Shown in pieces: positions 1 to 63,969 of a DNA stretch of 63,969 bases. Each line of letters opens with the position of its first letter. Within the stretch, counting starts at the first letter, position 1. The DNA is taken from assembly GCA_018402665.1 (NCBI GenBank), contig JAGYIN010000009.1:1-63969 (forward strand), given 5' to 3'. The notes under the pieces were generated by a model. It worked only from the letters and a program-made list of their open reading frames with translations. It made no database searches and was not told where the DNA came from. The translations under genes were made by a program, and so were the position numbers. The stretch is from Schleiferiaceae bacterium (GTDB lineage: Bacteria > Bacteroidota > Bacteroidia > Flavobacteriales > Schleiferiaceae).

Positions 1-1
1 A

Positions 2-202
2 GGTAGAAACATGGACGAAATCATCCGCTCTTTGCAGGCGCTTCAATTCAGCGATGAGCACAAGGTGGCCATGCCGTTGAACTGGAAACCAGGTGAAAAA
101 GTGATCATACCTCCACCAAAAACTTTGGAGGAGATGGATATCCGCTTGGCAGATGATAGCATTGAACGCGTTGATTTTTATCTCGCCAAGAAAGAAATCT
201 AA
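2..202 (+). CDS. Peroxiredoxin, C-terminal fragment (5' end outside window)
   Basis: Only the last 66 codons are present; the reading frame is open to the window edge (Gly-Arg-Asn precede the first visible Met), so this is a partial gene, not one starting at the ATG at 11. The tail reads [12 protein letters not shown], then [18 protein letters not shown] and a final LAKKEI. This matches the C-terminal domain of AhpC/TSA peroxiredoxins of the Prx6/1-Cys-like branch, where a 'HKVATPxNWxxGdxviiPP' stretch follows the catalytic fold. The family reduces hydrogen peroxide and organic peroxides in the cytoplasm. The peroxidatic cysteine lies upstream and cannot be seen. A good terminator follows directly. 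Confidence 0.85.
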
Positions 203-225
203 TTACACTAAAGCCACAAATCAGA

Positions 226-249
226 CCCCGCGATTTCGCGGGGTTTTTT
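226..249 (+). terminator. Rho-independent terminator of the peroxiredoxin gene
   Basis: A perfect 7-bp stem CCCCGCG / CGCGGGG (226-232 with 237-243), loop ATTT, then six T residues (244-249), 24 nt after the stop codon. Confidence 0.9.
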
Positions 250-742
250 ATTGCTTTTTAGCATACTTCTTAAGCGTTTTGTACCACACACACAAACACT
301 ACTCTTCGCAGGATATCCAAGTTTCAATGTAATGAGCCTAGCAGAGTAAGGGAACCGAATCCACTATCCTACCTTACTTTGAATTCGAAATTTTGTTTGA
401 AACCAAATGTAAAGGCACCGAAAACATTGGGATTCTGGAATTACACGTGATTCCAAACGTGTGTTCGGAATAATCCGAACAAAAAATTCAGGCCATTACA
501 AGGCCTTACCGGGCAATAATTCACTCAACCTGATCTGGTTCATCCATTCGATTGAGCTTCGACCTTTTCTCCAGAATATCTACAAGGAAAAGCCTTGATG
601 CACAGCATCAGGGCTTTTTTTATGCCCGGACTTGTGCCTGCACAAAAGTCCAAGCGCTCCTTATTGCTAAGAAATAGGATGAAGACTTCGAGCTGTTCGT
701 TGATGAGATCTCAAAATGGGAAAAAGACTAGGAGACTGCGCG
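250..742. other. Non-coding gap of about 490 nt with several dyads
   Basis: No convincing gene is seen. The stretch holds dyads TGGAAT/ATTCCA (436-455) and GTTCGGA-ATAA-TCCGAAC (463-480), and a GGCC/GGCC dyad near 493-508. A CTCAA/TTGAG pair near 522-555 follows, and then the terminator-like hairpin at 588-621. This could be a small structured RNA or simply decayed sequence. A short open stretch (678-731) encodes DEDFELFVDEISKWEKD behind an in-frame stop and has no start codon. Confidence 0.4.
588..621. terminator. Strong hairpin terminator, probably bidirectional
   Basis: Thirteen-base arms (588-600 AAAAGCCTTGATG and 606-618 CATCAGGGCTTTT) pair with one G-T wobble around the loop CACAG, followed on the plus strand by a run of seven T (615-621). 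Read on the minus strand it lies about 120 nt after the AraC stop and ends in GGCTTTT, so it may also end the araC transcript. No gene on the plus strand immediately upstream explains it. Confidence 0.7.
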
Positions 743-1669
743 CTATACCGCGAACATGCTGTTCGACATGCGGAAAGCCTGGGGAGTGGTTCCTGTGAAG
801 GCTTTAAACACGCGGTTGAAATAACTTTGGCTTTTGAACCCCGCGTAGATTGCTGCATCTGAGAGGCTCATGTTCGGTTTCTTTAGGGCACGTTTCGCTC
901 GGTCGATGCGTTCAGAATTAATGAACTGGACAGGGGTCATGCCGATTTCGTTTTTAAAGGCACGGAAAAATTGGGCACGGGAAAGACAAGCCTTATCGGC
1001 CAATTCCTCCACATGAATCTCCGAAGTAATGTTCGTGCGTATATAATGAATCGCATAGGCCAAACGATGGGACATATGCAGCGCCATCGCATTTTCCAAT
1101 AAGAAGTTCTTCGCCCCGGTGCGCAGCAATAGTGCCACCAGCTCACGGGTGATCAGAGACGCCTTCAAATCTCGCACGCTGTCTTCATTTATCATCGTGT
1201 CGATCAGCGTATTCGTCGCAAACGACAGATCCTTCGAATTATTCACGTGAAAGTTTCGCTGCGACCAGCTCCATTCTTTGTCTTCTAAGCGAGTATGCTG
1301 CTCGTTCATCCACAGCGCCACATCAGAGATCAGCTCTGGGCAAATCTCCAGCGCCATACACTGGGTGGGGTTGTTCCTGTTCGCCTCCGGAAAATCTATG
1401 GTCATCGACTCCGCGGAGGGCATAGCGATCGTCTCGCCTGGAACAAACTCAAACGGGTCACGATCGCCTAGATGCATCACCTTCTTGCCCTGAATCATGC
1501 TCACCACAACAGGGTTGTGAAAAACCAGGTCAAACTCATAGGATGCCTTTTGGGTCTCGAACACATTTAATATGCTCACCTCAGAATGGTGTGCGGTACG
1601 GTGCTCGACCTCGCGCTGAGGTTTAGAGAAGATCTTGTGTTTTTGTTTGAGATTAACGGCGTTGAGCAT
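743..1669 (-). CDS. AraC-family transcriptional regulator
   Basis: 308 residues. The N-terminal two thirds is a sensor/dimerisation region of the AraC_N type (weakly conserved; FVPGETIAMPSAESMTIDF is typical of its cupin-like part). The last ~100 residues form the two helix-turn-helix motifs of AraC/XylS regulators: the first around 'IHVEELADKACLSRAQFFRAF', the second around 'LSDAAIYAGFKSQSYFNRVF', followed by the usual FKAFTGTTPQAFR. It is divergent from the aldehyde dehydrogenase gene at 1844, with a 175-nt shared control region that carries nested palindromes. By position it is most likely the local activator or repressor of the dehydrogenase/DUF779 pair; the effector is probably an alcohol or aldehyde (inference). 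Confidence 0.9.
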   Translation of the reverse strand: MLNAVNLKQKHKIFSKPQREVEHRTAHHSEVSILNVFETQKASYEFDLVFHNPVVVSMIQGKKVMHLGDRDPFEFVPGETIAMPSAESMTIDFPEANRNNPTQCMALEICPELISDVALWMNEQHTRLEDKEWSWSQRNFHVNNSKDLSFATNTLIDTMINEDSVRDLKASLITRELVALLLRTGAKNFLLENAMALHMSHRLAYAIHYIRTNITSEIHVEELADKACLSRAQFFRAFKNEIGMTPVQFINSERIDRAKRALKKPNMSLSDAAIYAGFKSQSYFNRVFKAFTGTTPQAFRMSNSMFAV

Positions 1670-1736
1670 ATGGCGGATGGTATTGGCGGTTTCGGTAGGG
1701 TTAAGTTACCTAAAAATTGGTTTGAATTTGCCTCGT

Positions 1737-1770
1737 TCTCATTATGAGATTATTGTACAAAACAATGAGA
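1737..1770. promoter_or_regulatory. Nested inverted repeats, candidate AraC operator
   Basis: TCTCATT (1737-1743) and AATGAGA (1764-1770) form a 7-bp inverted repeat. Inside it lie a second dyad, TCTCAT-T-ATGAGA (1737-1749), and an ATTGT/ACAAT pair (about 1752-1766). It sits in the shared intergenic region, 74 nt before the dehydrogenase ATG and 67 nt before the araC start. The palindromes are seen directly; AraC binding is inferred from position. Confidence 0.45.
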
Positions 1771-1843
1771 CTGATTAAAGGGCGTTTTGACATTTTATAA
1801 ACCAATTTAGACCAAAGCAATAACAATACTAAAACACAGCACT

Positions 1844-3352
1844 ATGAGTACTACCTTATTCGATCGCCCAACGCTAAAGGCAGATTACGGAAATTACATC
1901 GGCGGAAAATTCGTCGCTCCTGTAGACGGCCACTACTTCGATGTCACCACACCTACAGACGGCACGGTAATCACGAAAGTAGCACGCAGTAACAGTAAAG
2001 ACGTAGAGCTTGCCCTTGATGCAGCACACGCCGCATACGCTACCTGGAAACATTCTTCGGTTACCGAGCGCAGCAACATGCTACTTAAAATAGCCGACAT
2101 CGTTGAGGCCAACCACCACAAACTCGCCGCCATCGAAACCCTAGACAACGGAAAAAGTATCCGCGAGACCATCAATGCCGATGTCGCCCTAGTGATCGAT
2201 CATTTCCGCTACTTCGCAGGTGTCATCCGTGCAGAGGAAGGTTCTGTAAGTGAACTCGACCAGCACACCGTAAGTATGAACATCAAAGAGCCGGTAGGCG
2301 TAGTCGCACAAATCATCCCTTGGAACTTCCCGCTTCTTATGGCAGCATGGAAGATTGCTCCAGCACTCGCTGCAGGGAATTGTGTCATCGTTAAACCAGC
2401 AGAGCAAACACCGGTAGGTTTATCGGTTCTTATGGAACTCGTCGGACACCTCATTCCTCCAGGTGTTTTGAATATTGTTCACGGTTTCGGACCTGAAGCT
2501 GGAAAGCCTCTCGCTCAAAGCTCTCGGGTGCACAAGGTTGCCTTCACAGGTGAAACCACCACAGGTCGCTTGATCATGCAATACGCTTCTGAAAACCTGA
2601 ATCCAGTGACCATGGAGCTCGGTGGAAAGTCGCCAAACATCTTCTTTAAGTCTGTCATGGACCAAGACGATGCTTTCCTCAACAAATGTGTCGAAGGAGC
2701 CGTGATGTTCGCATTGAACCAAGGAGAAGTATGTACCTGTCCATCACGTATTCTCGTACACGAAGACATTTACGATGCATTCATGGAGCGTGTGATCGCT
2801 CGCACGAAGGCTATCAAGATGGGTAATCCATTCGATACGAATACCATGATGGGGGCTCAAGCTTCCGAGGACCAATTCAATAAAATCCTCAGCTATATCA
2901 AAATTGGCCAAGAAGAAGGTGCTGAACTCCTTTGCGGTGGGGCACCAGCCGAGCTCGATGGCGATTATTCAAACGGATATTACATCCAACCGACCATCCT
3001 CAAAGGCCACAATAAGATGCGTGTCTTCCAAGAGGAAATCTTCGGCCCTGTAGTCGCAGTAACCACCTTTAAAACCACGGAAGAAGCACTAGAGATCGCA
3101 AACGATACGCTCTACGGACTTGGAGCCGGCGTTTGGACGCGTGATTCGCACGAACTCTACCAAGTACCACGTGCCATCGAAGCCGGCCGCGTATGGGTAA
3201 ACTGTTACCACGCCTACCCCGCACACGCCCCGTTCGGTGGGTACAAGCAATCTGGCTTCGGTCGTGAGACGCACCTCATGATGCTGAACCACTACCGCCA
3301 GAACAAAAACATGCTCATCTCTTACGATAAGAATGCACTAGGTTTCTTCTAG
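1844..3352 (+). CDS. NAD-dependent aldehyde dehydrogenase (ExaC/AldB type)
   Basis: 502 residues, the full length of the class. It oxidises aldehydes (typically acetaldehyde) to carboxylates with NAD(P)+. Visible landmarks: the cofactor/oxyanion segment [19 protein letters not shown] (about 157-175) with [18 protein letters not shown] at 234-241; the general base Glu258 in MELGGKSPN; and the catalytic Cys297 in [11 protein letters not shown], with a second cysteine two residues on. The [11 protein letters not shown] form is characteristic of the ExaC/AldB subgroup. It is divergent from an AraC regulator and is followed by a terminator and a DUF779 gene, an association common in Bacteroidota and Proteobacteria. 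Cytoplasmic. Confidence 0.93.
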
Positions 3353-3390
3353 GCAACTCCACTAGAACCTACGCCATGTAAACCGCCAGA

Positions 3391-3419
3391 GGGCACCCGC
3401 TAGTACGGGTGCCCTTTTT
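3391..3419 (+). terminator. Rho-independent terminator after the aldehyde dehydrogenase
   Basis: Perfect 9-bp stem GGGCACCCG / CGGGTGCCC (3391-3399 with 3406-3414), loop CTAGTA, then five T. It lies between the dehydrogenase and DUF779 genes, so DUF779 is either expressed at a lower level by read-through or from its own promoter. Confidence 0.92.
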
Positions 3420-3457
3420 CGTAACTTGAACTTGAACATACAAAACATCAAAACACA

Positions 3458-3835
3458 ATGAATCCACGCGTTGCATTTACCCCAGAAGCAAAGGCCCTAA
3501 TGGATGAACTCCGTGCGTTTCACGGTCCGATCATGTTTCACCAGAGTGGAGGATGTTGCGACGGAAGCTCGCCGATGTGCTTTGCACTGGATGATTTTAA
3601 AATTGGCCAAGTAGATGTGTACCTCGGTGATGTCGATGGTGCACCTTTTTATATGTCTTCTTCCCAGTTCGAATATTGGAAACACACCCACCTCACGCTC
3701 GATGTTACTCCAGGCCGCGGTTCCTCATTCTCCATCGAAATCCCCACCGGGAAACGATTCATGATCCACAGCCGCATTTTTACCGACCAAGAAATGGCCG
3801 AGTTGCCGGAGCCTCCTCAAGGAAAACAGCACTAA
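3458..3835 (+). CDS. DUF779 family protein
   Basis: 125 residues, full family length. The conserved motif FHQSGGCCDGSSPMC near residues 27-41, with paired cysteines, marks DUF779 proteins. These are regularly encoded beside ExaC-type aldehyde dehydrogenases and have no firmly established biochemical role that I can state. No signal peptide or membrane segment is seen, so it is probably cytosolic; the CC pair could bind metal or take part in redox chemistry (inference). A terminator separates it from the dehydrogenase gene. Its 3' end is 20 nt from the convergent ars-like operon. Confidence 0.85.
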   Translation: MNPRVAFTPEAKALMDELRAFHGPIMFHQSGGCCDGSSPMCFALDDFKIGQVDVYLGDVDGAPFYMSSSQFEYWKHTHLTLDVTPGRGSSFSIEIPTGKRFMIHSRIFTDQEMAELPEPPQGKQH

Positions 3836-3854
3836 CTCTTGCAGTAGTTTAAAT

Positions 3855-4592
3855 CTATTTTTCTCCAGCAGTCCTTTCTTCAGCTACAATGAGTTTTTGC
3901 TTCATATAACTGGTTAAGAAGAGGAAATCTCTCCCTATTTGGGCGACGGTTTCGTCGTACTTAAGATCCTGTGATGGTGTGCCATCAAAGTGGCGAGGGT
4001 CGTCATACGGCAAAGCGAATCTCCCTACAGCACCATCTACAACGGGGCATGATTGATCTGCGTCAGAACAAACCATGACAGCAATAAAGCCTTGCTTAGG
4101 ATTAGTCGCGTGGGTATATACTTTGGATTGTTTTTGCCAAACTGGATAGTGACCAGGACTAACGGATACAACTGGATTAACAATTTTTTTGTCGAAAGCA
4201 ACGGAAAAGCCTGCACGTTCTAATGCGCCGATAGCATTTGGATTAAAAGCCGTAGCCTCCAATCCTCCAGAAAAAGACTGGTAACCGGAAATACCGTAAT
4301 AGACCAGACCATATTGGAACCAGGTATCTGAGATATGGCTTCTTCTCGAATTATGCGTACATACGAATAAGACTTTAGTAGCTTTAGAGGTAGTACGCTG
4401 CTCAATTAAGAAGTCTCCTAACTCAATCAATTGTTCTTTGCGCTCTTCTGTAATTAAATGCGTTTCGTCCACCAACTGCTCGGTCGTTTTTCTTAATTCA
4501 GCATTGATTTTTATCGGCGAAGTAACTTGTCCAAAGCTGGATAGACTTAACAGCAATAGTGCGACAGCAAAAAATGGAGTATACTTTTTCAT
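3855..4592 (-). CDS. Exported low-molecular-weight phosphatase / arsenate-reductase-like protein
   Basis: The open frame extends upstream to 4661, but the start at 4592 is preferred because it begins a textbook signal peptide, MKKYTPFFAVALLLLSLSSFGQ; 245 residues result. The P-loop CTHNSRR (Cys78-X5-Arg84) followed by SHISDTW is the active site of the LMW protein-tyrosine-phosphatase / thioredoxin-type arsenate reductase fold. In Bacteroidota such proteins are regularly found in ars operons next to ArsR and DUF6428. A cysteine-rich stretch VCSDADQSCPVVDG and the pattern ALPYDDPRHFDGTP near the C-terminus fit this subgroup. It is the last gene of the three-gene operon. Export to the periplasm is odd for a cytosolic thiol-dependent arsenate reductase, so a phosphatase-like or arsenic-sequestering role is also possible. 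Confidence 0.8.
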   Translation of the reverse strand: MKKYTPFFAVALLLLSLSSFGQVTSPIKINAELRKTTEQLVDETHLITEERKEQLIELGDFLIEQRTTSKATKVLFVCTHNSRRSHISDTWFQYGLVYYGISGYQSFSGGLEATAFNPNAIGALERAGFSVAFDKKIVNPVVSVSPGHYPVWQKQSKVYTHATNPKQGFIAVMVCSDADQSCPVVDGAVGRFALPYDDPRHFDGTPSQDLKYDETVAQIGRDFLFLTSYMKQKLIVAEERTAGEK

Positions 4593-4635
4593 TGAAATAA
4601 AGTTATTGTCTAGTGTAATTTTGATTGTTTCGTAA

Positions 4636-5094
4636 TTAGCAGCAGCCTGACCCCGGTGCACAAGAGGTTGCTAAAAGTTGCGATTTCTGTGGTTTGGATA
4701 TTGGAATACCGCAATTATCCATAGCTAAGCAGTCGGTTTGGGTAGGTGCCAATAAAAAGGTATCGCCATTAAATTCAAGATGGTACTTACCTATAGTGTC
4801 TTTTTGATATTCAACTTCGATTTCTAGATCCTCAAGACCAAGCCTTTTTTCTGCGATTTCTATGATGGATTTTAATCTATCTGCACCTAGGCGATGATCA
4901 AAATCTTCTGCTGTGAAGAGCTGAAAGTTGATAATAGATTCATTTCGTAATGTTCCTCCACAGTCGATAAAACGTTTGGTACATACCCCAACTTCTGTGA
5001 TATGAAAGTGTTGCGGAACTGCTTCGCCATTGGGCAGTTTAAACTGCACCTCGCTCAATTGATCTAGAGTAAATTTGATTTCGGATAATTTCAT
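4636..5094 (-). CDS. DUF6428 family protein (ars-operon associated)
   Basis: 152 residues. The recognisable features are the N-terminal QFKLPNGEAVPQHFHITEVG, a middle segment ending VEYQKDTIGKYHLEF, and a cysteine-rich tail SCAPGSGCC. The family is a frequent neighbour of arsR and arsenate-reductase-like genes in Flavobacteriia; its biochemical function is not known to me. The HFHI motif and the terminal CAPGSGCC suggest thiol or metalloid binding (inference). It follows arsR after a 52-nt gap that holds a second copy of the operator-like motif, and lies 43 nt upstream of the phosphatase-like gene. Confidence 0.75.
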   Translation of the reverse strand: MKLSEIKFTLDQLSEVQFKLPNGEAVPQHFHITEVGVCTKRFIDCGGTLRNESIINFQLFTAEDFDHRLGADRLKSIIEIAEKRLGLEDLEIEVEYQKDTIGKYHLEFNGDTFLLAPTQTDCLAMDNCGIPISKPQKSQLLATSCAPGSGCC

Positions 5095-5107
5095 GAATAA
5101 TTGGTTT

Positions 5108-5128
5108 ATTGCTATATTACGATAAATA
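5108..5128 (-). promoter_or_regulatory. Operator-like repeat, copy 2 (between arsR and the DUF6428 gene)
   Basis: On the plus strand this 21-nt site contains the core atattacgataaata and differs at a single base from the site in front of arsR (5497-5517). It lies 13 nt upstream of the DUF6428 start, which suggests that the downstream genes have a second, ArsR-controlled promoter. The near-identity is seen directly; ArsR binding is inferred. Confidence 0.55.
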
Positions 5129-5146
5129 GGTTAAATTTTTTTTTCC

Positions 5147-5488
5147 TTAGCAGCAGTCGTCCAGAGTAGTTGGCTCATACTGCTCAAATAATTGAGCGAA
5201 TTGTGTACTTATTTCAGACCAGCGTTTTGCGTTAATACAATAGCTTACTCGCGAACCCTCAATGGTGCCTTGGATGACGTCAATATCTTTTAATTCTCTC
5301 AGATGTTGACTTATGGTAGCTTGTGCCAACCCAAGTTCTTGAACCAAATCGCCATTTATACAGGCATTTGATTTTAGCAGGTACTGAATAATTGCAACTC
5401 GTGCTGGGTGCGCGAAAGCCTTCGCGTAGGTGGCAATAGCATTCTGTTTATCTGAAAAAAGATCTGTTTTAGTAACGCCCATTTGCAT
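5147..5488 (-). CDS. ArsR/SmtB-family metalloregulator
   Basis: 113 residues, typical ArsR length. The winged helix is clear: FAHPARVAIIQYLL, then the recognition helix region LGLAQATISQHLRELKDIDV, then a wing IEGSRVSYCIN. Cysteines are Cys43 (NACINGD), Cys84 and a terminal pair Cys112-Cys113; the classical CVCDL pair of the plasmid-type ArsR is absent, so the sensing site is probably of a different layout that uses the terminal CC pair. It heads a minus-strand operon with DUF6428 and the exported CX5R protein. It probably represses its own operon through the sites at 5497-5517 and 5108-5128. Start could also be Met3. Confidence 0.9.
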   Translation of the reverse strand: MQMGVTKTDLFSDKQNAIATYAKAFAHPARVAIIQYLLKSNACINGDLVQELGLAQATISQHLRELKDIDVIQGTIEGSRVSYCINAKRWSEISTQFAQLFEQYEPTTLDDCC

Positions 5489-5496
5489 GAATTAAC

Positions 5497-5517
5497 ATTG
5501 CAATATTACGATAAATA
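5497..5517 (-). promoter_or_regulatory. Operator-like repeat, copy 1 (in front of arsR)
   Basis: This 21-nt site has the core atattacgataaata and lies 8 nt upstream of the arsR start. It matches the site at 5108-5128 in 20 of 21 positions. An autoregulatory ArsR operator is the simplest reading. Confidence 0.55.
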
Positions 5518-5764
5518 AGTATTATGTACCCATTCAACGAGAATGATTTTTAGAGTACGCAACTAAATGCAACTAAGTTCGGTGAAGAGTGCCGTAATAA
5601 TGAGGGTTTAATAGTCAGTTATCAATAGTGCAATCATTAGCTAAAAGTATACTGAAGTTCTAAGTTCATTGAGGTTTATATAAAGCTCAAGGAGTGCTTT
5701 CCGCCTGTTCGATTCGCCGCGATATGACCCGAATACACCTAGCGCAACGTACGGGTGAGAAATA
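5518..5764. other. Intergenic gap with no recognisable gene
   Basis: AT-rich at first, becoming GC-richer near 5700-5755. I see no start codon with a plausible protein, no terminator and no tRNA-like fold. A TTCGATTC octamer near 5707 resembles a tRNA T-loop but its flanks do not pair. Confidence 0.5.
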
Positions 5765-5788
5765 AAATGTAAAGTCTTATTTACATTT
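5765..5788. promoter_or_regulatory. Perfect 9-bp inverted repeat, candidate operator of the XRE pair
   Basis: AAATGTAAA (5765-5773) and TTTACATTT (5780-5788) are exact reverse complements, separated by 6 nt. The site lies 13 nt upstream of a consensus -7 element and 40 nt before the membrane protein start. The spacing suits a dimeric XRE regulator such as the one encoded at 6212. Confidence 0.5.
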
Positions 5789-5801
5789 AAATAAATTCAG
5801 T

Positions 5802-5809
5802 TACTTTTG
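5802..5809 (+). promoter_or_regulatory. Candidate -7 promoter element for the membrane protein/XRE pair
   Basis: TACTTTTG fits the Bacteroidota -7 consensus TAnnTTTG exactly and lies 19 nt before the ATG at 5829. No clear -33 TTG is present at standard spacing, which would fit a regulated promoter. Confidence 0.45.
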
Positions 5810-5828
5810 TCAACTAAACTTTACAAAA

Positions 5829-6215
5829 ATGAAAGAACAGAGAAAACGTGCTACGATAAAATTGGCTTTATGGACTGTCTTGTGGGTAGTATCGACCGCC
5901 ATTTCAACCTTTGGGCCAATGTTTTTATGGGAAACACGTACGTTGACTGTAGTTGCAATCGCGCTAAACTTGATTATTGGAATTGGTGCTATTCTAGCGA
6001 ACGTTGGGCAGTTTCACACGATGGACGAACTAGAAAAGAAAATCCAACTTGAAGCTATGGCGGTATCCCTCGGTATTACGGTGGTATTTGGAATTTCGTA
6101 TTCGATGATGGAACAAAATGGTCTTATTGAATCTGCTGAAATTGGTTTTTTAATTCTTGTCCAGGGAATCAGTTTTTATATAACCATGCTTGTGAATAGA
6201 AAGCGATTTGCATGA
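5829..6215 (+). CDS. Four-helix membrane protein of unknown function, paired with XRE regulator
   Basis: 128 residues. Four hydrophobic segments are visible: about 12-32 (ALWTVLWVVSTAISTFGPMF), 40-58, 76-93 and 105-121, with a short charged loop (MDELEKKIQLE) in the middle. No catalytic motif is seen and I do not recognise the family. The stop codon overlaps the start of the XRE gene in an ATGA, so the two are translationally coupled. Such small membrane protein/XRE pairs occur in Firmicutes and Bacteroidota, where the membrane protein may act as sensor or partner of the regulator; that role is inference. Confidence 0.8.
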   Translation: MKEQRKRATIKLALWTVLWVVSTAISTFGPMFLWETRTLTVVAIALNLIIGIGAILANVGQFHTMDELEKKIQLEAMAVSLGITVVFGISYSMMEQNGLIESAEIGFLILVQGISFYITMLVNRKRFA

Positions 6216-6406
6216 AGAATTCAGTGAAAGATCGTCGTAAACTATTGAAAATGACGCAGGAAGAATTTGGGGATTTAATAGGAGTTTCGAGGCAGACCAT
6301 CAATGCGATTGAAAAAGAAAAGTTTGATCCAAGCTTGCCAACGGCTTTTAAAATGGCAGAACTATTTCAATGTGCCATAGAGGAGTTATTTGAATTTGAA
6401 CGCTAA
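6212..6406 (+). CDS. Small XRE/Cro-type transcriptional regulator
   Basis: 64 residues, almost entirely the HTH_3 domain: LLKMTQEEFGDLIGVSRQTI is the helix-turn-helix, followed by NAIEKEKFDPSLPTAF and a final FQCAIEELFEFE. This is the short single-domain (YgzD/YozG-like) form. It overlaps the preceding membrane protein gene by 4 nt and probably binds the inverted repeat at 5765-5788. Confidence 0.9.
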   Translation: MKNSVKDRRKLLKMTQEEFGDLIGVSRQTINAIEKEKFDPSLPTAFKMAELFQCAIEELFEFER

Positions 6407-6673
6407 GAACTATCACTAGTAAGCAACATTCGACTGTCTGAGTCATTGCCGTTAGTGTTATTGTCACGGGAGCAAGAGGGCAAAAAAATAATGATACTAA
6501 AGCGCATGTTATAAATATAACCAAAGCCCCTTGACATTGAGCATGTTGTGAAATCCGTTTAATTGCTTGGTTCAATGCAAGACTCTTTTTATTTAATATC
6601 GCCTTACCTAATGAACATCAATGGAGCCTTAGGGTTATACTTGTTGAAAATCAATTAGTTAAAGACAGACACT
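6407..6673. other. Intergenic gap, no gene recognised
   Basis: AT-rich, with scattered stops in all frames. No terminator or clear promoter element was found; a leader for the two micro-proteins downstream may begin here. Confidence 0.4.
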
Positions 6674-6859
6674 ATGGCACACTTTATAAACAATTGGTAC
6701 CCGGTTATCATCGCATTTGTTGCATTACTTTATTCCGTTGGAATGGGTCTAACGGGACATGCTGAAGAGGCACAATATTCAGCGCACTGGCCAGGAACCA
6801 TCTTATTATTTGCCATTGCCATACGTCAACGTAGATTGACAAATTCTAAAAAAGAATAG
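6674..6859 (+). CDS. Small membrane protein (61 aa), unknown function
   Basis: Two hydrophobic stretches are separated by the polar GHAEEAQYSAHWPG: residues about 8-26 (WYPVIIAFVALLYSVGMGL) and 41-50. The tail IRQRRLTNSKKE is basic and would face the cytoplasm. Family not recognised. It is followed after 3 nt by another micro-protein, and both converge on a BCCT transporter gene. Short two-helix proteins of this type sometimes accompany symporters as accessory subunits; this is only a contextual suggestion. Confidence 0.6.
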   Translation: MAHFINNWYPVIIAFVALLYSVGMGLTGHAEEAQYSAHWPGTILLFAIAIRQRRLTNSKKE

Positions 6860-6862
6860 GTT

Positions 6863-7033
6863 ATGAGTATTCAGATGTACTTGGTTGGTGGTGTTTTATT
6901 CGCGATCTATATATGTTTCACTATTTGGAATATTGTTCATAATAACAAAGCGCAGGAATCTAGAAAGAACTCTAAATCCAGCGGTAAGGACAGTTTAGAA
7001 AAAGGTGGAATGGGCAGTAAGTCCAGTAAATAA
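6863..7033 (+). CDS. Micro membrane protein (56 aa), unknown function
   Basis: Begins MSIQMYLVGGVLFAIYICF, a single transmembrane helix (about residues 5-24), followed by a strongly basic and serine-rich tail (KNSKSSGKDSLEKGGMGSKSSK at the end, in two parts). It starts 3 nt after the stop of the 61-aa gene, so the two are very likely co-transcribed. A strong terminator lies 33 nt downstream. No family is recognised; the translation is supported by spacing, composition and the terminator only. Confidence 0.55.
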   Translation: MSIQMYLVGGVLFAIYICFTIWNIVHNNKAQESRKNSKSSGKDSLEKGGMGSKSSK

Positions 7034-7066
7034 ATCCTTAGGAAAAAGCTTTAACAATAAAAAGGC

Positions 7067-7094
7067 AAAGGCCCGGGATACCCGGGCCTTTTTT
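7067..7094. terminator. Strong terminator between convergent micro-protein and BCCT genes
   Basis: Arms AAAGGCCCGGG (7067-7077) and CCCGGGCCTTT (7081-7091) with loop ATA, followed by further T. The A-rich left flank allows function on both strands. Confidence 0.9.
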
Positions 7095-7116
7095 CTAAAT
7101 CAGTAATTAAACGACA

Positions 7117-8670
7117 TTACATCTTTTTACCAAATTCTTTATTGTAGTATTCTTCTAAACTGAGATAAAAACTGATAACCATAACCACTAAGATCACTGC
7201 AAATGCCAAGCCGGTGATTGTTGTAGCACTTTGCAGTGCTGTAAGTCCGCCATAAAGCAATAGAACGGAAGCAGTAGCACCTTCCATAGCTGCCCAAAAG
7301 ATTTTTTGAATTTTAGGGGCATTGTGCCTTCCCCCGGATGTTAGGGTATCTACTACCATTGATCCGCTATCAGAACTGGTAACAAAGAAACTTGCGACAA
7401 GCAGAATGGAGAGTCCGGATGAGATTGAAACCAACGGGAATTTTTCCAATAGTTTAAAGAATGCGGTCGGAAGGTTATCATTTACCGCAGCTGTAATACT
7501 GTGGTCGCCCAAGAGCTCGAAATACAACGCGCTTCCCCCGAAAATACTCATCCATAGGAAGGTTAAAATGGTCGGGACAAGAAGTACGCCTATGATGAAT
7601 TCTCTTATGGTACGTCCTTTCGATACCCTTGCGATAAAAATCCCAACAAATGGGGACCATGCAATCCACCAAGCATAGTAGAAAACAGTCCAATTATTTT
7701 GCCAATTCGTATCGTCCCTTGCTCCTTGATAGCTTTCCGTCCAAAGGCCCAATTTGAAGAAGTTATCGATATAATACCCAAGATTCTGTACGAAGCCTTC
7801 CAGTAAAAAAGCGGTCGGTCCTATAGCCAAGACAAAAACCAACATAACAATAGCAAGCCCTAAATTCACCTCGCTGAGTCTGCGAATACCTTTATCGAGT
7901 CCCGCCAATAACGAGCCGGTAGCAAAAACGGTGATTACAGCAATGATAATTATTTGGGTGATTCTGCTATAAGGCACGTCGAAGAGGTATTCCAATCCTG
8001 CGTTTACCTGTTGCGCACCCATTCCCAGTGAAGTAGCTAAACCGACAATGGTAGCAATCACAGAAATAATATCTATTAAATCTCCCCAGCGACCGTAAAT
8101 TTTGTTCCCTAAAAGTGGATAAAAAACACTTCTAATGGTTAATGGGAGCTTTAGGTTAAATGTGAAAAATGCCAGCGCGAGTGCCACTACGGTATAAATG
8201 GCCCATGCGTGTATTCCATAATGCAGGAAAGTAATGCCCATTGCGCTTTTTGCGGCTGCAATGGTATCGGTATTGTCTACGAATGGATTTGAATTAAAAT
8301 GTGATATGGGTTCTGCAACACCCCAAAATACGAGGCCAATTCCCATACCAGCACTGAATAGCATGGCAAACCATGAGGCGCGTGAAAAATCAGGTGTTGC
8401 CTTTTTTCCACCCAATCTAATCTTACCGTACTTCGATGAAGCAATAAAGATGAGGAAGAACAACAAAACGTTGACTAAAAGAATAAAAAACCAACCCGAT
8501 GCATTACTAATAACTCTTTGCGCTTCTGCAAACAGGGCTTCTGCAGGTTCACCTATGATGATGATTGCTGTAATCGCTACAAGGAGTACGATAAGTGAGC
8601 CAAAAAATACTGGAGGGTTGATTGCTGCTCCGAACAACGTTTTCCTATCACTTCTTACATGTTCACTCAT
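7117..8670 (-). CDS. BCCT-family betaine/choline/carnitine transporter
   Basis: 517 residues from the start at 8670 (MSEHVRSDRKTLFG). The frame runs on to 8712, but those codons lie in a hairpin and add nothing conserved. About twelve transmembrane helices are visible. Family marks are GMGIGLVFWGVAEPISHF in TM3 (the glycine-rich substrate/sodium segment) and WWIAWSPFVGIFIARVSKGR in TM8 (the tryptophan box that binds trimethylammonium groups). Proteins of this kind import glycine betaine, choline or related osmolytes with sodium or protons, which fits a marine habitat. There is no long regulatory C-terminal tail of the BetP kind. It lies downstream of susC/susD on the same strand, separated by a hairpin. 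Confidence 0.93.
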   Translation of the reverse strand: MSEHVRSDRKTLFGAAINPPVFFGSLIVLLVAITAIIIIGEPAEALFAEAQRVISNASGWFFILLVNVLLFFLIFIASSKYGKIRLGGKKATPDFSRASWFAMLFSAGMGIGLVFWGVAEPISHFNSNPFVDNTDTIAAAKSAMGITFLHYGIHAWAIYTVVALALAFFTFNLKLPLTIRSVFYPLLGNKIYGRWGDLIDIISVIATIVGLATSLGMGAQQVNAGLEYLFDVPYSRITQIIIIAVITVFATGSLLAGLDKGIRRLSEVNLGLAIVMLVFVLAIGPTAFLLEGFVQNLGYYIDNFFKLGLWTESYQGARDDTNWQNNWTVFYYAWWIAWSPFVGIFIARVSKGRTIREFIIGVLLVPTILTFLWMSIFGGSALYFELLGDHSITAAVNDNLPTAFFKLLEKFPLVSISSGLSILLVASFFVTSSDSGSMVVDTLTSGGRHNAPKIQKIFWAAMEGATASVLLLYGGLTALQSATTITGLAFAVILVVMVISFYLSLEEYYNKEFGKKM

Positions 8671-8691
8671 TGATGACTTTTTAATAGTAAG

Positions 8692-8717
8692 CCACGGTGT
8701 ACCGAAGTACACCGTGG
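8692..8717 (-). terminator. Hairpin with C(UUCG)G tetraloop after susD
   Basis: Perfect 11-bp arms CCACGGTGTAC / GTACACCGTGG (8692-8702 with 8707-8717). In the minus-strand transcript the loop is UUCG closed by C-G, an exceptionally stable tetraloop. No long T-run follows on the minus strand (CTTACTATT), so it may be an inefficient terminator or a 3' stabiliser that sets the susCD/BCCT ratio. Confidence 0.6.
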
Positions 8718-8747
8718 TCTATTTGCTTAACACTAGTTAGAAAGGAC

Positions 8748-10241
8748 TTACTGGTTAACCACCCACATTTTGGTGTTTTGAGTGTTGCCACCCATCACAT
8801 CAATAGCGTTGAAGTAGTTCGTTGGATTTAAACTAGCTTCATTTCCTGGGTATAGAAAACGCATGGGTAAGGCATCTCCGTTGGTGTTTGAACAAGGAGC
8901 AGAGATGAACGGAAGGTTTGCCCAATTTCCATTTTCTTGCGTGTACCAGCGTCTTACTTCAAAGTAATTGTCCAGTCCTGTAAAGAACATGGCCAACCAT
9001 TTTTGCTGGCGAATACTGTTTAAACTGTTGTCGTAACCCGCACCAGAATTTGCGATGAAATCTGCAAAATCGGTCCAACTCGTCATAGAGAAGTCTGCGC
9101 CATAGTATTCCATGGAAGCTTCAACAGCACTTGCGTGGTGTGTCGCAGCATCGTCTATGATCCAGCCGTTGTGCGCAGCTTCTGCAAGTAAGAACTGTTG
9201 CTCGGCATAGGTCATGATAATACCTTCAGCCATAGATCCCGCTTGATTATGGTTAGGATAGTTGTAGTACGCATACCCTAATCGCGATCCTGTTTTATCA
9301 CAAGATTCACTTCCATTGTCTGCACCTTTGTAGGTTGGTGTAACCGTTGGGTCATTAAAGATATCTCCGGCATTGTAAGGACGTGCATAAACGTACAAAC
9401 GCGGGTCATCGAAGGTATCCAGTGCCGCATGTGCATTAGCACTTAATGCAACTGCATCGAAATCACCTTGTTTTAGCGGTACCAGCGGGTATTCGTTAGG
9501 GAAGTTACCGGTATACGTGAGCACGCCGTTATCGGCATTGCTTTCCATCAGTGATTCGGTGGTGACAATAGCAGCGAATTGGCTACTTACATCTTGTTGT
9601 TCAGAGATGTACATGAGCAAGCGCAATTGCAATGCATTGGCCAATTTTTTCCATTTTGCCGCATCACCACCAAAAAGAATATCGCCATCGATTGAACCAC
9701 CGTTATCCAGCAATTGGACCGCAGCGGCCAATTCCTCCAATAAACCGTTTGTTCCAGTGATGATCTCCTCTTGTGAATCGTAGGCAGGGAACCAATTCGC
9801 GTCCGTAGAGCCTGTGATGGCCTCACTATATGGAATATCACCATATGCTAAAGTTAAGGTGCTAAACACCCAACTTTTCATAACTTTAGCAGCGCCCTCC
9901 ATTTGGGCATTGCCCGCATCTGCAGCGACACGTTCCGCTTCAATAAGGTTGCCTAAGCTCTTGTAGTTCTGATTCCAAGTATTTGGGAAGGCATTCCAGC
10001 TGTACTGACCCACTTCAGCTCTGAGCGTTTTTGCCGCTAATTGTGAAGCGCAATTCCCTAAGAGATAGCTTTGGTTAACCGAAGTATTCACGCTAGAGCG
10101 CACACCTTCCGTAAATAAAACCCCGGCATCGACATGCGATGGTTCGTTTGGGTTTTCATTGATCGTTGATAGTTTTTCGCAACTCTGAAAACTAAGGCTT
10201 GCCATTGCGATAAGCGCGCCTAGAAATAATGATTTTTTCAT
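8748..10241 (-). CDS. SusD/RagB-like outer-membrane lipoprotein
   Basis: 497 residues. A lipoprotein signal ends SLSFQSC (Cys21), followed by INENPNEPSHVDAGVLFTEG, the usual N-terminus of SusD-like proteins (SusD-like_2 type). TPR-like helical content and the late WLAMFFTGLDNYFEVRRWY segment also fit. SusD proteins sit on the cell surface as the lid of the SusC channel and capture the glycan or peptide substrate. The gene lies 11 nt downstream of its susC partner. No glycosidase is adjacent, so the substrate cannot be inferred. Confidence 0.92.
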   Translation of the reverse strand: MKKSLFLGALIAMASLSFQSCEKLSTINENPNEPSHVDAGVLFTEGVRSSVNTSVNQSYLLGNCASQLAAKTLRAEVGQYSWNAFPNTWNQNYKSLGNLIEAERVAADAGNAQMEGAAKVMKSWVFSTLTLAYGDIPYSEAITGSTDANWFPAYDSQEEIITGTNGLLEELAAAVQLLDNGGSIDGDILFGGDAAKWKKLANALQLRLLMYISEQQDVSSQFAAIVTTESLMESNADNGVLTYTGNFPNEYPLVPLKQGDFDAVALSANAHAALDTFDDPRLYVYARPYNAGDIFNDPTVTPTYKGADNGSESCDKTGSRLGYAYYNYPNHNQAGSMAEGIIMTYAEQQFLLAEAAHNGWIIDDAATHHASAVEASMEYYGADFSMTSWTDFADFIANSGAGYDNSLNSIRQQKWLAMFFTGLDNYFEVRRWYTQENGNWANLPFISAPCSNTNGDALPMRFLYPGNEASLNPTNYFNAIDVMGGNTQNTKMWVVNQ

Positions 10242-10252
10242 TGTTATCGTTT

Positions 10253-13200
10253 TTAAAGGTTCGCGTTAATTGAAAAACCGAAACTTCGTAATGACGGCAT
10301 TGAAGTACTTTCATAACCGTTTACAAAGAGTCCGTTACGAATAGAATACGTCTCAGGATCAATGGTCGGTACCTTAGAGAATAGCAAAAGATTACGTCCA
10401 ATAAAACTGATGGTAAGTCCTTCTAGACCAGTATTAGCCAATTTTTCTTTTGGTACAGTATAAGCCACACTCAGCTGACGTAATTTCAAGTAAGAAGCAT
10501 CAAACGTTGACGGTTCAATGTTATCTCTTCTCCATACGTTACCGTAATATTTGTAGTAATAGTCGCGAAGTGGAACCGAAACGGTGTTTTCAACTAAGTT
10601 GCCGTTACTGTCGTACATAACTCCAGCTCCAACAACGCCTCCAGCAGATTCCTCTGTGTAAACAGGTTGGCCGTTACTGTCGTATGAGACGCTAGAAATA
10701 GCACGTCCATCTATAGCGTTCATATCCAAATGTGGATCATCGTCATTTACGAGGTTACCCGCAGTGTTGTGCAAAGTGTGCGAACGTGAATAGATTAGAC
10801 CACCGATTTGACCGTCAAACAAAATATTTGCTTGCCAATTTCCTACGGAGAAGCTATTCATCCATCCAATACGCGCTTTGGGCTGGTAAGAACCGATGGT
10901 ACTTTTTTCTTCACTAACCATAGGATAACCGTCCTGGTGAATGATGTTGCCATCAGCGTCACGCTCAAAGGTTAGACCTTTTAATTGGCCCAATAATTCA
11001 CCTTCAACAGCAACATACTCCAGACCTGCAGTACCGCCATCGTTCGGGAACATGTTCGCTACGATTGGATAACCACCGCTTACACCTTCAGGTAATGAAA
11101 CCACTACAGCGCGATTCGCACCTAGGTTGATCCGTGAATTCCATTTGAAGTTATTCGATTTCACAAGATCACCGTACAATTGAAGTTCGATACCCGTATT
11201 GCGAATAGCACCGCCATTCGCGAGACGGCTTGATCGACCGGTAGAAGAAGCCACAGGTAAATAAATGATTTGATCCTTTGTGGTCATATCATAAACAGCA
11301 AGATCCATTCCGTAACGGCCTTTCGCAAAACGTGCATCGATACCGAATTCGCTCGAGTTTGTGCGCTCTGGACGTAAATCGGGGTTCGTTGCAAAAGAGT
11401 TAATACCAAACGCCGGATTACCGCCAAACATAGCGGAAGGACTGTAGGTATTATTCAGTAAGTAAGGATCGGTATCAGAACCTACCTGGGCCAAAGCACC
11501 ACGCAGTTTTAAGAAACTGATTTTGCCTAAATCCGCCATCTCTGAAACCACTACCGATGCAGATGCTGCAGGGTAGAAATAACTGTTGTTTTCGACAGGA
11601 AGTGTAGAAGACCAGTCGTTCCGAGCACTTAGGTCTAAATAATACATGCTTTTGTAGGCAAAAGAAGCCATTCCGAACACAGAGCGAATCGCTTTACGTG
11701 CATAACGACCTTCGGTCTGTACGTTTGAACGATTATTCGTCAGGGTGAACACACCCGGCTGCAATAATTGCGGGTTGTTCGCAATCAATGATGAGCTCTG
11801 TTGCATCATCAAGTTACCACCCAATTTCGCGTCAATTCTCAAGTCTTTCTGCTCTAGAGGTGCAGCATTTGCCCAAGAAAGAAGTGCTTCCGTATTGTTT
11901 TCCATGAACGAAAGACGGTCTTCACGGAAACTGCCGAAAAGAACTTTTTTCGTAGAAGTTGCGCGTCTGTACTGACGAATATCATTCTTCATGTCTTGAC
12001 CTGTGCGAACGCGTAGGTTCGTACGATCATTGACGTGATAAGTAGCGTTGATATCACCGAGAAGACGACGTGCGTTAAAGCTGTTCGTATTCTCGTTAAC
12101 AATCATCCATGGATTGTTTCCCCATAATTCTTCAACGTAGGCCTGCTGCACATTTTCTTGCCCAGGCTTCCAGTATTCGCGTAGGTCATCGATCGCTGTG
12201 TTACGCGGCAACCACAAGAAAGAATACATTACCGAAGAACTTTCATCGTAACCGGCATTGGGAACATTGTTCGAACCTGAACCGACGTACATCGCATTTG
12301 CTCTGAACTCTAGGCGGTTATTGAATAATTTCTTACCGACAGAAGTCTGAAGGGTCGATCTACTCAAATCAGTATTAGGGACAATCCCACGACGGTTTAA
12401 TTGTGTCGCTGAGAATCTGAAATCTCCGTTTTCGTCGGCATGTGAAATACTCACGTTATTGTTTGTACTCACCCCTGTTTGAAAGAAGTTGCGCATGTTA
12501 TTTGGAGCAGCCTCAAAAGGCACGGCTTCACCTTTAGAGTCCCACTGTTTGATCAACTGACCATTGGTACGGGGGCCCCAGTTTTCACCGAAGGCATCGT
12601 AGTAGTCGCCAGTGTAGTTTGCACCGTTGCTGTAGCTGTATTTTCCATAGCCACCGTTTCCGAACTGGTCTTGGAAATTTGGAAGTTTCAATGGTGTTTC
12701 GATGACGGTATTTGAATTTACGCTTACACCCCAACCCGTACTGTTTTGACCAGTTTTAGTCGTTACGTAAATTACTCCGTTTGCAGCACGCGAGCCGTAC
12801 AATGCAGCGGCGGCTGGACCTTTCAATACAGAGATGTTCTCAATATCGAAGGAGTTAATGATCTGTGCGCCATTACCAAAGTCAATGGTTGAAGAACCGT
12901 TAAGACCATCACCAGGAGAAAACAAACCATTGGTAATAGGGACACCGTTCACGATAAACAGCGCTTGACTGTTCCCGTTCAAAGACGTCTGTCCGCGAAT
13001 GGTCACGTTTGAAGAAGCAGTGGGTCCTGATGAACCGCCCGTAACATAAACTCCGGCAAGTTTACCGCTGAGGTTATCTACTGCATTGGGTGCCGGTACG
13101 GATGCTATATCCTTACTTTTCAGCCCTTGAACTGCATAGCCTAAGGCACGCTGTTCACGAGACACCCCGAGGGCTGTAATGACCACCTCTTCTAATTGGA

Positions 13201-13513
13201 TCTCTGACGGAGTTAAAGTCACGTTCAAAATAGATTTGCCCGAGACGTCTACAGTCTGCGTTTCAAATCCGAAATAACTGAAAACCAATTTTGTCTGGCC
13301 GTTATACAATGTAATACCGTACTGGCCCATAGCATCAGTCAATGTTCCTTCCTGACCGTTTAAAACAGTAATGGAAGCGCCTATTACTGGGTCTCCGGCA
13401 TTATCAGTTACGGCTCCAGTGATTTTTTGCTGGGCCCATCCAGATTGAGCGAACCCAATGAACAGAAAGAGAAAAGCAATAAAATGTGAATAACGATTGT
13501 GTCGTTTTCGCAT
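10253..13513 (-). CDS. SusC/RagA-like TonB-dependent outer-membrane transporter
   Basis: 1086 residues. A signal peptide of about 27 residues ends GFAQSGWAQQ. Then come a carboxypeptidase-regulatory-like (CarbopepD_reg_2) beta-sandwich (ITGAVTDNAGDPVIGASITV, about 30-110), a plug domain containing VVITALGVSREQRALGYAVQ and ISVLKGPAAAALYGSRAANG, and the beta-barrel. Together with SusD it takes up large nutrients using TonB energy. It is the first gene of the minus-strand pair. A terminator-like structure lies within 65 nt upstream and may act as an attenuator or end the preceding small gene. Confidence 0.95.
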   Translation of the reverse strand: MRKRHNRYSHFIAFLFLFIGFAQSGWAQQKITGAVTDNAGDPVIGASITVLNGQEGTLTDAMGQYGITLYNGQTKLVFSYFGFETQTVDVSGKSILNVTLTPSEIQLEEVVITALGVSREQRALGYAVQGLKSKDIASVPAPNAVDNLSGKLAGVYVTGGSSGPTASSNVTIRGQTSLNGNSQALFIVNGVPITNGLFSPGDGLNGSSTIDFGNGAQIINSFDIENISVLKGPAAAALYGSRAANGVIYVTTKTGQNSTGWGVSVNSNTVIETPLKLPNFQDQFGNGGYGKYSYSNGANYTGDYYDAFGENWGPRTNGQLIKQWDSKGEAVPFEAAPNNMRNFFQTGVSTNNNVSISHADENGDFRFSATQLNRRGIVPNTDLSRSTLQTSVGKKLFNNRLEFRANAMYVGSGSNNVPNAGYDESSSVMYSFLWLPRNTAIDDLREYWKPGQENVQQAYVEELWGNNPWMIVNENTNSFNARRLLGDINATYHVNDRTNLRVRTGQDMKNDIRQYRRATSTKKVLFGSFREDRLSFMENNTEALLSWANAAPLEQKDLRIDAKLGGNLMMQQSSSLIANNPQLLQPGVFTLTNNRSNVQTEGRYARKAIRSVFGMASFAYKSMYYLDLSARNDWSSTLPVENNSYFYPAASASVVVSEMADLGKISFLKLRGALAQVGSDTDPYLLNNTYSPSAMFGGNPAFGINSFATNPDLRPERTNSSEFGIDARFAKGRYGMDLAVYDMTTKDQIIYLPVASSTGRSSRLANGGAIRNTGIELQLYGDLVKSNNFKWNSRINLGANRAVVVSLPEGVSGGYPIVANMFPNDGGTAGLEYVAVEGELLGQLKGLTFERDADGNIIHQDGYPMVSEEKSTIGSYQPKARIGWMNSFSVGNWQANILFDGQIGGLIYSRSHTLHNTAGNLVNDDDPHLDMNAIDGRAISSVSYDSNGQPVYTEESAGGVVGAGVMYDSNGNLVENTVSVPLRDYYYKYYGNVWRRDNIEPSTFDASYLKLRQLSVAYTVPKEKLANTGLEGLTISFIGRNLLLFSKVPTIDPETYSIRNGLFVNGYESTSMPSLRSFGFSINANL

Positions 13514-13535
13514 AATTAAAGATGTTTAAGGAATT

Positions 13536-13576
13536 AAAAAAAAGAACCCGCCAAACCAATCCTAAGGGCCTAGCGG
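13536..13576 (-). terminator. Terminator/attenuator upstream of susC
   Basis: On the minus strand CCGCTAGGCC (13576-13567) pairs with GGTTTGGCGG (13557-13548), including G-U pairs, around a 9-nt loop. GTTC and then eight T (13543-13536) follow. A separate GACAGA/TCTGTC dyad lies just upstream, near 13583-13597. It either ends the 70-aa gene or attenuates susC transcription. Confidence 0.6.
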
Positions 13577-13626
13577 AACGACAGATTTTCTGTCAATAAG
13601 AAATAGGAAAGGGTACTAAAAAGTAC

Positions 13627-13839
13627 TTAGAACACTCCGTATGTACAGGGAGTGGAAATTTGGGCGCCAAAAGGAAAGGCGTGCTTTGAATTTGTCTGAG
13701 ATTGCGGTTTCGACGTATAGTCGTCTTCGACAATAAGATCCACGGGGTCCACTTCTGAGATATAGTCTTCTATGGGAAAAGATTCCGTGACTGTATCTGT
13801 GAATTCTATGATGGTAAGGAGATTTTGCGAGTCTTCCAT
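13627..13839 (-). CDS. Small acidic protein (70 aa), uncertain gene
   Basis: MEDSQNLLTIIEFTDTVTES opens a strongly acidic N-terminal two thirds; a proline-, serine- and threonine-rich tail ends FPFGAQISTPCTYGVF with a single Cys five residues from the end. No signal peptide and no recognised family. In favour of a real gene: ATG start, a dedicated terminator 50 nt downstream, and no overlap with other genes. Against: low-complexity composition and no homologue I can name. Alternatives are a leader peptide for susC or a chance frame. Confidence 0.35.
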   Translation of the reverse strand: MEDSQNLLTIIEFTDTVTESFPIEDYISEVDPVDLIVEDDYTSKPQSQTNSKHAFPFGAQISTPCTYGVF

Positions 13840-13971
13840 GGAGGTGCTAAGGTATGAAAACTAAAGGAGGTGTGCAATTCTTATATGGTGTAGATAGGTA
13901 GAGGCACCTGTACATTCCGAACTTGAGTCGTACCTTTACAGGCTCAAACCTACAATTAGCTGGCGGTCCCA

Positions 13972-14826
13972 TTGAAACCTATTCCTACAAAAGCGCTGAA
14001 GCAAGTTCTTCATTACTTTCACTTCTTTAATCACGCGTTATCCGCTGAAGAAATTTTGCGCTATATCGCTGTTCCAGCGTCGCTTGAAGCCATAAAAGAG
14101 GGGTTGCATTTGCTTGAGATCGAGGGATTTGTTTACCAGAACCAGGGCTGGTTTGCATTAGATTTAGCATCGCTGGAATTGCGCGTAAAGCATGAGCGAT
14201 TGAATAAAAGGCGGCTTAAATTGGCGCGAAGAGTCGGAAGATTTATCGCCCTCTTTCCGTTTGTAAGAGGAGTTTATTTAAGTGGTTCACTGTCAAAATC
14301 TGGCGTTCAGTCAAAGGATGATGATCTTGATTTCTTCATCTTAACCGCGTCAAACCGCGTTTGGACTGCAAAATTCTTTTTGATCGCGTTCAAAAAAATA
14401 GTCCTCTTGAATTCAGAGAAGTACTTCTGCATCAACCTCCTAATGGATGAGAACCATTTATCTTTGACCAAGCGCAATCGCTACACCGCGACTGAGGTAG
14501 TTTCTTTGGTTCTGTTAAAAAATACAGAAGGGCTCGAACGATTCCTTCATGCGAACGATTGGGTGAAAGCGTACTTTCCAAACGTGGAACTCCCTGAAGC
14601 ATCTGCGGTAAGGCAAGCATCCACAACGCTGCTGGAGCGCTTTTTAAATGGCTTCCTAGGTGAGGCCTTTGAACAATGGTGTAAGGAGCGGTTCACGATA
14701 CATATGCGTACACATACGGATTTGGAAGAAGGCTATTTTGAGGCAGAAGCACACAGTTCCGCCTACTTTCCGCAAAGTGTGGAACAGCGGTTAATGAAGC
14801 ATATAGAGAGTTTTGAAAATGAATAG
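13972..14826 (+). CDS. Nucleotidyltransferase-domain protein with N-terminal winged-helix-like region
   Basis: 284 residues, starting at TTG (an in-frame stop lies at 13957 and no ATG precedes the conserved part). Residues about 5-65 look like a winged helix (LSAEEILRYIAVPASLEAI, then EGFVYQNQGWFAL). Residues 95-125 carry a nucleotidyltransferase signature: Gly105-Ser106, an 11-residue spacer, then Asp118-Leu-Asp120 (KDDDLDFFIL). The rest is helical with no named domain. It overlaps the next gene by 8 nt and leads a polysaccharide cluster, so it may activate or tag a precursor, or regulate the cluster. The specific reaction is unknown. A TACCTTTA -7-like element lies at 13931-13938. Confidence 0.7.
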   Translation: MKPIPTKALKQVLHYFHFFNHALSAEEILRYIAVPASLEAIKEGLHLLEIEGFVYQNQGWFALDLASLELRVKHERLNKRRLKLARRVGRFIALFPFVRGVYLSGSLSKSGVQSKDDDLDFFILTASNRVWTAKFFLIAFKKIVLLNSEKYFCINLLMDENHLSLTKRNRYTATEVVSLVLLKNTEGLERFLHANDWVKAYFPNVELPEASAVRQASTTLLERFLNGFLGEAFEQWCKERFTIHMRTHTDLEEGYFEAEAHSSAYFPQSVEQRLMKHIESFENE

Positions 14827-15559
14827 AAAAGAATGGGTCATAGCGTTACTCTCTGGAGTAATGCTTTTTGTGGTTGCGACAATACGTCCAGTTCAATATG
14901 CAGCGGAAGCCACATTTTTTGTTCCACTTACCTTGTTGGAAAAACAAATTGAGCAAAATGGAATAGGTTTTGGGTCGCCAACTGAAGTGGACGCGCATAT
15001 AGAGCTCATGCAAAGTCCAGTCGTATTAAAAACAATTGAACGACGCTATAACGAGCCGTTTGATCTGTCGGTTCGTAAAACGAGAAATGGAGCAGTAGCG
15101 GTTGAGGTACGTTCTGAGGCGGCTGATCTTTCTGCGACTATTGCGAATCATGCCGTGGCAGTCGCGGATTCGATCAAGCAGTCCATGTTGCGTCAAAATG
15201 TGGGGATGAGTTTCGATGTCATGGCTGAGCGAACGGTAGCGCTGCAAGCGGAAGAACATACTTTGAGAAAAGCCTTAGACTCCTTAAGATTTGCCGCACA
15301 ATCCGACTCGTTGGCCTATGCCGCGCTCATTTTCAGAAAAGAACGCCAGTACGGGACTGCAGTCGTAGAATTAACAAATGCGGAACGCAAACTGGAAGAA
15401 TTGAAATCGTATAAGGACGCCCCGGCTCCCAAATCATACAGTATTTCCCCGGCGATGCCAGTGGAGCAACCGGTCGGTCTACCTGCATGGGTTATTGGAA
15501 TACTGGGTGCCGTTCTCGTCGCTGGCGGATTAAAATTATGGACGGCCAGCACATCTTAA
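14819..15559 (+). CDS. Short Wzz-like polysaccharide chain-length/co-polymerase protein
   Basis: 246 residues from the ATG at 14819 (a TTG at 14813 would add two). It has a first membrane helix (about 6-24, WVIALLSGVMLFVVATI), a periplasmic part beginning YAAEATFFVPLTL, a coiled-coil-prone middle (LQAEEHTLRKALDSLRF) and a second membrane helix (about 222-240, LPAWVIGILGAVLVAGGL) preceded by prolines. This is the layout of polysaccharide co-polymerases of the Wzz type, without a tyrosine kinase domain. Such proteins set glycan chain length together with the polymerase. It lies between the nucleotidyltransferase and the ligase/polymerase gene; the start overlaps the upstream gene. Confidence 0.75.
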   Translation: MNRKEWVIALLSGVMLFVVATIRPVQYAAEATFFVPLTLLEKQIEQNGIGFGSPTEVDAHIELMQSPVVLKTIERRYNEPFDLSVRKTRNGAVAVEVRSEAADLSATIANHAVAVADSIKQSMLRQNVGMSFDVMAERTVALQAEEHTLRKALDSLRFAAQSDSLAYAALIFRKERQYGTAVVELTNAERKLEELKSYKDAPAPKSYSISPAMPVEQPVGLPAWVIGILGAVLVAGGLKLWTASTS

Positions 15560-15564
15560 ATGTG

Positions 15565-16953
15565 ATGCAAAAGTCCACAGCTTCCATGGTCTTTAGTGTT
15601 CTGTTCCTGCTGCTTGCGGGTACGCTTTATTGGGACGCGTATTGGGAGTTGATATGGAGTGCCTTAGCCATTAGCGGTCTAGCTTACGGCGTTGCAAAAA
15701 AACAAGCATTGGACAGGATGCTGTTAGCGTTAGCCTGCCTCGCGCCACTTTCGATAAAACTTAGTTTGCCCTTTGCAGAAGTCTATCTGCCGATAGAATT
15801 TGTCGCTAGCGCAGCTGCCCTTTCTGTGCTTTTTTTAGTAGTGCCACAAGGGAACGTGCGATGGTTTCTGAACTACCCGTTGCCGTTGTTCTGGCTTATT
15901 TCTTTTCTTCCAGGTATTTATTTTTCAGATCTTTTGAATACCAGCCTGAAATTTACCGCGCTGAATGGGGTATTCGTCATTGCCTTTTATTACGGGGCTT
16001 TACTGGTGGCGGAGCGCGGAAAGTCAGTGCCGTACCTTCCCTTTATTGCGGCATTGCTTCCGGTGACCGTAATGGGCGTCTATCATTTTGCGCAGTATGG
16101 CTTCAATCCTATCACCATCTCAGGCATCTTTAAACCGTTTTTCTACAGCCACACGATGTACGGCGCAGTAATGGCTTTTATCGCAGCTATTGCGCTCGGG
16201 AATCTTCGCCAAAAAAGGCTGTGGAAGTGGATTTTACTGGCAAGCATCATTTTGACGTTATTTAGCGGATCTCGTGCGGCGCTTTGGTCGCTGGTATTCA
16301 TGTTCGTCTTGTACGTTTTGGTCCAATTTCCAGCGGTCTATCGCGTCGTTTTACCTGTCCTTGCGATGGGAGCCTTCTTCGTTTTTGGTGGGGCATTAAA
16401 AGTGCAAGATGCCTTTGCCTACAACAACTATGAAAGCCACGATCCACAGGCGTCGCTGGTCGAAAAAAGTATGTCCGTCACGAATGTGCAAACCGATGCC
16501 AGCAATATCGAACGACTCAACCGGTGGGTTTCAGCACTTCGGATGTTCAAAGAACGACCGTATTATGGCTTTGGTCCCGGCACCTACCAGTTCACGTACA
16601 TTCCATTTCAGGAAAAGCGTTTAGAGAACCGCCTAACGGTGACAAATCCCAATGCTCCGCCTCCAGGATCAGGAGGAACTGCCCATTCAGAATTGCTCCT
16701 ACAGCTCAGTGAAAACGGTATTTTGACGCCTCTGATTTTTTTATTCATGTGGATGCGTTGGTGGTACTTTGGGTTTTTCAGTATTGCCAAACGAAGCCCA
16801 TTACTCCCGCTGTTTCTGGGGCTGAGCACCTATTTCTTTCATATGCAGTTTAATAATTTCCTGAACCAACCTGTATTTGCCTTTTTGTTTTGGGCAACTG
16901 CAGCCTATTTTGACTTCCAACTAAGCAGCAAAGACGATGAGTTATTACGATAA
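15565..16953 (+). CDS. O-antigen ligase/polymerase-like membrane protein (copy 1)
   Basis: 462 residues from the ATG at 15565, which lies 5 nt after the upstream stop; an earlier ATG at 15538 would overlap that gene. Roughly ten to twelve transmembrane helices. The large loop holds SVTNVQTDASNIERLNRW followed by RPYYGFGPGTYQFTYIPFQ and a late AHSELLLQLSENGILTPL. This is the Wzy_C (PF04932) pattern of O-antigen ligases and polymerases, with the conserved Arg/Gly-Pro-Gly and His residues in the loop. It is clearly paralogous to the protein at 43414. It probably polymerises or ligates surface polysaccharide at the inner membrane; polymerase versus ligase cannot be decided from sequence. Confidence 0.85.
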   Translation: MQKSTASMVFSVLFLLLAGTLYWDAYWELIWSALAISGLAYGVAKKQALDRMLLALACLAPLSIKLSLPFAEVYLPIEFVASAAALSVLFLVVPQGNVRWFLNYPLPLFWLISFLPGIYFSDLLNTSLKFTALNGVFVIAFYYGALLVAERGKSVPYLPFIAALLPVTVMGVYHFAQYGFNPITISGIFKPFFYSHTMYGAVMAFIAAIALGNLRQKRLWKWILLASIILTLFSGSRAALWSLVFMFVLYVLVQFPAVYRVVLPVLAMGAFFVFGGALKVQDAFAYNNYESHDPQASLVEKSMSVTNVQTDASNIERLNRWVSALRMFKERPYYGFGPGTYQFTYIPFQEKRLENRLTVTNPNAPPPGSGGTAHSELLLQLSENGILTPLIFLFMWMRWWYFGFFSIAKRSPLLPLFLGLSTYFFHMQFNNFLNQPVFAFLFWATAAYFDFQLSSKDDELLR

Positions 16954-17731
16954 AGTAGGTACCTACTACGATAAAGATGCAGTGGATTTTGAACAACGCT
17001 ACCATCAAAATCCAGCGCTTCAGCGTATCCGTCAAAGCTTTCGACAGCATACGAAATCCTACGAGCAAACCACTGTATTAGAGGTAGGCTTCGGCCCAGG
17101 ATTTGATCTCGTACATTTTGCAGAGCAGTTCCCGGATCGGAAGTTTTACGGCATTGATATTTCTGCGGAGATGGTGCGTTTGACGCAGGAAAAGATTGAC
17201 CGAATGGGATTAAAGAATGCATGGGTGGCAAAAGGCAGCGTGGAGGATATTAAAGCACTTTTCCCTGCGGTCCAATTCGACATGATCTATGTCTTTTTCG
17301 GTGCCTTAAATACGGTGAATGATCTCAAAGGCGCCTTTGCCGACCTGCGCGAGGTCTTATCGTTCCGTGGCCGCATGGTCCTTACGTTCGTGAACAAATA
17401 TTATGTGGCGGGAACGCTCATAGAATTGCTGAAGTTAAAACCAAAATTTGCCTTCGCGCGATGGAAGAAGGTATGGGGAGGCTATTCGCCTACAAATTTC
17501 TTGGCCAGTCGCTGTTATCGGCCGGGGCAGATAAAGAAATTGGCCCAATTAGAGTGTACATATTCACGTGGATACAGTATTTTTTATCCTGCCTGGTATT
17601 ACCATAAATTCCATAGGTTCATTCCGAAAAGTATGCTGCACCTGCTTTGGCGGTTGGATGAACGCATTGCCCGTACGCCAATAGGGAAATGGGGGGAATA
17701 TATGCTTTACACCTTCGAGAAAAAAAATTAG
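16937..17731 (+). CDS. Class I SAM-dependent methyltransferase
   Basis: 264 residues. Motif I reads VLEVGFGPGFDLVHFAEQFP (about residues 51-70), followed by FYGIDISAEMVRLTQ (motif II with the acidic residue) and a motif near FDMIYVFFGALNTV. The C-terminal third contains an aromatic-rich stretch (FYPAWYYHKFHRFIP) and no membrane helix. It overlaps the ligase gene by 17 nt. In this context it may methylate a sugar or a lipid-linked glycan (inference). It ends tail-to-tail with the SDR gene, overlapping by 4 nt. Confidence 0.82.
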   Translation: MSYYDKVGTYYDKDAVDFEQRYHQNPALQRIRQSFRQHTKSYEQTTVLEVGFGPGFDLVHFAEQFPDRKFYGIDISAEMVRLTQEKIDRMGLKNAWVAKGSVEDIKALFPAVQFDMIYVFFGALNTVNDLKGAFADLREVLSFRGRMVLTFVNKYYVAGTLIELLKLKPKFAFARWKKVWGGYSPTNFLASRCYRPGQIKKLAQLECTYSRGYSIFYPAWYYHKFHRFIPKSMLHLLWRLDERIARTPIGKWGEYMLYTFEKKN

Positions 17732-18678
17732 GATTTTGCTTGGAGTCGCCTGATGGTCGATTCGACTAAAGCTTTGAGATCTGTATGCAGCGGCTTGTAG
17801 GCCGAGCGCCATTCTTTGTGTTTCGTTGTAACGGGGGTCGAGGAAGTCAGCGCTTCAAAAACGGTTTGACCAAAGCTGTTTTTCGTTTCGCTAGCGGATA
17901 TTTCCATGGTTGTGGTTTCTAGGAATTGAGCCACTAATAGTGCGAAATCTTTCTGTTTAATAGGCTCAAATCCAAAAAGATTAGCACTTTGGTTGGGCAG
18001 GCCGCGCTCCATCAGATGGATAAGTTGGCCGGCACAATCTTCCACGGAAATGATGGACATGTATTGGTTGCCATCACCGTAGATGGGGACTTTTCCGTTG
18101 CGTAGTGCGGGTTTGTAAAAGAAGTGCTCAAACCACGAATCCGGTCCTAAAATCCATCCTGGACGGGCGATTCGTACGTCCATTTCACCTGTTCCGGCAG
18201 CTTCAACCCACGGTCGCTCAGCATATTCGTAGGCTCTGGCATAAGCAATCGGAAAAAGTGTAGCATCTTCATCAATACGGTCTACTGTATTGCCATACAT
18301 CAAAGTTCCGCTGCAATAGACAATGGGAATTTTAGTTTGAGCGCCTTGAATTAAGTGGATGAGGCGTTGATTCGCGGCATATCCTTTACGTGCAGCAATC
18401 CTCCGAGCGCGGTCGCTGTTTCCAGCCATGCGCGCGCAATGGTAAATAGCGCTAGGGGTATAGCGCTTTAGGAGCATTTGAGGAATGGAGTTCAATGGAA
18501 AGAGATGAAAATTGGTTCGCTCCATAATCCAAGGTACTATGGTCTTCTGGCCCAAGGTGATCAATTGGCCTGACCAATTTCCTTTTTCCCGCTCCGAAAA
18601 CAACCGGTGTGTAACGAGTTGACCTACATATCCAGTGGCTCCCAGCACCCATGTATTCCTATTGCTTTGCTTTTCCAT
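17728..18678 (-). CDS. NAD(P)-binding epimerase/reductase-like protein, atypical SDR
   Basis: 316 residues from Met at 18678 (MEKQSNRNTWVLGATGYVGQ); a longer frame to 18762 adds unconserved basic sequence. The glycine motif GATGYVG (about 13-19) marks an extended short-chain dehydrogenase. YCSGTLMYG fits the usual serine/threonine segment (SS-xxYG in epimerases). At the catalytic tyrosine the sequence is AYARAYEYAERPW, so the expected YxxxK lysine is a tyrosine. It may therefore be a binding or regulatory SDR rather than a standard epimerase. Divergent from the GH13 gene and convergent with the methyltransferase. Confidence 0.78.
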   Translation of the reverse strand: MEKQSNRNTWVLGATGYVGQLVTHRLFSEREKGNWSGQLITLGQKTIVPWIMERTNFHLFPLNSIPQMLLKRYTPSAIYHCARMAGNSDRARRIAARKGYAANQRLIHLIQGAQTKIPIVYCSGTLMYGNTVDRIDEDATLFPIAYARAYEYAERPWVEAAGTGEMDVRIARPGWILGPDSWFEHFFYKPALRNGKVPIYGDGNQYMSIISVEDCAGQLIHLMERGLPNQSANLFGFEPIKQKDFALLVAQFLETTTMEISASETKNSFGQTVFEALTSSTPVTTKHKEWRSAYKPLHTDLKALVESTIRRLQAKS

Positions 18679-18742
18679 CTCCCTGCGAAAGTAACGTAAA
18701 GTGCCCGTGAGTTTGCGTATTCTTGTGGTAGAATTTATCCGT

Positions 18743-20128
18743 ATGAAAAAGTCATTCAGCATCCTTTTTACTCTGTTTCTCTTCGTTGCGTGTCAAAAGC
18801 CGGAACCGTGCTGCCCAGTTGATCCGCCCGTGGATCCTCCGCAGGACAGCACACAGCAATGGCAGCAATACGGCATTCCTTTTGGTGGGGTTGCTCAACC
18901 TAAGGATGCGGTATTGTATGAGGTCAATCCTTTGGTTTTTAGTGCTTCAAGAAATCTTCAGGGAATTTTGCCGCGTTTGGACTCTATCAAAGCATTGGGC
19001 GTGAACGTGGTTTGGCTGATGCCTATTTATGAAATGGGTGTGGATCGATCAGTCGGTTCGCCGTATTGTATATCCGACTATTTCAAAGTGAATCCAGAGT
19101 ACGGAACGATTGATGATTTGCGTGAATTGGTGGATAGTGCGCATGCAAAAGGGATGGCCGTGATGCTGGATTGGGTGGCGAATCATACCTCGTGGGATCA
19201 CTCGTGGATGAGTGACCAAAGTTATTATGTAGTGGAAAATGGAAGTGTTATTCATCCTCCAGGGACCAATTGGGAAGATGTTGCGGAATTAAATTATGCA
19301 AACGCTGAAATGCGCGCTGAGATGATTAGCGCCATGAAATACTGGGTCTTAGAAGCGAATATTGATGGCTACCGATGCGATTATGCTACGGGCGTTCCAG
19401 GTTGGTTTTGGGAGGAGGCGATCGATTCTTTACGTGCTATTCCCGGCAGGGAATTGTTGCTTTTCGCAGAATCCAATGATCTTTCGCTTTTGAATGAAGG
19501 ATTTGATATGGCTTTTAGTTGGAATTTCTATGGCGCGCTTCTCGATGCATTCAACGGCGGTGATGCACGTAATCTTCGCACCACGCATCTCGGCGAATTT
19601 TCCGCACTTGCCTCAGGTAAAACCATGGTCCGATTTGTAACCAATCACGATCAACACGCATGGGATGACGTTCCTCAAGATTTGTTAGGTGGTCAAAACG
19701 GAGCCATTGCGGCTTTCGCCGCTGCAGCATATATGGGAGGAGTTCCCCTGATTTACAACGGGCAAGAAAAAGGATTGCCTTATCAATTGCCCTTTTTTAT
19801 TCCCACAAGTGTCGCAATTAATTGGTCTTTAAATCCGGCCATTACGAAGAAATATGAGAAAATCATGCAGGTATATGCTCAGGAACCGGCGCTGAAGGGA
19901 CGTGAATTATTAGACAATTATTCCACCTATTCCATAAGTGCCTTCACAAAGGCGAGCAGTAGCGATACGCTGCTTATCGCCATAAACACTAACGGCAGTG
20001 CAAAATCTTTTACCTTCCCCGTCGAATGGCAGGGCAAACAGTTGACTGACCTGATTACGGCACAAACCGCAGTGTCGTCAACGGCTATTTCTTTGAACGG
20101 CTTTCAATACTGCGTTTGGAAAAAGTAG
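18743..20128 (+). CDS. GH13 alpha-amylase-family lipoprotein
   Basis: 461 residues from the ATG at 18743; the frame is open 14 codons further but the lipoprotein signal begins here, MKKSFSILFTLFLFVAC (Cys17). A Pro-rich linker follows (CCPVDPPVDPPQDS). The TIM barrel carries the four GH13 regions: MLDWVANHTS; DGYRCDYA with nucleophile Asp213; LLFAESND with acid/base Glu243; and FVTNHDQHAW with Asp303. A C-terminal beta domain ends NGFQYCVWKK. It acts on alpha-glucans (starch, glycogen or malto-oligosaccharides) at the cell surface or periplasm. No susCD is next to it. Confidence 0.92.
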   Translation: MKKSFSILFTLFLFVACQKPEPCCPVDPPVDPPQDSTQQWQQYGIPFGGVAQPKDAVLYEVNPLVFSASRNLQGILPRLDSIKALGVNVVWLMPIYEMGVDRSVGSPYCISDYFKVNPEYGTIDDLRELVDSAHAKGMAVMLDWVANHTSWDHSWMSDQSYYVVENGSVIHPPGTNWEDVAELNYANAEMRAEMISAMKYWVLEANIDGYRCDYATGVPGWFWEEAIDSLRAIPGRELLLFAESNDLSLLNEGFDMAFSWNFYGALLDAFNGGDARNLRTTHLGEFSALASGKTMVRFVTNHDQHAWDDVPQDLLGGQNGAIAAFAAAAYMGGVPLIYNGQEKGLPYQLPFFIPTSVAINWSLNPAITKKYEKIMQVYAQEPALKGRELLDNYSTYSISAFTKASSSDTLLIAINTNGSAKSFTFPVEWQGKQLTDLITAQTAVSSTAISLNGFQYCVWKK

Positions 20129-20137
20129 CGTTAGTGC

Positions 20138-21199
20138 TTAAAGTTTTATGAAGGTCGCTTGACTTTGGTACGTACTGCTCTTGAGAATGTAGCTATACAC
20201 CCCTGCAGAAAGGCCACTGAGATCAATCTCTGAGCCGCTGGAATAGTTTGCAACTTCCATTGCTTTTTGTCCAGTGCTTGAAAAAACAGTTAAACTTGCT
20301 TCGCTCAAATTATGGTGAATCTGTGCCGTACCCTGTGCGGGGTTAGGGTAAAATTTAGCCGTTTTTATGGATGATTCTTCCACACCTATTGAAGAGCTTT
20401 GGTATACCCGTACATAGTCTACAATCATAGGGCTCGATGTGAAACTAGAATCGATACTCCCTTGAATGGCGATGTTTAAGAGCAGGTATTGAGGTGCGTC
20501 AAAAGGCCAAGTACTTGCAGTTTGTGGACTGGGCTCATAGGTGTAATGTATCACGCTGTCCACGCTGAAAACCATTTTTTCTTCGCTCCATTCCAACGCA
20601 TAGGTATGGAAACCAGTTGAGGCTCCACTGACGTACTGGCCACCTACATTGATGGTTCCGCCAAAGCTCGATGGTGTATGCATTGCACTTGAAACATAAT
20701 CCTGATTGTGACCCCAATGCTCCATAATGTCTATTTCGCCACAAGCCGGCCACCCAGTCGTGCCGTAACCTTGCGTGTACCAGTAAGCACCCACTTCGGT
20801 AATGTTCTGTCCAAGCAACCAAATAGCAGGCCATGTACCCACGCCGGTGGGCAATTGCGCGCGAACTTCAACGCGGCCATAGGTGAAGGCAAATTTCGAA
20901 TTTAAACGTGCTGAGGTATAGTCTTTGGTAACATTCTGATCGGTAAAGGACTCTTTTAGCGCAGTTAGATACAATGCGCCATTCTGTTGGTAGCTGTTTG
21001 TATCGCGGTTCGTATAATGTTGGATTTCTCCATTCCACCAGCTTTGTCCTGCATTCGGCAGTAGCGTTTGATGCCACCATTTTGAGGTGTCCACACCGCC
21101 TGTTCCATTGAATTCATCGGCCCACACTAGAGTGTCATAGACTTGTGCATTTAAGGAGTGAAGTGATAGGGTCAGAAAGAGTAGGAGTGTTTTTTTCAT
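20138..21199 (-). CDS. Secreted GH16 endo-beta-glucanase (laminarinase-like) with T9SS sorting domain
   Basis: 353 residues. Signal peptide MKKTLLLFLTLSLHSLNAQ; GH16 domain about 22-268 with the active-site motif EIDIME (Glu155, Asp157, Glu160) and the substrate cleft segment WPAIWLLG. From about residue 275 comes a type A T9SS C-terminal sorting domain: FYPNPAQGTAQI, then LTVFSSTGQ, LSGLSAGVYSYIL and FIKL. The EIDIME form with a preceding WPACG is typical of bacterial laminarinases and lichenases (EC 3.2.1.39 / 3.2.1.73). The protein is exported by Sec and then through T9SS to the surface or medium, where it would make the first cuts in beta-1,3-glucan. Convergent with the GH13 gene. Confidence 0.93.
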   Translation of the reverse strand: MKKTLLLFLTLSLHSLNAQVYDTLVWADEFNGTGGVDTSKWWHQTLLPNAGQSWWNGEIQHYTNRDTNSYQQNGALYLTALKESFTDQNVTKDYTSARLNSKFAFTYGRVEVRAQLPTGVGTWPAIWLLGQNITEVGAYWYTQGYGTTGWPACGEIDIMEHWGHNQDYVSSAMHTPSSFGGTINVGGQYVSGASTGFHTYALEWSEEKMVFSVDSVIHYTYEPSPQTASTWPFDAPQYLLLNIAIQGSIDSSFTSSPMIVDYVRVYQSSSIGVEESSIKTAKFYPNPAQGTAQIHHNLSEASLTVFSSTGQKAMEVANYSSGSEIDLSGLSAGVYSYILKSSTYQSQATFIKL

Positions 21200-21274
21200 G
21201 TCGCGATTTATAAGGCGTCTAAACTCGCAATACTGCGCGACTAAAAAAACTTTTTTTCAAGACATCTCTAGGAC

Positions 21275-21300
21275 AAAAAAAGCCGGCCCAGAGGCCGGCT
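21275..21300 (-). terminator. Terminator after the lipocalin-like gene
   Basis: On the minus strand AGCCGGCC, loop TCTG, GGCCGGCT and then six T (plus-strand coordinates 21300 down to 21275). The hairpin starts 6 nt after the stop of the gene at 21307. Confidence 0.92.
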
Positions 21301-21306
21301 TTGCAA

Positions 21307-22086
21307 TTATAAACGTTTGAAGTTTTGAATGATTTCCTCTCCGGTTTCAGTATTGATATAGGTTTGTTGGATCATGTCGGCACCCACTTTCGTGTAGTCG
21401 ATGGACCATTCACCTGCATAACCTTCTATGGAACCCACCTGAGCAACTTCCGTTACGCTTCCATCACCATTGTCGATAAACGCGCCATATCCGAAGTCCG
21501 CATGCTCTATGGAATCGTCTGACCACGTATGGTACCAAACAAAATGACCGCCACCAATCATTTTAATTTCTTTGAAATCAGTTACGCCTTCAATCGGGTT
21601 GCGCGAACTAAGTTGCCATAATCCATCATAAGGTGAAGCTTTACCTGTAAGACTGCTCCAGCTTTCGTAAAGATCAAAAGTGGAACTGTCCTCAAGTTGC
21701 ATGCCCTTGATTTCTTGTTCAAACCCACGCGTTGTTTTGCTTATGTTCAATTCAAACACGGTACCTGAATCAACAATGCCGTTAGCATTGTACAAAGGCG
21801 TCTCATAGAGCTTGCCATTTTTAGTTTGAACAGTACCGGCTCCAATAGAGGGACTGCCTGTTACGTCATTCCATGTAGCGAACATATAGCGGCCTTCAGC
21901 GTAGATTTTAATTTGCTGTGGCTCAAATGTTGCGGTGGAATCGGCATACGTCCAAACGGATTTGTCTAGCGAATAGGCCCCGTCTTCAAGAATGGGCGGT
22001 TCTGGGGTGGACACGAGGTCCTCTTGTGGCGCTGCACAGGAAATAGCGAGTAACCCTGCAGCCACCAAAAATGTGGTCGTTTTCAT
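21307..22086 (-). CDS. Lipocalin-like lipoprotein, internally duplicated
   Basis: 259 residues with a lipoprotein signal (LLAISC, Cys17). Two similar beta-rich halves are visible. Residues about 36-150 run from EDGAYSLDKSVWTY through IKIYAEGRYMFATW to DLYESWSSL. Residues about 151-259 run from YDGLWQLSSRN through IKMIGGGHFVWYHTW to the C-terminus. The repeated 'IK-x-Y-G/F-x-W' and 'Gly-x-Gly-xx-x-xx-G' pattern indicates a duplicated lipocalin-type barrel, as in many uncharacterised Bacteroidota lipoproteins. Ligand unknown. It lies 62 nt downstream of the SGNH fusion gene on the same strand and ends in a strong terminator. Confidence 0.65.
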   Translation of the reverse strand: MKTTTFLVAAGLLAISCAAPQEDLVSTPEPPILEDGAYSLDKSVWTYADSTATFEPQQIKIYAEGRYMFATWNDVTGSPSIGAGTVQTKNGKLYETPLYNANGIVDSGTVFELNISKTTRGFEQEIKGMQLEDSSTFDLYESWSSLTGKASPYDGLWQLSSRNPIEGVTDFKEIKMIGGGHFVWYHTWSDDSIEHADFGYGAFIDNGDGSVTEVAQVGSIEGYAGEWSIDYTKVGADMIQQTYINTETGEEIIQNFKRL

Positions 22087-22148
22087 AATGTGTTGGTTTT
22101 GTTCTTTCTAAAGATAAGAAAAATAACCAACTGATTGTGAGGGCTTTA

Positions 22149-23762
22149 TTAATGACCCGATGGTCCTTTAATCCCGGCATTTATTTCGATATCAATGAAA
22201 TTCTCTTGCGGGGTGATGGGGCAGGAATAGCCGTCAGTATACGCGCAATAGGGATTGTAGGCATAGTTAAAATCTAAGACCATGGTGGTTCCTTCAGGTA
22301 TGGTGATATCCATGAATCGGCCCGTGCCGTAGGTGCTCACCCCAGTTGTTTTATCCATAAAGGGGAGGAAGAGGTGGTCCTTGTATTCTTCTATGGCCAT
22401 CAATCGCTTGCTTTGGTAGAGGAACAACGCTAAAGTTTGTCCACGCAGTTCAAAGGTCGCCTTGGCATAACGGCGGTATTCTCGGCTTACACCAGAACTG
22501 GTGGCCATATTGAACCATGGTTCATTTTCGAGCACCAGAATTTGCGCCTCAACGGCCAACTCCGGATTATAGCTGAAGAATTCATGTCCGTGGAAGGCTG
22601 CGCGCTCTTCAGGTTTGAGAGGACTCGTCGCAGAATCGGTATAAAAATCGTCCAATTCCTGTTGGTACTTCAACACCTCTATTCGTTCCGGAGTAGCTAA
22701 AGGAACCAAGTCGCCTACAACTTCATTAGGCACTTCAAAGCTCAAGCTGTAGTGGTCGATTTTCAAACCATCACCTGTTGCACGCACGACACCAACGCCA
22801 CGGCACTTGCCCATGTGGGGTGAATTCAGACGCTCGTTGAACCAAAAAGTGTTTCCATTTCTATACCAATGGCGTTCGAAAGCCTCGAAGGTCCATGCGC
22901 TTTCTCTTCGGAAATAAGGTGCGGCCCATGCGCTAAATTCCCCTAAGTTCCAATACTCATCGCCGTCGGTGCCTTGGAAGACGCTTTTGTCATTATAAAA
23001 GGCTCCGAAATAAATAGCCGAATCTGCAGTAGCGGCAGCGAGGTGCCATTGGTCTATGAATGCATCAAGTGTTTGTTCTTCGGGGTGTGCATTACGAATT
23101 TCTTTCGCTATGTAATGACCTAGTCGATTGTTCCCTTCCTTGTTCAAGTGCAGTTCATCGAATATGAACAACGCTGGATCCACTTGTCCATTGTTATCAG
23201 TGAGCCAAGGCCAGCAATCCATGAAGTGGTAGTTGTATGCCTGGGCCAATTCCTCGAGTTGACTGTTGACCGCTTTATACCTCGCGAGGTGATCCCATCG
23301 AGAAGGCGAAGGTTTTGGTGAAAGAAGAAATACGGGAAGGTCAGGGTGCGTATACTGGATCCAATTCATAAGTTTCCAAGCGTCTGATTGAATATCAAAT
23401 ACTTTTCTTTGGTTTCCGTCTTCCTCTACATGCACAATATCATTATCCCCTTCATAGATAACGAGGATATCTGGTTCGGTGCCTGAAATGAGTTGCTCCT
23501 TGTAACGGTAAAGATCGTCGAAACACGAGCCTCCGATGCCGGCATTGACCACTTCGTATTCCGGGAACCATACAGCCATGTTATCCCAGAGTCGAAAGGT
23601 GGAGCTTCCGGCGAAAACAATCCTTGATTTTTCGTGAGGGAGTTTCTCAGTCGCTTTGATAATCTGACGTACGTCTTTGTCATAATTCTGACCGCATTGA
23701 CCGTGGGTAAGAGGAGCGTAGAGGAATAAAACGAAAACGGTAAATAATAGGCTCTTGTGCAT
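22149..23762 (-). CDS. Secreted SGNH hydrolase / NTF2-like / DUF1684 three-domain protein
   Basis: 537 residues with a signal peptide (to about residue 21, LTHGQ). Domain 1 (about 45-225) is an SGNH esterase: block I AGSSTFRLWD with Ser53, block II NAGIGG, block III GDND (Asn107), and the catalytic pair Asp202-xx-His205 in DELHLN. Domain 2 (about 230-352) looks NTF2/SnoaL-like: DQWHLAAATADSAIYFGAF, GTDGDEYWNLGEF, then VGVVRATGDGLKI. Domain 3 (about 360-532) is DUF1684-like: ELDDFYTDSATSPLKPEE, FELRGQTLALFLYQ, GRFMDI and LDFNYAYNPYCAY. Each domain is known separately. The single-chain combination is unusual to me. It lies head-to-head with the glucan operon and may deacylate or modify a glycan or lipid. 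Confidence 0.82.
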   Translation of the reverse strand: MHKSLLFTVFVLFLYAPLTHGQCGQNYDKDVRQIIKATEKLPHEKSRIVFAGSSTFRLWDNMAVWFPEYEVVNAGIGGSCFDDLYRYKEQLISGTEPDILVIYEGDNDIVHVEEDGNQRKVFDIQSDAWKLMNWIQYTHPDLPVFLLSPKPSPSRWDHLARYKAVNSQLEELAQAYNYHFMDCWPWLTDNNGQVDPALFIFDELHLNKEGNNRLGHYIAKEIRNAHPEEQTLDAFIDQWHLAAATADSAIYFGAFYNDKSVFQGTDGDEYWNLGEFSAWAAPYFRRESAWTFEAFERHWYRNGNTFWFNERLNSPHMGKCRGVGVVRATGDGLKIDHYSLSFEVPNEVVGDLVPLATPERIEVLKYQQELDDFYTDSATSPLKPEERAAFHGHEFFSYNPELAVEAQILVLENEPWFNMATSSGVSREYRRYAKATFELRGQTLALFLYQSKRLMAIEEYKDHLFLPFMDKTTGVSTYGTGRFMDITIPEGTTMVLDFNYAYNPYCAYTDGYSCPITPQENFIDIEINAGIKGPSGH

Positions 23763-24109
23763 GACGGCTCTTATTTTGGAGGCAAGATAAAGTTAATTTC
23801 TTCGTTGACGTCTTGCCTATTAAAAGGTGAATAAAGCCCCTTAAGTGCCCGAAACGTTACTTTGTCCTGTAATTGTCCGGCGCTTGTCTTGGTGGAAGTT
23901 GTTATTATTGTAATAGATAACGACAAGCGCCCGAAAAGCCTTGTTTTTACTGTAGTTTTAGTCGGTTTTGAATACGATGCAAATGGTATTCGAGTGCCGT
24001 TTTTTTTACGCAAACCCTACCTTATGAGGGGTGTAACCGCCTGAAACTGTGATTAAATGTATTTCTGACCTATTAAAACTCAAAAGTCCTGCGAAACGGG
24101 AATTTTAGA
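23763..24109. other. Shared upstream region of the SGNH fusion gene and the glucan operon
   Basis: A 347-nt divergent gap. It contains the dyad GAATAC / GTATTC (23970-23991, 10-nt spacer) about 120 nt before the phosphorylase ATG, and a run of eight T near 24000. No convincing TAnnTTTG element was found on either strand; a TATCTTGC on the minus strand near the SGNH start differs at two places. An 80-codon open frame on the minus strand here is not believed to be a gene. Confidence 0.4.
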
Positions 24110-27100
24110 ATGAAGACACACAAAGAAATTTACTTAGGCGCTCAAAAATTGGCCACCTCTTTTGATGAAGTTAGTGGAACAGAGGTTAAGATTGAGGGTG
24201 AGACTTACTATAAAATAGCGAACTACGACGCAATGCGCCCATTCTTTATGAGCATCGTAAGTAATTCAAACCACTGGATGTTTTTATCGAGCACGGGGGG
24301 ATTAACGGCTGGACGTAAAAACAGCAATTTTGCATTGTTTCCCTATTACACGGACGATAAAATCACAGAGTCTTCAGAGACGACTGGGTCGAAGACGGTA
24401 TGTTTGGTTACCCGTTCTGTTCAAACGAGTTTGTGGGAACCGTTCTCCTCGAAATATGAAGGCGTGTATAACTTAAGTCGCAACCTCTACAAAAACTCCT
24501 ACGGTAATAAGGTAAAGTTTGAGGAAGTGAATCACGACTTAGGTTTAACCTTTAGTTACGAATGGAACTCGAGTGATAAATTTGGTTTTGTCCGTAAATC
24601 CGCGTTAATCAATAACGGTGCATCGGCTGTTTCAGTCCAATTCATTGATGGACTCCAAAACTTGCTTCCTTATGGAGTAGAAGATGCGCTTCAGAATGCA
24701 AGCAGTAATCTAGTGGATGCCTATAAGAAGTGTGAACTCGAGGCCTCGGTAGGTTTAGGTCTGTTTTCCCTAAGTGCTATCATCGTAGATAAGGCAGAAC
24801 CAAGTGAGGCTTTACGTTCAAACGTGGCCTGGTCGCTTGGCAGACCAAACGCGACCAAACTATTGTCTTCAAAGCAATTGAATGCTTTCAGAAAAGGTGA
24901 ATGGCCTACACAAGAAGTTGATATTAAGGCGGAGCGTGGTGCATATATGATTTGCGACACCGTAGATCTGGATGCGGGTGCATCAGAGCACTGGAGTATT
25001 TTAGCGGATGTCAATAAAGGACCTGTTGAAGTCGCTAATCTCATGGCAGCTTTAGAACGTCCAGAAGCCCTAAAGGCGGAGGTCGCTGCAGATGTAGAAG
25101 AGGGTTCAGCGCATCTTGTGGAATTGGTCGCCGCTTCAGACGGTTTGCAACTTACGAATGATCGATTATTAAACATTCGCCATTTCGCAAATACCATGTT
25201 CAACATCATGCGTGGCGGGATATTTGACGATAATTATACCATCGAGAAGGCCGATTTTACCAACTACATTCACAAGGCAAACATTGAGTTGTTTAAAAGA
25301 GTTGAGGCGACGTTGAAAGAGCTTGAGGAGACCTTTACACTTCAAACATTGAAGAGCATCGCTGCCGACGCAACTGATGCAGATTTCAAACGCTTGAGTT
25401 ACGAATACCTCCCGCTAAAGTTTAGTCGTCGTCATGGTGACCCATCGCGCCCTTGGAATAAATTTTCGATCAACACGCGCAATGAAGTTGATGGATCTAA
25501 GATCTTAGATTATCAGGGAAACTGGCGAGATATTTTTCAGAATTGGGAAGCATTAGCGCATTCCTACCCTGAGTTTATGGAGGGAATGATTCATAAATTC
25601 TTAAATGCAACCACATTTGATGGCTACAATCCCTACCGCGTCATCAAAGACGGCTTTGATTGGGAAACCATTGAACCAGATAACCCTTGGTCTTATATTG
25701 GTTATTGGGGCGATCATCAAATCATCTACCTCCTCAAATTCCTCGAGTTCATTGAAGAATATTACCCTGGAACTTTAAAGGAATACTTTACCCAAGACCA
25801 CTTTGTCTATGCGAATGTTCCTTACCGTATCAAGGAGTATGGAGATCTTCTAAAAGATCCTAAGAACACTATTGATTTTGACCATGAGGCTGAAGAGGCT
25901 ATTCAAGCAAAACGTGCAAGCCTCGGTATTGACGGCGCCTTAATTGTCAACGCGAATGAGGCCATTCACAAGGTGAATTTTATTGAGAAAATCCTGGCAA
26001 CAGTGCTCGCAAAGGTTTCAAACTTTATTCCTGAAGGTGGAATTTGGATGAATACCCAGCGCCCGGAATGGAATGATGCCAATAATGCCTTAGTAGGTAA
26101 CGGCGTCAGCATGGTTACGTTGTATTATTTGCGTCGATTCCTAAGTTTTATGGACGGGTTGCTTGCTGATGCGGGTGAAGAAGTGAAGATTTCAGCGGAA
26201 TTGGCCACCTTCTTTACTAGTGTTAAAACAACGCTCGAGTCCCATCAAAATTTGTTAACTGGCTCCATTTCAGACGCCGATCGCAAGCGCGTTTTAGACG
26301 GTGTCGGTGAGCCAGCGAGTACTTACAGAAAACGCATTTATGAAAAAGGCTTTTCAGGAACGTATACTTCCGTTTCTTTAGCTGACGTTCGTTCGTTTGC
26401 ACAGACTGCAACTGCGTTCATGGAGCATTCAATCGACGCAAACAAGCGCAAGGACGGATTGTACCATGCTTACAACCTAATGACGGTTACAGAATCGGGT
26501 GTTAAAATCAGCTATCTGCCAGAGATGCTTGAAGGTCAAGTGGCCGTTTTGAGTTCAAAATATTTAAGCGCGCATGAAGGCGCTGGGGTTTTAGATGCCT
26601 TGAAAGCAAGCGCCTTATTCCGTGAAGATCAATACAGCTACATTTTATATCCGAACAAAGAGCTGCCCCGATTCGTCGATAAAAACTGTATTCCAGCGGC
26701 CCGTGCTGAAGCCTCAGAGCTCGTTAAAGTATTGGTTGCGGACGGAAATAAAACCGTCGTACTGCGGGACCGTAATGGACAATACCACTTTAACGGTATG
26801 TTCAATAATGTCAACAGTTTGCATGCGGCGCTAGATGCACTGCCGGCAAAATATGCAGCCCTTGTGACGAAAGATCGGACATTGTTAGCAACTGTATTTG
26901 AGGAAGTCTTCGATCATAAATCGTTCACTGGACGTTCGGGTACATTCTTCGGTTACGAAGGGCTGGGGTCCATTTATTGGCACATGGTCTCAAAACTACT
27001 GCTCGCTACCTATGAAAATACAAATGCTGCGTTAGAAGGAGATGATCCTGCGCTCGTCGGTAGAATGTTCGACCATTACTTTGAAATTTTAGCGGGTATT

Positions 27101-27559
27101 GGTGCACACAAATCACCTGAATTATATGGTGCGTTCCCAACGGATCCGTATTCTCATACACCAGGAGGAAAAGGCGCGCAACAGCCGGGCATGACGGGAC
27201 AAGTTAAAGAGGATTTGATCAGTCGCTTCGGAGAATTAGGCGTTCATGTCACGGGTGGCCAATTATCGTTTGTTCCAAAAATCCTTCGCAGCGAAGAGTT
27301 TTTGTCTGAGCCGAAAACATTCAACTACATCGCTTTAAACAACAAGAAAGAGCACATTGAACTTCAAGCAGGTTCGTTGGCCTTTACCTATTGTCAAGTT
27401 CCTATCGTTTACCGTTTAGGAGCTACCTCGAGCATTACCGTGATTACAGCATCCTCTACAAGCACTATCGAAGGAACAACACTGGGTAAAGAATGGACGA
27501 ATGAATTGTTCCAGCGCACCGGTAAAGTCGTTCGATTAGAGGTAACCGTGGTTAAATAA
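24110..27559 (+). CDS. GH149/GH161-like beta-1,3-glucan phosphorylase
   Basis: 1149 residues with no signal peptide, so cytosolic. The N-terminal beta domain contains NHWMFLSSTGGLTAGRKN and PYYTDDKI, as in GH94-related phosphorylases. The (alpha/alpha)6 core carries NPYRVIKDGFDWE and RPEWNDANNALVGNG near residues 652-666; the Asp in that motif (about 656) aligns by pattern with the catalytic acid of the GH94 'DWND' loop. Length and the long C-terminal part fit GH149 or GH161, which split beta-1,3-gluco-oligosaccharides with phosphate to alpha-glucose-1-phosphate. The family choice is from memory of the group, not a search. First gene of a six-gene operon. Confidence 0.72.
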   Translation: MKTHKEIYLGAQKLATSFDEVSGTEVKIEGETYYKIANYDAMRPFFMSIVSNSNHWMFLSSTGGLTAGRKNSNFALFPYYTDDKITESSETTGSKTVCLVTRSVQTSLWEPFSSKYEGVYNLSRNLYKNSYGNKVKFEEVNHDLGLTFSYEWNSSDKFGFVRKSALINNGASAVSVQFIDGLQNLLPYGVEDALQNASSNLVDAYKKCELEASVGLGLFSLSAIIVDKAEPSEALRSNVAWSLGRPNATKLLSSKQLNAFRKGEWPTQEVDIKAERGAYMICDTVDLDAGASEHWSILADVNKGPVEVANLMAALERPEALKAEVAADVEEGSAHLVELVAASDGLQLTNDRLLNIRHFANTMFNIMRGGIFDDNYTIEKADFTNYIHKANIELFKRVEATLKELEETFTLQTLKSIAADATDADFKRLSYEYLPLKFSRRHGDPSRPWNKFSINTRNEVDGSKILDYQGNWRDIFQNWEALAHSYPEFMEGMIHKFLNATTFDGYNPYRVIKDGFDWETIEPDNPWSYIGYWGDHQIIYLLKFLEFIEEYYPGTLKEYFTQDHFVYANVPYRIKEYGDLLKDPKNTIDFDHEAEEAIQAKRASLGIDGALIVNANEAIHKVNFIEKILATVLAKVSNFIPEGGIWMNTQRPEWNDANNALVGNGVSMVTLYYLRRFLSFMDGLLADAGEEVKISAELATFFTSVKTTLESHQNLLTGSISDADRKRVLDGVGEPASTYRKRIYEKGFSGTYTSVSLADVRSFAQTATAFMEHSIDANKRKDGLYHAYNLMTVTESGVKISYLPEMLEGQVAVLSSKYLSAHEGAGVLDALKASALFREDQYSYILYPNKELPRFVDKNCIPAARAEASELVKVLVADGNKTVVLRDRNGQYHFNGMFNNVNSLHAALDALPAKYAALVTKDRTLLATVFEEVFDHKSFTGRSGTFFGYEGLGSIYWHMVSKLLLATYENTNAALEGDDPALVGRMFDHYFEILAGIGAHKSPELYGAFPTDPYSHTPGGKGAQQPGMTGQVKEDLISRFGELGVHVTGGQLSFVPKILRSEEFLSEPKTFNYIALNNKKEHIELQAGSLAFTYCQVPIVYRLGATSSITVITASSTSTIEGTTLGKEWTNELFQRTGKVVRLEVTVVK

Positions 27560-27567
27560 GAATAGAG

Positions 27568-28827
27568 ATGAAACGAGGACTAAGAACTATAGCCGCATTA
27601 TTACTAGTTGCAGCAAGCTTATTTTCTTGTTCATCTAAAGAAACACCTATGACAAAATCTAAAGCCGCCGCTGAAATTTTAGGCAACCCTGAATACAGCG
27701 CTATTTCTTTTGGAGGCTACCGAGGAAAGGAGCGTGCTAAGCAACCTACCATCCCGCAGTTGAAGGAGGATTTGAAAATCATGTCCGCCATGGGCATTAA
27801 GATTTTACGCACGTACAACTTACAGTTGCCACATGCGTCGAATGTTTTAAAGGCCATTCGCGAATTGAAAGAAGAGGATCCGACGTTTGAAATGTACGTT
27901 ATGCTGGGTGCTTGGATGGATTGTATGAACGCATGGACTGACCATCCCGACCATTCAATAGAAGATGCTGTAAACAATGAAAGTGAAATTCAAAAAGCGG
28001 TGCGCTATGCGAACGAATACCCTGATATCGTAAAGGTAATTGCCGTCGGTAACGAAGCGATGGTGCATTGGGCGGCGAGCTATTTTGTACATCCTTCGGT
28101 CATTCTCAAGTATGTGAATTACTTACAAAAGTTGAAAAAGATGGGGAAATTATCGCCGGATTTATGGATTACCTCCTCAGATAACTTCGCCTCTTGGGGC
28201 GGAGGAGAATCGGACTACCATTTGCCTGAATTAGAAGAACTAGTTAAAGCAGTAGACTATGTCAGCGCACACACGTATCCGTTTCACGATACGCACTATA
28301 ACAATGCCTATTGGGATAGTCCCGCCGCAGATGAGGTAGGGTATTCTGACCACGACCGGGTACTTTCAGCCATGCAGCGTGCAGCTTTTTACGCACAAGG
28401 TCAATACGAAAGTGTGAAGGCTTATGTGCACGGAATTGATCCGGAAAAGCCTATACACATTGGAGAGACGGGATGGTCTTCTGTCAGCGTTGGTTTCTAC
28501 GGCAACAACGGTTCTTTTGCTGCAGATGAATATAAACAAGCGTTGTACTATCAAGCCATGCGTGAATGGACGGATGCGGAGGGCATCAGCTGTTTTTATT
28601 TCGAAGCATTTGATGAGCAATGGAAAGATCCTAACCATCCGGACGGATCAGAGAATCACTTTGGTTTAATCACGCTGGATGGAAAGGCAAAGTTTGCCTT
28701 GTGGGAATCAGTGGATAGGGGAGATTTTGAAGGATTATTTAGAGGTGGCAATCCCATTACTAAAACCTTTGAAGGAGATACAACGGCGATGCTCCAAACG
28801 GTAAGTGCGCCTAAAAGAAGAAAATAA
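27568..28827 (+). CDS. GH17 beta-1,3-glucanase-like lipoprotein
   Basis: 419 residues. A lipoprotein signal ends SLFSC (Cys21), followed by SSKETP. The TIM barrel includes ISFGGYRGKERAKQP, RTYNLQL and the acid/base Glu163 in AVGNEAMVHW. The strand YVSAHTYPFH leads to the nucleophile Glu300 in HIGETGWSS, the strict GH17 signature. Clan GH-A retaining enzymes of this family cut beta-1,3-glucan endolytically or transfer glucan chains. In marine Flavobacteriia, GH17 proteins of laminarin loci cut laminarin. It starts 8 nt after the phosphorylase stop and overlaps the next gene by one base (TAATG). Surface or periplasmic location follows from the lipobox. Confidence 0.9.
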   Translation: MKRGLRTIAALLLVAASLFSCSSKETPMTKSKAAAEILGNPEYSAISFGGYRGKERAKQPTIPQLKEDLKIMSAMGIKILRTYNLQLPHASNVLKAIRELKEEDPTFEMYVMLGAWMDCMNAWTDHPDHSIEDAVNNESEIQKAVRYANEYPDIVKVIAVGNEAMVHWAASYFVHPSVILKYVNYLQKLKKMGKLSPDLWITSSDNFASWGGGESDYHLPELEELVKAVDYVSAHTYPFHDTHYNNAYWDSPAADEVGYSDHDRVLSAMQRAAFYAQGQYESVKAYVHGIDPEKPIHIGETGWSSVSVGFYGNNGSFAADEYKQALYYQAMREWTDAEGISCFYFEAFDEQWKDPNHPDGSENHFGLITLDGKAKFALWESVDRGDFEGLFRGGNPITKTFEGDTTAMLQTVSAPKRRK

Positions 28828-29816
28828 TGAAGCGTATATTTTCGATGCTACTAGGTCTTGCAGTTCTGACGGCCTGTACAACAATGCCAGTAGAAGAAGC
28901 GGTAGTTACAGTACCAGACAACTCTTCGAACTACTTCAAAGCGATCTGCTATCATCCTGTTCCTGCCGGAGATACGCTCCGCAGCTGGGAAACGCTGGAT
29001 CAGGACCTTGCGCTCATGAAGGAGGCAGGTATCACAACAATCCGTGTTTATGTCCCCATCACTGAGGAGGCCGTTTTGGATAAAATAGCGGCTGCAGATA
29101 TGCGGGTCATTACAAGTTTTGGTTACAATCAAGACAGTATATACGATATTCTATCAGGCAGTTTTATCGACTATGTGGACCAATTCAAAGCTCACCCTGC
29201 TATTTTCCTCTGGGAATTAGGAAATGAGTACAACTACCACCCGGAGTGGTTTGGCGACGATTTGAATAATTGGTACAATGCCTTAGAACAAGCGGTAGAT
29301 GCGATACACGCCATAGATACACTGCACCCGGTAACCACTGCGCACGGTGAAATCCCTGATTCTTTGGCACTGTACAAAGGCCGCAATCTTGACATGTGGG
29401 GCTTTAACGTCTACCGTTGGGATGTGCCTGGGTCGTTCTTTGCGGATTGGGCAAAGACCAGCGATCAACCGTTTTATTTTTCCGAAGTGGGCACGGATAG
29501 TTACATGACCGTAGCAACAGATTCCTTTGCACAAGGGGAGAACCAGAACGCACAAGCTGCTGCTGTTGCACATATTTTAGATGAAATTTTGGCACATGAG
29601 GGCCAATTCCAAGGGATCACATTGTTCTCTTTTACCGACGGTTGGTGGAAAGCAGGCAATCCCGATACACAAGATATTGGCGGTTGGGCGCCTCACAGTT
29701 CTGGCGTACCTTATGACGGCTCACCAAACGAAGAGTATTGGGGTATTGTGGATATCAATAGAGCGAAAAAGCAGGTTTTTGAGGTGGTCAAAGAGCGTTT
29801 CACAAAAGCACAATAG
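28827..29816 (+). CDS. Clan GH-A glycoside hydrolase-like lipoprotein, family unresolved
   Basis: 329 residues. Lipoprotein signal MKRIFSMLLGLAVLTAC (Cys17). A single TIM barrel contains TIRVYVPITEEAVLDKI (strand 2), FLWELGNEYNY with a candidate acid/base Glu134 after strand 4, GFNVYRW, and FYFSEVGTDSY with candidate nucleophile Glu220 after strand 7. This places it in clan GH-A, similar to the barrel of GH2 or to beta-1,3-glucan-active families such as GH158 or GH72, but no single family is certain. It is translationally coupled to the GH17 gene, and the next gene (GH30) begins 1 nt after its stop, so it belongs to the glucan pathway. Confidence 0.72.
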   Translation: MKRIFSMLLGLAVLTACTTMPVEEAVVTVPDNSSNYFKAICYHPVPAGDTLRSWETLDQDLALMKEAGITTIRVYVPITEEAVLDKIAAADMRVITSFGYNQDSIYDILSGSFIDYVDQFKAHPAIFLWELGNEYNYHPEWFGDDLNNWYNALEQAVDAIHAIDTLHPVTTAHGEIPDSLALYKGRNLDMWGFNVYRWDVPGSFFADWAKTSDQPFYFSEVGTDSYMTVATDSFAQGENQNAQAAAVAHILDEILAHEGQFQGITLFSFTDGWWKAGNPDTQDIGGWAPHSSGVPYDGSPNEEYWGIVDINRAKKQVFEVVKERFTKAQ

Positions 29817-29817
29817 C

Positions 29818-31305
29818 ATGAGAAAATCGGTTTGGTTCTTACTTTCAGTCATTGCCCTAGTCAGTTGTACATCAAAAAACACAATCAACATGAATGTTTT
29901 TGAAACCTCCGCGAGCGGCAATTTACATGCGGTTAAAGATGATTTTCAGAAAACAGAACAACATTCAGCCGTTACGATTGACACGAAAAAAAGAAAACAA
30001 ACCATCATAGGCTTTGGCGGCGCTTTCACTGAAGCCACAGCGCATAACATCAACTTACTAAGTCCTGAAAATAGAGCAGCAATTATTGAAGCGTATTTCG
30101 GTGAAGAAGGTGCAGCGTATTCATTGACGCGCACACACATGAATTCTTGCGATTTTTCTGTTTCAAATTATTCCTACACCCCGGTTGAAGGAGATACGTT
30201 GCTTGAGCACTTCAACATCGACCCGGATCGCGCAGATATCCTTCCAATGATTAAAGATGCACAAGGGGTTTCAAAAGAAGGGTTTAAGATATTTGGTTCC
30301 CCATGGTCGGCAGCACCGTGGATGAAGGACAACAATAACTACGTAGGCGGGAAACTCAAAAAAGAATACTACCATACGTGGGCCTTGTTTTTTAGCAAAT
30401 ATGTTGACGCCTATCGTGAAGAAGGTATTGATATTTGGGGTTTTACGGTAGAAAACGAGCCGAACGGTAACGGGAATAATTGGGAGAGTATGCATTACTC
30501 GCCTGAGGAAATGACTGATTTTGTCGTGAATCATCTAGGGCCTCAGCTCGAAGCCGACGGAAAAGGCAATCTCATTATCATGGGATACGACCAGAACCGC
30601 CAGGGAGTCCCCGAATGGGCAGATGCGATGTACCGTGACGATACCACAAAGCGCTACTACGACGGTATGGCCGTGCATTGGTACGAGAGTACCTATGACT
30701 ATTTTCCAGATATGCTTGACTATGCGCGACAGGCGGCACCTGAGAAGATCTTACTTCAAACTGAAGCATGTATAGATAATCAGGTCCCTGTTTGGCGCGA
30801 TGATGCTTGGTATTGGCAAAAAGAGGCGACCGATTGGGGCTACTACTGGCGAGAAGAAGAAAACCGCTACCTCCATCCGAAATACGCACCGGTGAATCGC
30901 TATGCAAGAGACATTATCGGATGTTTGAACCATTGGGTTCAGGGCTGGGTAGATTGGAATATGGTTTTAGATACGCAGGGCGGGCCTAATTGGGCTAAAA
31001 ACTGGTGTATCGCACCCATTATCGTCGATCCCGAAAAGGATGAGGTTTACTACACACCGCTTTATTACGTGATGAAACATTTTAGTAAGCACATCCGTCC
31101 TGGAGCGCAAGTCCTGGAGGTGAACCACACGGACGGTGACCTCATGGTAACGGCAGCTGAAAATGAGAATGGCTCCATCGTAGTAGTGGTCTTTAACGAG
31201 GGTGAGCAGCCAAGAAGTTTTGATTTGAACATTAATGGAACGGAGCGATTGATTGCTATTGAGGCGCAAGCCCTTCAAACCATTGTAATAGCACCTAAAC
31301 AATAG
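29818..31305 (+). CDS. GH30 beta-1,6-glucanase/glucosidase-like lipoprotein
   Basis: 495 residues from the ATG at 29818; the frame is open far upstream, inside the previous gene, but the lipoprotein signal MRKSVWFLLSVIALVSC (Cys17) fixes the start. Barrel landmarks are IIGFGGAFTEATAHN, SPWSAAPWMKDN, the acid/base Glu214 in FTVENEPNG, and the nucleophile Glu316 in LLQTEACID; a C-terminal beta-sandwich ends the protein. The pattern fits GH30 subfamilies 1 and 3. GH30_3 removes beta-1,6-linked glucose, the branches of laminarin, and has been described from laminarin loci of Formosa. It precedes the transporter gene by 4 nt. Confidence 0.9.
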   Translation: MRKSVWFLLSVIALVSCTSKNTINMNVFETSASGNLHAVKDDFQKTEQHSAVTIDTKKRKQTIIGFGGAFTEATAHNINLLSPENRAAIIEAYFGEEGAAYSLTRTHMNSCDFSVSNYSYTPVEGDTLLEHFNIDPDRADILPMIKDAQGVSKEGFKIFGSPWSAAPWMKDNNNYVGGKLKKEYYHTWALFFSKYVDAYREEGIDIWGFTVENEPNGNGNNWESMHYSPEEMTDFVVNHLGPQLEADGKGNLIIMGYDQNRQGVPEWADAMYRDDTTKRYYDGMAVHWYESTYDYFPDMLDYARQAAPEKILLQTEACIDNQVPVWRDDAWYWQKEATDWGYYWREEENRYLHPKYAPVNRYARDIIGCLNHWVQGWVDWNMVLDTQGGPNWAKNWCIAPIIVDPEKDEVYYTPLYYVMKHFSKHIRPGAQVLEVNHTDGDLMVTAAENENGSIVVVVFNEGEQPRSFDLNINGTERLIAIEAQALQTIVIAPKQ

Positions 31306-31309
31306 TCTT

Positions 31310-32722
31310 ATGAGTGAAGTAGCGTCAACAAAAGTTCCTATGGGCCAGAAGATTGCTTTTGGAGTTGGAATGTTAGCGAATCAGATGTTCCCAGCTGCCA
31401 TGAGTATTTTCATGGTCGTGTTGGTACAAGATTTAGGTTTTCCTGGATGGATGTGGGGGGTAATCTTTTTCGCGCCTCGTGCTTTTGATGCCATTTTAGA
31501 TCCTATCATGGGTTTTATCTCTGACAATACACGTTCGCGCTGGGGTCGTCGAAGAAAGTATGTTTTCGTTGGCGCGTTATTAATGGGTATTTCCTTCATC
31601 TTATTGTGGCAAGTCTACCGTGAAAATACACTGCCCTACAACTTTACATATTTCTTACTTTGGTCGTTCGTGTTCTATTTAGGTCTTACCATTTTCGGAG
31701 TACCGTACGTCAGTATGGGCTATGAGATGAGTAATGATTTTCACGAGCGCACGACAGTGATGGCAATCTCGCAATGGATTGGTCAATGGGCATGGGTCAT
31801 TGCGCCTTGGTTTTGGGTCATTATGTACGACCCTGAATGGTTCCCATCTGGAGATGTGGCGACTCGGACCCTGGCAGTCTGGGTAGGCGTTGTATTTACG
31901 ATCTGTGCTATGGTACCTGCGATTTTCATTAAAGGAGAATCCACCTTAGACCGGACCGATTATGAATCCCTGAGCCTTGGAAATATCATTCGCAGTTTAG
32001 GAAGCATTCGCAGAAGTTTCGTTGAGGCATTTGCATTGCCTTCCTTCCGTAAGTTGTGTATCACGACGTTCTTAATCTTTAACGGCTTCAATACTATAGC
32101 GAGTTTTACCTTCTTCATCATAAAGAGTCATTTGTTTAACGACGATGCCTCAGCCGTGGGAGTTTGGCCTACACTCTTTGGTAGTGTTGGTGCACTTGTG
32201 ACAACGTTCTTGGTCATTCCTATTGTAGCTAGAATGTCAAAAACATTAGGTAAAAAGCGTGCTTTCATCATCTCTCAGAGCATCTCCATCATTGGATACA
32301 TTATGCTTTGGTTCTTGATGGTTCCAGGGAAACCGTACCTGTTTTTATTCGCACTACCGTTCCACTCTTTCGGTATCGGTGGTTTGTTTACCATCATGAT
32401 GTCTATGACGTCAGATGTTTTGGACATCGACGAATTGAAAACCGGAAAGCGTCGTGAAGGTGTGTTCGGTGCCATCTATTGGTGGATGGTGAAGCTTGGC
32501 TTTGCTTTTGCCGGAGCATTAAGTGGATTGATTCTCACGCTGGTGAATTACCAAAGTGGTGCAGTGGCGCAACCGGAAGGTGCTGTAGACCAATTAAGAA
32601 TGGTCTTCTCTGGACTACCTATACTCTGTACGCTGATCGCTATTGCCGTGATGTGGAATTATGGTGTCGATGAAAAATATGCGCGTGAGGTCCGCGCGAA
32701 ATTGGACCAACGAAACCAATAA
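31310..32722 (+). CDS. GPH-family (MelB-like) sugar:cation symporter
   Basis: 470 residues with about twelve transmembrane helices. The glycoside-pentoside-hexuronide signature is clear: RAFDAILDPIMGFISDN in TM2, then RSRWGRRRKYVFVGALL. A second MFS-like loop is KTLGKKRAFIISQS. The segment LKTGKRREGVFGAIYW near TM11 also fits the family. Such symporters bring oligosaccharides across the inner membrane with Na+ or H+. Placed inside the operon between the exported GH30 and the cytosolic GH17, it most likely imports beta-gluco-oligosaccharides for the phosphorylase. Confidence 0.9.
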   Translation: MSEVASTKVPMGQKIAFGVGMLANQMFPAAMSIFMVVLVQDLGFPGWMWGVIFFAPRAFDAILDPIMGFISDNTRSRWGRRRKYVFVGALLMGISFILLWQVYRENTLPYNFTYFLLWSFVFYLGLTIFGVPYVSMGYEMSNDFHERTTVMAISQWIGQWAWVIAPWFWVIMYDPEWFPSGDVATRTLAVWVGVVFTICAMVPAIFIKGESTLDRTDYESLSLGNIIRSLGSIRRSFVEAFALPSFRKLCITTFLIFNGFNTIASFTFFIIKSHLFNDDASAVGVWPTLFGSVGALVTTFLVIPIVARMSKTLGKKRAFIISQSISIIGYIMLWFLMVPGKPYLFLFALPFHSFGIGGLFTIMMSMTSDVLDIDELKTGKRREGVFGAIYWWMVKLGFAFAGALSGLILTLVNYQSGAVAQPEGAVDQLRMVFSGLPILCTLIAIAVMWNYGVDEKYAREVRAKLDQRNQ

Positions 32723-32749
32723 ATCGATTAATTTTTTAAGGACGAAATC

Positions 32750-33634
32750 ATGTCGTTTAGAAAGGAAAAATTCATGTCATTGGCCGGTATTACGGCTGTT
32801 GAGCATCCTTTAGAGGAGCTAAAAAGTATTAGTCGAGAGTTGCTAGATGCTGGAATTCATGGCATCTGCTTTAGCGCCTATGACGAAGGCCAGCAGCCCG
32901 GTGACCAGCTCACGGAAGCTCAGGTTCGAAGAAAATTGAGCATTCTTAAGCCGCACATCTCGTGGGTACGCACCTTTTCCTGTACCGAGGGTAATGAGTT
33001 CATCGCTCAGATTGCACACGAAATGGGTATTAAAACTCTAGTCGGTGCATGGTTGGGGGACGATCTAGAGAAAAACGAAGCGGAGATTGCAGGCCTTATC
33101 GCTTTGTGTAAGGAAGGTGTAGTCGATGTCGCTGCCGTGGGGAACGAAGTGTTGTACCGTGAAGACCTTGAAGCGCCGGAATTGGTAAAATATATTGAGC
33201 GTGTAAAGGCTGAGGTTTCTGGTGTGCCCGTGGGTTATGTAGATGCCTATTATGAATTTACAGATCACCCAGAAGTCAGTGATGTATGTGATGTTATTCT
33301 GGCGAATTGTTACCCGTATTGGGAAGGCTGTGCTTTAGACTATTCGTTAATGTACATGAAACAGATGTACATGGAGGCAAAGATTGCCGGGAAGGGCAAG
33401 CCTGTATTAATCACTGAAACCGGTTGGCCGAGCAGTGGTCAAAGTATTGGTGGTGCGCAGGCCTCTTTTGAAAATAGCTTGAAGTATTTCATCAGTGCTC
33501 AGCGCTGGTCTGCTGCCGAAGACATTCCGATGTTCTATTTCTCTTCGTTCGATGAAAGTTGGAAGATTGAGAAGGAAGGCGATGTAGGTGCCTCTTGGGG
33601 CCTTTGGGACAAAGATGAGCACCTGAAGTTTTAA
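32750..33634 (+). CDS. GH17 glycoside hydrolase without signal peptide (cytosolic)
   Basis: 294 residues. A compact TIM barrel: SLAGITAVEHPLEELKS, WVRTFSCTEG, acid/base Glu133 in VAAVGNEVLYRED, ANCYPYWEG, and nucleophile Glu223 in LITETGWPSSGQ. There is no signal peptide or lipobox, unlike the GH17 at 27568, with which it shares only the family signature. It may therefore act on imported beta-1,3-gluco-oligosaccharides or on a side product that the phosphorylase cannot use. Start at 32750; Met9 is an alternative. It is the last operon gene, 27 nt after the symporter, and 49 nt upstream of era. Confidence 0.88.
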   Translation: MSFRKEKFMSLAGITAVEHPLEELKSISRELLDAGIHGICFSAYDEGQQPGDQLTEAQVRRKLSILKPHISWVRTFSCTEGNEFIAQIAHEMGIKTLVGAWLGDDLEKNEAEIAGLIALCKEGVVDVAAVGNEVLYREDLEAPELVKYIERVKAEVSGVPVGYVDAYYEFTDHPEVSDVCDVILANCYPYWEGCALDYSLMYMKQMYMEAKIAGKGKPVLITETGWPSSGQSIGGAQASFENSLKYFISAQRWSAAEDIPMFYFSSFDESWKIEKEGDVGASWGLWDKDEHLKF

Positions 33635-33671
33635 CTCTACCAAACGTACTTAGAACTGCACGATTTAGTTG

Positions 33672-33679
33672 CATCTTTG
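33672..33679 (+). promoter_or_regulatory. Candidate -7 element for era, very close to the start codon
   Basis: CATCTTTG differs at one position from TAnnTTTG and ends 4 nt before the ATG at 33684. It would start transcription at or next to the start codon. No -33 TTG is visible at standard spacing, so confidence is modest. Confidence 0.35.
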
Positions 33680-33683
33680 CAGG

Positions 33684-34565
33684 ATGGAACACAAAAGCGG
33701 TTTTGTTAATATCATTGGGAATCCCAACGTTGGGAAAAGCACCCTGATGAACGCTATGGTCGGTGAGCGACTGAGCATCATCACACCTAAGGCACAAACG
33801 ACGCGTCACCGCATCTTTGGGATCCTAAACGAGCCGGAATATCAGATTGTATTTTCAGATACTCCGGGTGTTATTCAGCCGGCGTACAAAATGCAAGAGC
33901 ACATGATGAAATTCGTGTCAGATGCTTTTGAAGACGCCGATGTTTTCTTGTATTTGGTGGAACCGGGTGATCGTGCGTTGAAAGATGAGGGCTTTTTTCA
34001 AAAATTGGCCAACACCGCAGTCCCTGTGCTGTTGATTGTCAATAAGATTGATACCACCACACAGGAAGCGCTAGAAGAGGAAGTTGGGTACTGGCAGACC
34101 AGTTTGCCAAATGCTGAGATTATTCCCATTAGCGCCCTCGAAGGGGCGAATACAGACTATTTATTGAGCCGACTTAAAGAATTGGTCCCGGTGAGTCCGC
34201 CGTATTTTGATAAAGACGCGCTCACGGATAAAACGGAACGCTTTTTTGTTAGTGAGATTATCAGAGAACAAATCCTCCTGAATTATAAGAAAGAAATCCC
34301 GTACAGTGTTGAGGTAGATGTTGAGGAATTCAAGGAAGAAGAGGATATTATACGCATGCGATGCATCATTTATGTTGCCCGCGATTCTCAAAAGGGCATT
34401 ATAATAGGCCACAAGGGAAGTCGATTGAAGGCAGTAGGAATAGGTGCGCGTAAACAATTGGAAGCATTTTTCGCTAAGAAGGTGCATGTGGAGACCTTTG
34501 TTAAGGTGAAAAAGAACTGGCGCGACAACGATTTACAATTGAAGCGCTTTGGTTATAAGAATTAA
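33684..34565 (+). CDS. era: GTPase Era
   Basis: 293 residues from the ATG at 33684; a TTG at 33669 in the same frame is rejected because it precedes the conserved start MEHKSGFVNIIGNPNVGKST. G1 is GNPNVGKST, G3 DTPGV, G4 NKID, G5 near ISALEG. The C-terminal KH domain contains IYVARDSQKGIIIGHKGSRL and ends KRFGYKN, typical of Era. It assists 16S rRNA maturation and 30S assembly and binds the membrane. Followed 2 nt later by der. Confidence 0.97.
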   Translation: MEHKSGFVNIIGNPNVGKSTLMNAMVGERLSIITPKAQTTRHRIFGILNEPEYQIVFSDTPGVIQPAYKMQEHMMKFVSDAFEDADVFLYLVEPGDRALKDEGFFQKLANTAVPVLLIVNKIDTTTQEALEEEVGYWQTSLPNAEIIPISALEGANTDYLLSRLKELVPVSPPYFDKDALTDKTERFFVSEIIREQILLNYKKEIPYSVEVDVEEFKEEEDIIRMRCIIYVARDSQKGIIIGHKGSRLKAVGIGARKQLEAFFAKKVHVETFVKVKKNWRDNDLQLKRFGYKN

Positions 34566-34567
34566 TT

Positions 34568-35872
34568 ATGAGTAACATCGTTGCCATTGTGGGACGCCCA
34601 AATGTTGGGAAAAGCACACTATTTAACCGTCTAATCCAGCGCCGTGATGCTATCGTTGATAGTGTTGCCGGTGTCACACGTGATCGCCATTACGGCAAGA
34701 GCGATTGGAATGGAAAGGAATTTTCTGTCATTGATACTGGCGGTTACATCGAAGGCTCGGAAGATATTTTCGAAGCTGAAATTCGCCGTCAGGTAGAATT
34801 AGCGCTAGAAGAATCCACTGTGGTCCTCTTCGTTTTAGATCTGCAATCGGGATTAACAGAGTTTGATAAAATCATTTCTGAACTGCTGCGCAAGACCGAA
34901 AAGCCAGTGGTGTACTGTGTGAATAAAGTGGATAATAGCATGCTTGAATTAGATGCTACGGAATTCTACGGCCTAGGTATTGAGAAATACCACACTATTA
35001 GTGCAGTAAACGGAAGTGGAACGGGTGATTTGCTCGATGAATTGGTTTCTTACATGGATGAAAATCCAGTAGATGACTACGATGACCTGCCTAAAATGGC
35101 TATTGTTGGACGTCCAAATGCAGGTAAATCGTCCATCGTGAATGCGTTGTTCGATGAGGAGCGCAACATCGTTACGGAAGTTGCAGGTACCACTAGAGAT
35201 ACGGTAAACACCCGCTTTAACAAGTTTGGTTTTGATTTCATGTTGTTGGATACTGCCGGTCTTCGCAAGAAGGGTAAGGTGCATGAAAACTTAGAATTCT
35301 ATTCTAACATGCGGTCTGTACGTGCCATCGAACACGCAGATGTATGTATGATGATTGTAGATGCAACCCGTGGATTTGAAGCACAAGACCTCTCCATCGT
35401 TTCCTTAGTAGAAAAGAATAAAAAGGGTTTAGTTGTTGTTGTAAATAAGTGGGATTTGGTAGAAAAATCGACCAACACTATTCGCGATGCAGAAGCCCAT
35501 ATTCGCAAGAAATTAGAGCCATTCACTGATTTTCCGATCATCTTTACAAGTGCCCTCACAAAGCAACGTGTTTTAAAGGCATTTGAAGAAGGGGTCAAGG
35601 TATACGAGCGTAGAAAGCAGAAGATATCCACCAGCAAGCTGAATGACACCATGCTGGAGATTATTAAGGGATTTCCGCCACCAGCAGTTAAAGGGAAATA
35701 TGTCAAAATTAAATTCTGTACGCAGTTGCCGACAAGGACGCCTCAGTTTGCCTTTTTTGCCAATCTACCACAATATGTGAAAGAGCCCTACAAACGCTTC
35801 TTAGAAAATAAGATGCGTAAGGAGTTTGATTTCCACGGTGCCCCAATAGAAATATTTTTCCGTCAGAAATAA
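34568..35872 (+). CDS. der: Ribosome-assembly GTPase Der (EngA)
   Basis: 434 residues. Two tandem G domains: the first begins VAIVGRPNVGKSTLFNRL with DTGGYI and NKVD, the second has AIVGRPNAGKSSIVNALF with DTAGLRKKGK and NKWD. A C-terminal KH-like domain ends EIFFRQK. This double-GTPase layout is unique to Der, needed for 50S subunit assembly. It starts 2 nt after era and ends exactly where the convergent lipoprotein gene ends (35872/35873), with no intergenic base. Confidence 0.97.
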   Translation: MSNIVAIVGRPNVGKSTLFNRLIQRRDAIVDSVAGVTRDRHYGKSDWNGKEFSVIDTGGYIEGSEDIFEAEIRRQVELALEESTVVLFVLDLQSGLTEFDKIISELLRKTEKPVVYCVNKVDNSMLELDATEFYGLGIEKYHTISAVNGSGTGDLLDELVSYMDENPVDDYDDLPKMAIVGRPNAGKSSIVNALFDEERNIVTEVAGTTRDTVNTRFNKFGFDFMLLDTAGLRKKGKVHENLEFYSNMRSVRAIEHADVCMMIVDATRGFEAQDLSIVSLVEKNKKGLVVVVNKWDLVEKSTNTIRDAEAHIRKKLEPFTDFPIIFTSALTKQRVLKAFEEGVKVYERRKQKISTSKLNDTMLEIIKGFPPPAVKGKYVKIKFCTQLPTRTPQFAFFANLPQYVKEPYKRFLENKMRKEFDFHGAPIEIFFRQK

Positions 35873-38296
35873 TTACAATTGATAGGTAATGACTGCATTG
35901 CCTTGTGCGATGACTAGAACGGGTGGACCGGTCGTGGTCAAGCGTCCGGCTTTTGCGTTCGATCCATCGAATTGTGTAATGTTCGAAACGGGCTCGTTGA
36001 GCAGGGTAACGTGTATCGTATTGTCGTCGCACATAATAATGCCCGTACCTCCAGGATAGGCTGCTACAGACATGATGTTTCTTTGATCAATGGCTAGGGT
36101 GTATGTTCTGTTTGCGCTTTGTACGGTAATAGCTTCGTTGGACCAATAAATACGGCCGTAGCTCTGTTGTTCTAAGCCTATTAAATCGTTGAGATCGTGC
36201 TCTAAAATCTCGACTGTTCCATCCCACCGTTGTTCTTGGAGCTCTCCTTCTTCGCCTACGCGAATAATGCTAGGTAAAGTGCCCGGAGAAAATACCCAGG
36301 GCTTTGTTGTTCCGGGGAGTGCATAGGTTTTAATTCTGCTTTCTCCACGTCTGTTTAAAATGAACGCCTGTTCTAGCGTTGAGGTAATGATGTAATCTTT
36401 CCCGCCGCGTTGGTATAAAAATGGACGTTGCGTGAGGGGTCCATTGGCTGCGTCTGTTTTCCAGCCCTCCACCCGTTTACCATCACTAGTAAAGTTGTAC
36501 AACCGATCATCACAAGGGATAAGGAACCTGTAGTTTCTATTCTTATCGTAATCCACTACCGTAAGGCCTAAAGTCGTCGTCGAAGGGAGTTCGATGGGGA
36601 AGGCTTCCACATTTCTTCCCAATAGATCAATGCAATGGAGTTGGTTGGAAGTGGTAAAGACCAATTGGTATTTATCATTTTTGAATAAATCTACTTGCTG
36701 GATTGGACCCACAACCGCCTCGCCCAATTTCTTCGACCACTGTACTTCACCGGCTTCGTTCAGCCAATACAGTGTATTAGTCTCGTCTTGTACGACCACA
36801 TTATTCACTCCGGATCGATGATTTTTAACGAGAAATGGCCCGGAAATGACAGGAGCTTCTAATGATGTAGACCACAGATAAGAGCTGCTTACGGCTTGCT
36901 CTTTTTGACTTTGAATCGAGAGTGAACCGAACGCGAGAGCCTCTTTTACTTCTACAGAACCCACTAACAGCGCATTATTAAAGTTGCCTGGCCATTGTTC
37001 GCTAGGGCAAAATGCGGTTTCTGTGAATCCTTTTAAACTAGTGGCGAAAGTAAGGTGATCCGCTTTGTTTAGCGCTTCAGAGAGCGGATCAAAAGCTTCC
37101 ATAGCATCCCAAGTTTTACCTAAGCCAATCTCACTCATATAGACCTCAAGGATTTTTGCATTTGGTGCAATAGCTAAGACCTCATCATTGATGGTCCATG
37201 ACGGGGTTCCTAGATCAGAAAAGAACCAGCCGTAGAGGGCGCTGAATAAAAATTTATGCTGCTCTTTTAATGTGCCACTCCTGCGTGCGTCCACAGTAGC
37301 GGTAGTTGAAGACAGTTCTGTGAGTAGCGCGCCTACTTCCTTTGAACCACCTGTTTTAAGTGGTAATAAGCAAATGGTAGCATCGCCATAGCCAACTCTA
37401 ATAAAGTCACCGGTTAAATTTGTCGTGCTGAAAAGGATGGGGTCCACATTTGCTTCAGTTGTGATGCGTTGTGCAGATTTAAGTCTTTGTTTTTGAGCTC
37501 TATAGCTATTAAATGAGCGCAGCCAGACATCCATTCTATCCGTTTTCATTCCGAGCGCATAAGTGGATGAGGAAGCGACAAAAGCACTGAGTGTCGCGTA
37601 TCTCACACTTCCCGTAAATGTGTTGAGGAAGACTTGGGCACTGTCTGGACAGAGCGAAACAGAAGTGCCGATGAGTTTATTCTTTCGTAAAGCAAGATCA
37701 ATCTCACTCCAGGACGCAATGTGGGTCATCCAACTCCAATCCTGTTTAAAGAACTGGCCCCCGAGGGCTTCTATTTCTTTGTGCTGAATGAACAGATTCA
37801 TGATATCGGCTTTTGACGCACTGTTCCATAGCGAAGTGAATTGGTCATCTTTCACAAGACTGAATCCATTGGCACGCTGGTTTAACAAATCTTGTAGAAG
37901 TGCCGATTTTTTACTGATGGTCCACGTAGAACCGACTTTGAACCCATAGAGGCTATCAATGGAATAAATGGTCTCGTTTTCGCTCATGGAACCGCCCTGA
38001 CCCAGCGTGTCTTTAAAGGTCCAGATCCAATCAAATTTATCCGCACCGGAGGCAACCAAAGCACCAGTCCAAGGTCCATTGCTGTATTTATTTAGCGCAG
38101 CGACATCAATGGCTTGAACATAGGGTAGGGCAATGGAATCAGAAAAGGCTGTGAATTTTTCAGCGTCATTAACACGTACAATAAGCGGCGCATCCACAGG
38201 CAACATTGCGGGAGCGGAAACGGGCGCGGCATCTTTGCCACATTGCGTGAAGGCGATTGCTACAAGAAGTAAAGCACTGAATTTGACCAATTTCAT
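35873..38296 (-). CDS. Large lipoprotein of unknown function with C-terminal beta-propeller-like region
   Basis: 807 residues. A lipoprotein signal ends AIAFTQC (Cys19). The N-terminal half (about 30-480) has no recognised motif (possibly DUF3352-like). From about 500 on there are repeated short beta blades such as TLYWLNEAGEVQWSKKLG, LHCIDLLGRNVEAFPI, LYNFTSDGKRVEGWK and AFILNRRGESRIKTY, each a 'xxxDxxGxxx' turn followed by a tryptophan or aromatic. These resemble a PQQ/WD40-like propeller. Likely anchored to a membrane facing the periplasm. Conserved as a gene near rnhB in Flavobacteriia as far as I recall, but the role is unknown. Confidence 0.7.
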   Translation of the reverse strand: MKLVKFSALLLVAIAFTQCGKDAAPVSAPAMLPVDAPLIVRVNDAEKFTAFSDSIALPYVQAIDVAALNKYSNGPWTGALVASGADKFDWIWTFKDTLGQGGSMSENETIYSIDSLYGFKVGSTWTISKKSALLQDLLNQRANGFSLVKDDQFTSLWNSASKADIMNLFIQHKEIEALGGQFFKQDWSWMTHIASWSEIDLALRKNKLIGTSVSLCPDSAQVFLNTFTGSVRYATLSAFVASSSTYALGMKTDRMDVWLRSFNSYRAQKQRLKSAQRITTEANVDPILFSTTNLTGDFIRVGYGDATICLLPLKTGGSKEVGALLTELSSTTATVDARRSGTLKEQHKFLFSALYGWFFSDLGTPSWTINDEVLAIAPNAKILEVYMSEIGLGKTWDAMEAFDPLSEALNKADHLTFATSLKGFTETAFCPSEQWPGNFNNALLVGSVEVKEALAFGSLSIQSQKEQAVSSSYLWSTSLEAPVISGPFLVKNHRSGVNNVVVQDETNTLYWLNEAGEVQWSKKLGEAVVGPIQQVDLFKNDKYQLVFTTSNQLHCIDLLGRNVEAFPIELPSTTTLGLTVVDYDKNRNYRFLIPCDDRLYNFTSDGKRVEGWKTDAANGPLTQRPFLYQRGGKDYIITSTLEQAFILNRRGESRIKTYALPGTTKPWVFSPGTLPSIIRVGEEGELQEQRWDGTVEILEHDLNDLIGLEQQSYGRIYWSNEAITVQSANRTYTLAIDQRNIMSVAAYPGGTGIIMCDDNTIHVTLLNEPVSNITQFDGSNAKAGRLTTTGPPVLVIAQGNAVITYQL

Positions 38297-38365
38297 TTGC
38301 GGCGAATTTATACCTAAAGCTACGCTGCCGTTCGCACTACTTTAGAGTGTAAATCCTACAGTTTT

Positions 38366-38968
38366 TCACAAATCGAAGAGGTTCAATTGGCTCGGTAGAA
38401 GTTGGAAGCTTTTGCGGTGGTGTTCCGTGGCTCCGTGGGTCTTAATGCCTTCTCGATGTGCTTTCGTTGGGTAGCCGGCGTTGCGCTCCCAGCCGTAGTG
38501 CGGATGGGCCAGTGCCAGTTCACGCATAACATCGTCGCGGTAAGTTTTTGCAAGGACCGAAGCGGCTGCAATATTCTGGTAGGTAGCGTCTCCTTTGACT
38601 TGGCAGTGGTGAGGGATGTTTTGATAAGGATGAAATCGGTTCCCATCGACGGCGATAAAGTGGGGTTGGGGATCCAATTGTGCAATGCTCCTATGCATCG
38701 CTTCGATACTTGCGTTCAAGATGTTCATCGAATCTATCTCCTCCGGACTTACGTGGGCAACTGCCCAGGCAATTGCTTCCTTTTCTATAATGGGTCGAAG
38801 CAGGTTGCGTTGTTTTTCGGTCAGCTGTTTGGAGTCGTTAAGCAGGTCATTTTTAAAATGAGGCGGTAAGATCACTGCAGCAGCCGTTACTGGCCCAGCA
38901 AGACAGCCACGACCCGCTTCATCCGTACCGGCTTCAATGATGACTATAGGCGAATGCTGGCGTTTCAT
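38366..38968 (-). CDS. rnhB: Ribonuclease HII
   Basis: 200 residues from the start at 38968; this overlaps the stop of the glycosyltransferase gene as ATGA, which decides for this Met over the upstream one at 39010. Active-site acids appear in [14 protein letters not shown] (Asp, Glu) and in [11 protein letters not shown]. The motif [19 protein letters not shown] is typical of type HII. The enzyme removes RNA, including single ribonucleotides, from DNA hybrids. It is co-transcribed with the GT4 gene, although unrelated in function. Confidence 0.96.
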
Positions 38969-40047
38969 TCCTGCAATGCTTCGATGAGTGCAGCGGCACT
39001 CTGTTCCCAATTAAAAAAGTCACCTCGCTGCAGCGCTCGCTCACGCCAGATCGAATTTTCTGTAGTGATTTGTTGCAAAGCGGCGCTCCACGCCTCCACA
39101 TCATAAGTAGAAACGAGCAATCCTGCAGTACCCACCACTTCAGTCAACGCACTGTTTTTTGAAGCAATGACAGCCGTTCCACACTGCATGGCTTCTACTA
39201 ATGGAATGCCAAATCCTTCCATGGCACTGGGCATGCAATAGGCAGTGGATCCACCGTAAAGCGCTTCAAGCGCCGGTCCTGAAAGTCTGCCCAACCAATC
39301 GATCCGGTCCGCATGTTTCAAAGAATTCCGAACGGCCTCGAAGGCAGGGTCTTTAAAGTGTGCGGCACCGGCAATTTTTAAGCGATGAGTGGCAGTGGGG
39401 TGTTTGGCGACCCAATGATCGAATGCCAGCAAAAGTGTGCGAAGATTTTTTCTAGGAGTAAGTGCGCCTACTGCACAGAAGTAGGGCGATTCGGTTTCCA
39501 TTTGGCCCGGTTTCATTTGCTGTTGTGGCGCATTATACGTCAGTGCAATTTTTTCGGGAGGTATGCCATAGGTGTTCGCGATGTCCTCAGCGCTCCATTG
39601 ACTAACGGTAAAGATTTGTTGTGCTTGAGCAGCACCCTTTCGAATCTGTTTTCGGTAATAGGTGGCTACATTATTTGGAACCCATTCTGGGTGGTGTTCA
39701 AAATTTAGATCGTGAATGGTGAGCCATTGTGGTATTGTGGTTTTTGCTGGAAGTCCATCCGGCGACCAATACAAATCTATACGAAGCTTCTTCAATGCGC
39801 GAGGCACGGAAAAGTCATTCCACAGCGTCCAGAGCAAAGGGTGACGCGCCTGCGGAGCAACAACATGGAAGTGAACATTTGGGAAGTCTAAAGAGCATTG
39901 GTCCGTAGCAATGCCACGGTCAAGCAGCAAATGAAATTCATGCTGAGGAAAAGTGGGAATGATCTGCTCAAGCATACGCAGGGTATAAATCCCTGTGCCT
40001 TCGAGTTTGTTTGGCAACAGCCATCGAGCATTAACCGCAATTTTCAT
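38965..40047 (-). CDS. Family 4 glycosyltransferase (GT-B fold)
   Basis: 360 residues. N-terminal [22 protein letters not shown], a central [13 protein letters not shown], and the C-terminal [19 protein letters not shown], which gives the E-x7-E motif of retaining GT4 enzymes. The domain binds a nucleotide sugar and transfers it to a polysaccharide precursor. It is divergent from the flippase gene and therefore probably part of the second polysaccharide cluster. A near-perfect promoter element lies 5 nt upstream. Confidence 0.93.
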
Positions 40048-40052
40048 AGTTT

Positions 40053-40060
40053 CAAATGTA
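40053..40060 (-). promoter_or_regulatory. Consensus -7 promoter element for the GT4 gene
   Basis: On the minus strand TACATTTG matches TAnnTTTG exactly. Its 3' end is 5 nt from the ATG at 40047, suggesting a leaderless or nearly leaderless mRNA. The divergent flippase starts 69 nt away. Confidence 0.5.
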
Positions 40061-40128
40061 CAAAAGCAGCGACTTGCACGTTACTAAAGCGGTATATTCG
40101 CCGACAATTCCTTGTTGAGGACAAAACC

Positions 40129-41460
40129 ATGGCCAATCGATTGTTGGATTTTCTTAAAGAACCCACCACTGCTTCCATAGCGAAGGGCAGCTTCATTGTG
40201 CTTTTCTTTAAGGTTGTTGGCGCATTAGGAGGCTACGTATTACTCTTCAGCTTGAGCGCTACAGGCGGTGAACGTGAGGTCGGGGTCTATGAAGTGGCTT
40301 TTACGTTGATTCTTATCGGCTCAACCATTGGACGTTGGGGGCTCGATACCCTATTGGTTAAAGCGCTCGGTCAGCAGCAGATGGAAGAAGCACCGTCAAG
40401 GCCGTTGTATTTAAAACTATTCACCCGTGTTTTAGGGGTTTCCGTCCTTATTTCTGCGGCAACCTTTGTTCTTGCGGCAACCTTTACCGATCTATTTTTC
40501 GATCAAACCCCCACCGCAGTGCTGACCACCGCATCTATCGCGATTGTTCCCTTTACCTTAATGTTGTTCAATGCTGAAGCGTACCGCGGATTGCACAAGC
40601 CGTTACTTTTTTCCTTGAATCAACACGGGACAGTGTATTTAGTGATTGCCGTGCTTCTGCTTATTGCACCCTGGTCCGATTGGAGTGGTGGTGCTATGGG
40701 AAGCGCCCAATTGGCCCTTATTGCACTGGTAGCTTTGAGCATGCTCTTCTTTTTATTGTCTTTCCAGCATATTCTGCGTCTCTGTAGTCCAGAGGCACCC
40801 GTCCCTAAGGCCTATTCGGGCGGATTATTCGCCTCAGCAACGCCCATGCTGATTTCCTCCGCGCTTTTTTTGGTCATGAGTTGGTCGGATACACTAATGC
40901 TGAGCTATTACCTCCCTGAAGAATCCGTAGGAGTGTACAGAATTGCATTTAAGATTACGACGTTAATTACTTTTGCCCAATTCGCGCTCAACACCGTAGT
41001 AACACCCATGATTGCGGGGCTTCATTCGGGCGGTTCGGGAATGGGCCATTTGGCCAAACGCGTGGCGACCTTAAACCTCTACACCGCGGGCCCGATCTTT
41101 TTATTGATTGTTCTTCTCGGTCCTTTTTTGATCGGGTTGTTTGGAGTCGAGTCAGCGGATAAAGCCTATCCATGGCTGCTCATTTTAGCTTTAGGCCAAT
41201 TAGCCAATGCCTTTGCCGGTCCCGTTCTTAACGTATTGAACATGACCGGTTATGAGAAGAGCGCACGCAATACTATGCTCGTGATGGCAACTGCAAATGT
41301 TGCACTAAATGCACTTTTGATACCGCTTCTAGGGCCTTTGGGTGCGGCAATTGCGACGGCGTCCACCATGATTGGTTGGAATCTATGGGCCGGTATCCTT
41401 GTTTACAAATACCACGGCTTAATCACCGTGCCGTTTTTGGCTAAAAAGAATGCGGTATGA
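40129..41460 (+). CDS. Polysaccharide flippase (Wzx/MATE-like)
   Basis: 443 residues from the ATG at 40129; a longer frame from 39898 overlaps the divergent GT4 gene and adds nothing hydrophobic or conserved. Twelve or more membrane helices are visible, with YVLLFSLSATGGEREVGVYE early, SSALFLVMSWSDTLMLSYYL in the middle and GPLGAAIATASTMIGWNLWA near the end. This is the oligosaccharide flippase / PST superfamily. It moves lipid-linked repeat units to the outer face of the inner membrane. It overlaps the sulfotransferase start (ATGATGA). Confidence 0.9.
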   Translation: MANRLLDFLKEPTTASIAKGSFIVLFFKVVGALGGYVLLFSLSATGGEREVGVYEVAFTLILIGSTIGRWGLDTLLVKALGQQQMEEAPSRPLYLKLFTRVLGVSVLISAATFVLAATFTDLFFDQTPTAVLTTASIAIVPFTLMLFNAEAYRGLHKPLLFSLNQHGTVYLVIAVLLLIAPWSDWSGGAMGSAQLALIALVALSMLFFLLSFQHILRLCSPEAPVPKAYSGGLFASATPMLISSALFLVMSWSDTLMLSYYLPEESVGVYRIAFKITTLITFAQFALNTVVTPMIAGLHSGGSGMGHLAKRVATLNLYTAGPIFLLIVLLGPFLIGLFGVESADKAYPWLLILALGQLANAFAGPVLNVLNMTGYEKSARNTMLVMATANVALNALLIPLLGPLGAAIATASTMIGWNLWAGILVYKYHGLITVPFLAKKNAV

Positions 41461-42395
41461 TGAAATCAAAGGCGAATCTTTTTCTTATCGGCGCAGCGAA
41501 ATCCGGAACCACAGCACTAGCCACGACTCTGGGACAGCATCCTGCAATTGCACCACTGCCCATCAAAGAGCCGGGTCATTTTAGTACGGATCTTCGTACC
41601 CCCGTTTTTTCCTCACGCTACAACCGACTCCTGCAATGGGATGAAGCGGCGTATTTTAAAAAAGGACGTCTCGAAGAACGTCATATTGGGTTTGTGGAAA
41701 GCGAATTGAATTATCAAAAATTGGTCAATCAAGCCCTTACGTCAAACCCCGATTCGAAGTACGTTTTAGACGCCAGCACAGCCTATCTATACAGCGCTAA
41801 CGCCCCGGCTCAACTTCGTCATTATGCTGCGGATGCGAAAATTGTACTGCTTTTACGCAACCCTATCGAACGCGCCTACAGCCATTATACGATGGCCTTA
41901 AAATATGGGATGGAGCAGGAGGGACCGCTGCAGGCATTCAAACGTGAGGCAGCATTGCACCCGGCGCATTGGGGACAGGACGAATGTTATTTAGAATTGG
42001 GCCACTACGCAAAACAGTTGCAACGCTGGTTGGAATGTTTCCCGCTGGACCAATTGCACATTATATGGTACGACGATTTTACCGCACATCCGCAAAAGGC
42101 GATGGACGGGCTCATGAAATACCTGGACTTACCTACTTTTGTACTCCAGCAAACGGACCAATTAAATGTGGGCGCCGTTCCTAAATACGCCACCCTGAAC
42201 AAATGGGCCATGCGAACTTTAGGTCCACTGCGCGAAAAACTACCAAAGTCGCTCGTGCATTGGCTCAAGAAGAAAACACAGGTAGCCGCCCCGGAATTGG
42301 ACCCCGAAACACGAAGCTTTTTAGCAGAAGCTTTTACTGAACAAATAGAACAATTAGCTGCCTTAACCGGCAAAGATTTAAATCATTGGAAATAA
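41457..42395 (+). CDS. PAPS-dependent sulfotransferase
   Basis: 312 residues. The 5'-phosphosulfate loop reads IGAAKSGTTAL (about 11-21), and the 3'-phosphate-binding motif is VVLLLRNPIERAYSHY, written here as LLLRNPIERAYSHY (about 139-152). The later IWYDDFTAHPQKAMDGLM and QLNVGAVPKYATLN segments fit cytosolic sulfotransferases of the heparan/NodH type. The donor is PAPS. Located between a flippase and a chain-length gene, it probably sulfates a surface polysaccharide or its precursor; the substrate is not known. It overlaps the flippase stop by 4 nt. Confidence 0.9.
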   Translation: MMKSKANLFLIGAAKSGTTALATTLGQHPAIAPLPIKEPGHFSTDLRTPVFSSRYNRLLQWDEAAYFKKGRLEERHIGFVESELNYQKLVNQALTSNPDSKYVLDASTAYLYSANAPAQLRHYAADAKIVLLLRNPIERAYSHYTMALKYGMEQEGPLQAFKREAALHPAHWGQDECYLELGHYAKQLQRWLECFPLDQLHIIWYDDFTAHPQKAMDGLMKYLDLPTFVLQQTDQLNVGAVPKYATLNKWAMRTLGPLREKLPKSLVHWLKKKTQVAAPELDPETRSFLAEAFTEQIEQLAALTGKDLNHWK

Positions 42396-42401
42396 GAAGT
42401 T

Positions 42402-43409
42402 ATGGAATACAGTAGTGCAAATTTGATTGCGTTTTTCTACAAAAACCGGAAGTCGCTTTTTGGAATCCCGTTCCTAGCCATGGTTGTGGCAGTGGCCTTT
42501 AGTGGACCAAAGTTCATTAAACCTTTGTTTGAATCTCAGGTAATCCTGTTCCCTTCAACGACTAACTCCGTTTCTAAAGCCCTCCTTCCTCAATCGAACG
42601 GGTATGGCGATGAGGATATCTTTGAATACGGTGACGAGCAGCAGGCTGAGCAACTCTTACAGATCCTGAATTCAGGCGAGATTAGAGACTCTGTAATCCA
42701 AAAGTTCGACCTCATGGCCCACTATGAGATTGATGAAGACACGAAATACCGCAGAACAAAGCTCTTTAAAGAATACGCGAGCAAGATTGAATTTGCCCGC
42801 ACGCAGTTTATGTCTGTGGAGATCAACGTCAAGGACACGGACCCGCAAATAGCCGCCGACATTGCGAATTACATTTCATTTTTAGTCGATAAAACGAAAC
42901 GCAGAGTTTCTAGAAGTCGCGCCGAAATGGGATTAGAAATCGTTAAAAACGAATACCACAGCTTACAAGGTGAAATCCAGAAGATGGAGGACAAAATCAC
43001 CGAGCTCCGTTACAAAGGGGTGCATGATTATGAGAGTCAAAGTGCCGTTTTCAATGAACAATACGCGATAGCGTTGGCTGCCGGTGCGCCGTCAGGACGT
43101 GTAAAAGCGCTCGAGCGTCGTCTCGATACGCTCGCGAAATACGGGGGTAAGTATGTAGCGATTCGCGATGAACTCCAGCTTTTGAAGGAAGAGGAAGTAA
43201 AATTGAAAACGAAATTTGATCAGGCAAAAGTCGATGTCAACCAAAACCTCCCGGCGACCTTTAAAGTAGATGCGGCTTTCCCAGCGGAACGTAAATCGTA
43301 TCCTAAGCGCAGCATTCTCATTCTTGCTGTAGGATTCGCGACCTTGATTATGGTTGCATTTCTTCTGCTCGTTCGTGGGACATTGCAGGAATTAAAGAAG
43401 CAGGCCTAG
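42402..43409 (+). CDS. Wzz-like polysaccharide co-polymerase (copy 2, longer)
   Basis: 335 residues. First membrane helix about 19-36 (LFGIPFLAMVVAVAFSG), a periplasmic domain with ESQVILFPSTTNS, a long predicted coiled coil around residues 165-205 (EIVKNEYHSLQGEIQKMEDK) and 228-272, and a C-terminal helix about 303-325 preceded by the proline-rich FPAERKSYPKRS. No kinase domain. It belongs to the same broad family as the gene at 14819 but has a larger periplasmic part. Placed 6 nt after the sulfotransferase and 4 nt before the ligase/polymerase. Confidence 0.85.
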   Translation: MEYSSANLIAFFYKNRKSLFGIPFLAMVVAVAFSGPKFIKPLFESQVILFPSTTNSVSKALLPQSNGYGDEDIFEYGDEQQAEQLLQILNSGEIRDSVIQKFDLMAHYEIDEDTKYRRTKLFKEYASKIEFARTQFMSVEINVKDTDPQIAADIANYISFLVDKTKRRVSRSRAEMGLEIVKNEYHSLQGEIQKMEDKITELRYKGVHDYESQSAVFNEQYAIALAAGAPSGRVKALERRLDTLAKYGGKYVAIRDELQLLKEEEVKLKTKFDQAKVDVNQNLPATFKVDAAFPAERKSYPKRSILILAVGFATLIMVAFLLLVRGTLQELKKQA

Positions 43410-43413
43410 TATT

Positions 43414-44850
43414 GTGCTAGATTCACTGCAGACCACTAAAAGGGCCAATTACTGGCTCATCGGAATCACCCTTCCGCTCGTAGCGTTGGGCGTGGCTCTC
43501 GAGCAGTGGTATGCTTTCCTTATTCCACCCGCCTTATTCGTGGTGTGGCTCACCTTGTACCGATTAGATTGGGCCATGTGGTTCGTAGTTCTTGCAACGC
43601 CCTTATCCGTAACGCTCGAAGACCTCACGGGCGGCTCCGGCTTATCTGTACCCACAGAACCCATGCTGGTTCTGATCACTTTCATCACTCTTGTAAAGAT
43701 GTTCTTTTTTGAAGAGTACGATAAGCGGATCCTCCGGCATCCGATCAGTATGGCGATTTACCTTTATTTGGCTTGGATGGGGTTGACCTCAATTACTTCT
43801 GAATTGCCCTTAGTCTCGCTCAAACAATGGGTCTCAAGAATCTGGTTCGTCATCCCCTATTACTTCGTTTTAGCGCATTTGTTCCTTAAGAACGACCGCA
43901 ACAAAGAAATCTTCCTTTGGCTGTTTCTGGTCCCATTGGTCATAGCAACCATCTACACGCTCTACGTACACAGCCAGTATGGTTTTACTAAAAAGACTTC
44001 TACTTGGGTCATGTTCCCGGTATTTAAGGAGCATACGTCCTACGGAGCGGTATTGGCAATGTTCTATCCGGCCGCACTCTATCTGGCTTTTCGTAAAAGT
44101 TCTTGGGGGATCAATGCCGTCGCAATACTCCTGCTGGTCATTTTAACGGTAGCCACAGTCTTAAGCTATACACGTGCCGCTTGGTTATCCTTAGTTGGAG
44201 CCGGTTTGGTATATATGGTATACGTGTTGAAATTGTCCCGTACCCAAGTCTGGTCGCTGACTTTTCTAGCGCTTTTAATCGCAGGGCTGAACTACTCCTT
44301 CATCGCATCGAAATTTGAGCGCAACAGAACCGATTCCTCAGATAATCTAAATGAGCACGTAGCCTCTGTAACGAACGTAAGTACGGATGCTTCGAACCTC
44401 GAGCGCATCAACCGTTGGAATTCAGCCGTACGTATGTTTAAAGACCGTCCTTTGCTCGGCCACGGTCCAGGAACCTATATGTTCTTATACGCCCCGTATC
44501 AAAAGCCTTCTGAAAAGACCATTATTTCAACCAATGCAGGCAACCGCGGTAACGCGCACAGCGAATACTTAGGTCCAATGGCAGAGAGTGGTATTTTTGG
44601 TCTGCTGACGCTTTTATATATCATTTATCAAGTAGTTCTTAATGCTGTCGTTTCTTACCGCCGTTTGCCTACAATTCGACATCAGGGATTATTGCGCGTC
44701 GCTTTTTTAGGTTTAATTACTTATTATCTTCACGGGTTTTTGAACAATTTCTTAGATATGGACAAGGCAAGTGCCCCGTTTTGGGGATTTACCGCAATCA
44801 TTGCCGTATTGTCCATTCGTTCAAAATCGAAGGCAAATACCTCGCCTTAA
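43414..44850 (+). CDS. O-antigen ligase/polymerase-like membrane protein (copy 2)
   Basis: 478 residues, starting at GTG (MLDSLQTTKRANYW), 4 nt after the upstream stop. About twelve transmembrane helices. The large loop carries SVTNVSTDASNLERINRW, RPLLGHGPGTYMFLYAPYQ and NAHSEYLGPMAESGIFGLL, the Wzy_C pattern, and is strikingly similar to copy 1 at 15565. It would polymerise or ligate the glycan of the second cluster. Last gene of the cluster, followed by a weak terminator and then a susC gene. Confidence 0.87.
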   Translation: MLDSLQTTKRANYWLIGITLPLVALGVALEQWYAFLIPPALFVVWLTLYRLDWAMWFVVLATPLSVTLEDLTGGSGLSVPTEPMLVLITFITLVKMFFFEEYDKRILRHPISMAIYLYLAWMGLTSITSELPLVSLKQWVSRIWFVIPYYFVLAHLFLKNDRNKEIFLWLFLVPLVIATIYTLYVHSQYGFTKKTSTWVMFPVFKEHTSYGAVLAMFYPAALYLAFRKSSWGINAVAILLLVILTVATVLSYTRAAWLSLVGAGLVYMVYVLKLSRTQVWSLTFLALLIAGLNYSFIASKFERNRTDSSDNLNEHVASVTNVSTDASNLERINRWNSAVRMFKDRPLLGHGPGTYMFLYAPYQKPSEKTIISTNAGNRGNAHSEYLGPMAESGIFGLLTLLYIIYQVVLNAVVSYRRLPTIRHQGLLRVAFLGLITYYLHGFLNNFLDMDKASAPFWGFTAIIAVLSIRSKSKANTSP

Positions 44851-44884
44851 CACTATCTTAACATTAGTGTTTTCGGGCTTTTTT
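44849..44884 (+). terminator. Weak terminator after the second ligase gene
   Basis: AACACTA / TAGTGTT (44849-44855 with 44865-44871), 9-nt loop, followed by TTCGGGC and six T. The stem is short and AT-rich, and it overlaps the stop codon. The remaining 170 nt up to susC hold no gene. Confidence 0.35.
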
Positions 44885-45052
44885 AAGCGTTTTTGCCCTG
44901 CTGTAATTTATTCTGCCGCATTGCGGATATCTCAATCTCGACACCGAAAAATTAAACAAACTCGATTTTTTTACCTACTTAACTTGCAAATAAGCATGAG
45001 AAGCCTCAATTTTAGCAATGCTTAACATACGTTTAACAGAAAAACAGGTACA

Positions 45053-48000
45053 ATGAAAAACAAATTGTCACTGTGGTCAGTACTACTATTTGTACTCACA
45101 GCAAACTTTGCCATCGCGCAGTCGGTTTCTGGGGTAGTTAGTGATGCTGGTTCAGGAGAGCCACTACCAGGGGTAGCGGTTTCAGAAAAAGGTACTAATA
45201 ATGCTACCTTAACAGACTTCGACGGTAAGTTTACCATCAAGGCTGCGAATGGCGCAACTTTAGTATTCTCAACTATGGGGATGGAAACAAAAGAAGTGGT
45301 TGCTTCTTCAGATTTCCTCCAAGTTTCATTAGAGGCTGCATCAAGCCAACTCGATGAAGTAGTAGTAACAGCTTTAGGTATCTCTCGCGAGAAGAAATCT
45401 TTAGGTTACGCTACTCAGGAAGTTGACGGTTCAGCAGTTTCTACAGTTAAGGACGCAAACTTCATGAATACCTTGAGTGGTAAGGTGGCGGGTGTTGCTA
45501 TAAAGAGTTCAGGTACTCTTGGTGGATCATCTAACGTCGTTATCCGTGGTTACAAGTCATTGACGGGTAACAACCAAGCGCTTTTCGTTGTTGATGGTGT
45601 TCCAATCTCAAACGCTACAGGTAACTCTGGTGACGTTGCAAGCGGTCGCGGTGGTTACGACTACGGTAATGCCGCAATGGATATCAACCCTGAAGATATC
45701 GAGAACATCTCTGTACTGAAAGGTGCCGCTGCAACTGCGATCTACGGTTCGCGTGCTTCTAACGGTGTCGTGATGATTACTACGAAAAGTGGTAAGTCTG
45801 CAGGAAAGAAAACATTGGGTATTACGGCCAGCACGGGTATTATTGTAGGTTCAGTAAACAGAGATACTTGGGTACGTCACCAACAATCGTACGGTCCTGG
45901 TTATGGTCCTTTCTACGGTCCAAACTACCACTACCTACCCAACGGAGATAGTACGTTCATTGATGCACGTGCAACACCTTACGATGTTGATGGTGACGGT
46001 ACGGCTGAATTGACTTTGCCTATGGGCGAGGATGCTTCTTGGGGTCTAGGTATAGATCCATCTTTAGATGTGTACGACTGGGAGTCTATTCACCCATTAT
46101 CTCCGACATACGGACAATCTAAGAAGCACGTTGCACCTGGAGAGGGTAATGATGCGTATTCCTTCTGGCAGCAGTCAGTGCAGCGCAATAATAATATTGC
46201 GATAAACGGTGGTAACGAACAAGCTTCATTCCGTCTTTCTGCAACTGATTTCTCTCAATCAGGTATCGTTCCTGGATCGCTAATCCAGCGTAGTAATGTT
46301 AGTTTCTCAGGTCGCTTTAAAGCTTCAGACAAATTAACGGTAAGTGCGAAAGCAAACTATGTCGATCAAAACGGTAAAGGTCGCTACGGTACAGGTTACG
46401 ATTCACGTAACCCTAACCAGTCATTCCGTCAGTGGTACAATGTTCTTACAAACATGACTGCTCAACGTGAATACTATGACCAATCGGGTGCAAACATCTC
46501 TTGGAACCCTTACGGATACGGTGCTGCTGCTCCTTACAAGCCACACTATTTTGATAACTTCTACTGGTCAGCTTTGGAAAACTACTCAACGGATGGTCGT
46601 AACCGTATCATCGGTAACATCATGGCAGAGTACCAAATCAATGATTGGATGAAATTGACAGGTCGTATGTCTGCGGATACTTACTCTGAAATTCGTGAAG
46701 AGCGTATTGCAGTAGGTTCAGTTGATGTTAGTAACTACTTCCGTCAGAACCGTTCATTTACAGAGCGTAACAACGATTTGTTCTTAAACTGGAACAAATA
46801 CTTTGGTTCAGATAACGAGCTTTCGTTTGCAGGTATGATTGGTATCAACCAGCGTCGCACTTCATTCAGCTCGATCAGTGCATCAACTAACGGTGGACTT
46901 GTTGTTCCAGGCGTATACGCTTTGAGCAACTCTGTAAGTGCTCCAGCTGCTCCAGGTGAAACTGAATACCAGATTGGTGTTGACGGGATGTTCGCTCAAG
47001 CCTCTTTCGGTTACAAAAACTTTTTATACGTTGATGTTACAGGTCGTCAAGACGTTAGTTCAACACTTCCTGTTGCGAACAATTCGTACTTCTACCCATC
47101 TGCAACTTTGAGCTTTATTTTCTCTGAGTTCTTAGACATTGATGGCTTTGACTTCGGTAAGGTTCGTGTGAACTACGCGAACGTAGGTTCTGACGCTCCT
47201 GCTCAGGCTTTGGTGGATGCATACGGTATTGGAACGCCATTTAGCGGTGTTACTTTAGCTTCTGCACCATCGACTCAGCGCAATGCAGGTCTTCTACCAG
47301 AAAATACAGTAAGTACTGAAGCTGGTTTGGAATTGAAATTCTTGAAAAACCGTGCTGGTTTAGACCTAAGTGTTTACCAATCTTCTACGTATAACCAAAT
47401 TCTTCCTGCTCAAGTTTCTTCAGCAACAGGTACTTACTTCAAGTATGTGAACGCTGGCCAGATTGACAACAACGGGGTTGAATTGAGTGCGTACTTTACT
47501 CCAGTTAAAACAGACGACTTCCAGTGGGATGTTAATGTGAACTGGTCGCGTAACCGCAACACGGTAGTAGAGTTGTTCGGTGATTCTAAATCATTGTTAT
47601 TAGCATCTGTACAGGGTGGGATCAATATTACTGCAACTGTAGGCGAAGCATACGGTAACATTGACGGAACAACTTTCGTTCGTGACGAAGCGACTGGTGC
47701 TCCTGTAGTATACGAGTGGACTACTTCTTGGAGAGGTGGCGCGCGTTACTTAAGAGGTGGTATAGAAACTATCGGTAACATCCAGGCCGACTGGAGAGGT
47801 GGTATCAACAACAGCTTCCGTTACAAAAACTTCTCTATGAGCGCGCTTATCGACGCTCAAATGGGTGGTAACTTCTTCTCATTGGATACTTGGTACGGAT
47901 ACGCAACTGGTGTTTACGATTTCCAAGCGGGTACTAACGAATACGGCAACCCAATTCGTTCTTACAACGAAGACGGTGGTGGTATGACATGGGCCGATGT

Positions 48001-48412
48001 ACAAGCATCTAACCCTCAGATTGAAACTCCTGTATTGTGGGACGGTGTAACAGTTGATGCAGATGGTAACCCATCAGGATTTACTGAGAATAACCTTCCG
48101 ATGTACATGAATGGCTACGGTAACACTTTAGGTTACGCACTTGCGCCTAATGAGTTGCACGTATACGATGCATCTTTCGTGAAATTGCGTGAGCTATCAG
48201 TTACTTACCAAGTTCCTACGTCGAAGCTAGGTGATCTTCCGATCGCTGGTGTAGATGTAAGTTTAGTTGGACGTAACCTTGCTATCCTTTACAAGAACAC
48301 TCCTTATTCTGATCCTGAAGCGGGTCTTTCTGCAGGTAACGTTCAAGGATACCAGAGTGGTGCTTACCCATCATTGCGCGAAGTTGGTTTGAACTTAAGA
48401 GTTAAATTCTAA
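45053..48412 (+). CDS. SusC/RagA-like TonB-dependent transporter (copy 2)
   Basis: 1119 residues. Signal peptide to about residue 22 (VLTANFAIAQ), a CarbopepD_reg-like domain (VSGVVSDAGSGEPLPGVAVS), the plug (VVVTALGISREKKSLGYATQ, ISVLKGAAATAIYGSRASNG) and a large barrel ending REVGLNLRVKF. It shares the plug signature with the copy at 10253. Codon choice differs visibly from neighbouring genes: asparagine and tyrosine are almost always AAC and TAC, arginine CGT and glycine GGT, as expected for a strongly expressed gene. The partner SusD follows 13 nt later. The nearest other genes are polysaccharide synthesis and TPR genes, so the substrate is unknown. Confidence 0.95.
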   Translation: MKNKLSLWSVLLFVLTANFAIAQSVSGVVSDAGSGEPLPGVAVSEKGTNNATLTDFDGKFTIKAANGATLVFSTMGMETKEVVASSDFLQVSLEAASSQLDEVVVTALGISREKKSLGYATQEVDGSAVSTVKDANFMNTLSGKVAGVAIKSSGTLGGSSNVVIRGYKSLTGNNQALFVVDGVPISNATGNSGDVASGRGGYDYGNAAMDINPEDIENISVLKGAAATAIYGSRASNGVVMITTKSGKSAGKKTLGITASTGIIVGSVNRDTWVRHQQSYGPGYGPFYGPNYHYLPNGDSTFIDARATPYDVDGDGTAELTLPMGEDASWGLGIDPSLDVYDWESIHPLSPTYGQSKKHVAPGEGNDAYSFWQQSVQRNNNIAINGGNEQASFRLSATDFSQSGIVPGSLIQRSNVSFSGRFKASDKLTVSAKANYVDQNGKGRYGTGYDSRNPNQSFRQWYNVLTNMTAQREYYDQSGANISWNPYGYGAAAPYKPHYFDNFYWSALENYSTDGRNRIIGNIMAEYQINDWMKLTGRMSADTYSEIREERIAVGSVDVSNYFRQNRSFTERNNDLFLNWNKYFGSDNELSFAGMIGINQRRTSFSSISASTNGGLVVPGVYALSNSVSAPAAPGETEYQIGVDGMFAQASFGYKNFLYVDVTGRQDVSSTLPVANNSYFYPSATLSFIFSEFLDIDGFDFGKVRVNYANVGSDAPAQALVDAYGIGTPFSGVTLASAPSTQRNAGLLPENTVSTEAGLELKFLKNRAGLDLSVYQSSTYNQILPAQVSSATGTYFKYVNAGQIDNNGVELSAYFTPVKTDDFQWDVNVNWSRNRNTVVELFGDSKSLLLASVQGGINITATVGEAYGNIDGTTFVRDEATGAPVVYEWTTSWRGGARYLRGGIETIGNIQADWRGGINNSFRYKNFSMSALIDAQMGGNFFSLDTWYGYATGVYDFQAGTNEYGNPIRSYNEDGGGMTWADVQASNPQIETPVLWDGVTVDADGNPSGFTENNLPMYMNGYGNTLGYALAPNELHVYDASFVKLRELSVTYQVPTSKLGDLPIAGVDVSLVGRNLAILYKNTPYSDPEAGLSAGNVQGYQSGAYPSLREVGLNLRVKF

Positions 48413-48425
48413 GAAGTAACGAGAT

Positions 48426-49835
48426 ATGAAAAAGATATTATTCGCTGCAGCTGCAGCACTCGCAATCACTTCTTGTACAAACGATTTAAGTGACCTTAAC
48501 GTAAACGGCAAGGCACCTGAAACGGTTCCTGCTGGCGCTTTGTTTGCGAATGCAACAATGGGTTACTACGATTTCGTTTCTGTACAGGATGTGAATCAGA
48601 ACAACTTGCGTCTTTGGGCGCAGCACTGGACGCAGACTACCTACACTGATGAGTCTAATTTCCAGTTAAACGAACGTGATGTTAACGGATCTGCTTTTGT
48701 ACGTATGTACACCACAGTTATCCGTGACTGTGAAGAAGCTCGTGCAGCTTTAGCTACTACTCCTGCAACTGCCGATCAAAAGGTGGCAGCAGAAGGTGCT
48801 ATCGAAGTAATGGAAGTATTGGCTTACTCATTCCTAGTGGATTTGTTTGGCGATGTTCCTTACACTGAAGCTTTGTCTGAGACGAATGTTCCGGCTTACG
48901 ACGATGATGCCGCTATTTACGGTGATCTACTCGATCGTCTTGATGCAGCCGTAGGTCAATTAAATGGTACCAACGCTTTCGGTTCCTCTGATATCATCTA
49001 TGGTGGTGATGCAGCGGCATGGAAGAAAGCAGCGTACTCATTGATGCTTCGTATGGCTGTTCGTATGATTGATGCTGACCCAACGGCTGCACAGTCTTGG
49101 GGTGAGAAAGCAATCGCAGGAGGTGTCTTTATGTCATCTGCGGACGATATGCGTTTATTCTACGCTTCAGCGCCTCCTCATACGCACCCAATGTGGGAAA
49201 CATTGGTACAGTCTGGACGTACTGACTTCGTAGCTTCAGCGACTTTAGGTGATGTTCTTAATGCATTGAACGATCCACGTCGTGGTGCATTCTTTAAGAG
49301 CAACGGTGGTGCGGACTCAATTATTGGTGCGCCACAGGGTTACCAGGTGAATTACTACGATTACTCTCAGCCGGGTACTGCACTAGAAGATCCAACTTGG
49401 TCTCATGCTGCTATCGACTACGTAGAAGTAGAGTTCTTAATGGCACATGCTGCTGTAGCAGGATGGTCTGGTGCAGGTGATGCTGCTACACACTACAACG
49501 CTGGTATCACTGCTTCTATGGAAGAGTGGTTAGGAGCTGGTGTAGATGCGTCTGTATATTTGGCTCAGCCGGCTGTAGCATACGATGCTGCAACTGCAGG
49601 CCTGCAGATTGGTGTTCAGAAGTGGATCGCGATGTACAGCAATGCTCCTGAAGCATACGCTGCTGTTCGTCAATACGATCTTCCAATGGAAACTGCTGCT
49701 TTAGCTGGAACTGTAACGCCAAATCGTTACAGCTACCCGCTAGACGAGTACGCATTGAATGATGCTAACGTATCTGCAGCTGCCGCTAAATTTGGTGGTG
49801 ACGATACTTTCGCAAAGATTTTCTGGGACATGTAA
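48426..49835 (+). CDS. SusD/RagB-like outer-membrane lipoprotein (copy 2)
   Basis: 469 residues. Lipoprotein signal MKKILFAAAAALAITSC (Cys17) followed by TNDLSDLNVNGKAPETVPAG, the SusD-like_2 N-terminus. Typical interior segments are YSFLVDLFGDVPYTEAL and AAWKKAAYSLMLRMAVRM. It caps the SusC channel encoded upstream. The same AAC/TAC/GGT/CGT-rich codon use as its susC suggests that both are highly expressed. Ends in a strong terminator. Confidence 0.93.
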   Translation: MKKILFAAAAALAITSCTNDLSDLNVNGKAPETVPAGALFANATMGYYDFVSVQDVNQNNLRLWAQHWTQTTYTDESNFQLNERDVNGSAFVRMYTTVIRDCEEARAALATTPATADQKVAAEGAIEVMEVLAYSFLVDLFGDVPYTEALSETNVPAYDDDAAIYGDLLDRLDAAVGQLNGTNAFGSSDIIYGGDAAAWKKAAYSLMLRMAVRMIDADPTAAQSWGEKAIAGGVFMSSADDMRLFYASAPPHTHPMWETLVQSGRTDFVASATLGDVLNALNDPRRGAFFKSNGGADSIIGAPQGYQVNYYDYSQPGTALEDPTWSHAAIDYVEVEFLMAHAAVAGWSGAGDAATHYNAGITASMEEWLGAGVDASVYLAQPAVAYDAATAGLQIGVQKWIAMYSNAPEAYAAVRQYDLPMETAALAGTVTPNRYSYPLDEYALNDANVSAAAAKFGGDDTFAKIFWDM

Positions 49836-49861
49836 TTCGTACCTGAATTCTATATAGAAGG

Positions 49862-49890
49862 AACCCGCGCCGTTAGGCGCGGGTTTTTTT
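49862..49890 (+). terminator. Strong terminator of the second susC/susD pair
   Basis: Perfect 10-bp stem AACCCGCGCC / GGCGCGGGTT (49862-49871 with 49876-49885), loop GTTA, T-run to 49890. Confidence 0.95.
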
Positions 49891-49949
49891 ATGCCTCAAA
49901 TTTTGGAGCTTAATTTTTTTTACCTTCTAGTCTAGATAAACCACGAGCT

Positions 49950-50834
49950 ATGAAAAGATATTTTCTGCTTCTCTTAACCATATGGTTGGGTCCTTTGGGC
50001 TTCGCGCAAGACTATAAGGCCCAATTCCTATCTGCTTTCGACAGCGGCAATGATTCTACCCAACGCATGGTGTTAGACGTATGGAAATTGGCCACACCGG
50101 AAGATGCGGAATACTACGTAGCAGAATTCAATTACCATGTGAATTTAGCCTACAATGAAGTCATGGGTATCCTGCCAGATCTGCCGCAAGGTGAAGCGTT
50201 CGCCATTACTGATAGTACGGGTGAGGTTGTGGGATATATGGGCAGCTATATGAGTTGGGATTCAGTGCACACGGAATTGGCCCTACAGACGATTCGTAAA
50301 GGGATTGCTGCGCATCCCAATAGGCTGGATATGCACTTTGGCTACATTCATTTCCTTGGCCAAGCAAAGTATTGGGAGGATTTTGCAGTCGCTATTGAGG
50401 GGGTGCTGGCGCAAGATGCGGCCAATGATCACCATTGGTCGTGGAGCGATAATGAGTCTTTTAAAGAGCCCAATTTTCCTAGCTTCTTCCAAGATTACCA
50501 GGTGACCCTCTTCGACGAGCAGGATCCTGCGCTTTTTCCTTATAATATCAGAATTTCAAACGCGGTCTTGAAGTATTATCCGGAGGACATCCCGAGCATT
50601 TCAAATTTGGGGGTCATTGCCTATTACCAAGAGGATTTGGAAGGTGCGACAGTCCATTTTCAGCGTGCGGTGGATTTGGACCCGTCGGACATGATTGTTG
50701 TCTTTAATCTGGCCTATATGTACGAAACGTTAGGTGATGTGGAGAAGGCTGTTGCGACCTATGAATTGGCCCTAGCATCGGACGATGCGGAGGCTCGCGA
50801 ACAAGCCAAGGCAATTATTGCGGAGTTGAAGTAG
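49950..50834 (+). CDS. Exported TPR-repeat protein
   Basis: 294 residues. Signal peptide MKRYFLLLLTIWLGPLGFAQ. TPR-like helices are present around 125-150 and most clearly at 205-285: ISNLGVIAYYQEDLEGATVH, FQRAVDLDPSDMIVVFNLAY, then MYETLGDVEKAVATYELALA. TPR proteins act as protein-protein scaffolds; the partner is unknown. It stands alone, between the susCD terminator and a small anchored protein, and would be periplasmic. Confidence 0.82.
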   Translation: MKRYFLLLLTIWLGPLGFAQDYKAQFLSAFDSGNDSTQRMVLDVWKLATPEDAEYYVAEFNYHVNLAYNEVMGILPDLPQGEAFAITDSTGEVVGYMGSYMSWDSVHTELALQTIRKGIAAHPNRLDMHFGYIHFLGQAKYWEDFAVAIEGVLAQDAANDHHWSWSDNESFKEPNFPSFFQDYQVTLFDEQDPALFPYNIRISNAVLKYYPEDIPSISNLGVIAYYQEDLEGATVHFQRAVDLDPSDMIVVFNLAYMYETLGDVEKAVATYELALASDDAEAREQAKAIIAELK

Positions 50835-50851
50835 TAGTATATTTTTACCCC

Positions 50852-51196
50852 ATGAATAAAAGCATCATCCCTACCTTACAAATGACCTTCGGCGATCGCG
50901 CCATTTCGAAAGTAGAAATCAAATCTTTCGAGCAGGAACACGGCTACGAATTGGAGGAGGATTGGTTGGAATTTGCGGAGGATGAGGATTGTTATTACCT
51001 CACTCCGGAAATCCTAGAGTACCAAAAGCCGTCACAAGAAAAGTATGAAGCACTTGGTTTAGGCGAATTGGAGGATCGCATCGTAGATGCATTAGAACAA
51101 GGGAAATCCATTCCTTGGGGGCGAGTGGCCATCGCTATGTGGATCTTTTTTCTGTTCATTCTAGTGTATACCGTTCTAGAAACGATTAGTAAATAA
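50852..51196 (+). CDS. Small C-terminally anchored protein (114 aa), unknown function
   Basis: A soluble acidic N-terminal part (FEQEHGYELEEDWLEFAEDE) and one membrane helix at about 92-110 (GRVAIAMWIFFLFILVYTVL), i.e. a tail-anchored arrangement. No known domain was recognised. It starts 17 nt after the TPR gene stop; a TATTTTTA element (near 50839) ends a few nt before the ATG, so a separate promoter is possible. A bidirectional terminator overlaps its stop region. Confidence 0.7.
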   Translation: MNKSIIPTLQMTFGDRAISKVEIKSFEQEHGYELEEDWLEFAEDEDCYYLTPEILEYQKPSQEKYEALGLGELEDRIVDALEQGKSIPWGRVAIAMWIFFLFILVYTVLETISK

Positions 51197-51224
51197 AAAA
51201 CCACCTCGATAGAGGTGGTTTTTT
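51195..51224. terminator. Bidirectional terminator between convergent genes
   Basis: AAAAAACCACCTC and GAGGTGGTTTTTT pair perfectly (51195-51207 with 51212-51224) around GATA, giving T-runs in both directions. It ends both the 114-aa gene and efp. Confidence 0.95.
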
Positions 51225-51247
51225 GTGTGATCTATGTGCGCGGGTAT

Positions 51248-51811
51248 TTATTTCGCACGCTCCTTATAAGAACCGTCTTCTGTATTGATGACGATTTCTT
51301 CACCTGTCTTAATGAATAACGGAACAGCAACCTGGGCACCGCCTTCTACCGTTACAGTTTTCATCGCATTGGTTGAAGTGTTTCCCTTTACAGCGGGCTC
51401 TGCATACGTTACTTTTAGGTTTACCGTGCGTGGGAGTTCTACTGCCATAGCTCTGTTTTCACTGGCATGGAAGAGCACGTAGCACATCATACCGTCCACT
51501 AAGAAATCCGGTGCGTTGATGAGGTCTTTAGCAAAGGTGAGCTGCTCGTAGTTTTCAGTGTTCATGAAGTGGTACTCCGAACCGTCGTTGTATAGGAATT
51601 GGTATTGACGGTTCTCAACATCGATTGTCTCAATTTTAGCACCAGCTGGGAAAGTGTTGTCTAAAACTCGACCAGTCTCAAGGTTTTTAATTTTTGTGCG
51701 CACGAATGCCGCCCCCTTTCCGGGTTTAACGTGAAGGAATTCTATGATTTGGTACGGCTGACCATTGAAGTTGATACACATGCCGTTTTTGATATCTGAA
51801 GTACTTGCCAT
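51248..51811 (-). CDS. efp: Translation elongation factor P
   Basis: 187 residues, the full three-domain length. The modification loop is KPGKGAAF, with Lys32 at the tip. The C-terminal OB-domain segment TVNLKVTYAEPAVKGNT and the final VINTEDGSYKERAK are typical. EF-P rescues ribosomes stalled at polyproline. It sits downstream of the lpx genes but has its own well-placed promoter in the 47-nt gap after the ABC gene. Confidence 0.97.
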   Translation of the reverse strand: MASTSDIKNGMCINFNGQPYQIIEFLHVKPGKGAAFVRTKIKNLETGRVLDNTFPAGAKIETIDVENRQYQFLYNDGSEYHFMNTENYEQLTFAKDLINAPDFLVDGMMCYVLFHASENRAMAVELPRTVNLKVTYAEPAVKGNTSTNAMKTVTVEGGAQVAVPLFIKTGEEIVINTEDGSYKERAK

Positions 51812-51827
51812 GATAATTTTATTTTGT

Positions 51828-51854
51828 CAAATATAGCGCAATTTGGTAGCGCAA
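51828..51854 (-). promoter_or_regulatory. Candidate promoter of efp
   Basis: On the minus strand TATATTTG (51835-51828) fits the -7 element TAnnTTTG exactly, with a -33-like TTG at 51854-51852 and a 16-nt spacer. It is 16 nt upstream of the efp ATG. It is the most complete Bacteroidota-type promoter found in the window. Confidence 0.6.
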
Positions 51855-51858
51855 GGTT

Positions 51859-52476
51859 TTAGTAATGTTTCTCTAAAAGTAGTTCGTTGGTACAAAACGA
51901 GTATTCGTCTTTTTGGTAGTTGCTGCCAACAATAACGGTTTTTGATGGTGCAAAGGACTGAATCAATTCTTTATACCATTGGACCCCGTCGGTGTCTAAA
52001 TTACTTAGGGGTTCATCGAGCAATAAAAGCGGTCTTTCATTAGCGATAGCCATTAGTAGGCGTACACGCTGTAACATGCCGGAGCTGAACGTACTTAGCC
52101 TTTTGTCATTATGCTGCGCGAGTCCAGCTTTTTCTATCCATTGAGCTTGCTTGAAGCCCTTGGGGAATGGACAAAACTTGGTGTGAAATTCGAGCGATTC
52201 TTCTAGGCTAAACATGGGATTCAAAGCCACATAGGGCGCTGCAATTCCTACGTGCGGACCGATCGATTTCGCTGGTATAGTTTTGCCGTTAAATGTAAAA
52301 GAGGGTGCTCCTTGGGTGGCTTCGAGCGCGCCACTCACTATTTTAATGAGTGTAGATTTTCCGGAGCCATTGGAACCTAGTACTACGGTTTTTGATCCCG
52401 TTTCAAAGGTGTAGGTGATATCCTGTAAAATATGCTGCCCCCCAAACTTTTTCTGTAATCCGTTTAATACGATCAT
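51859..52476 (-). CDS. ABC-transporter-type ATPase subunit
   Basis: 205 residues, one nucleotide-binding domain. Walker A VLGSNGSGKSTLIK (about 34-47), ABC signature LSTFSSGMLQRVRL, Walker B LLLLDEPLSNLD. No permease is adjacent, so the partner membrane protein is unknown; a heme-exporter CcmA-like role is possible from size. It is 10 nt downstream of lpxA and probably co-transcribed with the lipid A genes. In Flavobacteriia this lpx-ABC-efp order recurs, as far as I recall. Confidence 0.88.
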   Translation of the reverse strand: MIVLNGLQKKFGGQHILQDITYTFETGSKTVVLGSNGSGKSTLIKIVSGALEATQGAPSFTFNGKTIPAKSIGPHVGIAAPYVALNPMFSLEESLEFHTKFCPFPKGFKQAQWIEKAGLAQHNDKRLSTFSSGMLQRVRLLMAIANERPLLLLDEPLSNLDTDGVQWYKELIQSFAPSKTVIVGSNYQKDEYSFCTNELLLEKHY

Positions 52477-52486
52477 GGCGCTGGAA

Positions 52487-53257
52487 TTACTTTCTGATCA
52501 GTCCTCGATCGCTTTGCTCAATGAAGCTAAGGATGCTATCGGCTAGTGGCCGATTCGGGTGCGTTTCTTTGATTTGATTCACTGCTTGCGAGATATTCAT
52601 GCCGCTTTGATACATCGTGCGGTACAGAGTTTGAATCTCGTGGATGTCTTCTTGGGAGAAGTTGCGTCTTTTTAAGCCTACACTATTTACACCTGCATAG
52701 GCAAGTGGTTCACCGGCTGCCAAGATGAACGGAGGGACATCTTTACGCACCATGGCGCCACCGCCAATCATGACGTGTGCACCTATTTTTACAAATTGGT
52801 GGACGGCGGAGAGTCCAGAAATAATCCCATAATCACCAATTTCGACGTGACCTGCAAGGGCAACGCTATTCACAAGAATGACATGGTTGCCTAGGATACA
52901 ATCGTGTGCGATGTGTACGTAGGCCATAATAAGACAATCTTTGCCTACAACCGTTTTACCATATGCTTTGGTACCGCGATTGATGGTGACGCACTCGCGT
53001 ATGGTGGAACGGTCTCCTATCTCTACCGTGGTGCGCTCTCCCTGGAACTTCAGGTCTTGCGGGATGGCTGAAATAACGGCGCCGGGGAAAATCCGGCAAT
53101 TGGACCCAATACGCGCGCCGTCCATGATGGTCACATTTGGCCCAATCCAGCTGCCTTCACCAATTTCTACATCGGCTGAAATGGTCGTGAACGGACCAAT
53201 TTCAACTTCAGCGCCAATACAAGCGTCAGGATGGATGGAGGCGAGGGGACTGATCAT
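52487..53257 (-). CDS. lpxA: Acyl-ACP--UDP-N-acetylglucosamine O-acyltransferase
   Basis: 256 residues. Left-handed beta-helix of hexapeptide repeats (for example IGEGSWIGPNVTIMDGARIG). The catalytic histidine is His118 in YVHIAHDC, and the C-terminal helical domain starts NSVGLKRRNFSQEDIHEI. First step of lipid A synthesis. It starts immediately after the LpxC-FabZ stop. Confidence 0.97.
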   Translation of the reverse strand: MISPLASIHPDACIGAEVEIGPFTTISADVEIGEGSWIGPNVTIMDGARIGSNCRIFPGAVISAIPQDLKFQGERTTVEIGDRSTIRECVTINRGTKAYGKTVVGKDCLIMAYVHIAHDCILGNHVILVNSVALAGHVEIGDYGIISGLSAVHQFVKIGAHVMIGGGAMVRKDVPPFILAAGEPLAYAGVNSVGLKRRNFSQEDIHEIQTLYRTMYQSGMNISQAVNQIKETHPNRPLADSILSFIEQSDRGLIRK

Positions 53258-54634
53258 TTATTTTGTAATCTGAGCCATTAATTCTGCTTCGCTCACCAGC
53301 TTATTTCCTACGAAAGCACGTCCACGCATGTGTACGATACCGCGACGTATAGGAGTGATCAGTGAAAGGTCGAAGATGAGCGTATCTCCAGGAACCACTT
53401 TCGCTTTGAATTTCACGTTGTCCAATTTCATGAAGAACGTCAAATAATTTTCTGGATCAGGAACAGAACTCAATGCTAAAATACCTCCACATTGTGCCAT
53501 CGCTTCTATTTGAAGCACACCGGGCATTACAGGAGAACCAGGGAAGTGGCCTACAAAGAACGGCTCGTTCATTGTTACGGCTTTTACACCGACCACACGG
53601 TCTTCGGTGAGTTCAATTATTTTATCGACCAATAAAAATGGAGAACGGTGTGGGATCAGACCCATAATATCCTCAACCGTTTTTACTGGGGGTTGATTAG
53701 GATCGTATTTCGGCGCTTTGGGACGGCTTTCTTCTTTTCGAATTTTAGCAGCCAAAGCTTTCGTGAATTCAGCATTTACGCCATGACCTGGCTTCGTAGC
53801 AATGATTCGTGCCTTTAGTGGGCGCCCCAAAAGTGCCAAATCACCTACGACGTCCAATAGTTTATGACGAGCGGCTTCGTTTGAGAAACGTAATTCAATA
53901 TTGTTAAGGGTACCGCGTTGGGTAACCTGAACATCATCACGACCAAAGGCTGTTTTTAATTTGTCGAGGGTCGATGGAGCAATCTCTTGATCTACATAAA
54001 CGATGGCGTTATTAAGATCTCCACCTTTAATTAATCCAGCGTCCAGTAAGGGTTCAAGCTCGCGAAGGAAGGAAAACGTTCGTGCGCTTGCAATGTCGTC
54101 GCGGAAGTTGACCATCTTATCTAAATGTGCATGTTGCGGACCCAGAACACTGCTTCCGTAATCGATCAATGCACTTACTTCGAATTCATCACTCGGTAAA
54201 GCCATGATTTCCGAACCGTCCTCATCTTTAAAAGTGAACGTCTCTTCGAGCACATAGAAGTTCTTTTCGACACTTTGTTCTTCCATACCCGCTTCAAGAA
54301 TAAGATCAACCAGCGGTGCTGCAGAACCGTCTAGAATAGGGACTTCGCTGCCGTTGAGCTCTACACGTAGGTTATCTACGCCCAATGCATAGAGACTCGC
54401 CATAAGGTGTTCTACGGTTCCTACACTGGCATTGCCGTTTTGCAGGATGGTTTGCCGGTCCGTGCGGTTCACATATTTTGCGAGTGCAGGAACTTCAGCG
54501 TTTTCAAGGTCAACTCGAATGAAAACGATACCCGTATTTTCGGCACTGGGGATTAAATCTACTTTAACAACTTCACCGGTGTGAAGCGCATTTCCTTCAA
54601 AGGATATTGCTTTAGAAAGTGTCTTCTGCATCAT
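53258..54634 (-). CDS. Bifunctional LpxC-FabZ fusion
   Basis: 458 residues. Residues 1-300 are the LpxC deacetylase: Zn ligands His76 (TVEHLMAS), His257 and Asp261 (HKLLDVVGD), and catalytic His284 (KPGHG). Residues about 318-458 are the FabZ 3-hydroxyacyl-ACP dehydratase with LIPHRSPFLLVDKI, His363 in GHFPGSPVMPG and Glu377 in LQIEAMAQ. The fusion joins the committed lipid A step to fatty acid elongation and is the standard state in Bacteroidota, so a split gene would be the exception here. Ends head-to-tail with lpxA, with 3 nt to lpxD. Confidence 0.97.
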   Translation of the reverse strand: MMQKTLSKAISFEGNALHTGEVVKVDLIPSAENTGIVFIRVDLENAEVPALAKYVNRTDRQTILQNGNASVGTVEHLMASLYALGVDNLRVELNGSEVPILDGSAAPLVDLILEAGMEEQSVEKNFYVLEETFTFKDEDGSEIMALPSDEFEVSALIDYGSSVLGPQHAHLDKMVNFRDDIASARTFSFLRELEPLLDAGLIKGGDLNNAIVYVDQEIAPSTLDKLKTAFGRDDVQVTQRGTLNNIELRFSNEAARHKLLDVVGDLALLGRPLKARIIATKPGHGVNAEFTKALAAKIRKEESRPKAPKYDPNQPPVKTVEDIMGLIPHRSPFLLVDKIIELTEDRVVGVKAVTMNEPFFVGHFPGSPVMPGVLQIEAMAQCGGILALSSVPDPENYLTFFMKLDNVKFKAKVVPGDTLIFDLSLITPIRRGIVHMRGRAFVGNKLVSEAELMAQITK

Positions 54635-54637
54635 AAT

Positions 54638-55570
54638 TTATTTGCCTTGTCGTTTAAAGGCAGCAAAGGATTTCAGGAAGTGCCTGTGCTCGAGCGCAGG
54701 CGAGCCAAAGATAGTCTTATTCGATGGAACATCATTCATAACGCCACTCTGGGCGTAAATCTTGACATTATCACCGATGGAGAGGTGGCCTATTATACCA
54801 ACCTGACCCCCAATCATACAGTGGTTTCCTATAGTTGTTGAACCTGCGACGCCACTTTGGGCCGCAATGACGTTATGTTTTCCGATGACAACATTGTGTG
54901 CGATCATGCAGAGGTTATCAATCTTAGTGCCTTCTCCAATGCGCGTGGATCCGAGGGCAGCGCGGTCAACGGTGGTATTGGCACCGATGCTCACATGATC
55001 TTCTATGACCACATTGCCCAATTGCGGAATGCGGTGGTATTTACCTGCTGCATCCGGGGCAAATCCGAAGCCTTCAGAGCCAATGACCACACCGGCTTCT
55101 ACATTTACATGCGCACCAATTTTACTGCCTTTCAAAATTTTCGCACCTGCACCAATGAAGGTATGCGGGCCAATTTCTACATCGGCCTCAATTACAGCGG
55201 CAGCACTAATAATGGCCGTTGGATCAATTTTCGCTTCAGGAGCAATAATAGCGCTAGAGCTTTGGCCTGAACGCGGATTGAATTGCGCCTCTAACCCACG
55301 TAGATGCAGGGCAAACCGGAGATAAGGATCATCGCATTCAATCAAAATAGCCTCGCTATGGAGCACTGTTCCGGTCTTCACAAAAATGGCGCTCGCTGCT
55401 GTTTTTTCGGCTTGGGCGGCGTATTTCATATTGCTCAAGAAGCATAAATCACCGGCAGTAGCCTCTTCAAGTGTTGCAACACCTGTGATTTTGGTAGTTG
55501 CATATTCTTGTGGGCAGTGAAGCGCTAGCGGTGCACAGATTTTGCCTAAAGTGATTGCGTCGTGCGTCAT
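54638..55570 (-). CDS. lpxD: UDP-3-O-(3-hydroxymyristoyl)glucosamine N-acyltransferase
   Basis: 310 residues, somewhat shorter than the E. coli protein (341), mainly at the C-terminus. An N-terminal uridine-binding domain ([12 protein letters not shown]) is followed by hexapeptide repeats, and the catalytic histidine sits in [10 protein letters not shown]. Third committed step in lipid A assembly. The start overlaps the HD gene stop by 4 nt (ATGA), so the two are translationally coupled. Confidence 0.96.
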
Positions 55571-56805
55571 AATAAATCTTTGAGTTCACGTGGGAAGCAA
55601 ATAAAGTGCCGTTCTACCGGTTCACTCAAAGCTTTAATGGTCATTTGATCTGCCGCTTGACTGATGTCGCTGATGTGGCCGTCTTTATAGAGCAGATTGA
55701 TGTGCCCTTTTTTATTGTTGTAGGCGTGGTTTTTGACTTTCGCCTCAATGTACATGTATTGTTCTTCACCGTGTGAGAAACCGTACTGCGTTTTAATGGC
55801 CTGACCAATGCGCGCCGAAACTTCAGGGGCAAAAGGTGCTGCTTGCAATCGTATTTTAAGAAGGTTTCGATCGGTAATGCGCTTACTCAGTTCACTCAAG
55901 ATGGTATCCGAATGGTTGGTCCAATCTTTTATAGCACTCATGACATCGTAATCATCGAGCAAAACAAATTTTTCAAGAACCGCCGGGTTTTCCTCGAACT
56001 CATTCCAGGAATAGTCGGCATTTAGAAAATGTTTTAGCGCGATTGTACCCGGAAGTGCAATGCCCTGACTGGCGAGGTGCTTCGCCCGTTTTAAAATGTT
56101 GACGAGCATGAATTCTGCACTCAGAACCGTTTTGTGCATGTAGACCTGCCAGTACATAAGACGACGCGCGACAAGGAACTTCTCGACGCTGTAGATGCCC
56201 TTTGCGTCCACTACTAATTGGTCGTCTTTGATATTGAGCATGGTGAGCAGACGCTCGCTATTCACACTGCCCTCTGTTACGCCGCTGTAAAAAGAATCGC
56301 GACGTAAATAATCCAGCCTGTCCATATCCAATTGCGAGGAAATGAGCTGGTGTAGGAAGGATTTTGGGTAGTTATTGGTAAAAATATCGATGGCTAAAGT
56401 GAGCGCTCCTTGATGTGCGACGTTCAGCTCCTCCATGATTTTCAAGCTTAACGCTTCATGGCTCACCCCGGGAATCAATGTGTGTTCGAGCGCGTGAGAA
56501 AAAGGACCGTGGCCCACATCGTGAAGTAGAATGGCAATTTTGACGCCCTGTTCCTCTTCATCAGAGATATCATGTCCTTTCTGACGCAACGTATAGATGG
56601 CTCGACCCATGAGGTGCATCGCCCCGATAGCGTGGTGAAAACGAGTGTGATAGGCACCAGGATAGACCAGGTAAGTGAGCCCCAACTGCGAGATACGACG
56701 CAGACGTTGGAAGTAGGGGTGGTTGATCAGCTTGTAAATAAGCGGATCCTTTATGGTAATAAACCCGTAGATCGGGTCGTTAATGATTTTGTTCTTATTG
56801 TTCAA
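55567..56805 (-). CDS. HD-domain phosphohydrolase (dNTPase/SAMHD1-like)
   Basis: 412 residues, starting at TTG (no in-frame ATG precedes [20 protein letters not shown]). The HD motif is seen as [11 protein letters not shown] and [16 protein letters not shown], with a later [20 protein letters not shown], typical of the dGTPase/SAMHD1 family of deoxynucleotide triphosphohydrolases. It may control dNTP pools; the exact substrate is unknown. First gene of the minus-strand lipid A operon. A TATTTTTA element lies about 20 nt before its start. Confidence 0.9.
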
Positions 56806-56901
56806 AATGCTCGGTTTTGCCGGTGTGGTAAAAATAGCACAGGTTAGGGGCTATTTGGGGCAGGAATCGCATTACTTTTAACAAGACTTAAACGCTGAAT
56901 T

Positions 56902-58446
56902 ATGCCAAATATTTTATGGGTTGATGATGAAATAGAAATGCTCAAAGGACATCTGTTGTTTTTGGAGGGCAAAGGCTATTCCGTTGCGACCTGTAATAAC
57001 GGTGCTGATGCACTGGATTTGGTTCAAGAAACGGGTTTTGACGCTGTCTTTCTCGATGAAAATATGCCGGGCTTATCGGGCTTAGAGACCTTAGAAAAAA
57101 TGAAGGATTTACTTCCGGAATTGCCGGTAGTGATGATCACGAAAAGCGAGGAAGAGCAGATTATGGAAATGGCCATTGGGTCGAAGATTGCGGATTACTT
57201 GATCAAGCCTGTGAATCCGAATCAGGTGTTGCTGAGCTTGAAGAAAATATTAGACGGGAGACAGTTAGTCTCTCAAGCCGCCACGCGAGGTTACCAGCAA
57301 GAGTTTGGCCGATTAACCTTAGACATGCAACAACTGCGCACGTGGGAGGAATGGGCTAATTTCTACAAAAAACTCTTGCAGTGGGAGCTTAAATTGGATG
57401 AAAGTCCGGAGGAAGGTTTAAAAGGAGTCTTGGCGTCTCAAAAGAAGGAGGCCAACGAGCTCTTTGCCCGATTTATCGCCAACCATTACGAGCAGTGGTT
57501 TTCGGAAAGTGACCGACCCATGCTGTCTCATGAATTGGTAGGTAAAGTAGTCGCGCCACAGTTGCGCGATGGTAAAAAGGTGTTTTTCCTGGTCATGGAC
57601 AACCTGCGTTACGACCAGTGGTTGGCCATCAAACCGCTACTCTCGCCCTTTTTTCATCATAAAGAGGAGGGATTGTACAATAGCATTCTACCCTCTGCAA
57701 CGCAATATGCACGTAATGCGCTTTTTGCAGGTATGATGCCTGCGAGCATAAAAGCGTCGTTGCCGCAGTATTGGGTCGAGGAACACGAGGACGGTTCAAA
57801 AAACCAATTCGAAGGTGAACTACTGGAGGCGCAATTGGAAAGATTGGGTCTGGGAGATAAAAAATTGGTCTACCAGAAGGTGACGAATCTTCGTGGCGCG
57901 AATAAATTGTACGACACCATTCATCAGCACAAAAACGCAGATGTACTTACTGTAGTGTACAACTTCGTGGATGCGCTGAGTCATGCGAAAACGGATACTG
58001 AGGTGGTGCGGGAATTGGCCAGCGACGATAGTGCCTACCGCCGTTTGGTGAAAACTTGGCTTGAGGGTTCGCCGCTCCTGAAAATGCTTCAATGGGCCAG
58101 TCAGCAAGGATTTACCGTTGTATTGACCACCGATCATGGAACGGTCAATGTACACCGACCTTCGAAAGTTGTGGGTACGAAGCATCTAACGACCAACCTC
58201 CGCTACAAAACGGGCAATGGAATGAGTTACCAGTCTAAACACAGCTTTGTGGTACAAGACCCTAATGCCATTGGTCTCCCGAAGCAGCACATTGCAGATG
58301 AATGCATCTTTGCCTTGAGTGATCTTTTTTATGTGTATCCCAACCGCTACAATCATTTTGTGCAATACTACCGCAATACGTATCAGCACGGTGGGGTATC
58401 TTTGGAGGAACTGATTATTCCTTATGCAGTCCTTACCTCTAAATAA
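56902..58446 (+). CDS. porX: PorX-type response regulator with PglZ domain
   Basis: 514 residues. The receiver domain (1-120) has the acidic pocket at WVDDE, the phosphoacceptor Asp52 in FLDENMP and Lys102 in LIKPVNP. A helical linker leads to a PglZ (alkaline-phosphatase-like) domain from about 225: LVMDNLRYDQW (Asp233), the putative nucleophile Thr267 in SATQYARNAL, and TTDHGTVNVH. This is the layout of PorX, described in Porphyromonas and Flavobacterium as a regulator of type IX secretion. With a T9SS sorting domain on the GH16, this supports an active T9SS. Followed by tsaE with a 23-nt overlap. Confidence 0.93.
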   Translation: MPNILWVDDEIEMLKGHLLFLEGKGYSVATCNNGADALDLVQETGFDAVFLDENMPGLSGLETLEKMKDLLPELPVVMITKSEEEQIMEMAIGSKIADYLIKPVNPNQVLLSLKKILDGRQLVSQAATRGYQQEFGRLTLDMQQLRTWEEWANFYKKLLQWELKLDESPEEGLKGVLASQKKEANELFARFIANHYEQWFSESDRPMLSHELVGKVVAPQLRDGKKVFFLVMDNLRYDQWLAIKPLLSPFFHHKEEGLYNSILPSATQYARNALFAGMMPASIKASLPQYWVEEHEDGSKNQFEGELLEAQLERLGLGDKKLVYQKVTNLRGANKLYDTIHQHKNADVLTVVYNFVDALSHAKTDTEVVRELASDDSAYRRLVKTWLEGSPLLKMLQWASQQGFTVVLTTDHGTVNVHRPSKVVGTKHLTTNLRYKTGNGMSYQSKHSFVVQDPNAIGLPKQHIADECIFALSDLFYVYPNRYNHFVQYYRNTYQHGGVSLEELIIPYAVLTSK

Positions 58447-58897
58447 CGGCTTTCGCTTTTCGCAGGTTGAATTGAAAGACCTTCCGGAATTGGCCCAATT
58501 TATTTTGGCGCACAGGGAAAGTGCGGTTACCCTTTTAGAAGCCCCTATGGGCAGTGGTAAAACCACCTTGTGTAATGCAATTTTACAAGCTTGGGGCAGC
58601 GAGCAGGCGGGATCCTCGCCTACGTTTGCATTGATTGAGGAGTACCATAGCACGCAAGGAAAGTGCTATCATTTAGACGCCTATCGTATTGAAGATGAGG
58701 ACGAAGCCTATGATATGGGCTTAGAAGAATATTTAGAAGAAGGGTGCCCCATGTGGATTGAATGGGGAGGAAATGTACGATCTTTATTACCGTACGAATT
58801 GGGTGTCGTTTACATCCGTGCGGAAAGCGAAGCGTACAGAACGGTTGAGTTTTACCCCCGACTTGCTGTGAATGAAATACAATGGAACCATGAGTGA
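58424..58897 (+). CDS. tsaE: tRNA threonylcarbamoyladenosine biosynthesis ATPase TsaE
   Basis: 157 residues. Walker A reads APMGSGKTTLCN (about 40-51; most family members have GxLGAGKTT), followed by SPTFALIEEYHS, HLDAYRIEDEDEA and the late WIEWGG, all characteristic of TsaE (YjeE). The protein helps in t6A37 tRNA modification with TsaB/TsaD. The start overlaps porX. Confidence 0.95.
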   Translation: MQSLPLNNGFRFSQVELKDLPELAQFILAHRESAVTLLEAPMGSGKTTLCNAILQAWGSEQAGSSPTFALIEEYHSTQGKCYHLDAYRIEDEDEAYDMGLEEYLEEGCPMWIEWGGNVRSLLPYELGVVYIRAESEAYRTVEFYPRLAVNEIQWNHE

Positions 58898-60098
58898 GTA
58901 CATTAGTTGGTCAGAGACGGCTTGGGAAACCCAGGAGGAACGTTTGGCGGTAGATGCCAAAAGCGCACCATTGCAAATAGGCTTGCCTAAGGAGCACGCC
59001 ATGAATGAACACCGGTTGTTACTCACCCCAGAGAGTGTACAGCTATTAGTTGCCCAGGGGCATGAAATAGTGGTTGAGACGGGTGCGGGAACCCTCGCTG
59101 GTTTTCCGGATGCGCTCTATGCAAACGCAGGCGCCACAATAGCTTTAGGTCCTGAAGAGGTTTTTCAATGTGCCATTATCGCGAAAGTTGCACCACCCAC
59201 GGTAGCTGAAATTTCAATGATGCGCGGCGGTCAAACCTTGATCAGTGCACTGCAACTGCGGACCCGCAATAGAGCGTATTTTAAGTCACTGGCAGATAAA
59301 AAAATCACGGCTTTGGCACTGGAAGAAGTGCGCAATTCGGAAGATCAAAGTGCCCTTCGAATGGCCATGAGTGAAATCGCGGGTCAAATGGCCGCGCGCG
59401 TAGGCGCTAGCCTACTCGCGGACGGCGCCCATGGCTCCCGTAAAGGAAAATTAATGGGTCCTATACCCGGTGTTGCACCCGCCAGAGTGGTGGTGTTGGG
59501 CGCCGGCGTCGCCGGCCTATCGGCCGTGCGCGCGGCCCACGGCATGGGTTCCCAGGTAGTTTTAATGGACAGCAACATCAATCGTCTTCGCGCAGCGCAG
59601 GAGTTGAATCCGGCTTTGATTACAGAGGTGATTCAGGAATTAGTGGTGGCCAAAAGATTAAAAAAAGCGGACCTTGTCATTGGCGCCTTGCGTCCAGTGA
59701 ATGGCCGTACGCCTGTAGTGGTTTCTGAAGATGCCATTGCAGCGATGGAGCCGAACAGTGTGATTATAGACATCAGCATTGATAGTGGTGGTTGTTTCGA
59801 ATCCTCGGAGCTGACCTCTCACGAAAACCCTACGTACGAAAAGCACGGGGTAATTCATTACTGCATTCCTAATATGGCCAGCGCAGTAGGACATACAGCC
59901 ACCATAGCCTTGAGTAATTTTGTGGCACCTATGTTGTCGACCCTATCTGAACTGGGCGGTGTAGAAGATTGCCTGCATTACGATCTCAACATGCGTGCGG
60001 GCTTGTATTTGTACAAAGGCTTGTTGACAAAACGCCATCTTGGAGAGCATTTTGACTTGCCTTTCTCAAACGATGCCCTGTTATTTGGCAACCTCTAA
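58890..60098 (+). CDS. ald: Alanine dehydrogenase-like protein
   Basis: 402 residues from the ATG at 58890; the frame also allows 58872. It overlaps tsaE by 8 nt. Landmarks: IGLPKEHAMNEHRLLLTPES; the lysine in CAIIAKVAPP; a nucleotide-binding VVVLGAGVAGLSAVRAAHGM; and the late IDISIDSGGCFE, in which the substrate-binding Asp typical of Ald follows. At the position of the catalytic histidine (LHLA in Bacillus-type Ald) this protein reads ALQLRT, i.e. Gln. This variant appears typical of the Bacteroidota branch. Converts L-alanine to pyruvate with NAD+ in that family; the activity here should be tested because of the Gln. Confidence 0.8.
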   Translation: MSEYISWSETAWETQEERLAVDAKSAPLQIGLPKEHAMNEHRLLLTPESVQLLVAQGHEIVVETGAGTLAGFPDALYANAGATIALGPEEVFQCAIIAKVAPPTVAEISMMRGGQTLISALQLRTRNRAYFKSLADKKITALALEEVRNSEDQSALRMAMSEIAGQMAARVGASLLADGAHGSRKGKLMGPIPGVAPARVVVLGAGVAGLSAVRAAHGMGSQVVLMDSNINRLRAAQELNPALITEVIQELVVAKRLKKADLVIGALRPVNGRTPVVVSEDAIAAMEPNSVIIDISIDSGGCFESSELTSHENPTYEKHGVIHYCIPNMASAVGHTATIALSNFVAPMLSTLSELGGVEDCLHYDLNMRAGLYLYKGLLTKRHLGEHFDLPFSNDALLFGNL

Positions 60099-60122
60099 TT
60101 GACCTAAAAATCCGAACCCGAC

Positions 60123-60494
60123 ATGGCCTTTCTCAAGCGATTACTTTTTTACATTTTAGGAATAGGATTAGGCACTTTGATCGTTTTAGCCTTCTTCGGT
60201 GAGCGCGATTTCGATTATGCATACGGTCCCAATGCCCGCGTTCGCAAGACCTTTAGGACAAAAGTGGTAGATTCTACACAAATGAACTGGCCAGATTTGA
60301 ACCTCGCAAAAGACAGCGCATATTTTCATGCGGTGGTGGAAGGCCGTGTGAAATTTGGGGAAAGTGAGCCGCGTAAAGAGCCTTGCGGGAGCTACACCCT
60401 CTACTTTTCATGGGAAGCACAATCCTACAGAATGGTTCTAGAAAACTGTCCGGATACGGTTCACATTACGGAACTTAATAGGGTGAAGGACTAA
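60123..60494 (+). CDS. Small membrane-anchored protein, DUF4258-like (tentative)
   Basis: 123 residues with one N-terminal helix (about 5-25, KRLLFYILGIGLGTLIVLAF) and a soluble part with DYAYGPNARVRKTFRTKVVDS and a Cys pair (EPCGSYTLYF, LENCPDTVHI). The gene is found between ald and proline dehydrogenase in other Flavobacteriia as far as I recall, often annotated DUF4258. Function unknown. Its 3' end overlaps that of the convergent PRODH gene by 4 nt. Confidence 0.7.
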   Translation: MAFLKRLLFYILGIGLGTLIVLAFFGERDFDYAYGPNARVRKTFRTKVVDSTQMNWPDLNLAKDSAYFHAVVEGRVKFGESEPRKEPCGSYTLYFSWEAQSYRMVLENCPDTVHITELNRVKD

Positions 60495-61657
60495 TCGTTT
60501 TTTCTACGGTCCAATTCCTTCGTAATCAATCCCAATTCACGTCCTGTTTGTCCTTCCACCGAAGTATTCTCTTCGGCGCGTCGAAACAAATACGGTAGTA
60601 CATCCTTTACGGGCCCAAAAGGCAAGTACTTCGCCACGTTCAGTCCAGAATTCGCTGCATTGAATGAAATGTGATCGCTCATTCCAAAGAGTTGCGCGAC
60701 ATAGACCTTTCGAGCGTCAAATGCGATGCCGTGTTTTTTCATCAGTGTTGCGGCAAGTGCAACGCTATCTTCATTGTGCGTGCCCACTACCACCGCCATA
60801 TGATCGATATGAGAAAGAATCCATTCTAATGCGGCATTGTAGTCGCGGTCAGTTGCTGCTTTGTTCGGTTGGATTGGATCCTGATAGCCTTTGGCTGCCG
60901 CTCTTTTGCGCTCTTTTTCCATGTAGGCTCCGCGCACAATTTTTACGCCATAAATAAAACCTTCGGCGGTAGCGCGAGCGCAGGCCATTTTTAATTGGTC
61001 CAAACGGTCGTGACGGTAGAGCTGCGCGGTATTGTAAACGATAGGCGTTTCCTTATTGTAACGTGCCATGAAGCCAAAAGCGAGTTCATCCACTGCGGGC
61101 TGAATCCAACTTTCCTCCGCATCGATCATGACAGGCACATTCAATGTATGGGCCAATTCAAAAATCCGTTCCCATCGTTTCAAAACGCGCGACCAAGCTT
61201 CCGATTCTTTTTCGCTCAATTCTTTTCCAAGCGCTACTTTTTCATACCACTCGATGGCACCCAAACCTGTCGGTTTAAAAACACCAAAGGGCACACCAGG
61301 ATTATGCTGCGCAAATCGTATGGTTTCTAGGGTAGTTTCCAGTGTACGGTTAAAATCGGCTTCTTCCGCTTTTCCTTCTACACTGTAATCTAAGATGGCT
61401 TGCACTTTTCCTTCAGCCAATCGATCAATTTGTGGCTGACATTCATCCACACTTTCACCTCCGCAGAACTGTCTGAAGACCGTAGCTTTGATGATCCCTT
61501 TGATGGGGAGCCTCAATCGAAGGGAGGTTAAAGTGAGTCCCTTTAGGGTCTGAACGACCTGTGGCGAGCTTAATGTGGCAAACAATAATTTGCTTTGGCG
61601 CAAATCATTTTTGGTCTTCATTTTAAACGCGACCTCAGTATTGGCGAAATCGATCAT
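60491..61657 (-). CDS. Proline dehydrogenase (monofunctional)
   Basis: 388 residues from the ATG at 61657 (MIDFANTEVAFKMKTK); a TTG start at 61678 would add seven residues. TIM barrel with MIDAEESWIQPAVDEL, YNTAQLYRHDRL, VKIVRGAYMEKER and a late VVVGTHNEDS, followed by AQLFGMSDHISF. It oxidises L-proline to delta-1-pyrroline-5-carboxylate with FAD and membrane quinone as acceptor. The second enzyme (P5C dehydrogenase) is not in the window. Divergent from aroB with a short shared control region. Confidence 0.95.
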   Translation of the reverse strand: MIDFANTEVAFKMKTKNDLRQSKLLFATLSSPQVVQTLKGLTLTSLRLRLPIKGIIKATVFRQFCGGESVDECQPQIDRLAEGKVQAILDYSVEGKAEEADFNRTLETTLETIRFAQHNPGVPFGVFKPTGLGAIEWYEKVALGKELSEKESEAWSRVLKRWERIFELAHTLNVPVMIDAEESWIQPAVDELAFGFMARYNKETPIVYNTAQLYRHDRLDQLKMACARATAEGFIYGVKIVRGAYMEKERKRAAAKGYQDPIQPNKAATDRDYNAALEWILSHIDHMAVVVGTHNEDSVALAATLMKKHGIAFDARKVYVAQLFGMSDHISFNAANSGLNVAKYLPFGPVKDVLPYLFRRAEENTSVEGQTGRELGLITKELDRRKND

Positions 61658-61697
61658 GGTCTGTGAATTGGAATTCAAATATAGTGCTCAGAAACCG

Positions 61698-61705
61698 TAC
61701 TTTTG
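61698..61705 (+). promoter_or_regulatory. Consensus -7 promoter element for aroB
   Basis: TACTTTTG matches TAnnTTTG exactly and ends 4 nt before the GTG start, implying a leaderless or nearly leaderless mRNA unless the true start is downstream. A TTG at 61668-61670 is too far away (27 nt) for a normal -33. Confidence 0.5.
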
Positions 61706-61709
61706 AAGT

Positions 61710-62732
61710 GTGAAAACTTCTCATTCATATCCTTTTTTTGGTCCCGACGGTTACGACGGTTTGGATGCCTTACTTCAGGAATGGGCGCCTTCAAAGACGT
61801 TTCTATTAGTCGATAGTAACACGGTGAATTGCCTTTCTGTTTTTGTGCCAAAATTAGCCCAATTGGATGCGGACTTTGAAGTCTTAGAGGTGCCGCCTGG
61901 CGAGGAAAGCAAATCGCTCGAAGTGGCAGCCAACCTATGGTCGGTACTTTTGGAATACGGCGCAGATCGCAACAGTCTCATCATCAATGTGGGCGGTGGG
62001 GTAGTTTGCGATTTAGGTGCTTTTATTGCCTCCACGTACAAGCGCGGCATTCCTTTTGTGAATGTTCCCACCTCACTTTTGGCGATGGTGGATGCATCGG
62101 TAGGAGGAAAGAACGGCATCAACTTTGAGGGTTTAAAGAACCAATTAGGCACCTTTACCCAACCCAACTTCGTCCTCATTGATCCAGACTTTTTAGCCAC
62201 TTTACCTCAAGAGGAGTGGGAGAGTGGTCATGCAGAAATGCTGAAACACGCCCTTCTTTCTGGCACTCGATGGTCGGAATTATTGGCGCTCGAACCTGCG
62301 ACACTCACCCTTCACGATATTGAGCAAAGTGTAGCTTTTAAAGCAGATATCGTTAAGAAAGATTTTAAGGAAAACGGTAAAAGAAAAATCCTAAACTTAG
62401 GCCATACCACGGGTCATGCTTGGGAAAGTTATGCAGCAGTCAGCGGTAATCCATGCACACACGGTGCAGCGGTAATTCAGGGTTTGCATGTCGCTTTAAT
62501 GCTCAGCGGTTTACAGGACGCGCAAAGTGCACTGGCCCAAAGGTATCCCTGGCAAGGGGTAGCGGAGGAAGCCTTGCAGCCATTGTGGGAGCGTCAACTT
62601 CAGGATAAGAAAAACACCCACGGTGAAGTGCGTTATGTACTCTTAGAACATTTAGGCCGTCCAGTCTGGGACATTGAAATTACCTTCGAGCGATGGACTG
62701 CGGCGGTACTGGCTTTGAATAGAGCCTCCTAG
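61710..62732 (+). CDS. aroB: 3-Dehydroquinate synthase
   Basis: 340 residues, starting at GTG (MKTSHSYPFFGPD). NAD-binding and active-site segments: VPPGEESKSLEVA, NVGGGVVCDLGAFIASTYKR, PTSLLAMVDASVGGKNGINF, and Zn-ligand regions SGHAEMLKHALL, KILNLGHTTGHAWE and HGAAVIQGL. Second step of the shikimate pathway. aroA follows 1 nt later, so the two are co-transcribed. The likely promoter is 4 nt upstream of the GTG. Confidence 0.97.
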   Translation: MKTSHSYPFFGPDGYDGLDALLQEWAPSKTFLLVDSNTVNCLSVFVPKLAQLDADFEVLEVPPGEESKSLEVAANLWSVLLEYGADRNSLIINVGGGVVCDLGAFIASTYKRGIPFVNVPTSLLAMVDASVGGKNGINFEGLKNQLGTFTQPNFVLIDPDFLATLPQEEWESGHAEMLKHALLSGTRWSELLALEPATLTLHDIEQSVAFKADIVKKDFKENGKRKILNLGHTTGHAWESYAAVSGNPCTHGAAVIQGLHVALMLSGLQDAQSALAQRYPWQGVAEEALQPLWERQLQDKKNTHGEVRYVLLEHLGRPVWDIEITFERWTAAVLALNRAS

Positions 62733-62733
62733 C

Positions 62734-63945
62734 ATGGAAATGAAGCTCCCGAAAATCACCCGGCCCATTCAAGCTGAATTTGAATTACCACTCAGTAAGA
62801 GTATGGCAAATCGCGGTTTATTACTAGCCGCCTTATATCCGGAAATTACACTTACAGGAATCAGTACGGCTAAAGATTCTGTGTTTTTAAGAGCAACGTT
62901 GGGCGCATACCCTCATGGCGAAGTGCATGTAGGTGCTGGCGGAACAACTTTGCGTTTTGCAACCGCCTACTGGGCAACACGTGAAGGATCGTCCATCACC
63001 TTAAACGGAACGCCGGAATTGAACCAACGCACCATTGCACCTTTGGTGGATGCGTTGAATGCACTGGGAGGAGAAATTACCTATACCAAGACTCCTAACC
63101 AGGCGCCCTTGCATATTAAAGGCAGGAAACTTCGGGGCGGTTCGCTGCATTTGGGGCATGTGAAAAGCTCACAATTTGTGACCGCCTTAATGCTTATTGC
63201 ACCAACCATGCGTGATGGATTGCAATTGGAATGGGACAGTGTAGTTTCACAACCGTATCTAGTGATGACCGCTGCCCTTCTTCGAAGTGCTGGAATTCCC
63301 GTGACTTTGACAAAAAATGGGGCAACCATACCTTACGTTGAATCTGTCGATCCTATACAATTAGTGATCGAACGCGACTGGTCTGCTGTCGCTTTTTGGT
63401 GTGAGGCACTCGCCTTAAGCGAAGGGGGAATGCTCACTTTACCCGGATTTGTGGATCCAAGCAATCAAGGCGACTCTAAAGTGGTTCACTATTTCGAGCC
63501 GCTTGGCATTGCCCATCGGTTCACCGATCAGGGCCTCGTTCTTTCAAAAAAGTCCGTACTCACTCCAGGACACCTCTATTATAACTTACAAGGTGAGCCC
63601 GATTTGGCACAGCCATTAATCATGACCTTACTGCTTAAAAAGATTCCATTTGAAGTCCATGGTTTAGAGACGCTCCGCGGTAAGGAATGCGATCGAATTG
63701 CTGCTATTGCTGAGGTTGCAGCTGCCTTAGGAATTCAACTCAGTACGGGTGAGGCACATATTAAATGCAGCAGTTATCCAGCGGAGTTTACCCCACCGAC
63801 AGCGCCGTTGAATACACACAATGACCATCGCGTTGCAATGTCTTTGGCGCCTTTAGCCATCAATTTTCCAATTACTCTTTTGCAACCTTCTGTAGTTGAA
63901 AAAAGTTATCCTGATTTTTGGCGCCATTGGATGCAATTGGTCTAA
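62734..63945 (+). CDS. aroA: 3-Phosphoshikimate 1-carboxyvinyltransferase (EPSP synthase)
   Basis: 403 residues, complete before the window ends, slightly short for the family. Landmarks: LPLSKSMANRGLLLAALYP (substrate-binding Lys/Ser), GAGGTTLRFATAYWA, VKSSQFVTALML, LRGKECDRIAAIAEV and NTHNDHRVAMS. Two inside-out alpha/beta domains are expected. Sixth step of the shikimate pathway. Coupled to aroB, 1 nt downstream. Confidence 0.95.
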   Translation: MEMKLPKITRPIQAEFELPLSKSMANRGLLLAALYPEITLTGISTAKDSVFLRATLGAYPHGEVHVGAGGTTLRFATAYWATREGSSITLNGTPELNQRTIAPLVDALNALGGEITYTKTPNQAPLHIKGRKLRGGSLHLGHVKSSQFVTALMLIAPTMRDGLQLEWDSVVSQPYLVMTAALLRSAGIPVTLTKNGATIPYVESVDPIQLVIERDWSAVAFWCEALALSEGGMLTLPGFVDPSNQGDSKVVHYFEPLGIAHRFTDQGLVLSKKSVLTPGHLYYNLQGEPDLAQPLIMTLLLKKIPFEVHGLETLRGKECDRIAAIAEVAAALGIQLSTGEAHIKCSSYPAEFTPPTAPLNTHNDHRVAMSLAPLAINFPITLLQPSVVEKSYPDFWRHWMQLV

Positions 63946-63969
63946 AGCAGTCGCGTACCGCCATTCCAT

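Follow-up and report, generated by a model that had tools for sequence, protein, structure and literature searches.

A six-gene operon with a GH149 phosphorylase in a Schleiferiaceae bacterium, very probably for the periplasmic and cytosolic steps of laminarin use

Which glucan do six closely packed genes in a Schleiferiaceae bacterium serve, and where is the SusCD pair that would belong to them? The genes lie in the window, by which we mean the whole stretch of 63,969 nucleotides that was analysed. We read them as the periplasmic and cytosolic half of the "variant 1" laminarin pathway in a small-genome marine bacterium with its SusCD pair encoded elsewhere, a reading we consider very probable. 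Table 1 collects the features. CAZy family labels rest on Pfam, NCBIfam and PDB matches, and signal peptides and lipoboxes were judged by eye from the translations.

Table 1. Features of the operon and its divergent neighbours, with positions in the window.
Feature	Position	Strand	Basis
Gene 1, GH149 beta-1,3-glucan phosphorylase, 1149 aa, probably cytosolic	24110..27559	+	NF058639, PDB 6hq6
Gene 2, GH17 lipoprotein, 419 aa, probable periplasmic endo-beta-1,3-glucanase	27568..28827	+	PF00332, PDB 6fcg
Gene 3, 329-aa lipoprotein with a clan GH-A-like TIM barrel, unclassified	28827..29816	+	sub-cut-off GH2_C, profile, AlphaFold
Gene 4, GH30 lipoprotein, 495 aa, nearest GH30_1, probable beta-1,6-glucosidase	29818..31305	+	PF02055, PDB
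Gene 5, GPH-type MFS symporter, 470 aa, probable laminari-oligosaccharide importer	31310..32722	+	PF13347
Gene 6, cytosolic GH17, 294 aa, probable beta-1,3-glucanosyltransferase	32750..33634	+	PF00332, PDB 4wtp
GH16 with T9SS C-terminal sorting domain, probable secreted endo-glucanase	20138..21199	-	PF00722 77.5 bits, PF18962 38.3 bits
259-aa lipoprotein-like protein between GH16 and GDSL genes	21307..22086	-	L002 relative
GDSL-SnoaL-DUF1684 three-domain protein, divergent from GH149	22149..23762	-	PF13472, PF13474, PF07920

The six ORFs are all on the plus strand with gaps of 8, -1, 1, 4 and 27 nt; the coordinates were checked, and the layout given in the preliminary description is exact. For gene 4 the mechanical ORF begins upstream, at 29581, and the start ATG we use is that of Table 1. 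Lipobox-type signals are visible in genes 2 (LFSC), 3 (LTAC) and 4 (LVSC) and none is visible in genes 1, 5 and 6, so that the three lipoproteins and three proteins without signal peptide that had been described are there to the eye. The plus strand of the 347-nt divergent gap has no TAnnTTTG-type promoter site, and what the scans for promoters and terminators turned up, sigma-70-like matches included, is no more than chance would give. The operon sits beside era and der. On its other strand, the divergently transcribed T9SS-type GH16, which the preliminary description missed, belongs to the operon's locus, and a GH16 is found near GH149 in relatives too (for example in the loci L002, L005, L006, L009, L010 and L035). 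The GDSL-SnoaL-DUF1684 gene adjoins GH149 in close relatives, and the 259-aa protein, which matches no Pfam family, has a relative at the equivalent place in L002 (86%).

Gene 1 had been taken for a phosphorylase of family GH149 or GH161, and a search of the 1149-aa protein for GH94, GH149 and GH161 settles the family question: GH149, a phosphorylase family, is the clear best, and the activity is predicted from it. Against the NCBIfam equivalog NF058639 the protein scores 1747.5 bits over residues 20-1147 (cut-off 1150), and against the GH149 structure PDB 6hq6 it scores 1496.6 bits over residues 15-1148. The GH161 half of the claim falls away, with only 49.7 bits for 9qqk, as does GH94, with 47 bits for the cellobiose phosphorylase 9h8v. 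Gene 1 is the sole GH149 match in the 1.95-Mb assembly. The phosphorylase is a likely end step of the pathway, because this assembly, 89% complete, has a single GH3 match and that one is fused to a beta-lactamase.

Four of the other genes fall into known families. Gene 2 is a GH17 (33.1 bits against PF00332, cut-off 28.2), very close to the solved GH17 of PDB 6fcg (E 3.6e-164), and is a probable periplasmic endo-beta-1,3-glucanase. Gene 4 scores 248.7 bits against PF02055. The preliminary description placed it in GH30_3, a subfamily that we reject: it reaches 203.2 bits against NF053856, the BT3312 endo-1,6-beta-glucanase (cut-off 700), and its best PDB matches are glucosylceramidases at about 245 bits, which we take to be GH30_1, with 5ngk, presumably GH30_3, behind them at 169 bits. 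Its closest solved relatives are thus GH30_1, the subfamily being judged from PDB matches, and it is a probable beta-1,6-glucosidase that would take off laminarin branches. Gene 5 scores 218.4 bits against PF13347 (MFS_2, cut-off 27) and 181.5 against TIGR00792, below the cut-off of 231.35; it is a probable importer of laminari-oligosaccharides. Gene 6 is a second GH17 (49.1 bits against PF00332, cut-off 28.2), nearest in PDB to the beta-1,3-glucanosyltransferase 4wtp (E 1.5e-32), and probably has that activity in the cytosol.

Gene 3 is the loose end, a conserved enzyme of a known set with no named family in the libraries searched. It passes no Pfam or NCBIfam cut-off and has no NCBIfam match at all, and the earlier reading of the TIM-barrel lipoproteins as GH17 and GH30 does not hold for it, as it matches neither. 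Against PF02836 (GH2_C) it scores 19.2 bits, below the cut-off of 21, and its 329 aa contain no other GH2 domain; the relative in locus L069 passes that cut-off with 35.2, and there too the other GH2 domains are absent. With the barrel below cut-off and the N-terminal sugar-binding and sandwich domains absent, we reject GH2. Searched against PDB, the gene 3 profile finds GH158(Pro) best (9oro/9p26, E 3.4e-13, profile positions 67-230 of 338 only). The AlphaFold model (pLDDT 81) has GH2 and then GH158 as its closest folds, GH158 standing at rank 20 in Foldseek with E 2.4e-12. The GH158 endo-beta-1,3-glucanase is a single-domain TIM barrel like gene 3, at about 19% identity and with about half of the profile aligned. 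PF03198 (GH72) matches 21 of the 27 rows of the gene 3 alignment at E<=0.01 (best 2.7e-9) and does not match the window's protein; the L069 relative scores 25.2 for a cut-off of 25.9. At curated cut-offs, the window's protein could not be placed in GH2, GH72 or GH158. A candidate catalytic pair, E134 and E220, is invariant in 27/27 rows.

We also sampled 246 genomes of the order, all at least 90% complete except the window's own. The profile of gene 3 finds matches at E<=1e-40 in 14 of them, and in 13 the match lies no more than 1.4 kb from GH149 on one contig; 12 of those 13 are from one genus. In the fourteenth, G078, the match is weaker, falls in a frame of 1093 aa and comes with no GH149 match. 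Of the 40 GH149 genomes in the sample, 27 have no gene 3 at that threshold. Nine more distant relatives of gene 3 (24-26%), which form part of ORFs 586 to 1088 aa long, do not enter the ortholog count. Gene 3 probably corresponds to what published PULs list as "GH0". The order in print for AB_MB380, in the excerpts of PMC10108472, is GH149-GH0-GH30_1-GH17, and in our locus L074 of the same AB_MB380 only gene 3 lies between GH149 and GH30; the match is incomplete, because no GH17 was found in the stretch of L074 examined.

The whole set recurs beside GH149. We kept 80 GH149 loci from 106 relatives and tallied the 52 with at least 8.5 kb after GH149, leaving out the 28 with less. A GPH gene is present in 51 of the 52, the gene-2 GH17 in 48, GH30 in 45, the cytosolic GH17 (alone or fused) in 39 and gene 3 in 34. 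This co-occurrence is more than chance. One locus, L065, has none of the operon's other genes after GH149, and in some loci, such as L029, L032, L057 and L079, the gene order differs. Among the 80 loci are ten ORFs that fuse GPH and GH17. The fusion occurs in 0/34 well-covered loci with gene 3 versus 9/18 without it (Fisher p 1.3e-5, which is not a clean probability as the loci are related). Five of the ten fused proteins were scanned for hydropathy, a crude method, and none shows an additional membrane helix by which its GH17 part would end up in the periplasm.

The operon has GH149, GH17, GH30_1 and MFS in one cluster, as in the variant 1 laminarin PUL, and lacks the adjacent susCD pair that a PUL in the strict sense would have. 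The preliminary description was right that no TonB pair lies within the operon and that two SusCD pairs lie away from it; they are found at 8748-13513 (SusCD1) and 45053-49835, and the contig's only SusD matches are at 8847-10151 and 48513-49739. Sequence comparison points to a third place: the missing pair is probably the SusCD-GH16-sensor locus on contig C12, and neither window pair. The C12 locus runs SusC-SusD-lipoprotein-GH16-T9SS protein-sensor, the sensor being Reg_prop, and carries the genome's only GH16 besides that of Table 1. Five GH149-linked SusCs are nearly full-length, and the C12 SusC is best in four of them (L028, L033, L042 and L064; 571-600 bits), for which the SusC of contig C24 scores 296-354 bits and the window's two SusCs 107-133. 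All 11 GH149-linked SusD ORFs match the C12 SusD best, and the window SusDs match none at E 1e-4. At 69% or more, the C12 SusD turns up in 22 of 24 congeners, and G003 has a fragment of it. Counting against C12, the fifth SusC (L069) is best matched by that of C24 (275 bits; C12 181), a T9SS protein of the C12 locus has CBM48/AMPK-type domains, which would suit an alpha-glucan, and two drafts in which no GH149 was found, G020 and G022, have the C12 SusD as well. The C12 SusD and GH149 lie on different contigs in the 20 congeners having both, which is weak evidence of distance since draft contigs are short. In the congener G012, a C12-type locus carries a T9SS GH5/CBM6 protein; its gene lies between the sensor and the next conserved ORF, which in the window's genome follows the sensor directly.

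The same laminarin pathway could instead use as its outer-membrane importer SusCD1, which lies 6.6 kb from the window's GH16 with other genes in between. We keep this unlikely reading because L015 has, 394 nt from a GH16 and on the same strand, a SusC 88% identical to SusC1 (a contig-end fragment), and SusD1 shares a contig with GH149 here and in G001. SusD1 is, however, found at 80% or more in only 9 of 24 congeners, against 22 of 24 for GH149, a BCCT (betaine/choline type) transporter 35 nt after it suggests other cargo, and SusC1 reaches no more than 107-159 bits with the GH149-linked SusCs, against 571-600 for the C12 SusC in four of the five. A SusD1 search (60 relatives) and the SusC and SusD comparisons speak against either window SusCD as a simple operon partner.

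As to the substrate, GH30_1 with GH17 is the published laminarin signature, expressed in laminarin-grown Formosa (PMC6246565) and in diatom blooms (PMC10108472), according to the excerpts of both papers. This makes a different beta-1,3-glucan as substrate (callose, paramylon, a mixed-linkage or a fungal glucan) very unlikely, although the GH149, GH17 and GH16 content alone cannot separate beta-1,3-glucans. Least probable is a storage role, in which GH149 in the synthetic direction and the GH17 transferase would build a short branched beta-1,3/1,6-glucan, since the importer and three lipoprotein hydrolases indicate breakdown and, as is generally known, phosphate levels in cells usually push toward phosphorolysis. 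Such a role was suggested previously (PMC13188888, PMC11005184, in part), phosphorolysis is reversible (PMC5827456, in part), and gene 6, nearest a glucanosyltransferase, compares by description with Muricauda MlGH17B, which lacks a signal peptide and gives beta-1,6-linked products up to DP26 (PMC11005184, in part).

The analysis supports, as a prediction, the beta-1,3-glucan pathway with GPH-type import and cytosolic phosphorolysis that had been proposed from the outset. In the pathway whose substrate, compartments and step order we infer, a secreted or surface GH16 would open the glucan and a SusCD pair from another locus, for which C12 is the best candidate, would carry the fragments into the periplasm, where the lipoprotein GH30_1 would debranch them, GH17 would cut them and gene 3 may trim or rearrange them, in a reaction we leave unspecified. 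The GPH-type symporter would then move laminari-oligosaccharides over the inner membrane, the cytosolic GH149 would free glucose-1-phosphate one residue at a time, and the cytosolic GH17 would transfer or shorten oligosaccharides.

A bolder and unlikely idea is that GH149 and the cytosolic GH17 form the beta-1,3-glucan counterpart of maltodextrin phosphorylase/amylomaltase, and that gene 3 is the first member of a new family in clan GH-A, preparing periplasmic fragments in lineages where the GPH-GH17 fusion is absent. If so, GH17 would recombine short or once-branched laminari-oligosaccharides into chains that GH149 can shorten, and most imported glucose would become glucose-1-phosphate without ATP cost. 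Laminarin is an algal storage sugar and its turnover a major marine flux, for which the operon would add one more small-genome clade with known machinery. The useful additions are gene 3, conserved and with no family or activity assigned as far as the libraries searched show, and the testable claim that the outer-membrane half is encoded apart from the operon, at a locus retained throughout the genus, in which case gene-neighbourhood PUL predictors would count the bacterium as two incomplete systems.

The finding is mostly ordinary, as related loci hold the set too and it agrees with the variant 1 laminarin PUL of the literature; the operon is one marine bacterium's copy of a laminarin gene set that had already been described, and its arrangement is not new (PMC5827456, PMC6246565, PMC10108472 and PMC13188888, each in excerpt, as are all comparisons here). 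With Formosa sp. Hel1_33_131 and variant 1 it shares GH149, a GH17A-type enzyme, GH30_1, MFS and a second GH17 (PMC6246565, PMC10108472). In Formosa, FbGH30 debranches, FbGH17A cuts endo and MFS is fused to GH17 (PMC6246565), whereas the operon has GPH and cytosolic GH17 separate, has gene 3 and lacks an adjoining SusCD. A variant 1 version without a SusCD pair is published for the NS4 MAG W_MB115 (PMC10108472). The Muricauda lutaonensis laminarin PUL has the same order GH17A - GH30_1 - MFS - GH17B with GH149 upstream, and its GH17B, a glucanosyltransglycosylase of 295 residues without signal peptide, is like gene 6 by description (PMC13188888, PMC11005184); there GH2 and GH16 are listed upstream and GH30_1 is predicted cytosolic, whereas the operon's GH30 carries a lipobox and is separated from GH17 by gene 3. 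Bacteroidetes GH149 clusters combine GH149 with GH17 and/or GH16, GH30_1 and/or GH3, susCD-less ones being known, and gammaproteobacterial type II clusters have a cytoplasmic GH17 and a pfam13347 transporter; the era/der neighbourhood, gene 3 and the divergent GDSL-SnoaL-DUF1684 gene are not mentioned in that excerpt (PMC5827456). Finally, the variant C laminarin PUL of VIS6 Cryomorphaceae joins SusCD to GH16, as at C12, and has a GH5 with CBM6, as in G012 (PMC6794258).

The preliminary description of the locus gave six plus-strand genes with gaps of 8, -1, 1, 4 and 27 nt, and this layout is borne out. For the 1149-aa product of gene 1 it had named GH149 and GH161, with GH94 as a further family to check, and of these GH149 stands: by sequence, gene 1 is a GH149 phosphorylase, scoring 1747.5 bits against a model cut-off of 1150 and matching the solved GH149 6hq6 (which we take to be Pro_7066) over nearly its whole length with 1496.6 bits, whereas the GH161 and cellobiose phosphorylase entries reach only about 50 bits. 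Gene 2 encodes a GH17 lipoprotein whose match to the solved 6fcg (presumably FbGH17A) is extremely close, at E 3.6e-164. The other GH17, gene 6, has no signal and just 24% identity to gene 2; among solved structures it is most similar to a beta-1,3-glucanosyltransferase. The transporter encoded by gene 5 is of the MFS_2/GPH type, with a score below the GPH model cut-off. Gene 4 belongs to GH30, but the GH30_3 label suggested earlier for it finds no support: GH30_1 is the better label, because glucosylceramidases outscore 5ngk as its matches (about 245 against 169 bits) and the endo-1,6-beta-glucanase model stays far short of its cut-off.

Gene 3, a 329-aa lipoprotein, reaches no curated cut-off in family model searches with the window protein. 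We aligned it with 26 of the 44 full-length relatives found (27 rows). All 27 rows keep E134, part of an NE motif, and E220, a pair that we take to fit the catalytic residues (acid/base and nucleophile) of clan GH-A. At E<=0.01 the GH2 TIM-barrel model is hit by every row and the GH72 model by 21 of them, and at least one relative (in locus L069) exceeds the GH2 barrel cut-off, with 35.2 against 21. Among solved structures the gene 3 profile finds GH158(Pro) first, E 3.4e-13. The closest folds to its AlphaFold model (pLDDT 81) are GH2 beta-galacturonidase and beta-glucuronidase barrels, with GH158 at rank 20, within the best 50 of the 750 matches that reach E<=0.001; the additional domains seen in GH2 are absent. 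We take gene 3 for a putative unclassified clan GH-A enzyme. Nine longer proteins, mostly about 1050 aa (three in the table), share a stretch with gene 3 at 24-26% identity; gene 3 proper was not found at their loci, several of which also have SusCD.

Upstream of gene 1, a 347-nt gap leads to opposite-strand neighbours: a three-domain protein, a GH16 that carries a T9SS sorting domain and, between the two, a 259-aa protein with no assigned family. Downstream, era (NF000908; ATG start read at 33684) lies 49 nt from gene 6, followed by der, so named from its EngA-type domains. In one of the closest loci (L002), GH149 is 95% identical, and Era and Der 99-100%. The polysaccharide synthesis block between der and SusCD2 (glycosyltransferase, flippase-like, sulfotransferase, Wzz-like and O-antigen ligase-like genes) has the same order in congener G012 (L097).

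Coordinates of features in the window and in related loci
Feature	Location	Strand	Remark
SusC1-SusD1-BCCT	window 7117-13513	-	SusCD1 8748-13513
GDSL-SnoaL_3-DUF1684 three-domain protein	window 22149-23762	-	divergent to GH149, adjoins it in close relatives too
Genes 1-6	window 24110-33634	+	
Polysaccharide synthesis block	window 38965-44850		
SusCD2	window 45053-49835		
Six-gene set, SAR86-titled contig	L076:10001-18573		
T9SS GH5 with CBM6, G012	L094:1411-4107	-	
Longer gene 3-like protein	L027:4360-7515		
Longer gene 3-like protein	L054:3865-7032		
Longer gene 3-like protein	L061:3899-7081		

A contig scan of genomes gave 106 relatives of gene 1, of which we kept the best 80. In the 52 loci that extend 8.5 kb or more beyond GH149, the transporter occurs in 51, the gene-2 GH17 in 48, GH30 in 45, the cytosolic GH17 in 39 and gene 3 in 34. 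Ten transporter-GH17 fusion ORFs occur among the 80 loci; within the 52, the fusion is seen in 0/34 loci with gene 3 versus 9/18 without. GH149 is found, sometimes fragmentary, in 22 of the 24 genomes of the genus, and in neither G020 nor G022. All six genes recur in the same order, 53-58% identical, on a contig recorded as SAR86 cluster bacterium (Gammaproteobacteria), a possible case of transfer of the set between phyla.

Of the four SusD genes in the assembly (1.95 Mb, 89% complete), two, both SusD-like_2, belong to the window, and contigs C12 and C24 have one each. Our favoured outer-membrane partner is the C12 pair, in a locus that reads SusC, SusD, 293-aa lipoprotein, GH16 lipoprotein, T9SS protein with CBM48-type domains and Reg_prop sensor (lipoproteins called by eye). 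Among five nearly full-length GH149-linked SusCs of other loci, four match the C12 SusC best (571-600 bits, against 296-354 for C24, 107-133 for window SusC1 and 113-130 for window SusC2); the fifth, from L069, prefers C24 (275 bits; C12, 181). The C12 SusD is best for 11/11 GH149-linked SusD ORFs, and at E 1e-4 the window SusDs match none of them. Window SusCD1 stays a rival partner because in one related locus (L015) a SusC of its kind adjoins GH16; against it, SusD1 occurs in just 9/24 congeners and precedes a BCCT transporter gene. SusC1, SusD1 and this betaine/choline-type gene, 35 nt on, look like one operon. The C24 locus, with a GH13 alpha-amylase near its pair, looks like an alpha-glucan type. 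The C12 SusD is present in 22/24 congeners at >=69%, with a fragment in G003, and absent from G011. G009 and G012 show the six-gene C12-type order, and G020 five of its genes; G012 adds a GH5/CBM6 gene, which is not at the corresponding place in the window's own genome. GH149 and the C12-type SusD are on different contigs in the 20 congeners having both, weak evidence given short contigs. The window is the entire contig C26, and contig ends put the GH149 and C12 loci at least ~66 kb apart.

We infer the activities and compartments of all pathway members as follows. GH16 enzymes would act outside the cell, SusCD would take glucan fragments in, the lipoproteins would debranch and cut them in the periplasm, and the GPH-type transporter would perform the next import, with GH149 phosphorolysis in the cytosol and GH17 as transferase. 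The phosphorylase is likely the terminal enzyme, since the sole match to GH3, the beta-glucosidase family searched, in the assembly is a GH3/beta-lactamase fusion.

In the parts of the laminarin-locus literature available to us we found no description of a split between operon and distant SusCD locus, which may still be published. Gene 3 is probably the 'GH0' that published loci contain, for example GH149-GH0-GH30_1-GH17; among expressed genes, GH0 ranks in the top 10% in the Aurantivirga MAG AI_MB94_1 (GH149-GH0-GH16_3; PMC10108472). With its GH5/CBM6, compared at the level of the GH5 family, the G012 locus resembles the published variant C of VIS6 Cryomorphaceae (PMC6794258). A 2018 report already has GH149 clustered with GH17, GH30_1 and GH16, in some cases lacking susCD, and gammaproteobacterial clusters with cytoplasmic GH17 and a pfam13347 transporter (PMC5827456). 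The Formosa locus, studied on laminarin, has the transporter-GH17 fusion (PMC6246565). Muricauda shares the GH17-GH30_1-MFS-GH17 order, and its GH17 transglycosylase lacks a signal, like gene 6 (PMC13188888, PMC11005184). Since these versions are in print, together with SusCD-less and SAR86 ones (PMC10108472), the operon is another example of an already described laminarin gene set.
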